Shown here: positions 1 through 35,926 of the stretch, one piece after another | Layout of the letters: every line of letters begins with the position of its first letter | Position numbering within the stretch: the first letter of the stretch is position 1 | Source of the DNA: a virus | IMG/VR virus record: IMGVR_UViG_3300030085_002975 | Location: 1 to 35,926 of that record | Strand: one strand, 5' to 3' | Length of the DNA: 35,926 nucleotides | Program-made: the position numbers and the translations under genes | The notes under the pieces: model-generated | The model's database searches: none | Told to the model about the DNA's origin: nothing | The model's input: the letters and a program-made list of their open reading frames with translations, nothing else

Positions 1-461
1 CGACTGTAAAATTCAGTAGGCACAAAGAAGTTACGCTGAACGGAGTTGTGTGCTTCATCAAAGTAAATCGTATCAATGCTGATACCAGACTGAACAATCT
101 TCTCCAGAGAATGATAAGTGGTGAAGATTAGCTTATTGCTGTACGATTGACGATGCCAGTTGGCAATCAATGCAGGTTTAGTGCTACTGAAGTGCTCAGT
201 TTCACCACTATGAACATGATAAACAGCGACCATATAATCACTGGGAAGCATTTCCAGAAACTCTTTACAGAGTTGCTTAGCAAGGAGAATACGAGGAGCA
301 ACAACTACAGTAGTGCTGCAACCATGGTGCTCATGGTTCAGATAGTCCTGAATCATGCAGATGGTCTTACCGCCACCCGTGGGGATGATGACCTGTCCTT
401 TGTCGTGCTTCAGCATTGCGTCAACCGCAGTCTGCTGATGTGGGCGAAGGGTGATGGTCAA
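1..461 (-). CDS. uvsW: UvsW-like DEAH-box superfamily II helicase (5' part, runs off the window)
   Basis: I translated this by hand from the minus strand; it is open from about 479 to base 1. It shows a Q-motif-like start (ITLRPHQQTAVDAML), Walker A PTGGGKT, motif Ia-like VVVAPRILLAKQL, motif Ic-like IFTTYHSL and Walker B DEAH, so it is the first RecA lobe of a superfamily II helicase. In T4, UvsW is the recombination and branch-migration helicase that also unwinds R-loops. No ATG, GTG or CTG lies between the upstream in-frame stop (TAA) and the Q motif. The first usable start is TTG at 461-459, about 20 nt after the expected transcription start of the promoter at 488-516. There is no N-terminal extension before the helicase core, unlike T4 UvsW. 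The family call is strong, the UvsW orthology likely, the start tentative. Confidence 0.8.
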   Translation of the reverse strand, partial: MTITLRPHQQTAVDAMLKHDKGQVIIPTGGGKTICMIQDYLNHEHHGCSTTVVVAPRILLAKQLCKEFLEMLPSDYMVAVYHVHSGETEHFSSTKPALIANWHRQSYSNKLIFTTYHSLEKIVQSGISIDTIYFDEAHNSVQRNFFVPTEFYS

Positions 462-487
462 GTGGGTGTCCCGTTCAGTATGGAGTA

Positions 488-516
488 ATTATAGCAGAGA
501 ACCGCCCCCCAGACAA
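488..516 (-). promoter_or_regulatory. Early sigma70-type promoter for the helicase
   Basis: On the minus strand, -35 TTGTCT (516-511), a 17-nt spacer, then a perfect -10 TATAAT (493-488). Transcription would start near 481, about 20 nt before the proposed TTG start at 461. An inverted repeat (GAACCG/CGGTTC, 499-504 with 526-531) overlaps the -35 to spacer region and could form a hairpin in transcripts reading through from the oxygenase genes. Confidence 0.7.
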
Positions 517-529
517 CCCAGTGGACGGT

Positions 530-1000
530 TCATAAACTGTACTTGACCGCTAAGGTGAAGCGGTGCCGATCCCTGAACGATGTGGCGCGGTGCATTATAT
601 TAGCATTGAATTTAATCATTCTATTTGGATATGGAAGAATCCCATGGATTTCATTATCAATAAAAAATTGAGTTTCTCCGTGCATTTCTATATTCCATTC
701 TTCATTAGCATAGAATAAGAATGTAACACCATGGGAACCATCAATATGGAAGTATGGATTCTCACCAGGAGCGAAACAATTCACATACATTCTATCAATA
801 GAATACTCAGTTACAAGATTCTCAGTCTTAGACTGAAACAGTTTGTAAATCTCACTTGTCTCAGAAATTTCATGAATCATCCCAGTAGGTATTGCACCAG
901 GATAATCAACCTCCCCATAAGAATATGACGCCATCTTGCAGTAATCTACCACAGAATAACAATCGTCTTCAGTCAAAAAATTATCAGTTACTTCAACCAT
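530..1000 (-). CDS. 2OG-Fe(II) oxygenase family protein
   Basis: A 156-aa protein with the double-stranded beta-helix signature of Fe(II)/2-oxoglutarate dioxygenases: facial-triad candidates H85-x-D87 (FHID) and distal H137 (MHRAT), and the 2OG-binding Arg at R147 within HRFTLAVK. Members hydroxylate or demethylate a substrate with O2 and 2-oxoglutarate; the substrate cannot be read from the sequence. It is the last of four consecutive oxygenase genes, and its start overlaps the end of the upstream oxygenase by 8 nt, so they are probably translated from one message. It is small for the family, and the fold is nearly all core. Confident in the fold, not in the reaction. Confidence 0.85.
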   Translation of the reverse strand: MVEVTDNFLTEDDCYSVVDYCKMASYSYGEVDYPGAIPTGMIHEISETSEIYKLFQSKTENLVTEYSIDRMYVNCFAPGENPYFHIDGSHGVTFLFYANEEWNIEMHGETQFFIDNEIHGILPYPNRMIKFNANIMHRATSFRDRHRFTLAVKYSL

Positions 1001-1610
1001 ATCTTAACAATCTAAAATTAAATGAAAGTGTAATCCTTGGAATATCAGATAGTTTCTGTGGAAGAACCCTATGTTGCAAATATGATGGAAACATAATTAA
1101 GTCTCCTTCTTCTACTTGTGGAACAAAAAAGTCACCTACAAAGTCTTTATCTAAAGAAAAACTATGTGCTCTTATTGCTGATATAGGGTCTTGAAATTCT
1201 GCTGGTGTATGCACTTCTCTATCATAAGACAGATAGTGAATACATGAGAAGTGAATCTTTTGAAAAGGATCTGCTATGTGTTCGTGTAGTTCTTGATACG
1301 AACCCCTCTCATAATAGTTATACCAAATATCATCAGCAATTTCCCAAGTAATTTCTCTATCGAAAATCTCAGAGATTGCATCACTATAATATTTTTTTAG
1401 TAAGACATTATTCTTACCAACAAGAACTTCTTTACCTTTTGGTTCACCTTCAAAAGAAGTTTTAAGATTATCTGTTGCCCAATCTTCAGGAGAATCTAGT
1501 TCTGGAAGTGCTGCTTCTACACCAGAAACAATCTTTTCTTTTAGAAAATCATTATCTTCTATTCTAGTTTTATATACTGTAACTGGGAATATATTGTAAG
1601 CTAAAGCCAT
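993..1610 (-). CDS. 2OG-Fe(II) oxygenase of the TIGR02466-like type
   Basis: A 205-aa protein. Around residues 98-126 it carries YNYYERGSYQELHEH followed by a hydrophobic strand (FSCIHYLSY), and near the C-terminus EEGDLIMFPSYLQHRVLP with distal H180 and R192 before ITLSF. This layout matches the putative 2OG-Fe(II) oxygenases (TIGR02466 type) common in marine T4-like phages. The first iron ligands are probably H109 and H111 or the following acidic residue; unlike its neighbours there is no clean HxD. A Shine-Dalgarno-like GAAGG lies directly before the ATG. Second from last in a four-gene oxygenase run, overlapping the next gene by 8 nt. Substrate unknown. Confidence 0.8.
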   Translation of the reverse strand: MALAYNIFPVTVYKTRIEDNDFLKEKIVSGVEAALPELDSPEDWATDNLKTSFEGEPKGKEVLVGKNNVLLKKYYSDAISEIFDREITWEIADDIWYNYYERGSYQELHEHIADPFQKIHFSCIHYLSYDREVHTPAEFQDPISAIRAHSFSLDKDFVGDFFVPQVEEGDLIMFPSYLQHRVLPQKLSDIPRITLSFNFRLLRYG

Positions 1611-1656
1611 CCCTTCAAAAGCAACAAACAGAGTCTACTTGTTATTTGGAGTCTTG

Positions 1657-2301
1657 TCAAGTTGTTGGGTTTCCATTTTTGTTCGTTCCTTTATTTCCAA
1701 AGAATGATGTGATAGAATATCTACCATTACCTTCATAATATTCTGAGTCTTTTATAGTAACTTTTCTTACTCCATGCTCTACCCAACCAGGGAAGATAAC
1801 CATAGAGTTGTTATCACATGAAATCTTAAAATCATATTCAGGAAAAATTAAATCTCCACCTGAAAATTTCTTTGGTTCTTTGTAGAAATACGAAAATGCT
1901 AAAAACTGGAAGTCTCGATCAGTATGTGGATCATAAAATTCACCATCGTGATAGTATCTTACTTTGGTAGTATCCCAATTACTAAACCGTGCTATTTTAC
2001 AGCATGGATGAATCTCGGCAAAATTATCTAGAACTCCACAATTAAATAATTTTCTATTAACAGTTAAAATATTTGATATTTCCCTAGCATTTTCGTAAAT
2101 ATCATCTAGTATTAGTGCTTTTGCGTTGGTATTTTCAATAATACCACCATAGTCTTTTGCATCCATCAACTTCCCTGGTTTTGTTAGGAAATTTAGTTCT
2201 TCCCATATAAGTTCTAGTTCTGATTCATTGTAAAAATTTTCAATAACCATTAAGGGAAACGGTTCTTCATGTACTGTTGCTGCTAAAATTTCACTTTTCA
2301 T
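1657..2301 (-). CDS. 2OG-Fe(II) oxygenase, prolyl-4-hydroxylase-like
   Basis: A 214-aa protein if started at ATG 2301, where FPLMVIENFYNESEL aligns with the start of its paralogue at 34926. An in-frame start 75 nt upstream would lie deep inside the preceding gene. Iron and 2OG ligands are clear: H126-T-D128 (YDPHTD), H176 (WVEHGVRK) and R194 (GRYSITSFF). The GGDLIFPEY strand and the NNSMVIFPGWVEHGV block are typical of P4H-like phage dioxygenases. It overlaps the upstream oxygenase (2291-2893) by 11 nt, indicating coupled translation. The long shared blocks with 34926-35588 show the two are paralogues within one genome. Substrate unknown. Confidence 0.87.
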   Translation of the reverse strand: MKSEILAATVHEEPFPLMVIENFYNESELELIWEELNFLTKPGKLMDAKDYGGIIENTNAKALILDDIYENAREISNILTVNRKLFNCGVLDNFAEIHPCCKIARFSNWDTTKVRYYHDGEFYDPHTDRDFQFLAFSYFYKEPKKFSGGDLIFPEYDFKISCDNNSMVIFPGWVEHGVRKVTIKDSEYYEGNGRYSITSFFGNKGTNKNGNPTT

Positions 2302-2893
2302 TTTCTTCAAACTTTTTTGAATCGTTAGGTGTTGGTTGAATCCATCCCCAAGTAGTTGCGAGATACTTTGTTCCACCTATGGGAGGATTTCCTCTATGTG
2401 TATGTGTATACTGACATGGAAAGATAATCACATCACCAGTTGATGCTTTTTCTCGTTTATTGATATATAAAAATTCAGTTTCTCCCCCATCGAAATCATC
2501 ATTTAAGTATGTTTGTACGACAAATGTTCTACCACAACTTAAATAATCACCATTTTCATAGTGCCAGGAATGAAATCCTGCACCTGCTTCAAGTTTTTTT
2601 ATCTTACAATCGTAGATTAAAAATCTTCTCTGCCCTAAGACTGTATATTTTTCTAGATACTGATCTACACAAGTCTTTAACTTAGGGAACATCAATTTGT
2701 TGACTCTAGTTGCTGATGCAAAGTCAACTTCAAAATCAACATTTACATTGATTGCTTTTTGATCCTGTAAGTGTGGATTTTGTTCTGTCCTAAACAATCT
2801 TTGAGTTTCTTCAAAAAATTCTATTTCTTGAATAATTTCTCTACATTCTTGTCGCGTAAAAGTTTCTTTATAACGACAAATAAAATCGTCCAT
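2291..2893 (-). CDS. 2OG-Fe(II) oxygenase with an HxE iron motif
   Basis: A 200-aa protein. The core contains GFHSWHYENGDY (H111-Y-E113), the strand QTYLNDDFDGGETEFLY (131-143), and the distal TGDVIIFPCQYTHTHRGNPP block with H164/H166. An HxE pair in place of HxD is a known variant ligand set. The same WHxE, LNDxxxxGETEFLY and HTHxHRGN blocks occur in the 19315-19911 protein, so the two are paralogues. It is first in the four-oxygenase run and starts directly after a hairpin with a T-tract at 2897-2931, so it probably has its own or weak read-through expression. Substrate unknown. Confidence 0.85.
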   Translation of the reverse strand: MDDFICRYKETFTRQECREIIQEIEFFEETQRLFRTEQNPHLQDQKAINVNVDFEVDFASATRVNKLMFPKLKTCVDQYLEKYTVLGQRRFLIYDCKIKKLEAGAGFHSWHYENGDYLSCGRTFVVQTYLNDDFDGGETEFLYINKREKASTGDVIIFPCQYTHTHRGNPPIGGTKYLATTWGWIQPTPNDSKKFEENEK

Positions 2894-2896
2894 GAT

Positions 2897-2931
2897 AAAA
2901 AATCATACTAATACTACTATGTATTAGTATG
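2897..2931 (-). terminator. Rho-independent terminator after the tail-fibre operon
   Basis: A perfect 11-bp inverted repeat, CATACTAATAC (2904-2914) and GTATTAGTATG (2921-2931), with a 6-nt loop. On the minus strand it is followed by ATTTTTTA, the order expected of an intrinsic terminator. The stem is AT-rich and therefore weaker than usual. The stop codon of the glycine-rich protein (2924-2926) lies inside the stem. It separates the long structural transcript from the oxygenase run. Confidence 0.7.
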
Positions 2932-3850
2932 TTTCAGTTGCTGTTCCACCTTTTCCACCATCTCCATTGCTTTCTTTTTTATTTTTTCCACCGAAGGCAT
3001 CTTGACCGTTCGCACCGTTGGAACCGCCATTGCCTCCACTTCCGCCTTCTGCCTCAGCGTCATCCTCTCCAGATCTACCCTGTCCACCAGTTGTCATATT
3101 TCCAGCACCACCACCACCATTACCACTACCACCCTTACCAGCAGGGAGTCCATTTCCTCCTCCTCCGCCGCCACCTTCGGCGTCGTTTCTATCACCCCAG
3201 TCATTCTGTTCTGCTCTAGAACCTCCACCACCTCCGCCGCCACCTGCGGAGATATATCCACCATTATTCAGTTGTGCTCCACTCATATATCTCAGACCAT
3301 TAGATCCGTTTCCACCATCTCCACCACTAGCATTTCCTCCGTTACCACCTCTACCAACAACTTTTCCATTAGAAGAAACATCAATAATCATATCAGTTCC
3401 ACTTGGCCAATAGTTAGTGTTACGGGTCTTAAATGCCCAATCACTCTCAGATGCTCCATTACTACTATATGTTCCAGTTATATTGATAAAAATTTTCTTT
3501 CCACCCTGCCATCCACTACTATTTCTACTAGGTTTTGATTTATCAATCTTACCTTGCTTTGTTCCAACAACAACTCCATCACCATAATTTGCTTGTGCAA
3601 GATTACCACCAGTACATTTAACAACTATATTTAATTGCTTACTATAAAAATCACTAAATGCAATTTGTCCTGATTGTGGAACACCAGTATCTAATGGTAA
3701 ATTTGATAAGGATCCAATACTATCACTTACTCTATATCCGCCAAGTCCTCCAGCGGTTTCACCATCATTAGGAGTAATTCCAAATTCATCTCTAATTTGT
3801 CCAAAAGATATTGGATTTCCAGGTATAGGGGGTCCAGGTTGAAGTGCCAT
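2924..3850 (-). CDS. Glycine-rich distal tail adhesin, gp38-like
   Basis: A 308-aa protein from ATG 3850 (MALQPGPP), 5 nt after the upstream fibre gene; a longer in-frame start would overlap that gene. Residues 10-80 carry the ISFGQIRDEFG...SGQIAFSDFYSK pattern seen at the N-terminus of many marine phage structural proteins. A beta-rich middle (about 80-165) follows. From about 167 the C-terminus is a series of glycine tracts (RGGNGGNASGGDGG, AGGGGGGGGS, GGGGGGGNGLPAGKGG) separated by variable polar loops. Glycine-rich arms alternating with variable loops are the architecture of T2-type gp38 receptor-binding adhesins, which cap the long tail fibre. Position after two large fibre genes fits. 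The adhesin role is inferred from architecture, not from seen homology. Confidence 0.7.
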   Translation of the reverse strand: MALQPGPPIPGNPISFGQIRDEFGITPNDGETAGGLGGYRVSDSIGSLSNLPLDTGVPQSGQIAFSDFYSKQLNIVVKCTGGNLAQANYGDGVVVGTKQGKIDKSKPSRNSSGWQGGKKIFINITGTYSSNGASESDWAFKTRNTNYWPSGTDMIIDVSSNGKVVGRGGNGGNASGGDGGNGSNGLRYMSGAQLNNGGYISAGGGGGGGGSRAEQNDWGDRNDAEGGGGGGGNGLPAGKGGSGNGGGGAGNMTTGGQGRSGEDDAEAEGGSGGNGGSNGANGQDAFGGKNKKESNGDGGKGGTATETY

Positions 3851-3855
3851 AGTTA

Positions 3856-5895
3856 TTAGAAGCAATCGTTCCAGGTTGTACCATTCCAAACTTGAAGTTT
3901 GTTGGTATCTGTATTGTAAATAGCAGATCCTGAGGTTAATCCTTGTAAAGTATCTCTAAAAGATGAAGTCATATTCGGGAAAACCACTGGTCTTTGAGCA
4001 TACTCCATGTCCAAAGAATTTTGAGGATTGGTTGTACCAATTCCTACACCACCTTGCTCAGTAACTACAAATTTATTTTGTGCTTCACTGTTTACATCAA
4101 TAACAACATCACTTGCAACAGCATCTGCCGTTGCATTGCTTAAGACTTTAAGGAAAGGCGAAGACTGTCCATTTCCTGAGATGTCTAACTTAGTTATTGT
4201 AGATGCACCACCAACAAGTCTTCCTCTAATCTCACCATTTTCTACAGAATCAAGACCATCACCAGGAACACGAACTACAACTTCATTACCATCAGCGGAT
4301 GTAAGATTTCCACCAACATTTACATTCAATGAGGATACAGATCCAAAATCCAAACTCCCACCAATAGTTAAATTACCTTCAACTTCCAAGTTCTCATTCA
4401 AATGAACATTATTAGTGAATGTTGAGATACCTTGGACGTGCAATCTATGTTGTGGATTTGTAAATCCGATACCCAAATTACCCTCATATGTGAGGGACAT
4501 CATTCTTGTATCTTTATTATGCCAGTGGAAAGCACCTGTATCTAAACCGACAGGACCTGCCTGAAGATAATAGTTGATATTTCCATTACCATAATTTAAA
4601 AAATCTAGAGATTGTAATCCACTATATGGAGATGCACTGCCTTTATATGCATATCTTATTTGACCATTAGAACCAGTTTCTGTTTCTGAAGTTCCAATAG
4701 TAATTCTCGATTCACCAAAATCACTCCACAACTTTATAGTTGCAGGTATGGTGTCAGTTGTTGTGACACCAGAATTGGTTCTATCATATGCTCTGTTAAT
4801 AAACAAATCGGCAGTATTTGATGTACTACCACCAATCTCTACAACTCCAGTCTTAAAATCTGTTCCAATACCAATCCGAGCATCTACTGTTGCTAAACCA
4901 ACTTTTATTTGTTCAATATCTACAACAGCATCTGATGTAAGTGCTGTTGCTGTTGTTGCTGTACCAGTCAAGTTACCAGTAACATCACCAGTAATACCAC
5001 CAATAAAACTAGATGCCGCAACTGCTGTCGCAGTTAATATACCTACAACAATATCTGGAGTTCCAGTTAAACTTTGTGCAGTAGATGCTGTTCCAACAAC
5101 ATCACCAGTAACATTACCAGTAACATTACCAGTAATATTTCCTGTGAATCCTGAAGTAGCTGTAATGAATCCTGCTTGAACATCGTCTCCAGTAAAAGCC
5201 TCTCCTCCAAATCTAGATGCGTTAACATTACCAGTTACAGTAAAACTAGATGGAAGTTTAGTTTCTAACAATATTGGAAGTCTATCATTAGAAAGTGTTC
5301 CAGATGTTATATTGTTTGCATCAAGAAGAGTTAAATCAGAACCAATACCAACAAATTTATTGGAAGTTGTAACACCAGTAATGAATACATCACCAGTAGA
5401 ATTGATACCTACACCAGATGTAAATCCTACCGAAGTATTATCAGCATTACCACCTACTTGGAAAGTAAAACGGGGATCTACAGTCCCTACACCTACGTTT
5501 CCTTGAGCATAGATGCTTGTATATCCTAGTCCTGCATCAATATCAACCCATTGTGATGCAGGCATCCCTGTAAGAAATCTAGCATCACCATAGAAAGTAA
5601 CAATTCCAGTTCCAGCAGCAGTAATAATACCACTGCTAATAGAAACACCCGCACCGATTGCATCAGTGAAGGTGATTGTAGTTACTCCCGCAGTTCCATT
5701 AACTTCTAAGAATCTAGAGTAAAGAGATGCTGCTGTTGCAAATCCAGAGATGGATGCATTTCCATCACGAACATCCAAGATTTCAGTCGGAATCGTTGTT
5801 CCAATTCCGACTAAACCAGTTGGACTTACTACCAGATTATCATTATCAACCTGGACACCATTACGAAAATTAAACTGCTTGTTATAATTCGCCAT
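3856..5895 (-). CDS. Tail fibre-like structural protein
   Basis: A 679-aa protein with no predicted enzymatic motif. It starts MANYNKQFNFRNGVQV and is built from beta-structured fibre repeats: VGIGTTIPTEILDV, VGIGTVDPRFTFQV, LGIGFTNPQHRLHV and VGIGTTNPQNSLDM at intervals, plus a run of short GNVTGNVTGDVVGTAST-type repeats at about residues 250-320. The C-terminus (SAIYNTDTNKLQVWNGTTW) is a common tip motif in phage and bacterial fibre proteins. The repeats are visible in the DNA as tandem accagtaac-type copies near 4970-5150. It follows the 2316-aa fibre gene and its own CTAAATA box. Probably a long or side tail-fibre subunit; the exact position in the virion is unknown. Confidence 0.78.
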   Translation of the reverse strand: MANYNKQFNFRNGVQVDNDNLVVSPTGLVGIGTTIPTEILDVRDGNASISGFATAASLYSRFLEVNGTAGVTTITFTDAIGAGVSISSGIITAAGTGIVTFYGDARFLTGMPASQWVDIDAGLGYTSIYAQGNVGVGTVDPRFTFQVGGNADNTSVGFTSGVGINSTGDVFITGVTTSNKFVGIGSDLTLLDANNITSGTLSNDRLPILLETKLPSSFTVTGNVNASRFGGEAFTGDDVQAGFITATSGFTGNITGNVTGNVTGDVVGTASTAQSLTGTPDIVVGILTATAVAASSFIGGITGDVTGNLTGTATTATALTSDAVVDIEQIKVGLATVDARIGIGTDFKTGVVEIGGSTSNTADLFINRAYDRTNSGVTTTDTIPATIKLWSDFGESRITIGTSETETGSNGQIRYAYKGSASPYSGLQSLDFLNYGNGNINYYLQAGPVGLDTGAFHWHNKDTRMMSLTYEGNLGIGFTNPQHRLHVQGISTFTNNVHLNENLEVEGNLTIGGSLDFGSVSSLNVNVGGNLTSADGNEVVVRVPGDGLDSVENGEIRGRLVGGASTITKLDISGNGQSSPFLKVLSNATADAVASDVVIDVNSEAQNKFVVTEQGGVGIGTTNPQNSLDMEYAQRPVVFPNMTSSFRDTLQGLTSGSAIYNTDTNKLQVWNGTTWNDCF

Positions 5896-5911
5896 CTCTG
5901 GATGCGTCTTT

Positions 5912-8900
5912 CTAGTTATTTAGTCTCTCTTCAAGACTAGAAACCTTATCACTAAGTTCTTTAATTGCTTCAATCAGAAGTGGAACAATCTTTTCATATT
6001 TAACAGTTATGTAATCATGACCAACTGGTGCTGGACATACAGCCTCTGGAAGAACTTTTTGAACTTCTTGTGCAGAAACACCAACATGAGATATTTCTGT
6101 ATCAAAACCAATAGTGGCGGCAGTTTCATTGAAGTTAAATGTAAATCCATTTAAGGAACAGACTTTATCAAGAGCATTGGTCAATCCAACCCTATTAGTC
6201 TTCAGGCGATCATCAGAAACAAAAGCAACAACATCACCTGTTACGAGTAACTCATGAGTACTCTCTTTGAATTTGATGTCATTATCTCTGTATATTTTAC
6301 TATACGTTCCATCAGGTGTTCCATTTCCAACCACACACATTGGATGTTCATCACCAGGTGCATCCATTGCTCTTCCAATCAGAACTGCATCTGCTTGAGT
6401 AGCAGTACCAGCAAAATTAGTTGCAGTAACCGTGTTACCGTTTAAAGTAATATTATCAACTTTTGCAGATCCAACTACAGTTAATGCTCCAGCAATATTA
6501 GTCTTATCTAAGGTAGTATCACCATCAACGTCTAATCCACCATCAACGTCTAAGTCACCACCAACATTTAAGTTCTTTTCAATACCAACACCACCTTCTA
6601 CAATAATCGCACCACTATCTTTACTATTAGATTGAGTAGTAGTATGGAAAATAGTATCAGAGAAGACTTCAACGTCTTCTGTCCCTTTGTTACCACTAAG
6701 TTTTAATGTACCAGATCTAGTTGTAATAAACTGGTTACCACTCGTAGAAGAACCATTATAATGACCGATTTGAATCATACCAATGTGTGCTTCGGCAAAC
6801 GCTTTGGATGTAGATCCAAGAGGAACACCATAACCACCGTTTACAGCAGCATCTACAGTAGGTAGAATACCACTGATAAGTGACGTTGAAGCATCTGAAT
6901 CACCTATCTCAATTTTGTTAGCGATATATGCTTCAGAGAATGGGAGTGATGAAGTACCAAGATATACATTCGCCGCACTACCACCACCAGGAGCACCATG
7001 AATTGCGGCAACCTTTGAACAAGATGTGTTACCTGGTTGTGCAGAACAAGTTTGATCAAACTGAATGGGACCAGGAGCATTTGCAACGACACCAGCAATA
7101 CCTGTTTCTAAGGTATTCATCTTGGCGACAAGTTTACCGCCTTGAGAGTGACCAAACAGATAAACATCTCCAATAGTTTTGCTACCACCCTGACCAGCAA
7201 TATATCCATTCAGAGAATCTTTAACCCATCCAACTGCTGCTCTAGTATATGCAAGGTTATCACCCATTAAGAATGTTGATGTCTCTGTACCAACACCAGG
7301 TAAATTATACTGATCTGAACTAGAAATATGGTCTTGAGGATATGCAGCAGAGAAGATAATCTTATCTCTTAGGTTAAGAGTATTTGGATTCAGGAAGTGA
7401 TTAAGTGAACCTTCTGCTGCGGATGCGATAGTTCCACTAGCAACAGTTCCATGGAATACAACTACAACATCAATTTGACCTGCGGATAAACCTGTAGGAA
7501 CATATAATTTACCCATAACTGGGTATGATGTACCGCCTACACTATGAGTTTGACCATCTGTTGGGACAATAGTAAACTGTTGATTTGCAATAGCACCAGA
7601 TGGATTAGTTCCACCAACGGCATTTCTGATCGCTGCCTGAAGTGTAGCACCATTTGCATTTTGATTTGTAAATGCCGCGTGTCCTCCAGTAGCAACTGTT
7701 GTGAGAGATGCTGTAGCATTAGCAGGAATTCCCTGAACAGAAGTTACATAAGATTGTAACCAAGCAGGTTGATTGCCAGCACCTGTACCATCGTCTAGTG
7801 CTTGAGTGAATAGTATTGGTGCATTATGTGTGTTAGTCCAACTTTCAAGACCGATTGTATAGTATATTGATGAACCACCACCACTAGCAGGAACAAGACC
7901 CGTTTGGAATTCAGACAGACCCTGAACATTCAATGTTCCATTCAAATCTGTATCATTACAAACGAACAACTTACCACCAATTGCAACACCACCTTCAACT
8001 CTAAGAGCAGCAGTTTGTGCTCCTTGACCACTACATGCGGTAGGATTGCTGTTTGACTTGATATAAACTCTTCCAGCAGTTCTGAGTGAATCTGGTACAC
8101 CATTCAGTACAAGAGTCTGTGCAAATCTAACATCACCAGTGAAAGTAACAGGACCATCAAACTGAGACAGAATCTGCTTAGACTTACCACCCTCAACCAG
8201 GATTCTTTCCTTAACAACAATCTCATCAAATACGACAGAGAGTCTGTTAGGATCTTCACCAGTTATGGTTGGAGTTGGAACGTCAAATGTCTTCTGCTCA
8301 CCAGACTGTGCAGAATACTTGGTGTTACCAATGTAGAAGTCACCATCACTGTCCATACCAGTGTAGAGAACAGTACCGCAAGCAGTTTCTTGAGACTGTG
8401 AGAGAAACTCTTCATTTTCGCTAAGAGTCTTAACCTGAACCTGTGGAAGACCTGTAGAATAGTTACCAGGACCATAACCAAGATATTCAAAGGTATGACC
8501 AGATGCACGAAGAATCGAAGGTCTACGAAGTTCGATTGGTGCTAATTTAATCTTCTTAATAAGAGTATTAGTTGTATGAGTTTCAATAATGGTTCCCATA
8601 GAACCACGAATAACTTGAATCTCATCAAAACCAGTTCCAGTCAAGGAACTGGATCTAACCCTCATAATTTCATTATTTACTTGGATGTAGCATCCAACTG
8701 GGAATCTACCTTCAATTTTGTTAGATGTTCCGTTTGGATTCTGTACTCTAAACTGACCATCACCAACTCCAATAGATTGAGCGGTATATAAAGTCTCGTT
8801 GTCGTAGAATGTGTGAAGTCTAGTTCCAATATTCTCGCCAAGATTATCAGCAGAAGCATTGTTATCAGACAATGCGTGCTTCATAAACTGAGTAGCACTA

Positions 8901-11900
8901 CTAATATTCTCTGTTGTGTTAATTGTGAATGTAATAGAAGTTGCACTAGTAACAAGATAATCACCTAAGTTCTCATTGCTTGCATCCAGAAGTCTTACTC
9001 TGTTTCCAGCAACAAGACCTACACCCTTTGTAGATGTAAATACATTTACAGTGCTTGATACTGTATGATTACTGATAGTACCAACTCTACCAACAACAGT
9101 TACATATTCACCAGCATTAATTTGTGGGTCATTAGCAGTCTTAACAATAGTGATTTGTCTCTTATTACTGGTTGCTGAAATCTTATAGTAACCACCAGTA
9201 GCAGTACCAATACCAGTTACCTGAACATAATCACTATTAGAGTCAGTAATATCAGCAGTATTTACAGTGATATTAGCAGAACCAGTTGTTCCTCCGATTT
9301 GTCTAGTATCAAAGTAAAGAATCTCACCATTGGTATATCCAGAACCTGATTCAATAATACTTACATTATCTACTTCGCCACTAGAGTTTACATTTACCTC
9401 AGCAGTAGCACCATCCCAAACAAGATTGAGTGCCTCAAGATTGCTAGGTGGTTGATTGTTATTATTGATAAGTCTTACATTATGGTAGACTCCAGGATTG
9501 TGTCCAGAACCACCAGAAAGTGATGTGAATGATGTAATACCAGATAATCCATGATCTTGAGATAATGTGAGAATAGGATTAACATTTGAACTTACTTCCG
9601 TAATCTCATTACCATAAGAATATGCCGTCATGAACTTGTCGGCAGTTTCTCTAGTAATACTTCTCTTCAGATCGTTTGTAACAACTTCTCCTAAAGGAGT
9701 TCTCTTAGCATAAGATACTGCTGCTGGTGGATTGGGATCAAAGTTATCTCTATCTAACTGTGGATAAAGATCGGTGATGTTTTGACTATACTTAATATCT
9801 CCAAATGTTCCGCTAGGTTGAGATATAGAATTACCAGCGTTCAGTACATACAGATAGAAAACACCATCTTGAATATCCTTGATGTAAGGAGTGATAACTT
9901 CTACACGATAAACATAGAGATTCTCCTGAGCATCATTTCTACTGAATGTAGGAATGGACTTATTTCTAATATTACTATCAAATGATGCATTTGCTGGAGC
10001 ATGAGTAATATCGAGAATATCTACATCACCAGTGGTAAATGTCTTAGAATCTGGAGTACTCTTAACTTTGAAAGAACCATTAAATCCAAAATTATCTTTG
10101 GCGGTTACATTATCAGAACTAGTTACATTTCTGATTACAACAGTATCATTAATTTTTAAGTCGTGATCTCTTTCAGCAACAAATCTAATAGTATTTGTTG
10201 GGTTGCTATAAGTACAAGTGCTTATAAATCTTGGATTACGATCAAAATCGTATTCTCCTGGTGTAATATTGTTGGAAGGATCTGCTGTAAGTGAAATTGT
10301 TGTTTTAGTAAAATCAGTAGCAGACCTTACATTATTACTATTAGAATCTTGTAAAATAAATCCACTTACAGGATCTCTAGCATTTTCAAGTTCCTTAGGA
10401 ACAACATAACGCAGTTTGTAAATCTTCTCGTCAATACTTCTTCCGTCTTCAATTCTCTTGAAGTATGAGATTTCAGAGTCTCCACTAATTCCTTCAAGAT
10501 GAGTTTTAAGAGTGCTACCAGATTTTACATAAACAAACCAGTTACCTCGTACATAATCAAACTGAATTGGATGACCAGTTTCACCAACTTTCTTATCAGA
10601 GATTCTACTTTCAACTCTAATTTGTTCACCAAGGAAACTTGTGATATAAATTGGATTTGCTGCATCAGCATTGGTCTTTGATGACGCAATCTGGAACTGA
10701 GTACCTGTTAGAACAATCCCATCAGTTCTAGATGAGTTTTTAGATGCATTGACGACATAATAAACTTTACCTTCTTCCAATCCTTCTGGAAGGTCGCCAG
10801 TTTCACTAAAAACACGAATTGATTCACCGTTTAGGAGATTGTGACCTCCTACAGTATTATAAATTGTTTGTCTTCCAGTAGTATCTGAAGCAGGAGTTGT
10901 AATAGTAACTCCATCATATACCTTTGCAGATGTATCAGTACCATTACATACATTAGACAAAGGAGTTGGAGTCTCGTTGGTCATCAAGACCTCAGCAAAA
11001 TACTCATTGCCGACAGGATCTCTGAGGTAGATTTTTTCACCTACTCTAGCACCAACTCTATATCCCTGAGAAATTGCTGGAGGTTCAATATCTAAGGAAG
11101 AATATCCTAACAAGTATATTCTTTGATCATCTGAAGCAGAAGTTATAAAGTCACCATCAAACTGAACCCATTCAATCTCTGCATCTATTGCATCAACAGA
11201 TCTAGGTGTAACAACTCCAGTTACAAATCCCTTGTCATCTTTGTTGAAAGCATCCTTCTTAAATCCATCGGAAGCCAGCGAGAATTGACCGAAGTTGGAG
11301 TTAGAGTTAGTGATGGAAGCGTCACCACCACTTAAACACTCAAAGTGCTTATGGAAACCAATAGCAAAGACCGAAACGATCTGAATGACCGCATCGTTGG
11401 ACATCTTAATGTGAGTCGTCTTCCAACCATCTCTATAAACAGCATCAGAATCTAAGTGGAAGACATTAGCATTATTGGTTGCTGAAGACTCGGAAGAAAG
11501 TTTGTCTCCAGTAACTTTTATGCTACCATTGAGACCACTACTCCACTGTCTGTTAGACTCATTATACTTAACGAACGCACGGTCATCTTTTTGAAGAGAT
11601 ACAGCAGTGAACTGTGCAACAACCATAGAACGGAATCCATCTGCTCTGGATCCATCGGCGTGCATACCATTCATGCCATAGACAGAACGGAGAGAGCAGT
11701 TAAAGATGTATGGAGATGCACCAGATACGGTATCAGTCTCAATAACAACTGCTGCACCAGCACCAGGAGCAAGACCAGCACCCTGACCAGCAGGAAGGTT
11801 AGATCTTACAAATGGGAGTGCATATGTGAATACAGTATCACTAATAACTTGAACAACTTTTGTAGAAATATTGTAGTCTTCTACGTTAATATTCTGAATC

Positions 11901-12862
11901 TTGATTGGAGTTCCAGAGTTTAGACCGTGAGGAGTCTGAGTTGTAACTGTAACAACAGTTCCAGGGGTTGCACCATCACCAGAAATAATATTGGTGATAG
12001 TAATTGGGTCAGCAGCAAATGCACCAACGATTTCAAATTCTGGGCGTTGCTTAGCAAAAGAACCAGGAGATGCTGGGAACTTCTGGTCAATTTCTCTACC
12101 AGATGCTCTGTTGAAAGCGTTACTAACCTTGCTATAGTACATATCAAGGTCGGTGAGTTGATATCCACCTGGGATATTCACACCATCAGCATACTCAAAA
12201 CAGGTAAGTTTGTGGTGAGAGAATGTGGGTTTGGAGCGATTATTGACTGAGAAATCTCTTGGATCGGTATATACTAATCCAGACTCATCACCATCAAAGA
12301 AAGTAAACTGCCAGAAGTAACATGCACCAGTGATTCTGAAGATTGCACTATTTGGTGCATCTAAATCTGTTGGGTTTGGAACATACTTTGGTCTAACCTT
12401 AGTCTTTCTTAAATCTAGACCAACAATCGAAGTACCACGAGGGATAATGATACCACCATTAATACTGTTAAACTTATACAGGATATTATCTTCCTGTGTA
12501 AGGTCAAAATTAGAATTGAGAGTAAGTGTTAACTCTGTCTGAGCATTAGTTTCGGAACCGCCAGGAGCAACAGAGATTGCATTTCCGTTTGATTCCTTGA
12601 TAGCATAACCAGGTCTATTATCAATCAGGTGCTCACCTGGAAACACAAGGATAGTAGTCTTTTCTACCAGGTCGTTATCATCACCTCTCAGATAAGAGAA
12701 TCTTGCTGACTCCAGCAATGCTCTCTGGATAGTCTTGAAGGGTTTAGTTAATGAATTACCCTGGTTTTCAATACCATCAGTAGAGTCAAGGTCGTTAGGG
12801 TTAACGTATAGAATGCGACCTTCGGCATTCTTGATAAAGTTCTCAAGCTTATTAAGAGGCAT
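5912..12862 (-). CDS. Giant tail fibre/tailspike-like protein with embedded hydrolase-like domain and S74 chaperone
   Basis: A 2316-aa protein. The N-terminus (LYVNPNDLDSTDG...SLTKPFKTIQRALLES, about 18-52) resembles the first turns of right-handed parallel beta-helix (pectate-lyase-like) tailspikes. The middle is long and beta-rich. About residues 1660-1965 look like a partial alpha/beta hydrolase: strand VVVVFHG (H1804-G1805), nucleophile elbow GHSQGG (S1906) and strand VAAIHG (H1955). Fibre repeats follow, then a C-terminal Peptidase_S74 intramolecular chaperone: SDDRLK with S2216 and K2221, GVSAQEVQKVLPEAV and a coiled-coil end. Family members trimerise the fibre and cleave themselves just before the serine. 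Start ATG 12862 follows an ATAAATA box. Likely a host-recognition fibre; the receptor is unknown. Confidence 0.85.
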   Translation of the reverse strand: MPLNKLENFIKNAEGRILYVNPNDLDSTDGIENQGNSLTKPFKTIQRALLESARFSYLRGDDNDLVEKTTILVFPGEHLIDNRPGYAIKESNGNAISVAPGGSETNAQTELTLTLNSNFDLTQEDNILYKFNSINGGIIIPRGTSIVGLDLRKTKVRPKYVPNPTDLDAPNSAIFRITGACYFWQFTFFDGDESGLVYTDPRDFSVNNRSKPTFSHHKLTCFEYADGVNIPGGYQLTDLDMYYSKVSNAFNRASGREIDQKFPASPGSFAKQRPEFEIVGAFAADPITITNIISGDGATPGTVVTVTTQTPHGLNSGTPIKIQNINVEDYNISTKVVQVISDTVFTYALPFVRSNLPAGQGAGLAPGAGAAVVIETDTVSGASPYIFNCSLRSVYGMNGMHADGSRADGFRSMVVAQFTAVSLQKDDRAFVKYNESNRQWSSGLNGSIKVTGDKLSSESSATNNANVFHLDSDAVYRDGWKTTHIKMSNDAVIQIVSVFAIGFHKHFECLSGGDASITNSNSNFGQFSLASDGFKKDAFNKDDKGFVTGVVTPRSVDAIDAEIEWVQFDGDFITSASDDQRIYLLGYSSLDIEPPAISQGYRVGARVGEKIYLRDPVGNEYFAEVLMTNETPTPLSNVCNGTDTSAKVYDGVTITTPASDTTGRQTIYNTVGGHNLLNGESIRVFSETGDLPEGLEEGKVYYVVNASKNSSRTDGIVLTGTQFQIASSKTNADAANPIYITSFLGEQIRVESRISDKKVGETGHPIQFDYVRGNWFVYVKSGSTLKTHLEGISGDSEISYFKRIEDGRSIDEKIYKLRYVVPKELENARDPVSGFILQDSNSNNVRSATDFTKTTISLTADPSNNITPGEYDFDRNPRFISTCTYSNPTNTIRFVAERDHDLKINDTVVIRNVTSSDNVTAKDNFGFNGSFKVKSTPDSKTFTTGDVDILDITHAPANASFDSNIRNKSIPTFSRNDAQENLYVYRVEVITPYIKDIQDGVFYLYVLNAGNSISQPSGTFGDIKYSQNITDLYPQLDRDNFDPNPPAAVSYAKRTPLGEVVTNDLKRSITRETADKFMTAYSYGNEITEVSSNVNPILTLSQDHGLSGITSFTSLSGGSGHNPGVYHNVRLINNNNQPPSNLEALNLVWDGATAEVNVNSSGEVDNVSIIESGSGYTNGEILYFDTRQIGGTTGSANITVNTADITDSNSDYVQVTGIGTATGGYYKISATSNKRQITIVKTANDPQINAGEYVTVVGRVGTISNHTVSSTVNVFTSTKGVGLVAGNRVRLLDASNENLGDYLVTSATSITFTINTTENISSATQFMKHALSDNNASADNLGENIGTRLHTFYDNETLYTAQSIGVGDGQFRVQNPNGTSNKIEGRFPVGCYIQVNNEIMRVRSSSLTGTGFDEIQVIRGSMGTIIETHTTNTLIKKIKLAPIELRRPSILRASGHTFEYLGYGPGNYSTGLPQVQVKTLSENEEFLSQSQETACGTVLYTGMDSDGDFYIGNTKYSAQSGEQKTFDVPTPTITGEDPNRLSVVFDEIVVKERILVEGGKSKQILSQFDGPVTFTGDVRFAQTLVLNGVPDSLRTAGRVYIKSNSNPTACSGQGAQTAALRVEGGVAIGGKLFVCNDTDLNGTLNVQGLSEFQTGLVPASGGGSSIYYTIGLESWTNTHNAPILFTQALDDGTGAGNQPAWLQSYVTSVQGIPANATASLTTVATGGHAAFTNQNANGATLQAAIRNAVGGTNPSGAIANQQFTIVPTDGQTHSVGGTSYPVMGKLYVPTGLSAGQIDVVVVFHGTVASGTIASAAEGSLNHFLNPNTLNLRDKIIFSAAYPQDHISSSDQYNLPGVGTETSTFLMGDNLAYTRAAVGWVKDSLNGYIAGQGGSKTIGDVYLFGHSQGGKLVAKMNTLETGIAGVVANAPGPIQFDQTCSAQPGNTSCSKVAAIHGAPGGGSAANVYLGTSSLPFSEAYIANKIEIGDSDASTSLISGILPTVDAAVNGGYGVPLGSTSKAFAEAHIGMIQIGHYNGSSTSGNQFITTRSGTLKLSGNKGTEDVEVFSDTIFHTTTQSNSKDSGAIIVEGGVGIEKNLNVGGDLDVDGGLDVDGDTTLDKTNIAGALTVVGSAKVDNITLNGNTVTATNFAGTATQADAVLIGRAMDAPGDEHPMCVVGNGTPDGTYSKIYRDNDIKFKESTHELLVTGDVVAFVSDDRLKTNRVGLTNALDKVCSLNGFTFNFNETAATIGFDTEISHVGVSAQEVQKVLPEAVCPAPVGHDYITVKYEKIVPLLIEAIKELSDKVSSLEERLNN
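5917..5923 (-). promoter_or_regulatory. T4-late-like promoter box CTAAATA upstream of the 679-aa fibre gene
   Basis: Minus-strand CTAAATAAC, about 22 nt before the ATG at 5895, embedded in the last codons of the giant fibre gene (encoding R-L-N-N-stop). T4 late promoters have a TATAAATA -10 and no -35; several genes in this window have the related CTAAATA or ATAAATA box at similar spacing. Confidence 0.5.
6215..6220 (-). other. Predicted S74 autocleavage site in the giant fibre
   Basis: Codons for V2215-S2216 of the 5912-12862 protein. In phage endosialidases and relatives the S74 Ser/Lys dyad, spaced by five residues, cleaves the chain before the serine. Here S2216 and K2221 in SDDRLK keep that spacing, so a C-terminal piece of about 101 aa is expected to be released after trimerisation. 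Confidence 0.7.
6967..7885 (-). other. Alpha/beta-hydrolase-like segment inside the giant fibre
   Basis: This covers roughly residues 1660-1965 of the fibre. Successive elements fit the hydrolase fold: VVVVFHG (oxyanion strand), IIFSAAYPQ, helix AYTRAAVGWVKDSL, DVYLFGHSQGGKLV (nucleophile elbow, S1906), GVVANAPGPI, then VAAIHGAPGGG, after which the sequence returns to fibre repeats. The usual Asp and His after the last strands are not seen; D1936 and H1955 are only candidates. C1939 and C1948 could form a disulfide. It may be an active receptor or polysaccharide esterase, or a binding domain derived from one. Confidence 0.65.
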
Positions 12863-12894
12863 CTTATTCTGACAACCGTTAGATTTCTATGTTT

Positions 12895-12901
12895 TATTTA
12901 T
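12895..12901 (-). promoter_or_regulatory. T4-late-like promoter box ATAAATA for the giant fibre
   Basis: Minus-strand GATAAATAAAAC, with the box about 33 nt before the ATG at 12862. The TAA stop of the upstream 103-aa gene lies within the box. It matches the T4 late -10 core (TATAAATA) at seven of eight positions. Confidence 0.6.
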
Positions 12902-13209
12902 CCCCTTAAATCTTCCTCGTCAAAATAGGATACTAAGTCTTCTGGAAGTATTTCTGGGTTTGAAATCTCGATGTTATCAAAGCAAGGATGGCATTGTTCT
13001 TGTATCAAGTAGTTTGAACCTTTATATAAGTCTTCTACTTCAAAACTTCTATTAGTATTTGCTTCCTTTACTAAATCCTGATCCCACAAATGTCCAACTG
13101 GGAGTTCATCAAATGTAAAAGGGATATCATTTAAGAAGTACATCTTGACAATCATTCTCTCGTCATTGTACCAAACAAGAGAGGAACTGACTTCAAAAGT
13201 GTTCTTCAT
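12898..13209 (-). CDS. Hypothetical protein, 103 aa
   Basis: Not recognised. A small acidic protein (MKNTFEVSSSLVWYNDERM...), with a hydrophobic/aromatic N-terminal half that looks like a small beta-sheet (MIVKMYFLNDIPFTF) and a Glu/Asp-rich C-terminus ending FDEEDLRG. It has one CxxC-like pair (QCHPC, about residues 73-77). An excellent Shine-Dalgarno (AAAAAGGGG) stands 5 nt before the ATG, and a CTAAATA box lies about 17 nt further upstream, between this gene and tRNA-Leu. It could be transcribed from that box or by read-through from the tRNA operon. No membrane segment or signal peptide. Confidence 0.75.
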   Translation of the reverse strand: MKNTFEVSSSLVWYNDERMIVKMYFLNDIPFTFDELPVGHLWDQDLVKEANTNRSFEVEDLYKGSNYLIQEQCHPCFDNIEISNPEILPEDLVSYFDEEDLRG

Positions 13210-13225
13210 GATACCCCTTTTTAGG

Positions 13226-13232
13226 TATTTAG
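13226..13232 (-). promoter_or_regulatory. T4-late-like promoter box CTAAATA before the 103-aa gene
   Basis: Minus-strand CACTAAATACC, abutting the 3' end of tRNA-Leu and about 17 nt before the ATG at 13209. The spacing leaves room only for a short leader carrying the strong ribosome binding site. Confidence 0.45.
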
Positions 13233-13317
13233 TGCGAGTGGGGGGACTTGAACCCCCACGGGATTAACTCCCAACAGATTTTAAGTCTGGTGCGTCTACC
13301 GATTCCGCCACACTCGC
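13233..13317 (-). tRNA. tRNA-Leu (UAA)
   Basis: An 85-nt class II tRNA. Acceptor GCGAGTG pairs with CACTCGC, discriminator A. The anticodon loop CTTAAAA gives anticodon UAA. A long variable arm (GGGAGTTAATCCC) and a perfect T arm (GGGGG TTCAAGT CCCCC) are present. The 3' CCA is not encoded. It reads UUA, common in AT-rich phage genes but rarer in marine Synechococcus. Confidence 0.95.
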
Positions 13318-13456
13318 AAGGCATTACACTTATCCTTATGCTATATGGGCGCTACACCCAACATACTGACAGTTTGTAATGGAGCAAAGAGAGTAACCAA
13401 CTCTCAAGATCACAGTGTGGTTAGCACCGTCGCGGGCGAGCTCATTCCCCGTCTAA
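13318..13456 (-). other. Structured spacer between tRNA-Met and tRNA-Leu, no recognised gene
   Basis: 139 nt without an ORF or a complete tRNA. On the minus strand it contains GAGAG TTGGTTA CTCTC (13390-13406; 5-bp stem, 7-nt loop), a TGGG TGTAGCG CCCA hairpin, and a perfect 7-bp closing stem (CATTACA/TGTAATG, 13375-13381 with 13322-13328) enclosing 46 nt. It may be a degenerate tRNA or a small structured RNA co-transcribed with the tRNAs. Confidence 0.4.
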
Positions 13457-13529
13457 TGCTTCCTGAGAGGATCGAACTCTCCTTAGGCAAATTATGAGTT
13501 TGCTGCATTCACCAGATTGCTAAGGAAGC
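13457..13529 (-). tRNA. tRNA with CAU anticodon (elongator Met, or Ile2 if modified)
   Basis: A 73-nt tRNA. Acceptor GCTTCCT/AGGAAGC with discriminator A; anticodon stem GCAAA/TTTGC with loop CTCATAA (anticodon CAU); T arm GAGAG TTCGATC CTCTC. The paired first base and the absence of the GGG/CCC anticodon stem argue against an initiator tRNA. Sequence alone does not separate Met from lysidine-modified Ile2. It lies only 3 nt from tRNA-Ile. Confidence 0.92.
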
Positions 13530-13532
13530 AGA

Positions 13533-13604
13533 TAGGAACGCCGGGAATTGAACCCGATTCACTCCGTTATAAGCAGAGGGCATTAACCAATATGCGACAT
13601 TCCC
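13533..13604 (-). tRNA. tRNA-Ile (UAU)
   Basis: A 72-nt tRNA. Acceptor GGGAATG pairs with CGTTCCT (one G-U at the end), discriminator A. D arm GCAT ATTGGTTA ATGC, anticodon stem CTCTG/CGGAG with loop CTTATAA (anticodon UAU), T arm TCGGG TTCAATT CCCGG. It reads AUA. UAU anticodons are unusual in bacteria, which normally read AUA with a lysidine-modified CAU tRNA. Confidence 0.88.
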
Positions 13605-13611
13605 GAATACA

Positions 13612-13788
13612 TCAATCAGCGTCGTTGTTTTCTTCTGTGTGTATTCGTATGAAATCTGCTTCATCAGCAGGCATCATTACTGCTGCTTGACCATCTTCTC
13701 TCACTATACCGATGGTTTCTCCGTTTTCGACTCTCGCAAAGAGATTATCAAAATTATCTTCCCATTCTTTGAGGGTGAATACTTCCAT
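13612..13788 (-). CDS. Phd/YefM-antitoxin-like small protein
   Basis: A 58-aa protein from ATG 13788, chosen because AAGGAG (13793-13798) lies 4 nt upstream; a longer frame would read into the preceding gene. The pattern VFTLKEWEDNFDNLFARVENGETIGIVREDGQAAVMMPADEADFI matches the N-terminal DNA-binding fold of Phd/YefM antitoxins, in which a helix ending in VENGE is followed by two strands and a helix. The family neutralises RelE/Doc-type toxins and represses its own operon. No toxin gene is next to it. It is the second gene of the early operon, 1 nt after the 63-aa gene and 8 nt before tRNA-Ile. An orphan antitoxin that counters a host toxin is possible but unproven. Confidence 0.7.
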   Translation of the reverse strand: MEVFTLKEWEDNFDNLFARVENGETIGIVREDGQAAVMMPADEADFIRIHTEENNDAD

Positions 13789-13789
13789 A

Positions 13790-13981
13790 TTACTCCTTGA
13801 TTGCCAGATCAGCGTATTCGATTTGATCATCATTGAGGTTATCAGTGCAAACCTCCAGCACACTCATAAACTGCTCAGCAGTTTCACATTCTACCATTTT
13901 TTCATCTCCTTCATCACTCAGGAGGAGAAAGGAACGAGTGCAGACATCAATGACGACACCAGCAACATAAGTTTCGTTCAT
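13790..13981 (-). CDS. Hypothetical protein, 63 aa
   Basis: Not recognised. A small acidic soluble protein (MNETYVAGVVIDVCTRSFLLLSDEGDEKMVECETAEQFMSVLEV...), probably a short beta-hairpin then a helix: YVAGVVIDV and SFLLLSDEG look like strands, and TAEQFMSVLEVC like a helix. First gene of the early operon, 24 nt downstream of a near-consensus -10. The ribosome binding site of the following Phd-like gene lies in its last codons, so the two are translationally linked. No toxin motif is visible, so it is not an obvious partner of that gene. Confidence 0.72.
   Translation of the reverse strand: MNETYVAGVVIDVCTRSFLLLSDEGDEKMVECETAEQFMSVLEVCTDNLNDDQIEYADLAIKE
13793..13798 (-). promoter_or_regulatory. 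Ribosome binding site setting the start of the Phd-like gene
   Basis: Minus-strand AAGGAG, 4 nt before ATG 13788, inside the last codons of the upstream gene. It decides against the longer in-frame ORF. Confidence 0.8.
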
Positions 13982-14004
13982 GCGCTTGTTTTGATTACCT
14001 GTAT

Positions 14005-14033
14005 ATTATAACGCCTTTTGGGTTGGGCGTCAA
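14005..14033 (-). promoter_or_regulatory. Strong early sigma70 promoter of the tRNA operon
   Basis: Minus-strand -35 TTGACG (14033-14028), an exact 17-nt spacer and -10 TATAAT (14010-14005). Expected start of transcription is near 13998, 17 nt before the ATG at 13981. It differs from the bacterial consensus at one position and should be recognised by host RNA polymerase immediately after infection. It drives two small proteins and then the tRNAs. Confidence 0.85.
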
Positions 14034-14046
14034 GCGGTAGGTGCCC

Positions 14047-14868
14047 TCAAAAAACCTCTGGATAGAATTCTTCATAATACCATCGGTATTCTTGTACTAT
14101 GTATTCTGTTATTTCTGAGTTTAATTCTGTATAAATTTGCTTTAAATTTTCGATTCTAGATTTTATTTTATGACATCCATAGGGTTGATATGGATTATCA
14201 TAAAATGGAATTTGATTTATATTATCAAAATCGTGATTGAATTGTTCTAAATCGAGAAAATCATATATTTGATTCATAGTATCTTGGGGGTCACTAATCA
14301 GATTTTCATATTTCACGAAAAAGATATTATTCTTACAAGATTTCTTCAAATCAATCAATTCTTTTAAAGAAACAATACCTTCCTTTAAAAACCACAAATT
14401 TAGAATATCATCAACTCTTTGTTTCAATAAATTTTCTTTCAAATCATAATTGAAGTTATTTCTATCCACAATATAAGAGTTATTGTGTATTTTTTCAAAA
14501 GAATTAACAACACCTCTTAAATCTCTAATAATACAAATCGATTTTGTATTTGGAATTATTTTATAAATGTAATCAAATTCTTGTAACCAGGTTCTTGATT
14601 TGTCCAGAAATATTTGATCTGGTGATTTCATAGAATCAATCCATGCTTTTGTACCAGACATGCAAAATTGTTTTGCACAATTATGATATTGTTGATATGG
14701 AATTTGCTGTTGTGATGTTGAATCTTTTAAAATTTCTTTTGTATTTGATATAAACAAAGATAAATCAGAATCCTGAGCAACGAAGAACATTGGATTTTGT
14801 GCCATCACATTCATAAGAAGTGTGGAACCAGATCTAGGTAGTGAAGTCAATGGTACAAGGTCTATCAT
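14047..14868 (-). CDS. PAPS-dependent sulfotransferase family protein
   Basis: A 273-aa protein. The 5'-phosphosulfate loop is LPRSGSTLL (P11-T16), and the 3'-phosphate block is CIIRDLRGVVNSF with R115 and S123, the spacing expected of sulfotransferases that move sulfate from PAPS to a hydroxyl or amine. The C-terminus (EEFYPEVF) has the aromatic ending seen in several bacterial members. There is no signal peptide, so it acts in the host cytoplasm. It is the last gene of a run starting at 17631, overlapping the upstream hydroxylase-like gene by an ATGA junction. The acceptor is unknown; fibre proteins, glycans and small metabolites are all possible. A nearby second sulfotransferase belongs to a different subfamily. 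Confidence 0.82.
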   Translation of the reverse strand: MIDLVPLTSLPRSGSTLLMNVMAQNPMFFVAQDSDLSLFISNTKEILKDSTSQQQIPYQQYHNCAKQFCMSGTKAWIDSMKSPDQIFLDKSRTWLQEFDYIYKIIPNTKSICIIRDLRGVVNSFEKIHNNSYIVDRNNFNYDLKENLLKQRVDDILNLWFLKEGIVSLKELIDLKKSCKNNIFFVKYENLISDPQDTMNQIYDFLDLEQFNHDFDNINQIPFYDNPYQPYGCHKIKSRIENLKQIYTELNSEITEYIVQEYRWYYEEFYPEVF

Positions 14869-15407
14869 CGTCTCAAGGTTGCTATGTATTTTGGTCTGTA
14901 GTCAATGATTAAATGTATTCTATCTTTATCGCTGCTATTTGCAACTGAATGATTTTTTTGATTATTAATTTCAACTGCAATCCCTTCCTCAAAGTTATAC
15001 TTTCTTTTTCCTATAGAAAATTCAACCCGACTGTTAGTTACTAAGGGTAAATGAATTCTATGACTTTGTTCAAATCCTTCCCCAATATCAGAATGTTCCT
15101 TTATCAAACCATTTGATTTTAGTAAAGAAAATTGTATATTATTTGAAGTCCCAGAACCATATGATAAGTGAAGGCAATCAATTAAATCTTTTGAGCATTG
15201 CATAAACATCTTTAAAAGATTTTCATCTAAAACTTTACCGTGTTCAACTATGAAACAACTATCACAATTTAAGAAATAAGAATCCCTATTATATTTTTTA
15301 TTGATAGAAAATTTTAGATAACTCAAAAAATGAATTAAGTCTGAAATATCAACTCTCCCCAGTCTTTTATAATATTCGGGTTTATTTGGTAGCATCTGAT
15401 ATATCAA
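14865..15407 (-). CDS. Aspartyl/asparaginyl beta-hydroxylase-like 2OG-Fe(II) oxygenase
   Basis: A 180-aa protein. The C-terminal half matches the Asp/Asn beta-hydroxylase fold: LIKEHSDIGEG (H105-S-D107), RIHLPLVTNSRVEFSIGKRKY, a strand leading to NNQKNHSVANSSDKDRIH (H153, R163) and LIIDYRP. Such enzymes hydroxylate Asp or Asn side chains of proteins, or free amino acids. A second in-frame ATG at 15395 (MLPNKPEYY) would shorten the overlap with the upstream sulfotransferase from 26 to 14 nt; neither has a good ribosome binding site. It sits between two sulfotransferases, suggesting sequential hydroxylation and sulfation of one target, which is inference only. Confidence 0.8.
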   Translation of the reverse strand: MIYQMLPNKPEYYKRLGRVDISDLIHFLSYLKFSINKKYNRDSYFLNCDSCFIVEHGKVLDENLLKMFMQCSKDLIDCLHLSYGSGTSNNIQFSLLKSNGLIKEHSDIGEGFEQSHRIHLPLVTNSRVEFSIGKRKYNFEEGIAVEINNQKNHSVANSSDKDRIHLIIDYRPKYIATLRR

Positions 15408-15930
15408 AAGAATATGAAAAATTTATGAAATCTTCAAAGTAAATATGCTTTACTAATTTTATTATATCATAAGTATATGAATCTATCATTTCTTCTTTAG
15501 AATATTTCCCAACTCTTAATTTTGGTAACTCAACTTCCAAATCCTCTTCAAGTTCATTAAATTTTTCAAACTTATATACCCTAGACAGTGAGCGTTTTCC
15601 AAAAGTATAAAATGACTGATTGTAAATCGTCATAGGTGTCTTTGATGTATTCTTTTTTATTCGAACTCGATGTAAGAAATCATAGAAAGATATATTATCA
15701 TCATTTTGTAAGACATAGTGCTTATAGTAACTATATGCCCTTGTATATGGATTTCTAACCATTGTAAAAGTAAAAACATTATTGTCGATAATGTTATTTT
15801 CTTCCATATCAAAATACGGATCATGTCCCATTGGCCAACTTCTTTTCCAATCATTGTGACCGACATGATTCAAAAATTTAGTTATTGATGTTCCACCAGT
15901 TTTTGGAATGTGTATGAATAATAATTTCAT
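15382..15930 (-). CDS. Carbohydrate-type (family 2) sulfotransferase
   Basis: A 182-aa protein from ATG 15930, which overlaps the previous stop in an ATGA junction; a TTG 6 nt further up is also open. FIHIPKTGGTSITKFL (P9-T14) is the PAPS 5'-phosphosulfate loop of the HIPKTGG type typical of membrane and carbohydrate sulfotransferases. TMVRNPYTRAYSYYKHY (R59, S67) is the 3'-phosphate motif. The protein is shorter than eukaryotic members and has no transmembrane anchor. It probably sulfates a glycan or a protein side chain in the cytoplasm. Its neighbours on both sides are 2OG-type proteins. Confidence 0.83.
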   Translation of the reverse strand: MKLLFIHIPKTGGTSITKFLNHVGHNDWKRSWPMGHDPYFDMEENNIIDNNVFTFTMVRNPYTRAYSYYKHYVLQNDDNISFYDFLHRVRIKKNTSKTPMTIYNQSFYTFGKRSLSRVYKFEKFNELEEDLEVELPKLRVGKYSKEEMIDSYTYDIIKLVKHIYFEDFINFSYSFDISDATK

Positions 15931-16604
15931 AAACAATTTCTAGATCTACGAATAGGCAAAGCATCTCCATTAATAGTTAAGTCATGAACAAAGAATACTA
16001 AAGTCAATCTATCTTCTCCTGTTCCAGAATAAAAAGATGGAACTCCATGATATTGACCAGATTCAAATAACACCAGTCTATTAAATACATTCTCGACTTT
16101 TACAGTTTCTACAAACTGACTATTGTTCTTTTCTAATGCTTCAGAGTACTCCTCATCAGATATGTATTGTCCTGTATAATATTTTCTCTTCTCTTCAACA
16201 GAGAACTTTAGATTATCACAAGTTGGTGCATAAATTGACGTTCCAGTATTTGGTGGAAAGTTTTTATTCAAATAAACAACACCAGAAAAAAATGAATCAT
16301 TATCTGGATGTATCCACCCTTGACTCATATTTTCATACTTAGTTTTCCCATAATCTGGAACTCTTTGAAATGTCGCTTCAACCGTCCAATCTACGGAACA
16401 ATTTCTATAATTGAAAAATAATGAGAATAGTTTTTTACAAAATACATTAAAAAGTTCTTGATTTAGTTCACTCAATTCAGTTGTTCTAAGACCTGGCCAA
16501 TCACCACCTTCTGCTTGAAAAAATTCTTGTTTCAAAGCATATTCTCTGATAATTTCTGGAGTCTCAAAGAAATTATCAAATATAGTCACTGGAAACTTTT
16601 TCAT
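15927..16604 (-). CDS. DUF6445-like 2OG-Fe(II) oxygenase-fold protein
   Basis: A 225-aa protein. It has H99-P-D101 (GWIHPDNDSFFSGVVYLN), the long strand-loop GTSIYAP, H186 (ESGQYHGVPS) and R199 (EDRLTLVFFVHD), giving a full facial triad plus 2OG arginine. The order and the IHPD/QYHG blocks resemble the DUF6445 family, whose substrates are not established. The N-terminus VTIFDNFFETPEIIREYALK is the usual helical lead-in. Its stop overlaps the start of the sulfotransferase by 4 nt, implying coupled translation with that enzyme. Confidence 0.78.
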   Translation of the reverse strand: MKKFPVTIFDNFFETPEIIREYALKQEFFQAEGGDWPGLRTTELSELNQELFNVFCKKLFSLFFNYRNCSVDWTVEATFQRVPDYGKTKYENMSQGWIHPDNDSFFSGVVYLNKNFPPNTGTSIYAPTCDNLKFSVEEKRKYYTGQYISDEEYSEALEKNNSQFVETVKVENVFNRLVLFESGQYHGVPSFYSGTGEDRLTLVFFVHDLTINGDALPIRRSRNCL

Positions 16605-16619
16605 AATAAAAGAATAATT

Positions 16620-17195
16620 TTAAGTGCTAATAGTTTTTGATGGCCAAGTTATACTTAAATCTAGTTGTCCTAATTCTGAAGCGTTAGAACACGCATCTAT
16701 TTCGGCATGTTTTTGTAGTTCTAAATCAAAACAACTTTGTGTATATGTGTCGATAAAAGTTGATATGTCTTTTAACTGTTGTCCTGTTATCTGAGTTGAA
16801 CCGTTTACAAACTTCCAATCAAGAGTACTAGTAAGATCACTGATACTCAATAATTTAAAAGTGATAGCATTTTTTGTCCTTTCATTTGATTTTAACTGAT
16901 AATCGCCCCACAGTAAAGTATCTGTTTCTGCATCATATCTTTCAGCAGCAACAATGTCCTTAACTACACTCTTACTCATGTCCAACCATTCGGGCTGAAA
17001 ATAATATCCACTAAAATCAAATGTGCTTAGTTTTACCCACCCAAATCCACGATGACCTGCCCAATCTAAATCGGCAAGTTTTTCTTCACTTAAAAATGGA
17101 AGACCTTGAATATTTCCCCAATTTTTTGGAAGTTTTTGAACAATATTATCAACCCTTCTTAAATCGTGATTGATAAAAACATAGAGATTATTCAT
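16620..17195 (-). CDS. Possible tail-fibre assembly protein (DUF4376/Tfa-like)
   Basis: A 191-aa protein. The first half is compact with many Trp and Tyr (GFGWVKLSTFDFSGYYFQPEWL), and the second half is helical with a Ser/Thr/Gln-rich C-terminus (ITGQQLKDISTFIDTYTQSCFDLELQKHAEIDAC) ending in SITWPSKTIST. A small beta domain followed by a helical tail resembles fibre-assembly chaperones of the Tfa/DUF4376 type, and it lies just downstream of the collagen-like fibre cluster. I do not see a decisive motif, so the function is tentative. It overlaps the upstream gene (17188-17631) by 8 nt. Confidence 0.55.
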   Translation of the reverse strand: MNNLYVFINHDLRRVDNIVQKLPKNWGNIQGLPFLSEEKLADLDWAGHRGFGWVKLSTFDFSGYYFQPEWLDMSKSVVKDIVAAERYDAETDTLLWGDYQLKSNERTKNAITFKLLSISDLTSTLDWKFVNGSTQITGQQLKDISTFIDTYTQSCFDLELQKHAEIDACSNASELGQLDLSITWPSKTIST

Positions 17196-17631
17196 CTATT
17201 TCTTTACTCTCAGGTTGCTTTGATTCAAGTTTCTTTTGATCTTTTGAGTCCTTTGTAAGATGATCTTCGCCAAGTTGCCAGGCAGCAGCACCTTTCCAAG
17301 CAATTTTGTCGAAACTAACTTTTTGTTCAATAACTTCTTCCCATCCCCTCCAAGAAGCGAAATCACGTTTTGGTCTCATAGCAATTTCAACACCAATACC
17401 AGCAGCAAGTTGTTGAATAATCTCTACTGCCTCAATGGGTTGCATTTGAGCATAAAGATATGTGTAATCTGAACGTAAATTAACTTCAACAACACCACCA
17501 AATGCTGTTCCTACAGTAATAGAACGAGCACGATGTCTGGTTGATTCTAGAGAATCAAGTTCATTCTGCTCATAGGTTTCATGAATTTTTTCACGAACTT
17601 TTGATTGTTCTTCTTGTTTCTTTCTAGTCAT
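17188..17631 (-). CDS. Hypothetical phage protein, 147 aa
   Basis: Not assigned to a function. The N-terminus (MTRKKQEEQSKVREKIHETYEQNELDSLESTRHR) is a charged helix with coiled-coil character. The middle (SITVGTAFGGVVEVNLRSDYTYLYAQMQPIEAVEIIQQLAAGIG) is a beta-strand and helix core, and the C-terminus is a charged, Lys/Glu-rich tail. First gene of the run that continues into the fibre-assembly-like, oxygenase and sulfotransferase genes; a CTAAATA box lies 22 nt upstream. Probably an accessory of the fibre module by position only. Confidence 0.72.
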   Translation of the reverse strand: MTRKKQEEQSKVREKIHETYEQNELDSLESTRHRARSITVGTAFGGVVEVNLRSDYTYLYAQMQPIEAVEIIQQLAAGIGVEIAMRPKRDFASWRGWEEVIEQKVSFDKIAWKGAAAWQLGEDHLTKDSKDQKKLESKQPESKEIDE

Positions 17632-17652
17632 ACCATAATACTAATCAAATGA

Positions 17653-17659
17653 TATTTAG
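17653..17659 (-). promoter_or_regulatory. T4-late-like promoter box CTAAATA upstream of the modification run
   Basis: Minus-strand ACTAAATATC, immediately after the TAA stop of the collagen-like fibre and 22 nt before ATG 17631. It would make the hypothetical, assembly-like, oxygenase and sulfotransferase genes a late transcript, expressed with the structural proteins. Confidence 0.5.
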
Positions 17660-19309
17660 TTATACACCCCAAGTTATAGTGACAAATCCCCCAGGAGCAA
17701 CTGTGATTGGATAAGAAGTATTTGGTGTAACTGCTACTGGATAAGATGTTGTTGGAACAGCAGCAAATCCTGGTTGTCCCTGAACCTCAGACCCATCAAT
17801 TCCATCAGAACCAACACCTCCGGCACCTCCCCCAAAACCTGGTTGTCCTGCGAATCCTGCACCTCCCCCAGAACCTGGATTTCCAGAATTTCCTGGATTT
17901 CCTGGACCACCAGAATTTCCATTAGCAGAGGAACCACCACCGCCACCGCTACCGCCAGCACCACCGCCGCCTCCGCCGCCTCCACCAGAACCACCTTGTC
18001 CAGCAACAGCGGGGGATCCAGCACCACCTTGCCCGCCAGTTCCACCTTGTCCACCAGGACCTCCTGGAGATCCACTATTACCTCCACCTGGTCCACCAGA
18101 ACCTCCTGGAGATCCACCTCCAGCATTTCCACCACCACCACCACTATTTGATGATCCTCCTCCACCAGGATTTCCTGCTTGACCATTACTTGGTGGACGA
18201 TTACCAGGACTTCCTGGTGATAATGATCCTCCTACATTAGCAGTTCCTCCAGAATTGTTATATCCTCTTGTACCAGCATTTCCTCTTGCACCACCCCCAC
18301 CAACACCAATTCCACCCTGACCAGCATTTCCATGTTCTCCACCAGAACCACCCTGACCACCATTTGCTGTTCCACCAGTTCCAGCATTTCCCGAATTACC
18401 AGGATTTCCTGGATTTCCTGGATTTCCTGCAGGACCACCCGCTCCATTATTTCCGGGATTTCCTGCAGTACCACCCGCTCCATTATTTCCATCTTGACCT
18501 GCGTTTCCTGTACCAGCAGCACCTCCAGCACCACCAGCAAATATGACACCGAAAGCGGAAGAAAAATCTCCAGATTGTCCTGCTATTCCAGTATTACCTG
18601 GTTGACCTAAATTTCTTCCAAATCCTGGTTGTCCAGTAACACCAGGTTGAGCTCCAGTTCCAGTAGGTCCAATTTGCCCTGGTTGACCAGATTGTCCTGC
18701 ATTGAAAGGTCCTGCTAAACCATTTGGTGCAGGACCTCCAGTACCATTATCACCAGATTCACCATTAGGAGCATTACCTGATGGTCGTCCGGGTTCACCA
18801 TTAATTGGGGTATTTGGTCTTGCCTTTCTACCATATCGACCATAGTCACCGACCGCACCACCGCCGCCACCACCATTAGGGGAAGGACTTCCTGGATTTC
18901 CTTGAGGGTATGAAGTAGTTCCATTCTGACCATATGATGGTCTGTAGGGGGGTCTTCCTCCGCCACCTCCACCACCACCTGATCCGCCACCGCCGCCACC
19001 GCCGCCTTTACCAATAGCAGGACTACCTGGTTGACCTGGATTTCCTTGACCAGCATTTCCACCAGCACCACCAAATCCTGAACCACCAGGATTTCCTGCT
19101 AATCCAAAAGTTCCTGGTTGCCCAACATTTCCTGCTAGTCCTCCTGTTCCACCTTGACCAGGTTGACCTGCATTTCCTTGTCCTCCAGCACCAGTAACAC
19201 TTACACTACTAATTCTAGATGGAACAGTCCATGTACCTGAAGAAGTAAACGTAATAGTTCCTTCAGTATCATAGAGTGGTGAACCTAAAATTTTCTTGTA
19301 AATTGACAT
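17660..19309 (-). CDS. Collagen-like, glycine-rich tail fibre protein
   Basis: A 549-aa protein. Residues 1-40 form a beta-structured base (TITFTSSGTWTVPSRISSVSVTGAGG) that matches fibre caps with the GTWTVP motif. Residues 40-510 are nearly all glycine-rich repeats, including Gly-Xaa-Yaa stretches with proline in the third position (GNPGNPGNPGNSGNAG, GQPGQIGPTGTGAQPG) and longer GGGGGGG tracts. The C-terminus (TSYPVAVTPNTSYPITVAPGGFVTITW) is a beta-strand cap. The gene is visibly richer in G and C than its neighbours. The triplets could form a collagen-like triple helix, which is stabilised by prolyl hydroxylation in animals; oxygenase genes lie on both sides. Whether it is modified is unknown. 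Confidence 0.82.
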   Translation of the reverse strand: MSIYKKILGSPLYDTEGTITFTSSGTWTVPSRISSVSVTGAGGQGNAGQPGQGGTGGLAGNVGQPGTFGLAGNPGGSGFGGAGGNAGQGNPGQPGSPAIGKGGGGGGGGSGGGGGGGGRPPYRPSYGQNGTTSYPQGNPGSPSPNGGGGGGAVGDYGRYGRKARPNTPINGEPGRPSGNAPNGESGDNGTGGPAPNGLAGPFNAGQSGQPGQIGPTGTGAQPGVTGQPGFGRNLGQPGNTGIAGQSGDFSSAFGVIFAGGAGGAAGTGNAGQDGNNGAGGTAGNPGNNGAGGPAGNPGNPGNPGNSGNAGTGGTANGGQGGSGGEHGNAGQGGIGVGGGGARGNAGTRGYNNSGGTANVGGSLSPGSPGNRPPSNGQAGNPGGGGSSNSGGGGGNAGGGSPGGSGGPGGGNSGSPGGPGGQGGTGGQGGAGSPAVAGQGGSGGGGGGGGGAGGSGGGGGSSANGNSGGPGNPGNSGNPGSGGGAGFAGQPGFGGGAGGVGSDGIDGSEVQGQPGFAAVPTTSYPVAVTPNTSYPITVAPGGFVTITWGV

Positions 19310-19314
19310 ATTAC

Positions 19315-19911
19315 TTATTCGTTATGAAACCAACCAGTAATGACGTATTTTGCTTGATTACCATGAACAACGTTTCCTCTATGAGCATGTGTATGACCTG
19401 CTGGCCAAATAAGACAACAATTTTCTTTAGGAGGAATTCTCAATCTTTGATATAAAAATTCTGTTTCACCTGCTTCATCAATATCATTTAAGTATATCAT
19501 GTATGCAAGACTTCTATTTGAAGATTCGCGATTACCTTGTTCATGATGCCACACATGATATCCAGAACCAGGATTTGTTTTTTGTATTTTTACGTTAGTG
19601 CAACGTATATCAATAGATTTTAATACATCATATTCATTTACATAATCATCAAAGCAGTTTTGTAAGCAATTCCAAAAAATATTTATTGACCTATTTTCAC
19701 CAAAATAACCAAAATCATGATTCCTTAAGTTGAAAAATAGATACTCATCATCCTTTTCAACTTTAAGAGATCCCTCATCAAACTGCCTGCTTTTTACACC
19801 ACCACAACTATTTTGGCGATTAATTTCAAACCATTTTGTGATATTTTCGCACCAACCTTCGGGAAAAACATTGGTGTACATCCCAATAAATTGATTATAA
19901 GTTGCATCCAT
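19315..19911 (-). CDS. 2OG-Fe(II) oxygenase with HxE motif, paralogue of 2291-2893
   Basis: A 198-aa protein. Core blocks GYHVWHHEQGN (H122-H-E124), IYLNDIDEAGETEFLY (139-154) and IWPAGHTHAHRGN (H173, H175, H177) match those of 2291-2893 closely. Oxygenases of this form are distantly related to prolyl hydroxylases. It lies directly upstream of the collagen-like fibre gene (5-nt gap), so the two are almost certainly on one transcript. That position makes the fibre the most obvious candidate substrate, by context only. A TATAAAT sequence lies 14 nt before its start but is too close to judge as a promoter. Confidence 0.85.
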   Translation of the reverse strand: MDATYNQFIGMYTNVFPEGWCENITKWFEINRQNSCGGVKSRQFDEGSLKVEKDDEYLFFNLRNHDFGYFGENRSINIFWNCLQNCFDDYVNEYDVLKSIDIRCTNVKIQKTNPGSGYHVWHHEQGNRESSNRSLAYMIYLNDIDEAGETEFLYQRLRIPPKENCCLIWPAGHTHAHRGNVVHGNQAKYVITGWFHNE

Positions 19912-19926
19912 AATATTGTTTTAAAT

Positions 19927-20436
19927 TTATATATTGTAATCTCTAATTGGTAAATGACCTAACCAAGTAGAACCATTGTTGTAAGTCACAAACACCCATA
20001 TATCAGTCTTACCATTTGTATCAGTTCTAGTTGGAATGCTACCACCAGAACTATCTGGCCAATATATGTTATTTGGCCAAGCAATACTTAAAGAACCAGC
20101 AGAATTTTTCAATTGTAGTATGAAACTATATGCTCCAGTAATATCTTCGGGCAATGTAAAACTAAACTGGGTACTTTCATTTAATGTAGCAAGTACATAA
20201 GAACCATTTTCTAATTCTAGATTTGCTTGTGCTCCAGTGTTTCCATATTCATATACTTTCTCTGTAGGGTTTACAAGAGTTACATTATTAACGGTTGTGT
20301 TGTTAATAATAGAACCAGCACCACTATCTTCTCCGCTGCTACTATTAGAAGCAAAAGTTACTGGTGCTAAAAAATTCACCTTTGCAGCAAATGTATGCTC
20401 AGTATTAGTTTGACTGGATGTAAATTGTGATGACAT
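19927..20436 (-). CDS. Small virion structural protein, fibre-like
   Basis: A 169-aa protein. The N-terminal segment (SSQFTSSQTNTEHTFAAKVNFLAPVTF) resembles fibre attachment segments. The rest (STQFSFTLPEDITGAYSFILQLKNSAGSLSIAWPNNIYWPDSSGG...WVFVTYNNGSTWLG) is the beta-sandwich pattern found at the tips of many cyanophage structural proteins. It starts 1 nt after the stop of the spike protein gene and probably decorates the baseplate or tail. There are no enzymatic motifs. The receptor-binding versus scaffold role is unclear. Confidence 0.72.
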   Translation of the reverse strand: MSSQFTSSQTNTEHTFAAKVNFLAPVTFASNSSSGEDSGAGSIINNTTVNNVTLVNPTEKVYEYGNTGAQANLELENGSYVLATLNESTQFSFTLPEDITGAYSFILQLKNSAGSLSIAWPNNIYWPDSSGGSIPTRTDTNGKTDIWVFVTYNNGSTWLGHLPIRDYNI

Positions 20437-20437
20437 G

Positions 20438-21097
20438 TTATAAACCTACAGCTGCTTTAGCAGCAGAAAGTGCTATATCTCCACCAGGTATACCTGATAG
20501 ATCTCCTATCGACTTTTGAGCAACAGCCACTGCTAGACTTGCAGTAGGTCCACCTGCAGCAGCAGATGCTGCCCTAGCAATATCTTCTGCATTTAGACCA
20601 CTATATACCTGATTCAGGAAAGACTTAATGTTATCCTCTGTAGCAATACAGTCTGGTCCATAAGAGTGTGGAGCATCACAATATGCTTCTTTTGCCTTAA
20701 TATCAAACTTTTGACCAACATCAAAAGTAGCATTACCACCACACTTAAATTTAATATCTTCCTTTGCTTCCATAATGATATTAGCACCCTTGATCCTAAT
20801 ATCACCATTTTCTTGAGCAGTGATAACTACACTGCCTTTCATACCACTAATTACAATATCTACACCACCACGGTCATTCTTTTTTCCGCCGCCACCAATG
20901 ATTTCAATTGTTTGATCATTGTAGATATGATATACACCTGCCTGATTCATACCACAGAGTGAAATATCACCCGTATCAGTATGAGCATACTTTTCATATA
21001 CACCAGCACCAAGAAATCCATTCGTAGGATTGTTTACATCAATCCTAAACTCTGGTGTATATGAAACAATTTTCCTCCTAGCCCAATTATTAGACAT
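20438..21097 (-). CDS. Stand-alone spike-like beta-structured protein (gp5 C-terminal-like)
   Basis: A 219-aa protein. Residues 75-145 are repeating short strands (VDIVISGMKGSVVITAQENGDIRIKGANIIMEAKEDIKFKC, NATFDVGQKFDIKAKEAY), like the VxIxA-type turns of the gp5/VgrG triple-stranded beta-helix spike. The C-terminal 60 residues are Ala-rich and helical (AEDIARAASAAAGGPTASLAVAVAQ). Seven cysteines or histidines are scattered without an obvious metal site. In T4 the spike is the C-terminus of gp5; here it is a separate gene just downstream of the gp5-like hub gene. A strong ribosome binding site (AGGAGG) and an ATAAATA box precede it. Good evidence for the fold, moderate for the role. Confidence 0.7.
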   Translation of the reverse strand: MSNNWARRKIVSYTPEFRIDVNNPTNGFLGAGVYEKYAHTDTGDISLCGMNQAGVYHIYNDQTIEIIGGGGKKNDRGGVDIVISGMKGSVVITAQENGDIRIKGANIIMEAKEDIKFKCGGNATFDVGQKFDIKAKEAYCDAPHSYGPDCIATEDNIKSFLNQVYSGLNAEDIARAASAAAGGPTASLAVAVAQKSIGDLSGIPGGDIALSAAKAAVGL

Positions 21098-21105
21098 TTA
21101 TTATT

Positions 21106-21122
21106 CCTCCTGCGATATTTAT
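21106..21122 (-). promoter_or_regulatory. ATAAATA box and strong ribosome binding site before the spike protein
   Basis: Minus-strand ATAAATA (21122-21116), overlapping the TAA stop of the gp5-like gene, followed by AGGAGG (21111-21106), 8 nt before ATG 21097. A start of transcription 5-8 nt after the box would fall in or next to the AGGAGG, so the ribosome binding site is the firmer part of this call. Confidence 0.5.
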
Positions 21123-23263
21123 TCGATACAATCAATAACTTGCTTAACAACACCCTGCAATTCTGCTGGTCTTGTTCTAAGTCTAGGTCTCAATATAGCA
21201 CCAGATCCTGTCTTGGAGTTGATAGTATACTCTACATTATCAATAATTGATGCAAATTCTAGAATTTGAATTGGATTACCCTGATCATCAGTCGAACTTA
21301 CAGGAGTTCGAACAACATCTATTATACTTCCATCATCATCAGTATTGATATCATATTCATTACCATAGTTGTCTATAACAGTATCATCTTCTGGATCATA
21401 TCCACCTCCACCATCAATAATATTTGGACCATTTTCATCATCCAGAACGTAATCCTGTTCATCATCTGAAGGTGTATAGTCCTGACCTTCAGTTACAAGA
21501 TAGATATCCGTAATTTCTTGATAGGTATCAGAATCGGGGTCATAATCAATAACTGCTCTAGCAGTAGCACCAAATCCTTGTCCACATTCATCAACAATCT
21601 CAACAAATGGTGGGAATGTATATCCGCCTCCACCATTTACAAGATCAACACCAATCATACTTCCAGTCAAACCTCTACCGCCTTCGGCAATTTGAAGGAT
21701 AGCATTAGCAACACCACCTTTACCTTTTCCACCACCAAAGATTTTAATTTTAGTTCCACCACATCCACCAAGTTCTGGGGGACCAGCATAACAGTTACCA
21801 AGAACACTCTCAAATCCAGGAGCAGAAACACTTGGATTTGCAAAGTCAAACACACCAAGAGAACCAACGTCTCCAGCAATATCTTGAAGTGCATTAATCG
21901 GTAGTTCAGCAAGTGCTTTAGCTTCATTAGCAACTGCTAAGATTTCTTCTACAGGAACACCAGTCTTATCACTACTACCCTTACCAATCACCCACTCTTC
22001 AGAAGCCAAATCAAATTCTGGAGCAACTTCATTACATCCAAGTTTATCGGCAAGACCCAAAATTGCTTCAGCAGTACTACCAAGGAATCCTGCAACACTG
22101 AATCCTCCAGAGATTACCTCTAAAGCGGACATAAATGGTTTGAGAAAACTTGATACACCACCAATAATATGGTTCATCAGAGCACCAACAACTTGATCTC
22201 CAATACATTCAACAAAGTTGAATACATTCTCTGCTACATTTGTTAGTACACCATTGATAATGTCTCCAAGACCATTGATAATATTATTTGCTATGCACGG
22301 AATAGCATCAGATAACTCTTTTACTGGACCAATAAGTAATGCTTGAGCAATTGTTCCTGCTTTTGTTGCAATAGGATCACTTTGTGTTGCGGCAAAGACG
22401 GTTGCGTAAACACCATCAAACAATACCTGCAATCCACCATTCAATACAGGAACTAAAGCATTGGTAAGATTTTTGGTCATGTCACCAACGACTTTCATAG
22501 CACTCTTTTGAATACTAGCAGTCATACTATCAATTTCACGCATAATAAACTGTCTTGCACCACCGACAGCATCTTTTACATTAGCAGTAATAGTTTGAAT
22601 TTTAGAAACAAAGTTTCCAACCTCTGTTTTAATTGTTCTAACAGCACTAGCGGGATCTGAAGAACCTGCTAATACTTTCTGACCAATCGCAGGTGAAGCA
22701 GATTTTAATGCTGTTTCTGTACTTGCATTTTGACCTGTCTTTTCTCCTACTTTATCAGCAGTCTTCTTGTCAGTTGCAACAGGAGAAACTTGGGATAAAG
22801 AACTCTGTTCATTTGACTGACTATTTGCAACAATACCACCATCGTTCTTTACCTTCTCAGTATTACCTGAAAAGGGAACAAAGGGTGAAACAAATTCGTT
22901 AGTTGGAACTTGAGAAGTTCTTCCAAAGACTCCCATGATGACAGGAACCTGACCATTATCACCATCAAGGAAGAATCCAAATACAGTATCACCAGGAGCA
23001 ATAGAAACTGATGTTGCCCTATTCTGAGCACCAGAACCATCAGTGGTTCCCATCAAGATGGTTGCCCAAGGTAAGTCCTTATTAGGAAGTTCTACAACAC
23101 TGTATGGATGATAACCAAGAATACGAACCTTGATACGATTGCCCCATCCACCACCATTCTGCTGAAGGTCATAGTCTTCACCTTCAGGGGGAATTTGTCC
23201 CACCCACCAGCGGAACCCATCCCGCCCCATAAAATTAGTTTTTAAAAATGACTCCTCTAACAT
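21119..23263 (-). CDS. gp5: Baseplate hub protein with gp5-type OB-fold
   Basis: A 714-aa protein. The N-terminus (FRWWVGQIPPEGEDYDL...GWGNRIKVRILGYHPYSVVELPNKDLPWATILMG, SVSIAPGDTVFGFFLDGDNGQVPVIMGVFG) is the gp5/VgrG-type OB-fold of the baseplate hub. A long mostly helical middle with hydrophobic stretches follows, then a Gly/Asp-rich C-terminus with EYDINTDDDGS-like turns. T4 gp5 also contains a lysozyme domain and a beta-helix. I see no lysozyme catalytic block here, and the beta-helix is in the next gene. It probably sits on the gp27-like ring encoded just upstream (1-nt overlap). Alternative start MGRDGF at 23230 exists. Confidence 0.82.
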   Translation of the reverse strand: MLEESFLKTNFMGRDGFRWWVGQIPPEGEDYDLQQNGGGWGNRIKVRILGYHPYSVVELPNKDLPWATILMGTTDGSGAQNRATSVSIAPGDTVFGFFLDGDNGQVPVIMGVFGRTSQVPTNEFVSPFVPFSGNTEKVKNDGGIVANSQSNEQSSLSQVSPVATDKKTADKVGEKTGQNASTETALKSASPAIGQKVLAGSSDPASAVRTIKTEVGNFVSKIQTITANVKDAVGGARQFIMREIDSMTASIQKSAMKVVGDMTKNLTNALVPVLNGGLQVLFDGVYATVFAATQSDPIATKAGTIAQALLIGPVKELSDAIPCIANNIINGLGDIINGVLTNVAENVFNFVECIGDQVVGALMNHIIGGVSSFLKPFMSALEVISGGFSVAGFLGSTAEAILGLADKLGCNEVAPEFDLASEEWVIGKGSSDKTGVPVEEILAVANEAKALAELPINALQDIAGDVGSLGVFDFANPSVSAPGFESVLGNCYAGPPELGGCGGTKIKIFGGGKGKGGVANAILQIAEGGRGLTGSMIGVDLVNGGGGYTFPPFVEIVDECGQGFGATARAVIDYDPDSDTYQEITDIYLVTEGQDYTPSDDEQDYVLDDENGPNIIDGGGGYDPEDDTVIDNYGNEYDINTDDDGSIIDVVRTPVSSTDDQGNPIQILEFASIIDNVEYTINSKTGSGAILRPRLRTRPAELQGVVKQVIDCIE

Positions 23264-24552
23264 TATTTTTCTTTATTGTTTGGACTAAATTGACCGAAAG
23301 TATCTCTGACTAATTTTGCGGAAGTATATGATCCTTTAGAGTCAAAATGGTGACATAACTCTTTAATCATATATAGACCACTTTGTTCCCGATCATACTC
23401 CTTATTTTTTTGAATTGTCGTAGCAGGAAATAAACATTCAATAACGTTTCCTGCTTCTAAATTAGTATTACAAGCAACAGTAACAGTAAGAGTTTGTGTG
23501 AATAGTGTATTATACCTCATCAAAGATTGAGATTGAAATTCAAGACCATCAGCATTCTTTTCTGTTGATACTCCAACCTCAACCGTTCCTAAATTAACAA
23601 TACCAGTCATTATCCTGGTAGGAACATCACCAATAGATTTATCAGGATCGTCAGCAAACTTTGGAAGTTCCATCTTACCACCAAGATTTCTTGAATTATC
23701 AATGTAATCACTTATCTTAAATTGACCTTTTTCTGGACCAGTAAAGGCAAAGTTCAGTGGATTAAAGTATGCACGGAAACTAGAATATGCACCAAGACGA
23801 AGTTTCTCAAGCATATTCTGATTTCTATTCGTCACGTATTTAATAATCTGAAAATCTTGTGCTTCTTTATTGGGATTTACAATATCAGTAGCATTATATG
23901 TTACTTTCTTTTCTTGAGAAATAAGTTTATCCAAAGACTTGAACTTATATCCACTTTTAGTTTCATAAAAACAATAACCAGCAGTTCCACTTCCTTCAAC
24001 TTCTGGAACACCCTTTGATGCTAACCAGGTCAGCACAGTGAATGGTTTCCTCATATTACCAATGAACCCATACTTGTTCATTGTCTTATCTACTTCCACA
24101 GTCTTTGGAGTTCTCAAGTAATCCTTGATAATCTTCTCAGCAGAAACTGAGATTGGAGAAGACGTTGGAAACTTTACAGGAACTCTAGCAGTTTCATTGG
24201 TGATTGCTTCTCTTGAGCAGAGATTGAGAACAAATGATTCTGATTGATTATTACTGATTACATTGGTTATACTGGAGACATAGAAGTATTGACTCCTGTC
24301 TGAGAAATCTAGTTTATCTTTAATCCTAATAGATACTCTCTCACCACCCCTTAAAGGTAATCCTTGGTATATACCTTTTCCATTGACGGTATTACCAGTG
24401 TTGGTAATCACCATTTTCAGTGTTATTGTTGGTGAGAAGATATCTTCGTAATAATCAATTGATTGAACACCAAGTCTTAGATCAACACTAGTTGACCCAT
24501 CATTAGATTCAATAAGTATTTCTTCGTAAATCGAAGGATCGGACAGAGACAT
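23263..24552 (-). CDS. Baseplate hub protein, gp27-like
   Basis: A 429-aa protein. The N-terminal half has the tandem beta-domain pattern of the gp27/Mu gp44 hub (LGVQSIDYYEDIFSPTITLKMVI, GERVSIRIKDKLDFS...YFYVSSITNVISN...FVLNLCSREAI). The C-terminal part has LTVTVACNTNLEAGNVIECLFP followed by SGLYMIKELCHHFDSKGSYTSAKLVRDTFG, typical of the tube-like hub domain that anchors gp5. Placement immediately upstream of the gp5-like gene supports the pairing. No internal enzyme motif. The orthology is deduced from fold pattern and context, as sequence similarity to T4 gp27 is low. Confidence 0.68.
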   Translation of the reverse strand: MSLSDPSIYEEILIESNDGSTSVDLRLGVQSIDYYEDIFSPTITLKMVITNTGNTVNGKGIYQGLPLRGGERVSIRIKDKLDFSDRSQYFYVSSITNVISNNQSESFVLNLCSREAITNETARVPVKFPTSSPISVSAEKIIKDYLRTPKTVEVDKTMNKYGFIGNMRKPFTVLTWLASKGVPEVEGSGTAGYCFYETKSGYKFKSLDKLISQEKKVTYNATDIVNPNKEAQDFQIIKYVTNRNQNMLEKLRLGAYSSFRAYFNPLNFAFTGPEKGQFKISDYIDNSRNLGGKMELPKFADDPDKSIGDVPTRIMTGIVNLGTVEVGVSTEKNADGLEFQSQSLMRYNTLFTQTLTVTVACNTNLEAGNVIECLFPATTIQKNKEYDREQSGLYMIKELCHHFDSKGSYTSAKLVRDTFGQFSPNNKEK

Positions 24553-26411
24553 TATACGTACTCTAACTCTCTAAGAAGTGCTTTTGTGATAAAACTATTT
24601 AACGTAGTTCCCGTAGGGATACTTAAGTCTGCACCACCTTTTGCTCTTTGTGGAGGAGTTGGTGCTGAACCGCCACCAGTTGGAATTGGAACTGTAATAA
24701 CCTGACCTTTCTTCTCTGGTGTTACTCCTTGAGCAACATAAGTTCTGTTACCTGTTCCTTCAACATTAAGTGTGTTTCCACCTTTTCCACTAATTGTAGG
24801 AACATTATCCGCCTTACCATCAAACTGCACCCTAGACAGACGAATCAATGAAACATAAGGTGCTGGAACCATATCAGGTGTTCCTGATGTCCACGCTACA
24901 CTATTTGCTTCTAAGTGAATATGTGGTCCAGTAGACCTTCCACTATTACCAGTAATTGCAAATGAAGTTCCTGCAGGGACAGTTTCTCCTGACTTTCCAA
25001 TAAGAATCTTACTATTGTGTGCAAATCTAAGATGAACTCCACGAGAAGGAACGTGCAAATCAACCACATATCCATATCCCTTATCATATCTGGAGCCATC
25101 TACTACAGCATCTGCGGTTAAAGAGATGTATAATCCTGCAGCACAAGCAATATCAATACCTTTATGAGGAGCGTTTCTAAAACTCTCCTGCATTCCCATA
25201 GTTGATGTTATAATCGCATTCTCACCAAGAATGTTACTAACATCATCATTAACTCTATACCTAGTGCTCTGGTCAACCTGAGTTATTTCTGGTTGAGATC
25301 TTTCCAGAGCACTAGCCGCTGCTTTTTTGGCGCTAACCATATAGTCTCTATACTTACCAGACTTATAAACAGACCAAGCAGCATACCCTTGGAGTTTATA
25401 GATTTCATATGCCGCTTTAGCATTTGTAAGAGGGTCAAGTAATTCTTCATTAGATTTAATACCAAATAATTTTCTTCTTTCGGGACCCATATCCCCTATC
25501 ATATTAATCTGCCATAAACCATAAGACAGATCACCAGTGTTTGGATTATTGTTTAAAGCAGCACTATCACCTGACGATTCCGCCATAGCAATAGCAGTCA
25601 TTGTAGCAATTTTATCTTCTGGAAAACCTGCTTTTCTAGCTGCTCTAGCAATTTCTTCTTGATTAAATGTGCCTCCAGTTGGAACATCACCATCAAATTG
25701 ACGACCTTGATTTCCAGAACCAGGTTCTTCCTTCTTTCCAGTCTTAATTCCTAGCAATTGTTTTATACCATCACCAAGATAATCAAGAAGATTGAAGGTA
25801 TTAAAATCTTGGATCATTTGTCTAAAATCTTGTTCAAATCTTCGAACTCCATTTTTGACTTTACCTGATGCTTTATCAACTTCAGTCTTTTGGGCAAAGA
25901 AATCAAAACTCATCAATTTGGTAGCAATATCACCAAGATTGGAAGTAAACCCAACGAAGAAATTTTGTACTCCCTCAAACCAGTTCTTTAAAATACCTGC
26001 AGCTTGCTGTATTCTTGTAGTTAAATCTTGAACTGCATCAATGATGACTGGAAGGTTGGTAACAATCCATCCTACCAGAATAGTTCCAAGGAAGTCCATA
26101 ATTCTTCCAAGAAATCCTTTGGTGCTACTTCCAATAACTTTAGATGTTCTCCTGAAAATTCCTCCAACTCTACCTGCTTCAATTAAATCTTCCTGCTCTC
26201 TTCTTCTAACCGCCTCTCTTCTTTTTGAGAAGAGTTGACGCCTTCTCAGTATAGCATCTTTTTTTAATTTATTGCCGTCATTTAAATTACGTATGATAGT
26301 AGATGAAGTACTATTAGCAGCACGAAGACTAGCACCAAAAGCATTGATGGAACTTTGTATCCCTTCAATGCTGTCGCTATTTTTAAGTAGTGATGTTTTT
26401 ATCTTCGCCAT
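24552..26411 (-). CDS. Hub-associated cell-wall hydrolase: lytic transglycosylase plus M23 endopeptidase
   Basis: A 619-aa protein. Residues 1-90 are a charged coiled coil with an Arg-rich block (KRREAVRRREQ). Residues 101-130 are hydrophobic (GRIMDFLGTILVGWIVTNLPVIID). About residues 250-370 are a lysozyme-like/SLT transglycosylase with catalytic Glu candidate E278 (AIAMAESSGD) and SYGLWQIN. About 400-525 are an M23 metallopeptidase with zinc ligands H416 and D420 (PHKGID) and H497-x-H499 (TGPHIHLE). The two domains cut the glycan and the peptide cross-links of peptidoglycan, so this is likely the tail hydrolase that opens the wall during infection. ATGA overlap with the upstream paralogous gene. 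Domain calls are strong. Confidence 0.85.
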   Translation of the reverse strand: MAKIKTSLLKNSDSIEGIQSSINAFGASLRAANSTSSTIIRNLNDGNKLKKDAILRRRQLFSKRREAVRRREQEDLIEAGRVGGIFRRTSKVIGSSTKGFLGRIMDFLGTILVGWIVTNLPVIIDAVQDLTTRIQQAAGILKNWFEGVQNFFVGFTSNLGDIATKLMSFDFFAQKTEVDKASGKVKNGVRRFEQDFRQMIQDFNTFNLLDYLGDGIKQLLGIKTGKKEEPGSGNQGRQFDGDVPTGGTFNQEEIARAARKAGFPEDKIATMTAIAMAESSGDSAALNNNPNTGDLSYGLWQINMIGDMGPERRKLFGIKSNEELLDPLTNAKAAYEIYKLQGYAAWSVYKSGKYRDYMVSAKKAAASALERSQPEITQVDQSTRYRVNDDVSNILGENAIITSTMGMQESFRNAPHKGIDIACAAGLYISLTADAVVDGSRYDKGYGYVVDLHVPSRGVHLRFAHNSKILIGKSGETVPAGTSFAITGNSGRSTGPHIHLEANSVAWTSGTPDMVPAPYVSLIRLSRVQFDGKADNVPTISGKGGNTLNVEGTGNRTYVAQGVTPEKKGQVITVPIPTGGGSAPTPPQRAKGGADLSIPTGTTLNSFITKALLRELEYV

Positions 26412-27880
26412 CAGACTCCTACCACATTGAAGTTGGACATAGCACCAAAGGTATACATATTATCATCATTACTAGTCGCATACATTTCAACACCACCAAT
26501 TGGACCACCAGAAACAGGTACTGGTTGGGATGGTGCTCCACCACCAGCAGAAACAGGCATTGGAACAACAGTCACACCAGGTTCTTCTGGTGCCTGAGAA
26601 ACTCTTTTTGCTACATCTTTACTCTTACTCAATGATTGTAACATTGATGGTGGAAGAGTTCCATACTTACCAATATACTGTTCCTGTCTAATGTATTCTA
26701 AAGTTTCTGGATCAGTTACCTTTTGACCTGCCGTATTTGCTTCATAACCAATAGGTTTTGATAAATCAATCTCACCAAAACCCATATCAAATGTGGTTTT
26801 GGTTTCACTCTTCATAACTGGTTTTGGTTCTGGAGTTCCTTCATTTCTTTCAGATCCACCCATTGCCTTAATAATGCTTTCAGCACTATTAAGTGATCCT
26901 TTGATAGATTCAATAGATTTTAGACTGTCTCCGCCAACATTATCTTCTTCATCACCGATGATTTCTCCAGGATTTGGGAATATATCCGCAGGGTCCCACC
27001 ATTGATTTTTAGTTGGTGGTTGTTCTATATTATTATCATCTGCAGATTTATTACTATCATCGATAGGATCGGGTGGATCATCTCCCTCTACCCTTCCTAT
27101 AGGGTCTTCCCCTTCACCTTCACCATTATCTACAGGTTCTGGTTTAAATGGTGAGGGAAAATTAAAACTTTCTGCAGCGGCATTTACTATATTTTTACCT
27201 ACATCTTTAATAAATTCCAACAACTGTCGTCCAGGTTTTGTAAACAATCCAACTGCTGCAACTGCTAGTAGTTTTACACCAAGAAGTGAGAATGTTCCTA
27301 GAATAGCACCGATTGCTAATTTTACTCCAACAAATATCCCAGCAATAATAGCAAGATTCTTGAGAACATTATTTCTAATTTCTTTTAATTTATCCGAATT
27401 TCCTTCACTTAATGCTTTTAAGGTTTGAATACCTTGATTCAATAACCATCCACCAAGAATTGCTGTAAAGAAATCTCCAAGTCTTCCAAGTGTAAACTGT
27501 GCTTTGCTAGCAATTTTTTGTGCAGGTGCTAATGCTGCTGCTTGTATCTTCTTCTCAATTAAACTTTCTTTTCCTTCCCTGAGTTTTTGTTGTGCTAATT
27601 TATTTTCTAGTTCTGCTGCTTGATTATCTTGTTTTTGTTGAAGTTCCTGTGATGTAGCAAGATTTGTAGCAATAACTTGAAGAGAACCAGTTAGAGCCTG
27701 CATTTGAGCAGTCATACCTTGAAGTTGTGCTGATACAACACCAAGTTGTAATGAGTTCTTAGTAATAAGTGCCTTAGACTCAGCAGCATTCTCCACAGCA
27801 GCAGGAGCAACCGCTCTACCTGTATAGGTAGCAGCGGACATTCTTGGTCCTCTACCGAATATTGGGGAAATCTCAACCAT
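26411..27880 (-). CDS. Coiled-coil hub/tape-measure-like structural protein
   Basis: A 489-aa protein. Residues 25-120 form a heptad-rich coiled coil (ATNLATSQELQQKQDNQAAELENKLAQQKL). Residues 130-225 contain several hydrophobic helices (LGRLGDFFTAILGGWLLNQGIQTLKAL, AIIAGIFVGVKLAIGAILGTFSLLGV). Residues 235-310 are an acidic, proline-rich linker, and the C-terminus is low-complexity. The LGRLGDFFTAILGGW segment resembles LGRIMDFLGTILVGW in the next gene, so the two share a module. Coiled coil plus hydrophobic helices is typical of tape measures and hub rod proteins that reach the host membrane. Exact T4 counterpart (gp28/gp29 region) unknown. Start M at 27880; MSAATYTG further in is a possible alternative. 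Confidence 0.65.
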   Translation of the reverse strand: MVEISPIFGRGPRMSAATYTGRAVAPAAVENAAESKALITKNSLQLGVVSAQLQGMTAQMQALTGSLQVIATNLATSQELQQKQDNQAAELENKLAQQKLREGKESLIEKKIQAAALAPAQKIASKAQFTLGRLGDFFTAILGGWLLNQGIQTLKALSEGNSDKLKEIRNNVLKNLAIIAGIFVGVKLAIGAILGTFSLLGVKLLAVAAVGLFTKPGRQLLEFIKDVGKNIVNAAAESFNFPSPFKPEPVDNGEGEGEDPIGRVEGDDPPDPIDDSNKSADDNNIEQPPTKNQWWDPADIFPNPGEIIGDEEDNVGGDSLKSIESIKGSLNSAESIIKAMGGSERNEGTPEPKPVMKSETKTTFDMGFGEIDLSKPIGYEANTAGQKVTDPETLEYIRQEQYIGKYGTLPPSMLQSLSKSKDVAKRVSQAPEEPGVTVVPMPVSAGGGAPSQPVPVSGGPIGGVEMYATSNDDNMYTFGAMSNFNVVGV

Positions 27881-28055
27881 TCTGCTGTTGTGCCTTTAGG
27901 TTTTCTTCTTCAATATACTGTTGGAGGAAAGCAAGGTAAATTTCTTTCTCCCACGGTATCATATTTTCTAACTCTGTCAAGCTATATTTATGATGCTGCA
28001 TCAAGGCAAAATTAATTCGGAAGTATGACTCAAGGTCAGTATGAGCCATACTCAC
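27873..28055 (-). CDS. Small gp51-position hub assembly protein
   Basis: A 60-aa protein (MSMAHTDLESYFRINFALMQHHKYSLTELENMIPWEKEIYLAFLQQYIEEEN), all helical. It overlaps gp26 by an ATGA junction and the downstream hub gene by 8 nt. Cyanophages place a short baseplate-hub assembly factor named gp51 in this spot after gp26; the LTELENMIPWEKEIYLAFL helix also resembles small chaperones that load tape measures. The annotation rests on context and helical pattern, as the protein is much shorter than T4 gp51. Confidence 0.6.
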   Translation of the reverse strand: MSMAHTDLESYFRINFALMQHHKYSLTELENMIPWEKEIYLAFLQQYIEEENLKAQQQNG

Positions 28056-28768
28056 CCGAAAAAACTTGCTAAGCCCTCAAGTACAATCTCATTATCAACT
28101 CCTGTGTTGGGATTCTTGACCACAACAGTGTGAGAGAGTTTAGGCATTGTAGCGAAGAAAGTTTCAATCTCTTTGAACTGTTTGGAGTTCAACTGTTCAA
28201 TAAACTCTTTCAATTCTTTTTCAGTACAATCGGCAGCAGACCAAGACTCTTCCTCATTATAAATCTGCTCAATGCAAGACATAATGATACCAAAGGTATC
28301 TTCAACACCAGCATCAGCAATAACAAAGTTGTTTTGAATGAATTCATTCATTGAAGGATACTTCATCCTCAGAGTCAATTGATCATCAAGTTTGATGTCT
28401 CTTGAATGTTCTTCGTCGTGTTGAATTTGAATGGAATCCAAATCAATCACAGTAGGAACTTTTGTCGTCCCATCATCAGGGCAAGTCACAAGAACTTCTA
28501 CTTCCTCACCAACAGACTTACCACGAATGTTGAGGAATAGGTATTCGATATCAAATGTAGAAAGTTCTTCTACTTTGACTCCACGAGTGATGATGCAGTT
28601 TTTGATTACATCTTTGACTGCACTAGCAATTTGTTTTGTATCCTCGCTTTCCATAGCGACAATCAAAACCTTCTCTTCCTTCACTAAGAAGGGTCTATAC
28701 TTAATCTTCTTCTTAGTCGAAGGTATCACCAACTCATAGGTTGGTGTAGCAATCTTTGGTAAAGGCAT
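28052..28768 (-). CDS. gp26: Baseplate hub subunit gp26
   Basis: A 238-aa protein. The N-terminus (LPKIATPTYELVIPSTKKKIKYRPFLVKEEKVLIVAMESED) is the signature of the T4 baseplate protein gp26 family (T4 gp26 is 208 aa). The middle contains LFLNIRGKSVGEEVEVLVTCPDDG and the C-terminal half is helical (YNEEESWSAADCTEKELKEFIEQLNSKQF). It helps assemble the hub or central part of the baseplate. A CTAAATA box stands 25 nt before the start. Followed by the overlapping gp51-position gene. Confidence 0.85.
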   Translation of the reverse strand: MPLPKIATPTYELVIPSTKKKIKYRPFLVKEEKVLIVAMESEDTKQIASAVKDVIKNCIITRGVKVEELSTFDIEYLFLNIRGKSVGEEVEVLVTCPDDGTTKVPTVIDLDSIQIQHDEEHSRDIKLDDQLTLRMKYPSMNEFIQNNFVIADAGVEDTFGIIMSCIEQIYNEEESWSAADCTEKELKEFIEQLNSKQFKEIETFFATMPKLSHTVVVKNPNTGVDNEIVLEGLASFFG

Positions 28769-28793
28769 TACGATTCATGCACATCAGTAAAAT

Positions 28794-28800
28794 TATTTAG
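28794..28800 (-). promoter_or_regulatory. T4-late-like promoter box CTAAATA before gp26
   Basis: Minus-strand CACTAAATAATT, 25 nt before ATG 28768, in the short gap after the gp54-like stop codon. It would start the long hub transcript. Confidence 0.5.
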
Positions 28801-28805
28801 TGGGG

Positions 28806-29696
28806 TTATTGACGACCTCCACCACCAGAACCACCACCAGCATCACTGGTTGAAGTAAACTTAGCGTTACTAATCTGACCACTATTCAATATTGTAGATG
28901 CTGGATCAACATTGAATAGATTTGCATAGTTACCACTAAATGATAAATTGGGACTAAATCCAAGATCGTTGGTATTCAGGAAGGATGAACTATTGAATCC
29001 ATACACACTATTCTGTGCATTACCATAAGATGAAGTAGAACCTTGCTCTTTGTTATTATAATCTCCAATATATTCATTGATGGAGCGAGACTGTCCAGAA
29101 TAGTATCTGTCGTAATTAAATGAGGCAGATGCCTTCAATAAAGTAGAACCCTCATATGAAACTGGTGTTGCATTCAATGCGATTGGGAACAGCCCAAAGA
29201 ATCTATATTCAATATATCTCTTGTAATCTCTTTCAAACTTGATAATCCTAGTTTCATCACACTTATACTCATTTGGATATCTCATTCTAAAATGATATCC
29301 ATCACGCAAAGGATTTACTCCTTCACCACTCGTTTCTGAACCACTGGAAATAAACTCCATCCAGTGTTCAATAAACTTCAAGGACCTGTAAGAGTTATCA
29401 ACATAGAACTCCATATCCATCTGGACGAAAGTTCTAGTGTGTGCAAACTTCTCAGCAACTCCAGTGAAGTTACCGATAACATCTGCGGTTGCAAGTCCAC
29501 TGCCTGGAAGTGATGCTCTATTGCAAAGGAGACTAAGATTATCAGTAATAAATCTAGAATCCATACCCCTATCTTTGAGGTGCTCCCTCAATTCTCCACT
29601 CAGTCCACCAAACTCAACAACAAAATGAGAACTCTGTGCTACTTCAGTTAATGTTGGTTTTATCTGAGATATTTTTTTCGGAAATGGTCTAGGCAC
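28806..29696 (-). CDS. gp54: Baseplate tail-tube initiator, gp54-like
   Basis: A 296-aa protein starting at GTG 29696. Blocks such as SLLCNRASLPGSGLATADVIGN, MEFYVDNSYRSLKFIEHWMEFI, YHFRMRYPNEYKCDETRIIKFER and VSYEGSTLLKASASFNYDRYYSG are those of T4-type tail-tube proteins; the tube protein gp19 and the initiator gp54 are paralogues. It lies among baseplate genes and next to gp4/gp48/gp53, and its Gly/Ser-rich C-terminal extension is absent from gp19. It is divergent from gp4 and led by a CTAAATA box. Assigned to gp54 by context; gp19 is the alternative. Confidence 0.72.
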   Translation of the reverse strand: MPRPFPKKISQIKPTLTEVAQSSHFVVEFGGLSGELREHLKDRGMDSRFITDNLSLLCNRASLPGSGLATADVIGNFTGVAEKFAHTRTFVQMDMEFYVDNSYRSLKFIEHWMEFISSGSETSGEGVNPLRDGYHFRMRYPNEYKCDETRIIKFERDYKRYIEYRFFGLFPIALNATPVSYEGSTLLKASASFNYDRYYSGQSRSINEYIGDYNNKEQGSTSSYGNAQNSVYGFNSSSFLNTNDLGFSPNLSFSGNYANLFNVDPASTILNSGQISNAKFTSTSDAGGGSGGGGRQ

Positions 29697-29697
29697 T

Positions 29698-29704
29698 CTA
29701 AATA
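29698..29704 (+). promoter_or_regulatory. Late promoter box CTAAATA for plus-strand gp4
   Basis: Plus-strand CTCTAAATACTC, ending 27 nt before ATG 29732 and overlapping the 5' edge of the divergent gp54-like gene. It mirrors the minus-strand box at 29725-29731. Confidence 0.5.
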
Positions 29705-29724
29705 CTCTTAGGTGATTGTTTAGT

Positions 29725-29731
29725 TATTTAG
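29725..29731 (-). promoter_or_regulatory. Late promoter box CTAAATA for gp54-like gene
   Basis: Minus-strand CTAAATAACTAAAC, 28 nt before GTG 29696. The ATG of gp4 starts at the next base on the other strand, so the two divergent boxes share one 36-nt intergenic gap. Confidence 0.55.
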
Positions 29732-30169
29732 ATGTCATATAAGGGAAAATACAAACCATCTTACCCAAAGAAATATAAGGGTGATCCAACCAATATCATA
29801 TATCGTTCTCTTTGGGAACGCAAGTTTATGGTTTATTGTGATAAGAACGAAAATATATTAGAATGGCAGTCTGAAGAGTTTTGCATTCCATATCGCTCTC
29901 CTATTGATAATAGAATTCACAGATATTTTCCAGACTTCTTTATTAAGTACAGAGACACTAGCGGTAAAATCAAATCATCTCTTATCGAAGTCAAACCACT
30001 TCGACAGTGCTCTCCCCCACCCAAACCAAAGAGGCAGACTAAAAAATATCTGAATGAAGCATATGAGTATGCTAAAAACCAAGCAAAGTGGGAAGCAGCA
30101 AGAGAGTTCTGTAAAGACAGAATGTGGGAGTTCAAAGTAATGACGGAGAAAGAACTCGGTATCAACTAA
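29732..30169 (+). CDS. gp4: Head completion protein gp4 (PD-(D/E)XK nuclease-like)
   Basis: A 145-aa protein. The sequence SLWERKFMVYCDKNENILEWQSEEF (E29), HRYFPDFFIKY (P67-D68) and SLIEVKP (E86-K88) forms the E...PD...ExK catalytic set of the PD-(D/E)XK nuclease fold, related to TnsA endonucleases. T4 gp4 is a small head-completion protein acting on the packaged head before tail joining. It opens the short plus-strand block with a CTAAATA box 27 nt upstream. Its stop codon shares a base with the start of the next gene. Confidence 0.85.
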   Translation: MSYKGKYKPSYPKKYKGDPTNIIYRSLWERKFMVYCDKNENILEWQSEEFCIPYRSPIDNRIHRYFPDFFIKYRDTSGKIKSSLIEVKPLRQCSPPPKPKRQTKKYLNEAYEYAKNQAKWEAAREFCKDRMWEFKVMTEKELGIN

Positions 30170-30552
30170 TGGCGAAACGACCAACAGATACAGACATCAA
30201 TGTAAACAGAATCCGTTCTGTTGTTGATAATATGACGGGTCTAGCAGATCCAGACGATAGGATGCTTCAAGTTCTTGAACTACTGACTCCAACACCAGTA
30301 AGATTGATAGAACCTGGTAAGTTATATCTGTTCATCTATAACGCTAAAACTCCAAACATCACATTTGACCAAAATCCCTTTATAGCAGTCACAGATGTAT
30401 TTCAGTGGGGATTTCGTGGATTCAGTGCTCATTGGAGAGAACCAAGACAATATACCTGGAGTGAAGTAGGAACTGATGTTTATGAAATCTATCGTTCTGA
30501 GGTAAATGATGTGCTTAAACTGTCACTTATGAATAAGAGACTAAATAACTAA
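30169..30552 (+). CDS. Hypothetical protein between gp4 and gp48
   Basis: A 127-aa protein starting at ATG 30169, which overlaps the gp4 stop by one base (TAATG); a longer frame into gp4 is unlikely. The middle PVRLIEPGKLYLFIYNAKTPNITFDQNPFIAVTDVFQWGFRGFSAHW looks like a compact beta-barrel and resembles small phage proteins with a PG-x-x-Y/F-x-Y...D-x-x-P-x core. The N-terminus is a short helix and the C-terminus (EIYRSEVNDVLKLSLMNKRLNN) helical. The last codons (RLNN-stop) contain the CTAAATA box of gp48. Not recognised by function; co-transcription with gp4 suggests a virion assembly role. Confidence 0.7.
   Translation: MAKRPTDTDINVNRIRSVVDNMTGLADPDDRMLQVLELLTPTPVRLIEPGKLYLFIYNAKTPNITFDQNPFIAVTDVFQWGFRGFSAHWREPRQYTWSEVGTDVYEIYRSEVNDVLKLSLMNKRLNN
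30541..30547 (+). promoter_or_regulatory. Late promoter box CTAAATA for gp48/gp53
   Basis: Plus-strand CTAAATAACTA, ending 17 nt before ATG 30565, embedded in the R-L-N-N-stop codons of the preceding gene exactly as for the box at 5917-5923. Confidence 0.5.
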
Positions 30553-30564
30553 AAAACTAGGCAG

Positions 30565-31656
30565 ATGCCAGACTATAATTTTAATTACAGTGATCTTGGT
30601 AACTTAAATTATGATGCGGGTGTAGACCTTAAGTTTAAGAATATTGATGCTGCAAAGAGGGGTATATACGGCACACCGCCTCCGGCGGATGTGATGCGGT
30701 ATCCGCTGAAAGCGATTGAGAAGGAGCAGGATATGCTTCTTATTAGAATTTTTGATCAAGTACAGGCTGGGCAGATATTTGGTCTTCCTGGTGGAGATAA
30801 AAAAGAAGATACTACATCAAATCAAAAAAATATATCGATAGGTGCTCTCCCTGAGAAAAATAAAATTTTTAATAAACAGGGATCAACATATGATGGAGAA
30901 AAATCATTAAAGGCAAATGCAAGATATATTTGGTTACCTATCCCACAGCAAGTATCAGATTCTATCACAGTTGACTATTCAGAAGATACTTTGAATCCAC
31001 TTCAAGCTGCTGGATTACAATTGTCTGCCGAAACAATAAAAGAAGGTCCAATTGTAGCGGCAGGTAAAGTAATGAATTTACTAAAACAAGCATCTTCAAA
31101 TATTAACAATATAGATCCAAGAGCTTTAGATGCACTTCAAACAACATTAGCAGGGCAAGCTATCAATCAACTTGGTGCAAATGTTAATCCAACATCTTTA
31201 ATTACTCGTTCTTCTGGTCAGATTCTTCAGTCAAACTTAGAACTCTTGTTCAACAAGATGACTCTTAGATCTTTCCCATTCACTTTTGACTTTACACCAA
31301 GAGATCCTGATGAAGCAGAAATGGTGAAGAAGATTATTAGAACAATTAAAAAAGCAACAGTTCCAAAGAGAGGTGATGGTATATTCATCAACTCACCAGA
31401 CTTGTTCCAGTTCCAATATGTTGCTGGTGGTGAGAGACAGCATCCATTCCTGAACAGGTTCAAAGTTGGTGTTATTGAAAATGTCTCAGTTGACTACACT
31501 GCTTCTGGAACTTATGCGACATATAGTGATAGAACACCAGTTCATATTAGAATGACTCTTGCTTTCAAAGAGATCAATCCAATCTATATGGAAGATTATG
31601 ATGATGCTGCATCAGAAGGTGCAGAAGGTCCTGGTATTCACGGAGTCGGTTACTAA
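30565..31656 (+). CDS. gp48: Baseplate tail-tube cap gp48
   Basis: A 363-aa protein, close to T4 gp48 (364 aa). Features: ADVMRYPLKAIEKEQDMLLIRIFDQ near the N-terminus, then an Ala/Gln-rich helical middle with IWLPIPQQVSDSITVDYSEDTLNPLQAAGL. The C-terminal tube-fold part is FPFTFDFTPRDPDEAEMVKKIIRTIKKATVP...FQFQYVAGGERQHPFLNRFKVGVIENVSVDYT...HIRMTLAFKEINPIY. The cap joins the tail tube to the baseplate. It overlaps gp53 by one base. Confidence 0.85.
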   Translation: MPDYNFNYSDLGNLNYDAGVDLKFKNIDAAKRGIYGTPPPADVMRYPLKAIEKEQDMLLIRIFDQVQAGQIFGLPGGDKKEDTTSNQKNISIGALPEKNKIFNKQGSTYDGEKSLKANARYIWLPIPQQVSDSITVDYSEDTLNPLQAAGLQLSAETIKEGPIVAAGKVMNLLKQASSNINNIDPRALDALQTTLAGQAINQLGANVNPTSLITRSSGQILQSNLELLFNKMTLRSFPFTFDFTPRDPDEAEMVKKIIRTIKKATVPKRGDGIFINSPDLFQFQYVAGGERQHPFLNRFKVGVIENVSVDYTASGTYATYSDRTPVHIRMTLAFKEINPIYMEDYDDAASEGAEGPGIHGVGY

Positions 31657-32366
31657 TGTCCTACTTTAGAGAATTACCTGATATTCTATATCAGTCAAAC
31701 TTATTACATAAAGTTTCTTCTCAAGAATATATTCGAATCAAGAATATATTCCGCAGAGTTAAACTTAAAGATTGGATTCAAGATAATGCACGGTTTTTTA
31801 ATAAGTATACTATCCGTGATGGTGAAAGACCAGATACTATGGCGGAAAGATTATACGGTACTCCAGACCGTGATTGGATTATTGTATTAACTGCTGGAAT
31901 CACAAACATTAAAGACGAATGGCCACTGAGTAACTATGACCTGTATCGTTATGTTGAAAATAAGTATGGAAATGATTTAAATGCTATTCATCACTACGAA
32001 ACAATCGAAGTGAGAGATAACAGAGGTAGATTAATTTTACCTGGTGGTCAGAGAGTTGATCAAAATTTTACAATCCCTACACCTTATGACGCTTCTGAAA
32101 CTAACTTCTATGTTGGTGTAAGACCACAATCAGACAACATTAGTTATAAATCAGTTAATAGTGATATCAGTCCTATAACTGGTATTTCTAATTATGAATA
32201 TGAAACACAACTGAATGAAAACAAGAGACGCATTGAAGTAATGAAACCAAGTTATCTTCAACAGTTCTTGAATGATATGAGAGAGTTGATGAACTATAAA
32301 GAAAGTTCCCAGACAGTCAATAGTAAACTACTGACCACTGAGAACACTAGACTTATTGGACCATAA
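31656..32366 (+). CDS. gp53: Baseplate wedge subunit gp53
   Basis: A 236-aa protein (T4 gp53 is 196 aa). The N-terminus YFRELPDILYQSNLLHKVSSQEYIRIKNIFRRVKLKDWIQDN, then FNKYTIRDGERPDTMAERLYGTPDRDWIIVLTAGITNIKDEWPLS with a LysM-like turn, is typical of gp53. It closes the wedge that carries the baseplate. The last 39 nt overlap the convergent Mom-like gene end-to-end. Confidence 0.88.
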   Translation: MSYFRELPDILYQSNLLHKVSSQEYIRIKNIFRRVKLKDWIQDNARFFNKYTIRDGERPDTMAERLYGTPDRDWIIVLTAGITNIKDEWPLSNYDLYRYVENKYGNDLNAIHHYETIEVRDNRGRLILPGGQRVDQNFTIPTPYDASETNFYVGVRPQSDNISYKSVNSDISPITGISNYEYETQLNENKRRIEVMKPSYLQQFLNDMRELMNYKESSQTVNSKLLTTENTRLIGP

Positions 32367-32945
32367 GAGTTTTAGACTCTTATCGAAAATCATAACGTAT
32401 CGGTGTTTGCGAGACCTATCTCTCCATTCACCTTCGGAGTCACCAATCTTTCCTCTTGAGTGTTTGGTACCATCTGCAAAGAAGAAATCTTTTTTTGCAT
32501 CTGATAGACCACAATACTTAAAGTTACAAGCGCGATAGATTGTGCCACCGTGATACTCGCTATCAGCGTATGAAATGATTGCCCTGACTTTTGTTTCTTT
32601 TCTAAGTTGCTTAATTGCTCTAGCAACGAACCAAGAAGTAATGTTGTACTCTTCTTGCTGAGTATCAGGGTGGATACAAAGTCGTGAAAGTTCAAATAAC
32701 CCTTCTTGTTCATTCCTCTCTAGACCAAATGCTCCTTTTGCAATTTCAGGAACAGGGAGACCTGTAAAAATACAGACTCCCTGAATGCCTCCAATATTCA
32801 GAGGACAGAATTCGTTGTTTTTATAAAGACCGTAATTATAACCAGATTTAAAAGTTTTAGATATATCCTTTAGATAATGAAACCGCAGAAGTAACTCTGC
32901 GGCTTCGGATTTATTCACACGGTCAATGTGGTAATCAGATTTCAC
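32328..32945 (-). CDS. Mom-like GNAT-fold DNA-modification protein
   Basis: A 205-aa protein, probably starting at GTG 32945. RFHYLKDISK (H23-Y24), YNYGLYKNNE, GVCIFTGLPVP, LFELSRLCIHP (85-93), SWFVARAIKQLRK and ISYADSEYHGGTIYRACNFKYCGLSDAKKDFF form the pattern of phage Mom proteins, a GNAT-like family. Mu Mom adds a carbamoylmethyl (momyl) group to adenine to block host restriction. Here it lies between gp53 and gp32, outside any structural run. It overlaps gp53 by 39 nt in convergent direction. The family call is strong, the reaction is inferred from the family. Confidence 0.75.
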   Translation of the reverse strand: MKSDYHIDRVNKSEAAELLLRFHYLKDISKTFKSGYNYGLYKNNEFCPLNIGGIQGVCIFTGLPVPEIAKGAFGLERNEQEGLFELSRLCIHPDTQQEEYNITSWFVARAIKQLRKETKVRAIISYADSEYHGGTIYRACNFKYCGLSDAKKDFFFADGTKHSRGKIGDSEGEWRDRSRKHRYVMIFDKSLKLLWSNKSSVLSGQ

Positions 32946-32956
32946 TTGAATAAGAG

Positions 32957-32991
32957 ATTAAAATATGCCGCCACCACTAATAGGGTGAGGC
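32957..32991 (-). terminator. Probable intrinsic terminator after gp32
   Basis: Minus-strand GCCTCACC...GGTGGCGGC (CACC/GGTG stem extended by GCC/GGC with a bulge) followed by ATATTTTAA. It lies between the gp32 stop (33007) and the Mom-like start (32945), where a terminator would limit read-through. Confidence 0.55.
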
Positions 32992-33006
32992 AGATCTGAT
33001 TGTACT

Positions 33007-33939
33007 TCACTCCTCAGCAAGACGGGCAAAGTAGGACAGTGCATCGTCATCATCACTAGAAGAAGAACTAGATGCAACGATGTCTTCTGCGTTGAAGTCA
33101 CCAGGGGTAGAAGTTACTGCAGGTGCAGTACCACGGTTGGAAGCACGGAAGTCTTCTTCTGCCTCAACGGTTTCCTGATCTTGGAACTTGGGAGTACCCT
33201 TGTTACCAAGAACATAGTCCAGGCGGGTCTTCAGTGCATCATAGTCTTTGAACTGGTCGGCAGCAACAAATTCTTGGAGAGAAGATTGCTTCTTCCAGAT
33301 TGCTTCCATTGCGTCATCGTCGTCCAAGAGTGCGCTTTGTGCAGCGAACTCAGAAGAATCGTAGTTACGATAACCTGCAACGTTCTTTGCCTTCAGTTTG
33401 AAGTTAGCACCCTGCCAGAAGTCAAAGGGATCAATTGCTTCCTCATCCTCAAACTCAGGTTGCATAGCAGCAGTGAGTTTGTCGAAGATCTTTTTGCCGT
33501 ACTTGTACAGCATCACACGACCTTCATTCTGAGGGTTAGCAGGATCTTTCACAACATAGATGTTGCTGATGTAAGTCAGTTTACGCTTCTGCTTACGAGC
33601 AGCATCTTTACCTGCATCAGTGCCGTTATTCCACAGCATAGAGTTGTACTCAGACACAGGATCTTTTTGACCCAGAGTAGTCAGAGAGTTTTCGATGTAC
33701 CAACCACCAGGACCTTGGAAGGCGTGGGAGTACAGTTTCACGAAGGGAAGATCTTCGCTATCGGGTGCAGGCAGGAAACGGATAACGGCATAACCATTGC
33801 CGCTCTTATCACACTCCAGTTTCCAGAAACGGTCATCGGCGGAACCGCCACCGTTGTTGTTCATCTTTTCGACTTCCTTGACCAGTTTTTGAGTCAGGGA
33901 GCCCAGCTTGGATTGCTTTTTAAGGTCTGCGAAAGACAT
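33007..33939 (-). CDS. gp32: Single-stranded DNA-binding protein gp32
   Basis: A 310-aa protein, near T4 gp32 (301 aa). The N-terminal LAST-like block SKLGSLTQKLVKEVEK allows cooperative binding. The OB-fold core aligns with T4 (FWKLECDKSGNGYAVIRFLPAPDSEDLPFVKLYSHAF, GGWYIENSLTTLGQKDP, LTYISNIYVVKDPANPQNEGRVMLYKYGKKIFDKL). The acidic C-terminus (SSSDDDDALSYFARLAEE) recruits replication partners. The T4 zinc-binding His/Cys cluster is absent: only one cysteine remains in the core. Strong early promoter at 33985-34013. Replication gp59 and transcription gp33 lie just upstream. Confidence 0.95.
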   Translation of the reverse strand: MSFADLKKQSKLGSLTQKLVKEVEKMNNNGGGSADDRFWKLECDKSGNGYAVIRFLPAPDSEDLPFVKLYSHAFQGPGGWYIENSLTTLGQKDPVSEYNSMLWNNGTDAGKDAARKQKRKLTYISNIYVVKDPANPQNEGRVMLYKYGKKIFDKLTAAMQPEFEDEEAIDPFDFWQGANFKLKAKNVAGYRNYDSSEFAAQSALLDDDDAMEAIWKKQSSLQEFVAADQFKDYDALKTRLDYVLGNKGTPKFQDQETVEAEEDFRASNRGTAPAVTSTPGDFNAEDIVASSSSSSDDDDALSYFARLAEE

Positions 33940-33984
33940 TTAGATTACCTCGGATTGAGTTGGATTGTTTGGATTTGCTTGGAT

Positions 33985-34013
33985 AGTATAACAAGAAAAC
34001 CGTCAGGCGTCAA
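33985..34013 (-). promoter_or_regulatory. Early sigma70 promoter for gp32
   Basis: Minus-strand -35 TTGACG (34013-34008), exactly 17 nt, -10 TATACT (33990-33985). Transcription would start near 33978, leaving about 38 nt of leader before ATG 33939. The -35 overlaps the end of the DUF1825 gene. It has the same TTGACG box and spacing as the tRNA operon promoter. Confidence 0.85.
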
Positions 34014-34335
34014 CGTATTTTTTGAGTGCCTCGATGGTTGCATTCATACTATTGAAAAGCATGGTCATATCGGTTTCAGGGGGGAAACCCATCATCGCGA
34101 CTGACTTGCGGAGATTCTCTTTCATCTCAACCGCTTTAGGGTCGTCTGAAAGAGATAACCTAGTATACATCACTCTTTGCTTTTCTAGCAAGTCCTGAAG
34201 TATTTCGATGTGCTCAAGTTTTTCTTCTTTAGGCATCATACCGAAACCAAAGAGAGATCCGTAGATCTTCTCTTGAAGATTATTAATTTCAGTCAATTCC
34301 TCCTGAATAATTTCGGAGTCGAAAAAATCACTCAT
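34003..34335 (-). CDS. DUF1825 protein (cyanobacterium-derived)
   Basis: A 110-aa protein from ATG 34335 (MSDFFDSEIIQEELTEI); a longer frame into gp59 exists but starts before the family's FFDSEI N-terminus. FDSEIIQEELTEINNLQEK, EEKLEHIEILQDLLEKQRVMYTRLSLSDDPKAVEMKENLRK and MTMLFNSMNATIEALKKY match the DUF1825 family, which is essentially cyanobacterial. Two long helices with a short N-terminal linker are expected. The function is not established. It sits between gp59 and gp32, overlapping gp59 by 8 nt, so it is expressed with replication genes. This strongly suggests capture from a host. Confidence 0.82.
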   Translation of the reverse strand: MSDFFDSEIIQEELTEINNLQEKIYGSLFGFGMMPKEEKLEHIEILQDLLEKQRVMYTRLSLSDDPKAVEMKENLRKSVAMMGFPPETDMTMLFNSMNATIEALKKYVDA

Positions 34336-34924
34336 GCACCAATTCCCGCAATATCTTTTTGTATTTGAATACATCAATATTTATGAAGGGACTATATTTT
34401 TTCAATTTAAGACTGACGGTTTCCCACACAGGATCAGTCAACTTCTTATCGAAATTTTTTGAAAATCCCAAAACTTTGTCCCAGATCACGAAGTTTTCTA
34501 GTGAAAGTTTCTGTCCTAGATACGCTTTGAAGATTTTTGGGTGACCCTTGGAACAATCGAAGAGACTCTCCAATTCGTTCTCCGATAGTAATTCGTTGCT
34601 TTGTTCTTTGAACAAGTAAGTCGAACTCTGCCGTCGTTTCATCCACTCGGCGTAAGTCCTTTCTCCAGAATTGATAATCTCTCCAATCCATAGGTTCTGT
34701 GGGTTCTCGGCGGCAGAAAAATTAGATACCAAAAAATCAACAACCTCTTCATCGGAGTATTTGCGAGAGGTCTTCTCGAACCAGTACTTGTCTTTCCTCT
34801 TATTGAAAGAGGTCACACTAGCACGGGTTTTTGCTCCGTATTTGAAGAAATCGTATTTGGGATTTGTGAAATGATTTTTTAGTGACAAATAATGTTGATA
34901 AGTTTCAAAAGGAGTCACGATCAT
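34328..34924 (-). CDS. gp59: DNA helicase loader gp59
   Basis: A 198-aa protein (T4 gp59 is 217 aa). FETYQHYLSLKNHFTNPKYDFFKYGAKTRASVTSFNKRKDKYWFEKTSRKYSDEEVVDFLVSNF...LWIGEI shares the T4 pattern closely, and the C-terminus (KLTDPVWETVSLKLKKYSPFINIDVFKYKKI) aligns with the end of T4 gp59. It loads the gp41 helicase at forks and D-loops and interacts with gp32, encoded nearby. It overlaps the downstream DUF1825 gene by 8 nt and lies 1 nt after the oxygenase stop. No promoter is seen immediately before it. Confidence 0.88.
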   Translation of the reverse strand: MIVTPFETYQHYLSLKNHFTNPKYDFFKYGAKTRASVTSFNKRKDKYWFEKTSRKYSDEEVVDFLVSNFSAAENPQNLWIGEIINSGERTYAEWMKRRQSSTYLFKEQSNELLSENELESLFDCSKGHPKIFKAYLGQKLSLENFVIWDKVLGFSKNFDKKLTDPVWETVSLKLKKYSPFINIDVFKYKKILRELVHE

Positions 34925-34925
34925 A

Positions 34926-35588
34926 TCAGACGTAGTTCTGTCGTTCGGGATTAGATTTTATATTAGCAAAAGAAGATATGCAATATCTACCATAACCGTC
35001 AAAATAGTCAGAGTCCTGAATTTTGACTTTTCTTACACCATGCTCAACATAACCAGGAATAATGATCAGTGAGTTGTTAGGGCAAGAAAACTCATAATCA
35101 TATGGAGGAAAATAAAGTTCTCCACCAGTGAATTTTTTAGGTTCTCTGTAGAAATATGTAAAAACTAGAAAAAGACTCGATGCATCAGTATGGGGTTTGT
35201 AATATTCCCCATTATGATAATATCTTATTTTTGTCACATCTGAGTTATTTCTAGTAAATGTTCTGCAAGAAATATCAGATTGAGACATCACATCGATGAT
35301 ATCACTTTTGAATATCTTACGATTTACAGTAAGTATATTAGATAACTTACTGTAATCTGGTTTGTCTTTATCTTGATTTCTTCTATAAACAGCATCTAAC
35401 CATAATGCAGACGCATTGGTTTTATTAACTACCCCACCATAGTTTATAGCAGGGAGTAGTTTTCCTGGTTTAGTATAGAAATCAAGTTCTTCCCATATTA
35501 AAGACAGTTCTTCCTCATTATAAAAGTTTTCAACAATTAAATGTGGAAATGGACCATCATATAAAGTTCCTTCAAATTCTTGATTCAT
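34926..35588 (-). CDS. 2OG-Fe(II) oxygenase, paralogue of 1657-2301
   Basis: A 220-aa protein. Iron and 2OG ligands H133-T-D135 (YYKPHTD), H183 (YVEHGVRK) and R201 (RYCISSF) are clear. The blocks PFPHLIVENFYNEEELSLIWEEL, NILTVNRKIF, YFYREPKKFTGGELYFPPYDYEFSCPNNS and IIPGYVEHGVRKVKIQDSDYFDG match the protein of 1657-2301, so these two are paralogues. It is placed between gp33 and gp59, outside the fibre regions, so its target may differ. Substrate unknown. Confidence 0.87.
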   Translation of the reverse strand: MNQEFEGTLYDGPFPHLIVENFYNEEELSLIWEELDFYTKPGKLLPAINYGGVVNKTNASALWLDAVYRRNQDKDKPDYSKLSNILTVNRKIFKSDIIDVMSQSDISCRTFTRNNSDVTKIRYYHNGEYYKPHTDASSLFLVFTYFYREPKKFTGGELYFPPYDYEFSCPNNSLIIIPGYVEHGVRKVKIQDSDYFDGYGRYCISSFANIKSNPERQNYV

Positions 35589-35589
35589 A

Positions 35590-35850
35590 CTATAATGGAA
35601 GTTTTGCTCTTGAAGTCCTCTTCATGAAATTGAGTCTTGTAGCATCCCACTTCAGTTTTTCTTTCAGTGGTTTAGACACAAGCTTCGTTACAGAGTCTAC
35701 TTCAAGTTCATTGATTTCGCAATAGTGTACGATAGCATCAATGTAATTGAGTTTTTCTTCTACGACAATTTTCTCAATTTCCATAGCAAATTTGGAAGGA
35801 GTTAAGAATTTACTCTCAATTGCCTTTTCTAGCTCTTTATTTGGTTCCAT
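35590..35850 (-). CDS. gp33: Late-transcription coactivator gp33
   Basis: An 86-aa protein from ATG 35850 (MEPNKELEKAIESKFLTPSKFAMEIEKIVVEEKLNYIDAIVHYCE), which overlaps the previous gene by 14 nt; an earlier start would overlap by 47 nt. FAMEIEKIVVEEKLNYIDAIVHYCEINELEVDSVTKLVSK corresponds to the helical core of T4 gp33 (112 aa), and the C-terminus is basic. T4 gp33 binds RNA polymerase and the sliding clamp to activate late promoters, the class of the CTAAATA/ATAAATA boxes in this window. The gp33-gp59-gp32 order is as in T4, with an oxygenase inserted. Confidence 0.8.
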   Translation of the reverse strand: MEPNKELEKAIESKFLTPSKFAMEIEKIVVEEKLNYIDAIVHYCEINELEVDSVTKLVSKPLKEKLKWDATRLNFMKRTSRAKLPL

Positions 35851-35926
35851 AGAGTTCCAGTTTATCTCTAACAAACTTTCCAATGTATTCTGTGAGAAGT
35901 TTGATGTACTTTGATTTGTCTCGCTC
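35837..35926 (-). CDS. Partial unknown CDS (C-terminus only)
   Basis: The last 29 codons of a minus-strand gene reading ERDKSKYIKLLTEYIGKFVRDKLELYGTK then TAA at 35837-35839. It is open to the window edge and overlaps the gp33 start by 14 nt. The fragment is a charged amphipathic helix. The T4 gene in this place is dsbA, but I see no match to it. Not recognised. Confidence 0.6.
   Translation of the reverse strand, partial: ERDKSKYIKLLTEYIGKFVRDKLELYGTK

Follow-up and report, generated by a model that had tools for sequence, protein, structure and literature searches.

The feature at 6967-7885 of the window (the whole stretch of DNA that was analysed, 35,926 nucleotides, contained in a 36.4-kb virus record) is best explained overall as a complete, circularly permuted alpha/beta hydrolase, which occupies residues of about 1666-1956 of a giant tail fibre. 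We put the probability of this reading at roughly 85%. The feature is encoded on the minus strand and corresponds to residues of about 1660-1965 of the 2316-aa fibre (Table 1). The first-pass annotation had picked out GHSQGG with S1906, the oxyanion strand VVVVFHG and the segment VAAIHG, and all three are present as it described, the latter two at residues 1799-1805 and 1951-1956. Its suggestion that an alpha/beta-hydrolase domain is embedded in the fibre was borne out by a confident AlphaFold2 fold, structural matches and invariant motifs. A chance match is ruled out, because the elbow, the oxyanion His-Gly, D1691 and H1728 do not vary among 20 aligned members and an alpha/beta-hydrolase fold is confidently predicted.

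Fibre repeats do follow VAAIHG, as had been observed, but the Asp and His that seemed to be missing lie upstream, at D1691 and H1728, the domain being circularly permuted. Residues 1674-1731 (..NAPILFTQALDD..QPAWLQSYV..ASLTTVATGGHAAF..) resemble the end of a hydrolase, namely beta7 with the Asp, a helix, and beta8 with the His, and residues 1667-1760, ahead of the oxyanion strand, make up the beta7-Asp and beta8-His half. With this half found upstream, the main argument for a dead binding domain falls away. GHSQGG conforms to the nucleophile elbow G-X-S-X-G and sits between a strand and a helix, the acid and His of the predicted triad lie at the ends of beta7 and beta8 and are invariant in all three orders of the family described below, and the predicted models have the overall alpha/beta-hydrolase fold. 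The order in the window is acid-His-nucleophile; the usual superfamily order, nucleophile-acid-histidine, is kept in four relatives (L017-L020). The domain in the window is therefore a permuted variant rather than an ordinary member of the superfamily. Its topology would run b7(Asp1691)-helix-b8(His1728)-helix-linker-b1 to b6 with H1804/G1805 and Ser1906: the chain would enter and exit the enzyme through the beta6-beta7 loop, the original termini would be joined by a linker of ~11 residues (GGTNPSGAIAN), and Ser1906, Asp1691 and His1728 would assemble into a presumably active triad. The pair C1939/C1948 is a possible disulphide.

Table 1. Coordinates in the window of the fibre gene, the hydrolase module and its predicted functional residues.
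Feature	Position	Strand	Remarks
Giant tail-fibre ORF, 2316 aa, S74 intramolecular chaperone at C-terminus	5912..12862	-	
Peptidase_S74 intramolecular chaperone domain, residues 2216-2275	6038..6217	-	PF13884 E=5.9e-14
Empty site 1, window residues about 783-801	10460..10516	-	Loop filled in orthologous fibres: L017, L018, L020 ordinary; L005 permuted
Entire inserted module, residues 1666-1959, circularly permuted alpha/beta hydrolase	6986..7867	-	Boundaries from relatives and AlphaFold2 model
b7 piece, residues 1667-1714: strand APILFTQ, catalytic Asp (predicted), helix	7721..7864	-	After elbow half in ordinary-order L017-L020
b8 piece, residues 1715-1760: strand, catalytic His (predicted), final helix, linker GGTNPSGAIAN	7583..7720	-	Closes the domain in ordinary-order relatives
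N piece, residues 1761-1956: beta1-beta6, including the oxyanion strand and the nucleophile elbow	6995..7582	-	First element in ordinary-order relatives
D1691, predicted catalytic acid (ALDD, second D)	7790..7792	-	Invariant 20/20
H1728, predicted catalytic base (GGHAAF)	7679..7681	-	Invariant 20/20
S1906, predicted nucleophile (GHSQGG)	7145..7147	-	Invariant 20/20
H1804-G1805, oxyanion HG motif	7448..7453	-	Invariant
C1939...C1948 cysteine pair	7019..7048	-	Invariant

The baseplate-hub protein of the window is nearest to those of Prochlorococcus phage P-SSM2 and of Synechococcus phages (39% over 100%), and the window is therefore the tail region of a T4-like cyanophage. The virus carrying the fibre is marine and infects cyanobacteria. 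Elsewhere in the window, three tRNA genes (Leu-taa, Met-cat, Ile-tat) are clustered at 13232-13604 (-), immediately upstream of the gene for the giant fibre; a Gp38-type tail-fibre adhesin (PF05268 E=4.6e-06; phrog_2056, host specificity) lies downstream of the fibres at 2924-3889 (-); and the structural gene region includes a protein with an endolysin/metallopeptidase-like segment at 24552-26411 (-; phrog_3572, phrog_7767).

The first-pass annotation had proposed a fold prediction as a check, and the hydrolase fold was found. AlphaFold2 was run on the monomer with the relatives supplied as alignment. The full-length domain in the window form reached pLDDT 86.5 and pTM 0.86, and the ordinary form of L020 reached pLDDT 82.9 and pTM 0.86. 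After rotation, the two models contain the same secondary-structure elements: the window model opens with E29-34 H44-56 E64-69 H82-94, followed by E106-111, while the L020 model opens with E2-8, the equivalent of window E106-111, and closes with E230-235 H245-257 E265-270 H282-292. S1906 is residue 252 of the window model, between a strand (242-251) and a helix (253-264). A Foldseek search of the window model against 350,542 PDB chains placed engineered circular permutants of HaloTag (cpHaloTag, HaloCaMP) at ranks 1-5. Re-alignment with VIA-align gave Z 13.1-13.8 over 205-214 residues for these permutants; unpermuted hydrolases did not exceed Z 11.3, and most of them aligned over no more than the N half. 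The L020 model matched lipase 6nkf and the carbohydrate esterases 6xyc/6tkx over its whole length (about 240 residues) with Z 20-21, its best structural matches being lipases, feruloyl esterases, carbohydrate esterases and acylaminoacyl peptidases. The sole match with E below 0.001 in BFVD was a protein of Synechococcus phage S-SCSM1, the only cultured relative found.

Scanning IMG/VR with the domain yielded 22 loci, a set that two profile scans then enlarged. At several IMG/VR loci the blast alignment was split into two pieces in swapped order. The domains of the window and of an ordinary-order relative were each divided in three, N (beta1 to VAAIHG), b7 and b8, and these pieces were mapped onto all loci; the b8 piece of L019 was too diverged for this mapping, and its order was read directly from the sequence, which was then aligned. 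The order b7-b8-N was found in the window and in L001-L008, L010, L012, L014-L016, L021, L028, L030, L031, L033, L034, L036, L037, L042 and L043, the ordinary order N-b7-b8 in L017-L020, and the order b8-N-b7 in L009, L011, L013 and the isolate S-SCSM1 (L023). None of the classified records had a non-cyclic piece order, and each carried one copy of the domain; L022, which is only a fragment, was left unclassified. The notable point is that all three possible rotations coexist in one close family. The window domain is 51-82% identical to its relatives over most of their length, and 20 diverse members covering all three orders align end to end once rotated to a common frame. S1906, Gln1907, D1691, H1728, H1804, G1805, C1939 and C1948 are invariant among them. 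The dN/dS ratio was 0.21-0.50 (11 pairs), and the domain is therefore under purifying selection.

This dN/dS, together with the invariant triad, argues for an active enzyme. The chain joins the permuted form at the beta6-beta7 loop and the ordinary form at beta1 and the last helix. In the alpha/beta hydrolase fold, the beta6-beta7 loop is on the active-site side. Since the join points differ, each rotation would shift the attachment points of the enzyme and turn its active site to another facing on the fibre. An esterase or deacetylase role is plausible, because the structural neighbours of L020 are esterases and lipases. The domain is most likely an active esterase acting on esters of the host envelope; it would cleave ester groups (e.g. 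O-acyl) on the cyanobacterial envelope during adsorption, which we propose because deacetylase tailspikes (PMC8471582) offer an analogy. A domain residing in adhesion proteins might instead act chiefly in lectin-like binding, or be a slow esterase for reversible attachment, with its complete fold and conserved triad retained. This we consider unlikely, for the whole triad and the oxyanion motif are invariant over three topologies and 15 insertion contexts, as would be expected of catalysis and not of binding alone.

The permutation could also be intermolecular. The giant fibre is presumably a trimer, as fibres of its kind are, and the rotated order would permit the b7-b8 half to swap and complete the N half of a neighbouring chain. 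This arrangement is improbable: the monomer folds confidently (pTM 0.86), with the ~11-residue b8-N linker a single chain closes the fold, the structures that match best are themselves single-chain permutants, and S-SCSM1 carries the third rotation in a short protein of 368 aa. We rejected a truncated or decayed hydrolase, which would have lost its Asp/His half and left the remainder as a binding scaffold; the fibre repeats after VAAIHG suit such a decay, but with the Asp/His half present upstream, the triad invariant in 20/20 members, dN/dS of 0.21-0.50 indicating purifying selection and a complete fold predicted, its probability is very small. That the rotated order is an assembly artefact, from misjoined repeated fibre modules in a metagenome contig with repetitive fibre genes, is hardly credible, given that >20 contigs have the same order with joins in frame and internal stops absent, that the assemblies L001 and L002 carry a domain 100% identical to that of the window, by which a misassembly of the window contig is excluded, and that the isolate genome of S-SCSM1 is itself permuted.

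The hydrolase module is a portable cassette, relatives of which are inserted in the loops of a wide range of cyanophage virion proteins. Clustering of the flanks gave 15 insertion contexts, on which the upstream and downstream flanks agree. The fibre of the window and that of L018 are orthologous, at 82% (residues 1-793), 68% (782-1652) and 59% (1986-2316); the L018 fibre has an ordinary-order module following its residue 799, a place that is unoccupied in the window fibre, and conversely lacks the permuted module that the window fibre has at 1666-1956. Two of the 15 contexts hold two rotations each, in homologous fibres. The first is site 1 of the giant fibre, with a permuted module in L005 and ordinary ones in L017, L018 and L020; the second is a Collar-domain fibre, with permuted modules in L012 and L014-L016 and an ordinary one in L019. 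The module is also carried by tail-fibre and virion proteins that contain Collar, Ig or subtilase domains. In 239 phage records the homologous fibre stretch around site 1 aligns unbroken, some of the alignments stopping short of the site, and among the phage records the domain was found only in S-SCSM1 (two entries). In L010 (4048-7035) and L042 (5611-8412), the permuted hydrolase shares one virion protein with a subtilase (S8) domain, which comes after the hydrolase in L010 and before it in L042. The permuted module of L008 (4567-9414) lies in a fibre that contains, in addition, a tail Collar domain and an immunoglobulin-like domain (PF13927, 34.1 bits vs 30). The finding brings an alpha/beta-hydrolase cassette to cyanophage adhesion proteins. 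We tentatively suggest a wider scenario, which may well prove wrong: the cassette would spread among unrelated cyanophage virion proteins, different rotations would be selected as they alter the facing of the active site, and the rotations would interconvert by recombination between differently rotated copies within the same insertion loop.

The standard hypothesis for circular permutation is duplication followed by loss (PMC11757225). The N-b7 linker (ASTGDGSEPY.SIGLE) is common to the ordinary and the b8-N-b7 forms, with 76% nucleotide identity, and the b8-N linker is common to the b8-N-b7 and b7-b8-N forms. Such sharing of linkers among forms is predicted by an intermediate with redundant pieces. 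We infer that permutation passed through a sequence of this kind: if a copy were duplicated in tandem, or if an ordinary and a permuted copy crossed over within N, the product would have both linkers, and its trimming could produce each rotation. None of the 32 records held a tandem-duplicate intermediate. In the N-piece tree, the b8-N-b7 forms made up a single starred clade, nested with the window in a moderately supported group (94/88); the ordinary-order rows required 3 changes on the best tree, and a single clade for them was not rejected (p-AU 0.063). The tree does not fix the number and direction of the rotation events. Sliding identity only suggests a mosaic ancestry of the b8-N-b7 form, its N resembling the permuted form and its b7 the ordinary one. 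Permutation is usually deduced from distant homologues, long after the event; one family with all three rotations, at homologous sites both empty and filled, makes the route of permutation, including its intermediate and its frequency, testable by ordinary comparative genomics.

No family of Pfam, NCBIfam or PHROG reached its threshold for the hydrolase domain. Abhydrolase_6 scored 16.9 bits against a gathering cut-off of 26.3, Hydrolase_4 scored 11.6 vs 27 bits and Abhydrolase_5 scored 19.9 (L018) vs 27 bits, all below the gathering score. Annotation pipelines are blind to the cassette because its order is rotated and a family model is absent. Searches of PDB sequences with the domain gave nothing useful. 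A cellular donor was not found in 84,980 bacterial and archaeal genomes by two pattern-based scans, which reach close relatives only, and a search of plasmids for relatives of the domain gave none. A literature search that covered few subscription journals found no earlier description of a permuted hydrolase within a phage fibre.

Among known systems, the closest is the S-SCSM1 'tail fiber protein' SSCSM1_235 (A0A6M2ZI79), which has a homologous domain with a conserved triad (69% identity to the window over 77% of the query in tblastn; 57% in the structural match). It differs in having the third rotation, b8-N-b7, in a 368-aa protein instead of a giant fibre, and it is annotated as a tail fibre only; a search of the main text of the S-SCSM1 genome paper (PMC9602691) for fibre and esterase terms found none of them. 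Beside the tail-fibre cluster of this phage, at 21034-30056, are seven genes annotated as 2OG-Fe(II) oxygenases. The engineered HaloTag permutants 8b6p, 8b6o, 8b6n and 6u2m resemble the window domain in placing beta7-beta8 first and in the fusion of the original termini, but they are man-made from a haloalkane dehalogenase and share only 10-12% identity with it. The nucleophile of HaloTag is an Asp, compared with Ser in the fibre domain. The esterases and lipases of ordinary order (6nkf, 6xyc/6tkx, feruloyl esterase 7xrh and cinnamoyl esterase 3pf9) have the L020 fold over its full length, with Z 19.7-21.0; they differ in being unpermuted, about 12-17% identical and found outside phage fibres. 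SGNH deacetylases have a fold and a nucleophile motif unlike those of alpha/beta hydrolases, and no GDS of the SGNH/GDSL block I motif GDS(L) occurs within the module, whose nucleophile motif is GHSQGG. The SGNH-type deacetylase tailspike or tail fibre of phage Aristophanes deacetylates surface polysaccharide (PMC8471582). Like the fibre hydrolase, such deacetylase tailspikes are borne on the virion and offer a model for its possible action, though they are unpermuted. For the window model, 2d80, the Penicillium funiculosum PHB depolymerase, was not among the matches listed (best 50). This enzyme was reportedly described by Hisano in 2006, in a paper that PMC11878206 cites, as a natural circular permutant of an alpha/beta hydrolase, and for its type we know of no case of three rotations coexisting in one close family. 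The fibre domain is an alpha/beta hydrolase in natural circular permutation, and the coexistence of all three rotations is remarkable.

Follow-up and report, generated by a model that had tools for sequence, protein, structure and literature searches.

The window analysed here is a stretch of 35,926 nucleotides of viral DNA from IMG/VR record IMGVR_UViG_3300030085_002975. On its minus strand it contains a 205-aa open reading frame (32328-32945; GTG start at 32945, stop codon at 32328-32330) that a preliminary description had proposed as a Mom-like DNA-modification gene in a cyanophage, and the ORF was found there as described. This gene, mom, lies downstream of and co-directional with the gene for the ssDNA-binding protein gp32 (33007-33939, minus strand; Pfam PF08804), and is convergent with the gene for the baseplate wedge protein gp53 (31656-32366, plus strand; PF11246), with overlapping 3′ ends. 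Between gp32 and mom there is a micro-ORF encoding a 22-aa peptide with a single membrane span (VKYNQICLTLLVVAAYFNLLFK; 32942-33010, minus strand), whose start overlaps the gp32 stop and whose stop overlaps the mom start. The same-strand replication cluster also includes the genes for a DUF1825 protein (34003-34377, minus strand; PF08855, obtained by hmmscan on 34006-34377) and for the gp59 helicase loader (34328-34924, minus strand; PF08993/PF08994).

DNA of the mom region matched 594 records, mostly of cyanophages (375 Synechococcus, 61 Cyanophage and 24 Prochlorococcus, by first word), and also including 77 Salmonella and others. Photosystem reaction-centre genes were detected on one of 34 records, most of which are fragments (G026, mom-positive), and also on G045, whose locus L122 has mom; none was present in the window's own record. 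The gp32, gp53, gp59 and DUF1825 neighbours, the predominance of cyanophages among the nearest named genomes and the photosystem genes on two mom-positive contigs support well, in an indirect manner, that the window virus is a T4-like cyanophage. A TnsA-like match at 29732-30166 was considered as a sign of a transposon and rejected, since this ORF corresponds to a head-closure protein.

Mom (PF25680) was the only Pfam family matched by the ORF (E 2e-25). The curated cut-off is 27.1 bits and the score was 90.1 bits, which answers in the affirmative the profile-HMM check that had been suggested for this gene. The HY, ELSRLC and SYADSEYHGGTIYRACNFKYCGL blocks on which the original assignment was based are all in the protein (residues 23-24, 85-90 and 125-147, respectively), and the resemblance to Mom goes far beyond chance, as indicated by the Pfam score and by the match to PHROG 1384, 'Mom-like DNA modification protein' (E 4.5e-33). 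In a six-frame search, PF25680 scored 86.3 bits in the window's own record and matched none of 14 control genomes. A profile search also retrieved the crystal structure of Mu Mom (PDB 8BV8; E 4e-25); a profile was needed for this, as single-sequence phmmer gave no match to the mom-like protein in the PDB. Membership of the ORF in the Mom family is thus nearly certain. Matches to PHROGs 559 and 3339, annotated as HNH/homing endonuclease, were discarded as evidence of a nuclease, and were read instead as probable Mom-type domains fused in those families.

Scanning of IMG/VR with the mom-like protein yielded 245 relatives among 248 pattern matches, and the best 80 of these 245 were analysed as loci. 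At least 591 candidate stretches of this Mom lineage, which is common in uncultured aquatic viruses, were obtained in a second scan. The mom gene occupied the slot between gp32 and gp53 in 78 of the 80 loci, some of them showing just one of the two flanking genes because the contig ends, and some carrying another ORF between gp32 and mom. The two exceptions (L077 and L079) were contigs with a gp5 lysozyme gene. A gp32-based sample of 80 loci, in which L132 and L042 are one contig, comprised 55 loci without mom, 19 with mom, 4 without gp53 and 2 of other types. On a gp32 tree (FastTree, 136 rows) the mom label changed 14 times, at least 7 of them forced by starred branches. The 231-kb record G034, which contains locus L126, encodes a gp32 92% identical to that of the window and shows two photosystem reaction-centre matches, and no Mom match was found in the whole record. 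Altogether, mom comes and goes in the gp32-gp53 slot of uncultured marine and freshwater relatives. None of 50,697 phage records searched by tblastn reached 60% identity to the mom-like protein; the closest named match in the phage collection was Roseobacter phage CRP-212 (53% identity), and three Synechococcus records were matched.

The boundary 5′ of mom was classified in the 80 loci as a GTGA-type overlap with the gp32 stop (26 loci), the 22-aa membrane-span ORF (21 loci, the type found in the window), an 80-aa ORF (14 loci) or another arrangement (16 loci), and was cut in the remaining 3. The stop-start overlaps of the GTGA-type and 22-aa ORF boundaries suggest that translation can pass from gene to gene, by which mom would be coupled to the gene preceding it. 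In 14 distinct sequences of the micro-ORF, variation at the three codon positions was 4/0/17, and the encoded protein hardly varied, being identical in 19 of 22 sequences, as most nucleotide changes fell on the third position of a codon. Relatives of the micro-ORF were observed directly after gp32 in mom-less loci and, weakly, in cultured cyanophages (E 0.04-1). The idea of an RNA gene in the gp32-mom spacers was dropped, the spacers being the 22-aa ORF with this pattern of variation or the 80-aa ORF.

Codons 15-24 of mom (AAELLLRFHY; 32874-32903, minus strand) are frozen at synonymous sites over a hairpin and its U-rich 3′ flank. The hairpin (32883-32902, minus strand) consists of CCGCAGA-GTTACT-TCTGCGG, with seven perfect pairs and a stem that outer GAAG/TTTC pairing can extend. 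The 65 distinct coding sequences of the window and the 80 scan loci all use TTA for L18, CTT for L19 and CTG for L20, and 64 of the 65 use GCA for A16, CGG for R21 and TAT for Y24. The loci of the scan were picked by peptides elsewhere in mom, so their choice did not favour this stretch. A tree was built from codons 41-190 of 94 of the 97 distinct mom genes. On it, the six 4/6-fold codons of the stretch underwent 0, 0, 1, 0, 0 and 0 synonymous changes, and 67 codons of this kind elsewhere averaged 10.4; the lowest 8-codon window of synonymous change had a value of 0.5, and the next non-overlapping one a value of 4.8. An artefactual codon freeze, caused by recent common descent or by the recent spread of one gene copy, is extremely improbable in spite of the many near-copies among the loci (65 distinct coding sequences of 81), given the number of changes in other codons of the same tree and the presence of compensatory changes in the stem.

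The seven pairs formed in all 210 cells of an alignment of 30 hairpin-bearing genes. Compensatory changes were present at two of these pairs, and the other five never vary, so they are uninformative on pairing. The compensatory changes accompany amino-acid changes: a freshwater clade has the stem CTTCAGA/TCTGAAG together with A16S and R21K, and L141 has CTGCAGA/TCTGCAG together with R21Q. Synonymous shuffles as stable as the native hairpin numbered 0 of 2000 for the window, L077 and L096, and 3 of 2000 for L057. Among 48-nt stretches of the window's mom, the one at codons 50-55 is more stable than any other (−22.3 vs −20.4 kcal/mol for the hairpin), and what distinguishes the hairpin from the rest of the gene is the synonymous freeze, not top stability. 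These data show that codons 15-24 of mom encode an RNA hairpin held by selection independently of the protein. The hairpin was absent in all 17 more distant Moms inspected, and a search of Rfam yielded nothing at gathering level, the one chance match (E 0.39) being far below its gathering score.

The hairpin shares with intrinsic (Rho-independent) terminators and attenuators a stable, GC-rich and perfect stem under selection, a short loop, a T-rich 3′ flank and its location at the end of gp32. Unlike them, it is embedded in the 5′ coding part of the gene that follows, its protein residues co-vary with the stem, and its tail, TTTCATTAT, is broken by C and A instead of forming an uninterrupted U-tract. 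A simple terminator scan of the window did not list the in-mom hairpin, because the outer GAAG/TTTC pairs absorb the first Ts and the tail is a weak U-tract.

The comparison of 5′ regions covered 97 distinct mom genes (the window, 80 IMG/VR loci, 19 loci of the gp32-based sample and loci of the second scan, after de-duplication), of which 92 reach into the end of gp32. The final detector assigned the hairpin only to 79 of these 92, an upstream terminator only to 11, both to 2 (L041, and L057, which represents its freshwater clade) and neither to 0; the number of terminators called in shuffled gaps was 6 of 960. The first detector had given 78 with the hairpin only, 10 with the terminator only, 3 with both and 1 with neither. 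It was revised once, allowing longer loops and requiring more GC pairs and Ts, after clear stems with long loops had come to light in L149 and in the freshwater clade; after this revision L047 and L096 left the class with both elements. Exclusivity between hairpin and terminator is partly forced, since overlapping genes leave no room for an upstream terminator, and the informative side of the pattern is the upstream terminator in all 11 hairpin-less genes. In these genes a GC stem and a T-run run straight into the mom ATG, and 9 of the 11 have an extended −10 motif, TGNTATAAT. The hairpin/terminator label switched 4 times on a careful mom tree (3-5 in bootstrap, with at least 3 forced by starred branches). 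L077 and L079 keep the hairpin although mom is not adjacent to gp32, an observation that, like the two genes with both elements, counts against the terminator reading. Furthermore, in the gp32-mom gaps of L120, L155, L041 and L149 a TATAAT with a TG extension was observed directly before a terminator stem that runs into the mom ATG; this motif is possibly a promoter of mom's own, mainly in hairpin-less alleles.

Additional evidence came from loci that have lost mom. A stem followed by a T-run was seen in many mom-empty sites, and 2 of the 57 sites scored as such (L098 and L126) retain a piece of mom with the hairpin, with remnant scores of 59 and 53, respectively, against shuffle maxima of 26 and 25. 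A scan with the hairpin pattern gave at least 113 new loci, of which, among the matches listed, 106 had it inside mom and 7 outside. These 7 were three of the L098 type and three of the L126 type, each set including the contig already seen, plus L442, in which the stem is retained with a different loop. The hairpin thus persists at the 3′ end of gp32, between gp32 and gp53, in three types of mom-deletion scar. The stem leads into TTTTTTT and TTTTATTTT in L098 and L442, the look expected of a gp32 terminator after loss of the rest of mom. In the L126 type the tail is even poorer than that of the window, which speaks against a terminator.

The best reading of the hairpin would be that of a terminator or attenuator of gp32 that the mom ORF has absorbed. 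Alternatively, it might bind a protein, control translation or, as a 3′ end, stabilise the mRNA. Such a control has a precedent in Mu mom, subjected to post-transcriptional control by Com through an mRNA hairpin (PMC6483171), and both the weak U-tract and the near-freezing of the loop bases and of the TTTCATTAT flank would be consistent with it. On the other hand, the loop changes in L096 and L442 while the stem stays, the hairpin-less genes carry a canonical terminator in front of the ATG, and the deletion scars keep the hairpin where mom is gone. In addition, the Com family (PF10122) matched 0 of 9 records, all of them fragments, in a search that did find Com in the Mu positive control. We consider this alternative unlikely and prefer the terminator reading, which the natural alternatives (terminator inside mom, terminator before mom, and mom lost with the hairpin kept) make directly testable.

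Modification of the N6 of adenine in DNA is the activity expected of a Mom protein, and Mu Mom binds acyl-CoA and iron. The AlphaFold2 model of the mom-like protein had a mean pLDDT of 86.8 (43-row alignment), and its best PDB match was 8BV8, the S124A form of Mu Mom, in Foldseek (E 9.9e-11) as well as in VIA-align (Z 18.0, rmsd 3.2, 174 aligned residues), which supports a predicted Mu Mom fold. An alignment of 17 sequences including Mu Mom contained 14 invariant columns (H23, Y24, G56, E85, L86, R88, S125, A127, D128, G134, Y137, A139, N141 and G146). Residues S104, H23, Y24, R88 and D128 align with S124, H58, Y59, R111 and D149 of Mu Mom. At position 104, 15 of the 17 sequences have S and 2 have T, a second set of 43 splits into 40 with S and 3 with T, and all 65 close relatives have S. 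Among the aligned residues, only S124 is tied to activity loss, through the S124A mutant, called 'inactive mutant S124A' in the 8BV8 title. Profile, fold and invariant residues together give strong support to the placement of the protein in the Mom family. The median dN/dS among mom relatives was 0.096 (841 of 2080 pairs with 0.05<dS<1; 65 distinct coding sequences of 81), indicating that the gene is under purifying selection. The protein could also be a GNAT relative that no longer modifies DNA and acts on another substrate, such as protein or RNA, as its identity to Mu Mom is just 21% and the fold is common to many GNATs. Mu Mom is nevertheless the best fold match by a clear margin (the next GNAT had a Z of 13.8), and the protein retains the residues that are invariant in the family, among them the serine replaced by alanine in the mutant called inactive, which leaves this possibility with little probability. 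By analogy with Mu Mom, adenine modification by the mom-like protein is likely.

Regarding the purpose of such a modification, Mom could protect phage DNA from a phage-coded nuclease, in a self vs non-self marking, and not from host restriction. In one freshwater clade (L138, with L057-L060, L065, L066 and L068) an endonuclease-like ORF (L138:2250-2730; PHROG 3322, E 3.8e-36) was observed between gp32 and mom, just upstream of the latter, with a terminator and an extended −10 motif ahead of it; in addition, the Mom match of Synechococcus phage DSL-LC03 also touches a feature annotated as a type II restriction endonuclease, and Mom domains of jumbo phages are often fused to nucleases (PMC7824862). 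Only gp32, gp53 and small ORFs adjoin mom in most loci, however, and in the window the gp32-gp53 interval contains no nuclease gene, so we regard protection from a phage nuclease as quite improbable.

The explanation that we favour instead is that a T4-like cyanophage encodes here, in an accessory gene of the gp32-gp53 slot downstream of gp32, a GNAT enzyme of the Mom family that is functional. Judging from its family, this enzyme would most likely act like Mu Mom, modifying adenines in the DNA of the phage and thereby shielding it from cleavage by host restriction enzymes. The in-mom hairpin would most likely represent the 3′ end of gp32 transcripts, with mom being made only by read-through, and it probably limits the amount of enzyme made. 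We hold this joint explanation, adenine-modifying enzyme and transcript end, to be fairly probable. More speculatively, mom output may follow translation of the gp32 operon, because ribosomes arriving through the stop-start overlap would melt the hairpin. A gp32 terminator absorbed into mom could then operate as a translation-coupled switch, in which melting of the hairpin by ribosomes lets RNA polymerase enter mom, and transcription otherwise stops at about codon 24; we put forward this switch as a tentative and somewhat doubtful proposal. If true, a DNA-disguising enzyme would be metered by translation of a replication protein operon, and residues of the Mom protein would be constrained by RNA pairing. 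The locus provides a clean case of a 5′ coding region apparently under a double constraint, from protein and from a transcription signal. Should the enzyme be active, T4-like cyanophages would have in base hypermodification an accessory trait that is swapped at one fixed slot and is relevant to cyanobacterial restriction.

Mu Mom (PF25680; 8BV8) and the window protein share the family profile, the GNAT-type fold and the invariant residues including the S124 equivalent. Their genetic organisation differs: a com-mom operon in Mu, and a mom gene with an in-ORF terminator-like hairpin in the gp32 operon of a T4-like phage in the window. Mom-family proteins also exist in Synechococcus phages S-SSM7, S-SSM6a and DSL-LC03. 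The S-SSM7 gene is annotated as Mom-like, so that a Mom gene in a cyanophage is not without precedent. The family and the cyanophage context proposed in the preliminary description are supported; what is new here is the hairpin inside mom, which that description had overlooked. S-SSM7 Mom is 26.7% identical to the window protein and occupies a different genome place, adjoining tRNAs and psbA, and Moms of its group are closer to those of Enterococcus siphophages (61%) than to the window Mom. In the portions of the open-licence literature on phage and cyanophage Mom and on in-ORF terminators that were covered, no description of an in-ORF terminator arrangement at mom was found.

The Mom of CRP-212, the closest named relative, differs from that of the window in being an in-frame fusion with a MazG pyrophosphohydrolase domain (L084:4947-5927), the annotated start lying inside the Mom part. 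This fusion was matched over its whole 310 aa in nine viral contigs and over residues 1-288 in a tenth (L176-L185), and two of these close relatives of CRP-212 (L176 and L180) lack the hairpin at the corresponding codons.

Other genes of the window's minus strand were also of interest. Two sulfotransferase-like proteins, one Asp/Arg hydroxylase-like protein and one DUF6445, weakly 2OG-oxygenase-like protein are encoded in a cluster at 14047-16604, and a 549-aa glycine-rich repeat protein (17660-19309) had no PHROG match. Finally, a 2316-aa structural-type protein is encoded at 5912-12862, and a stretch in its C-terminal third, with a GHSQGG motif, reads like what we take to be a hydrolase.
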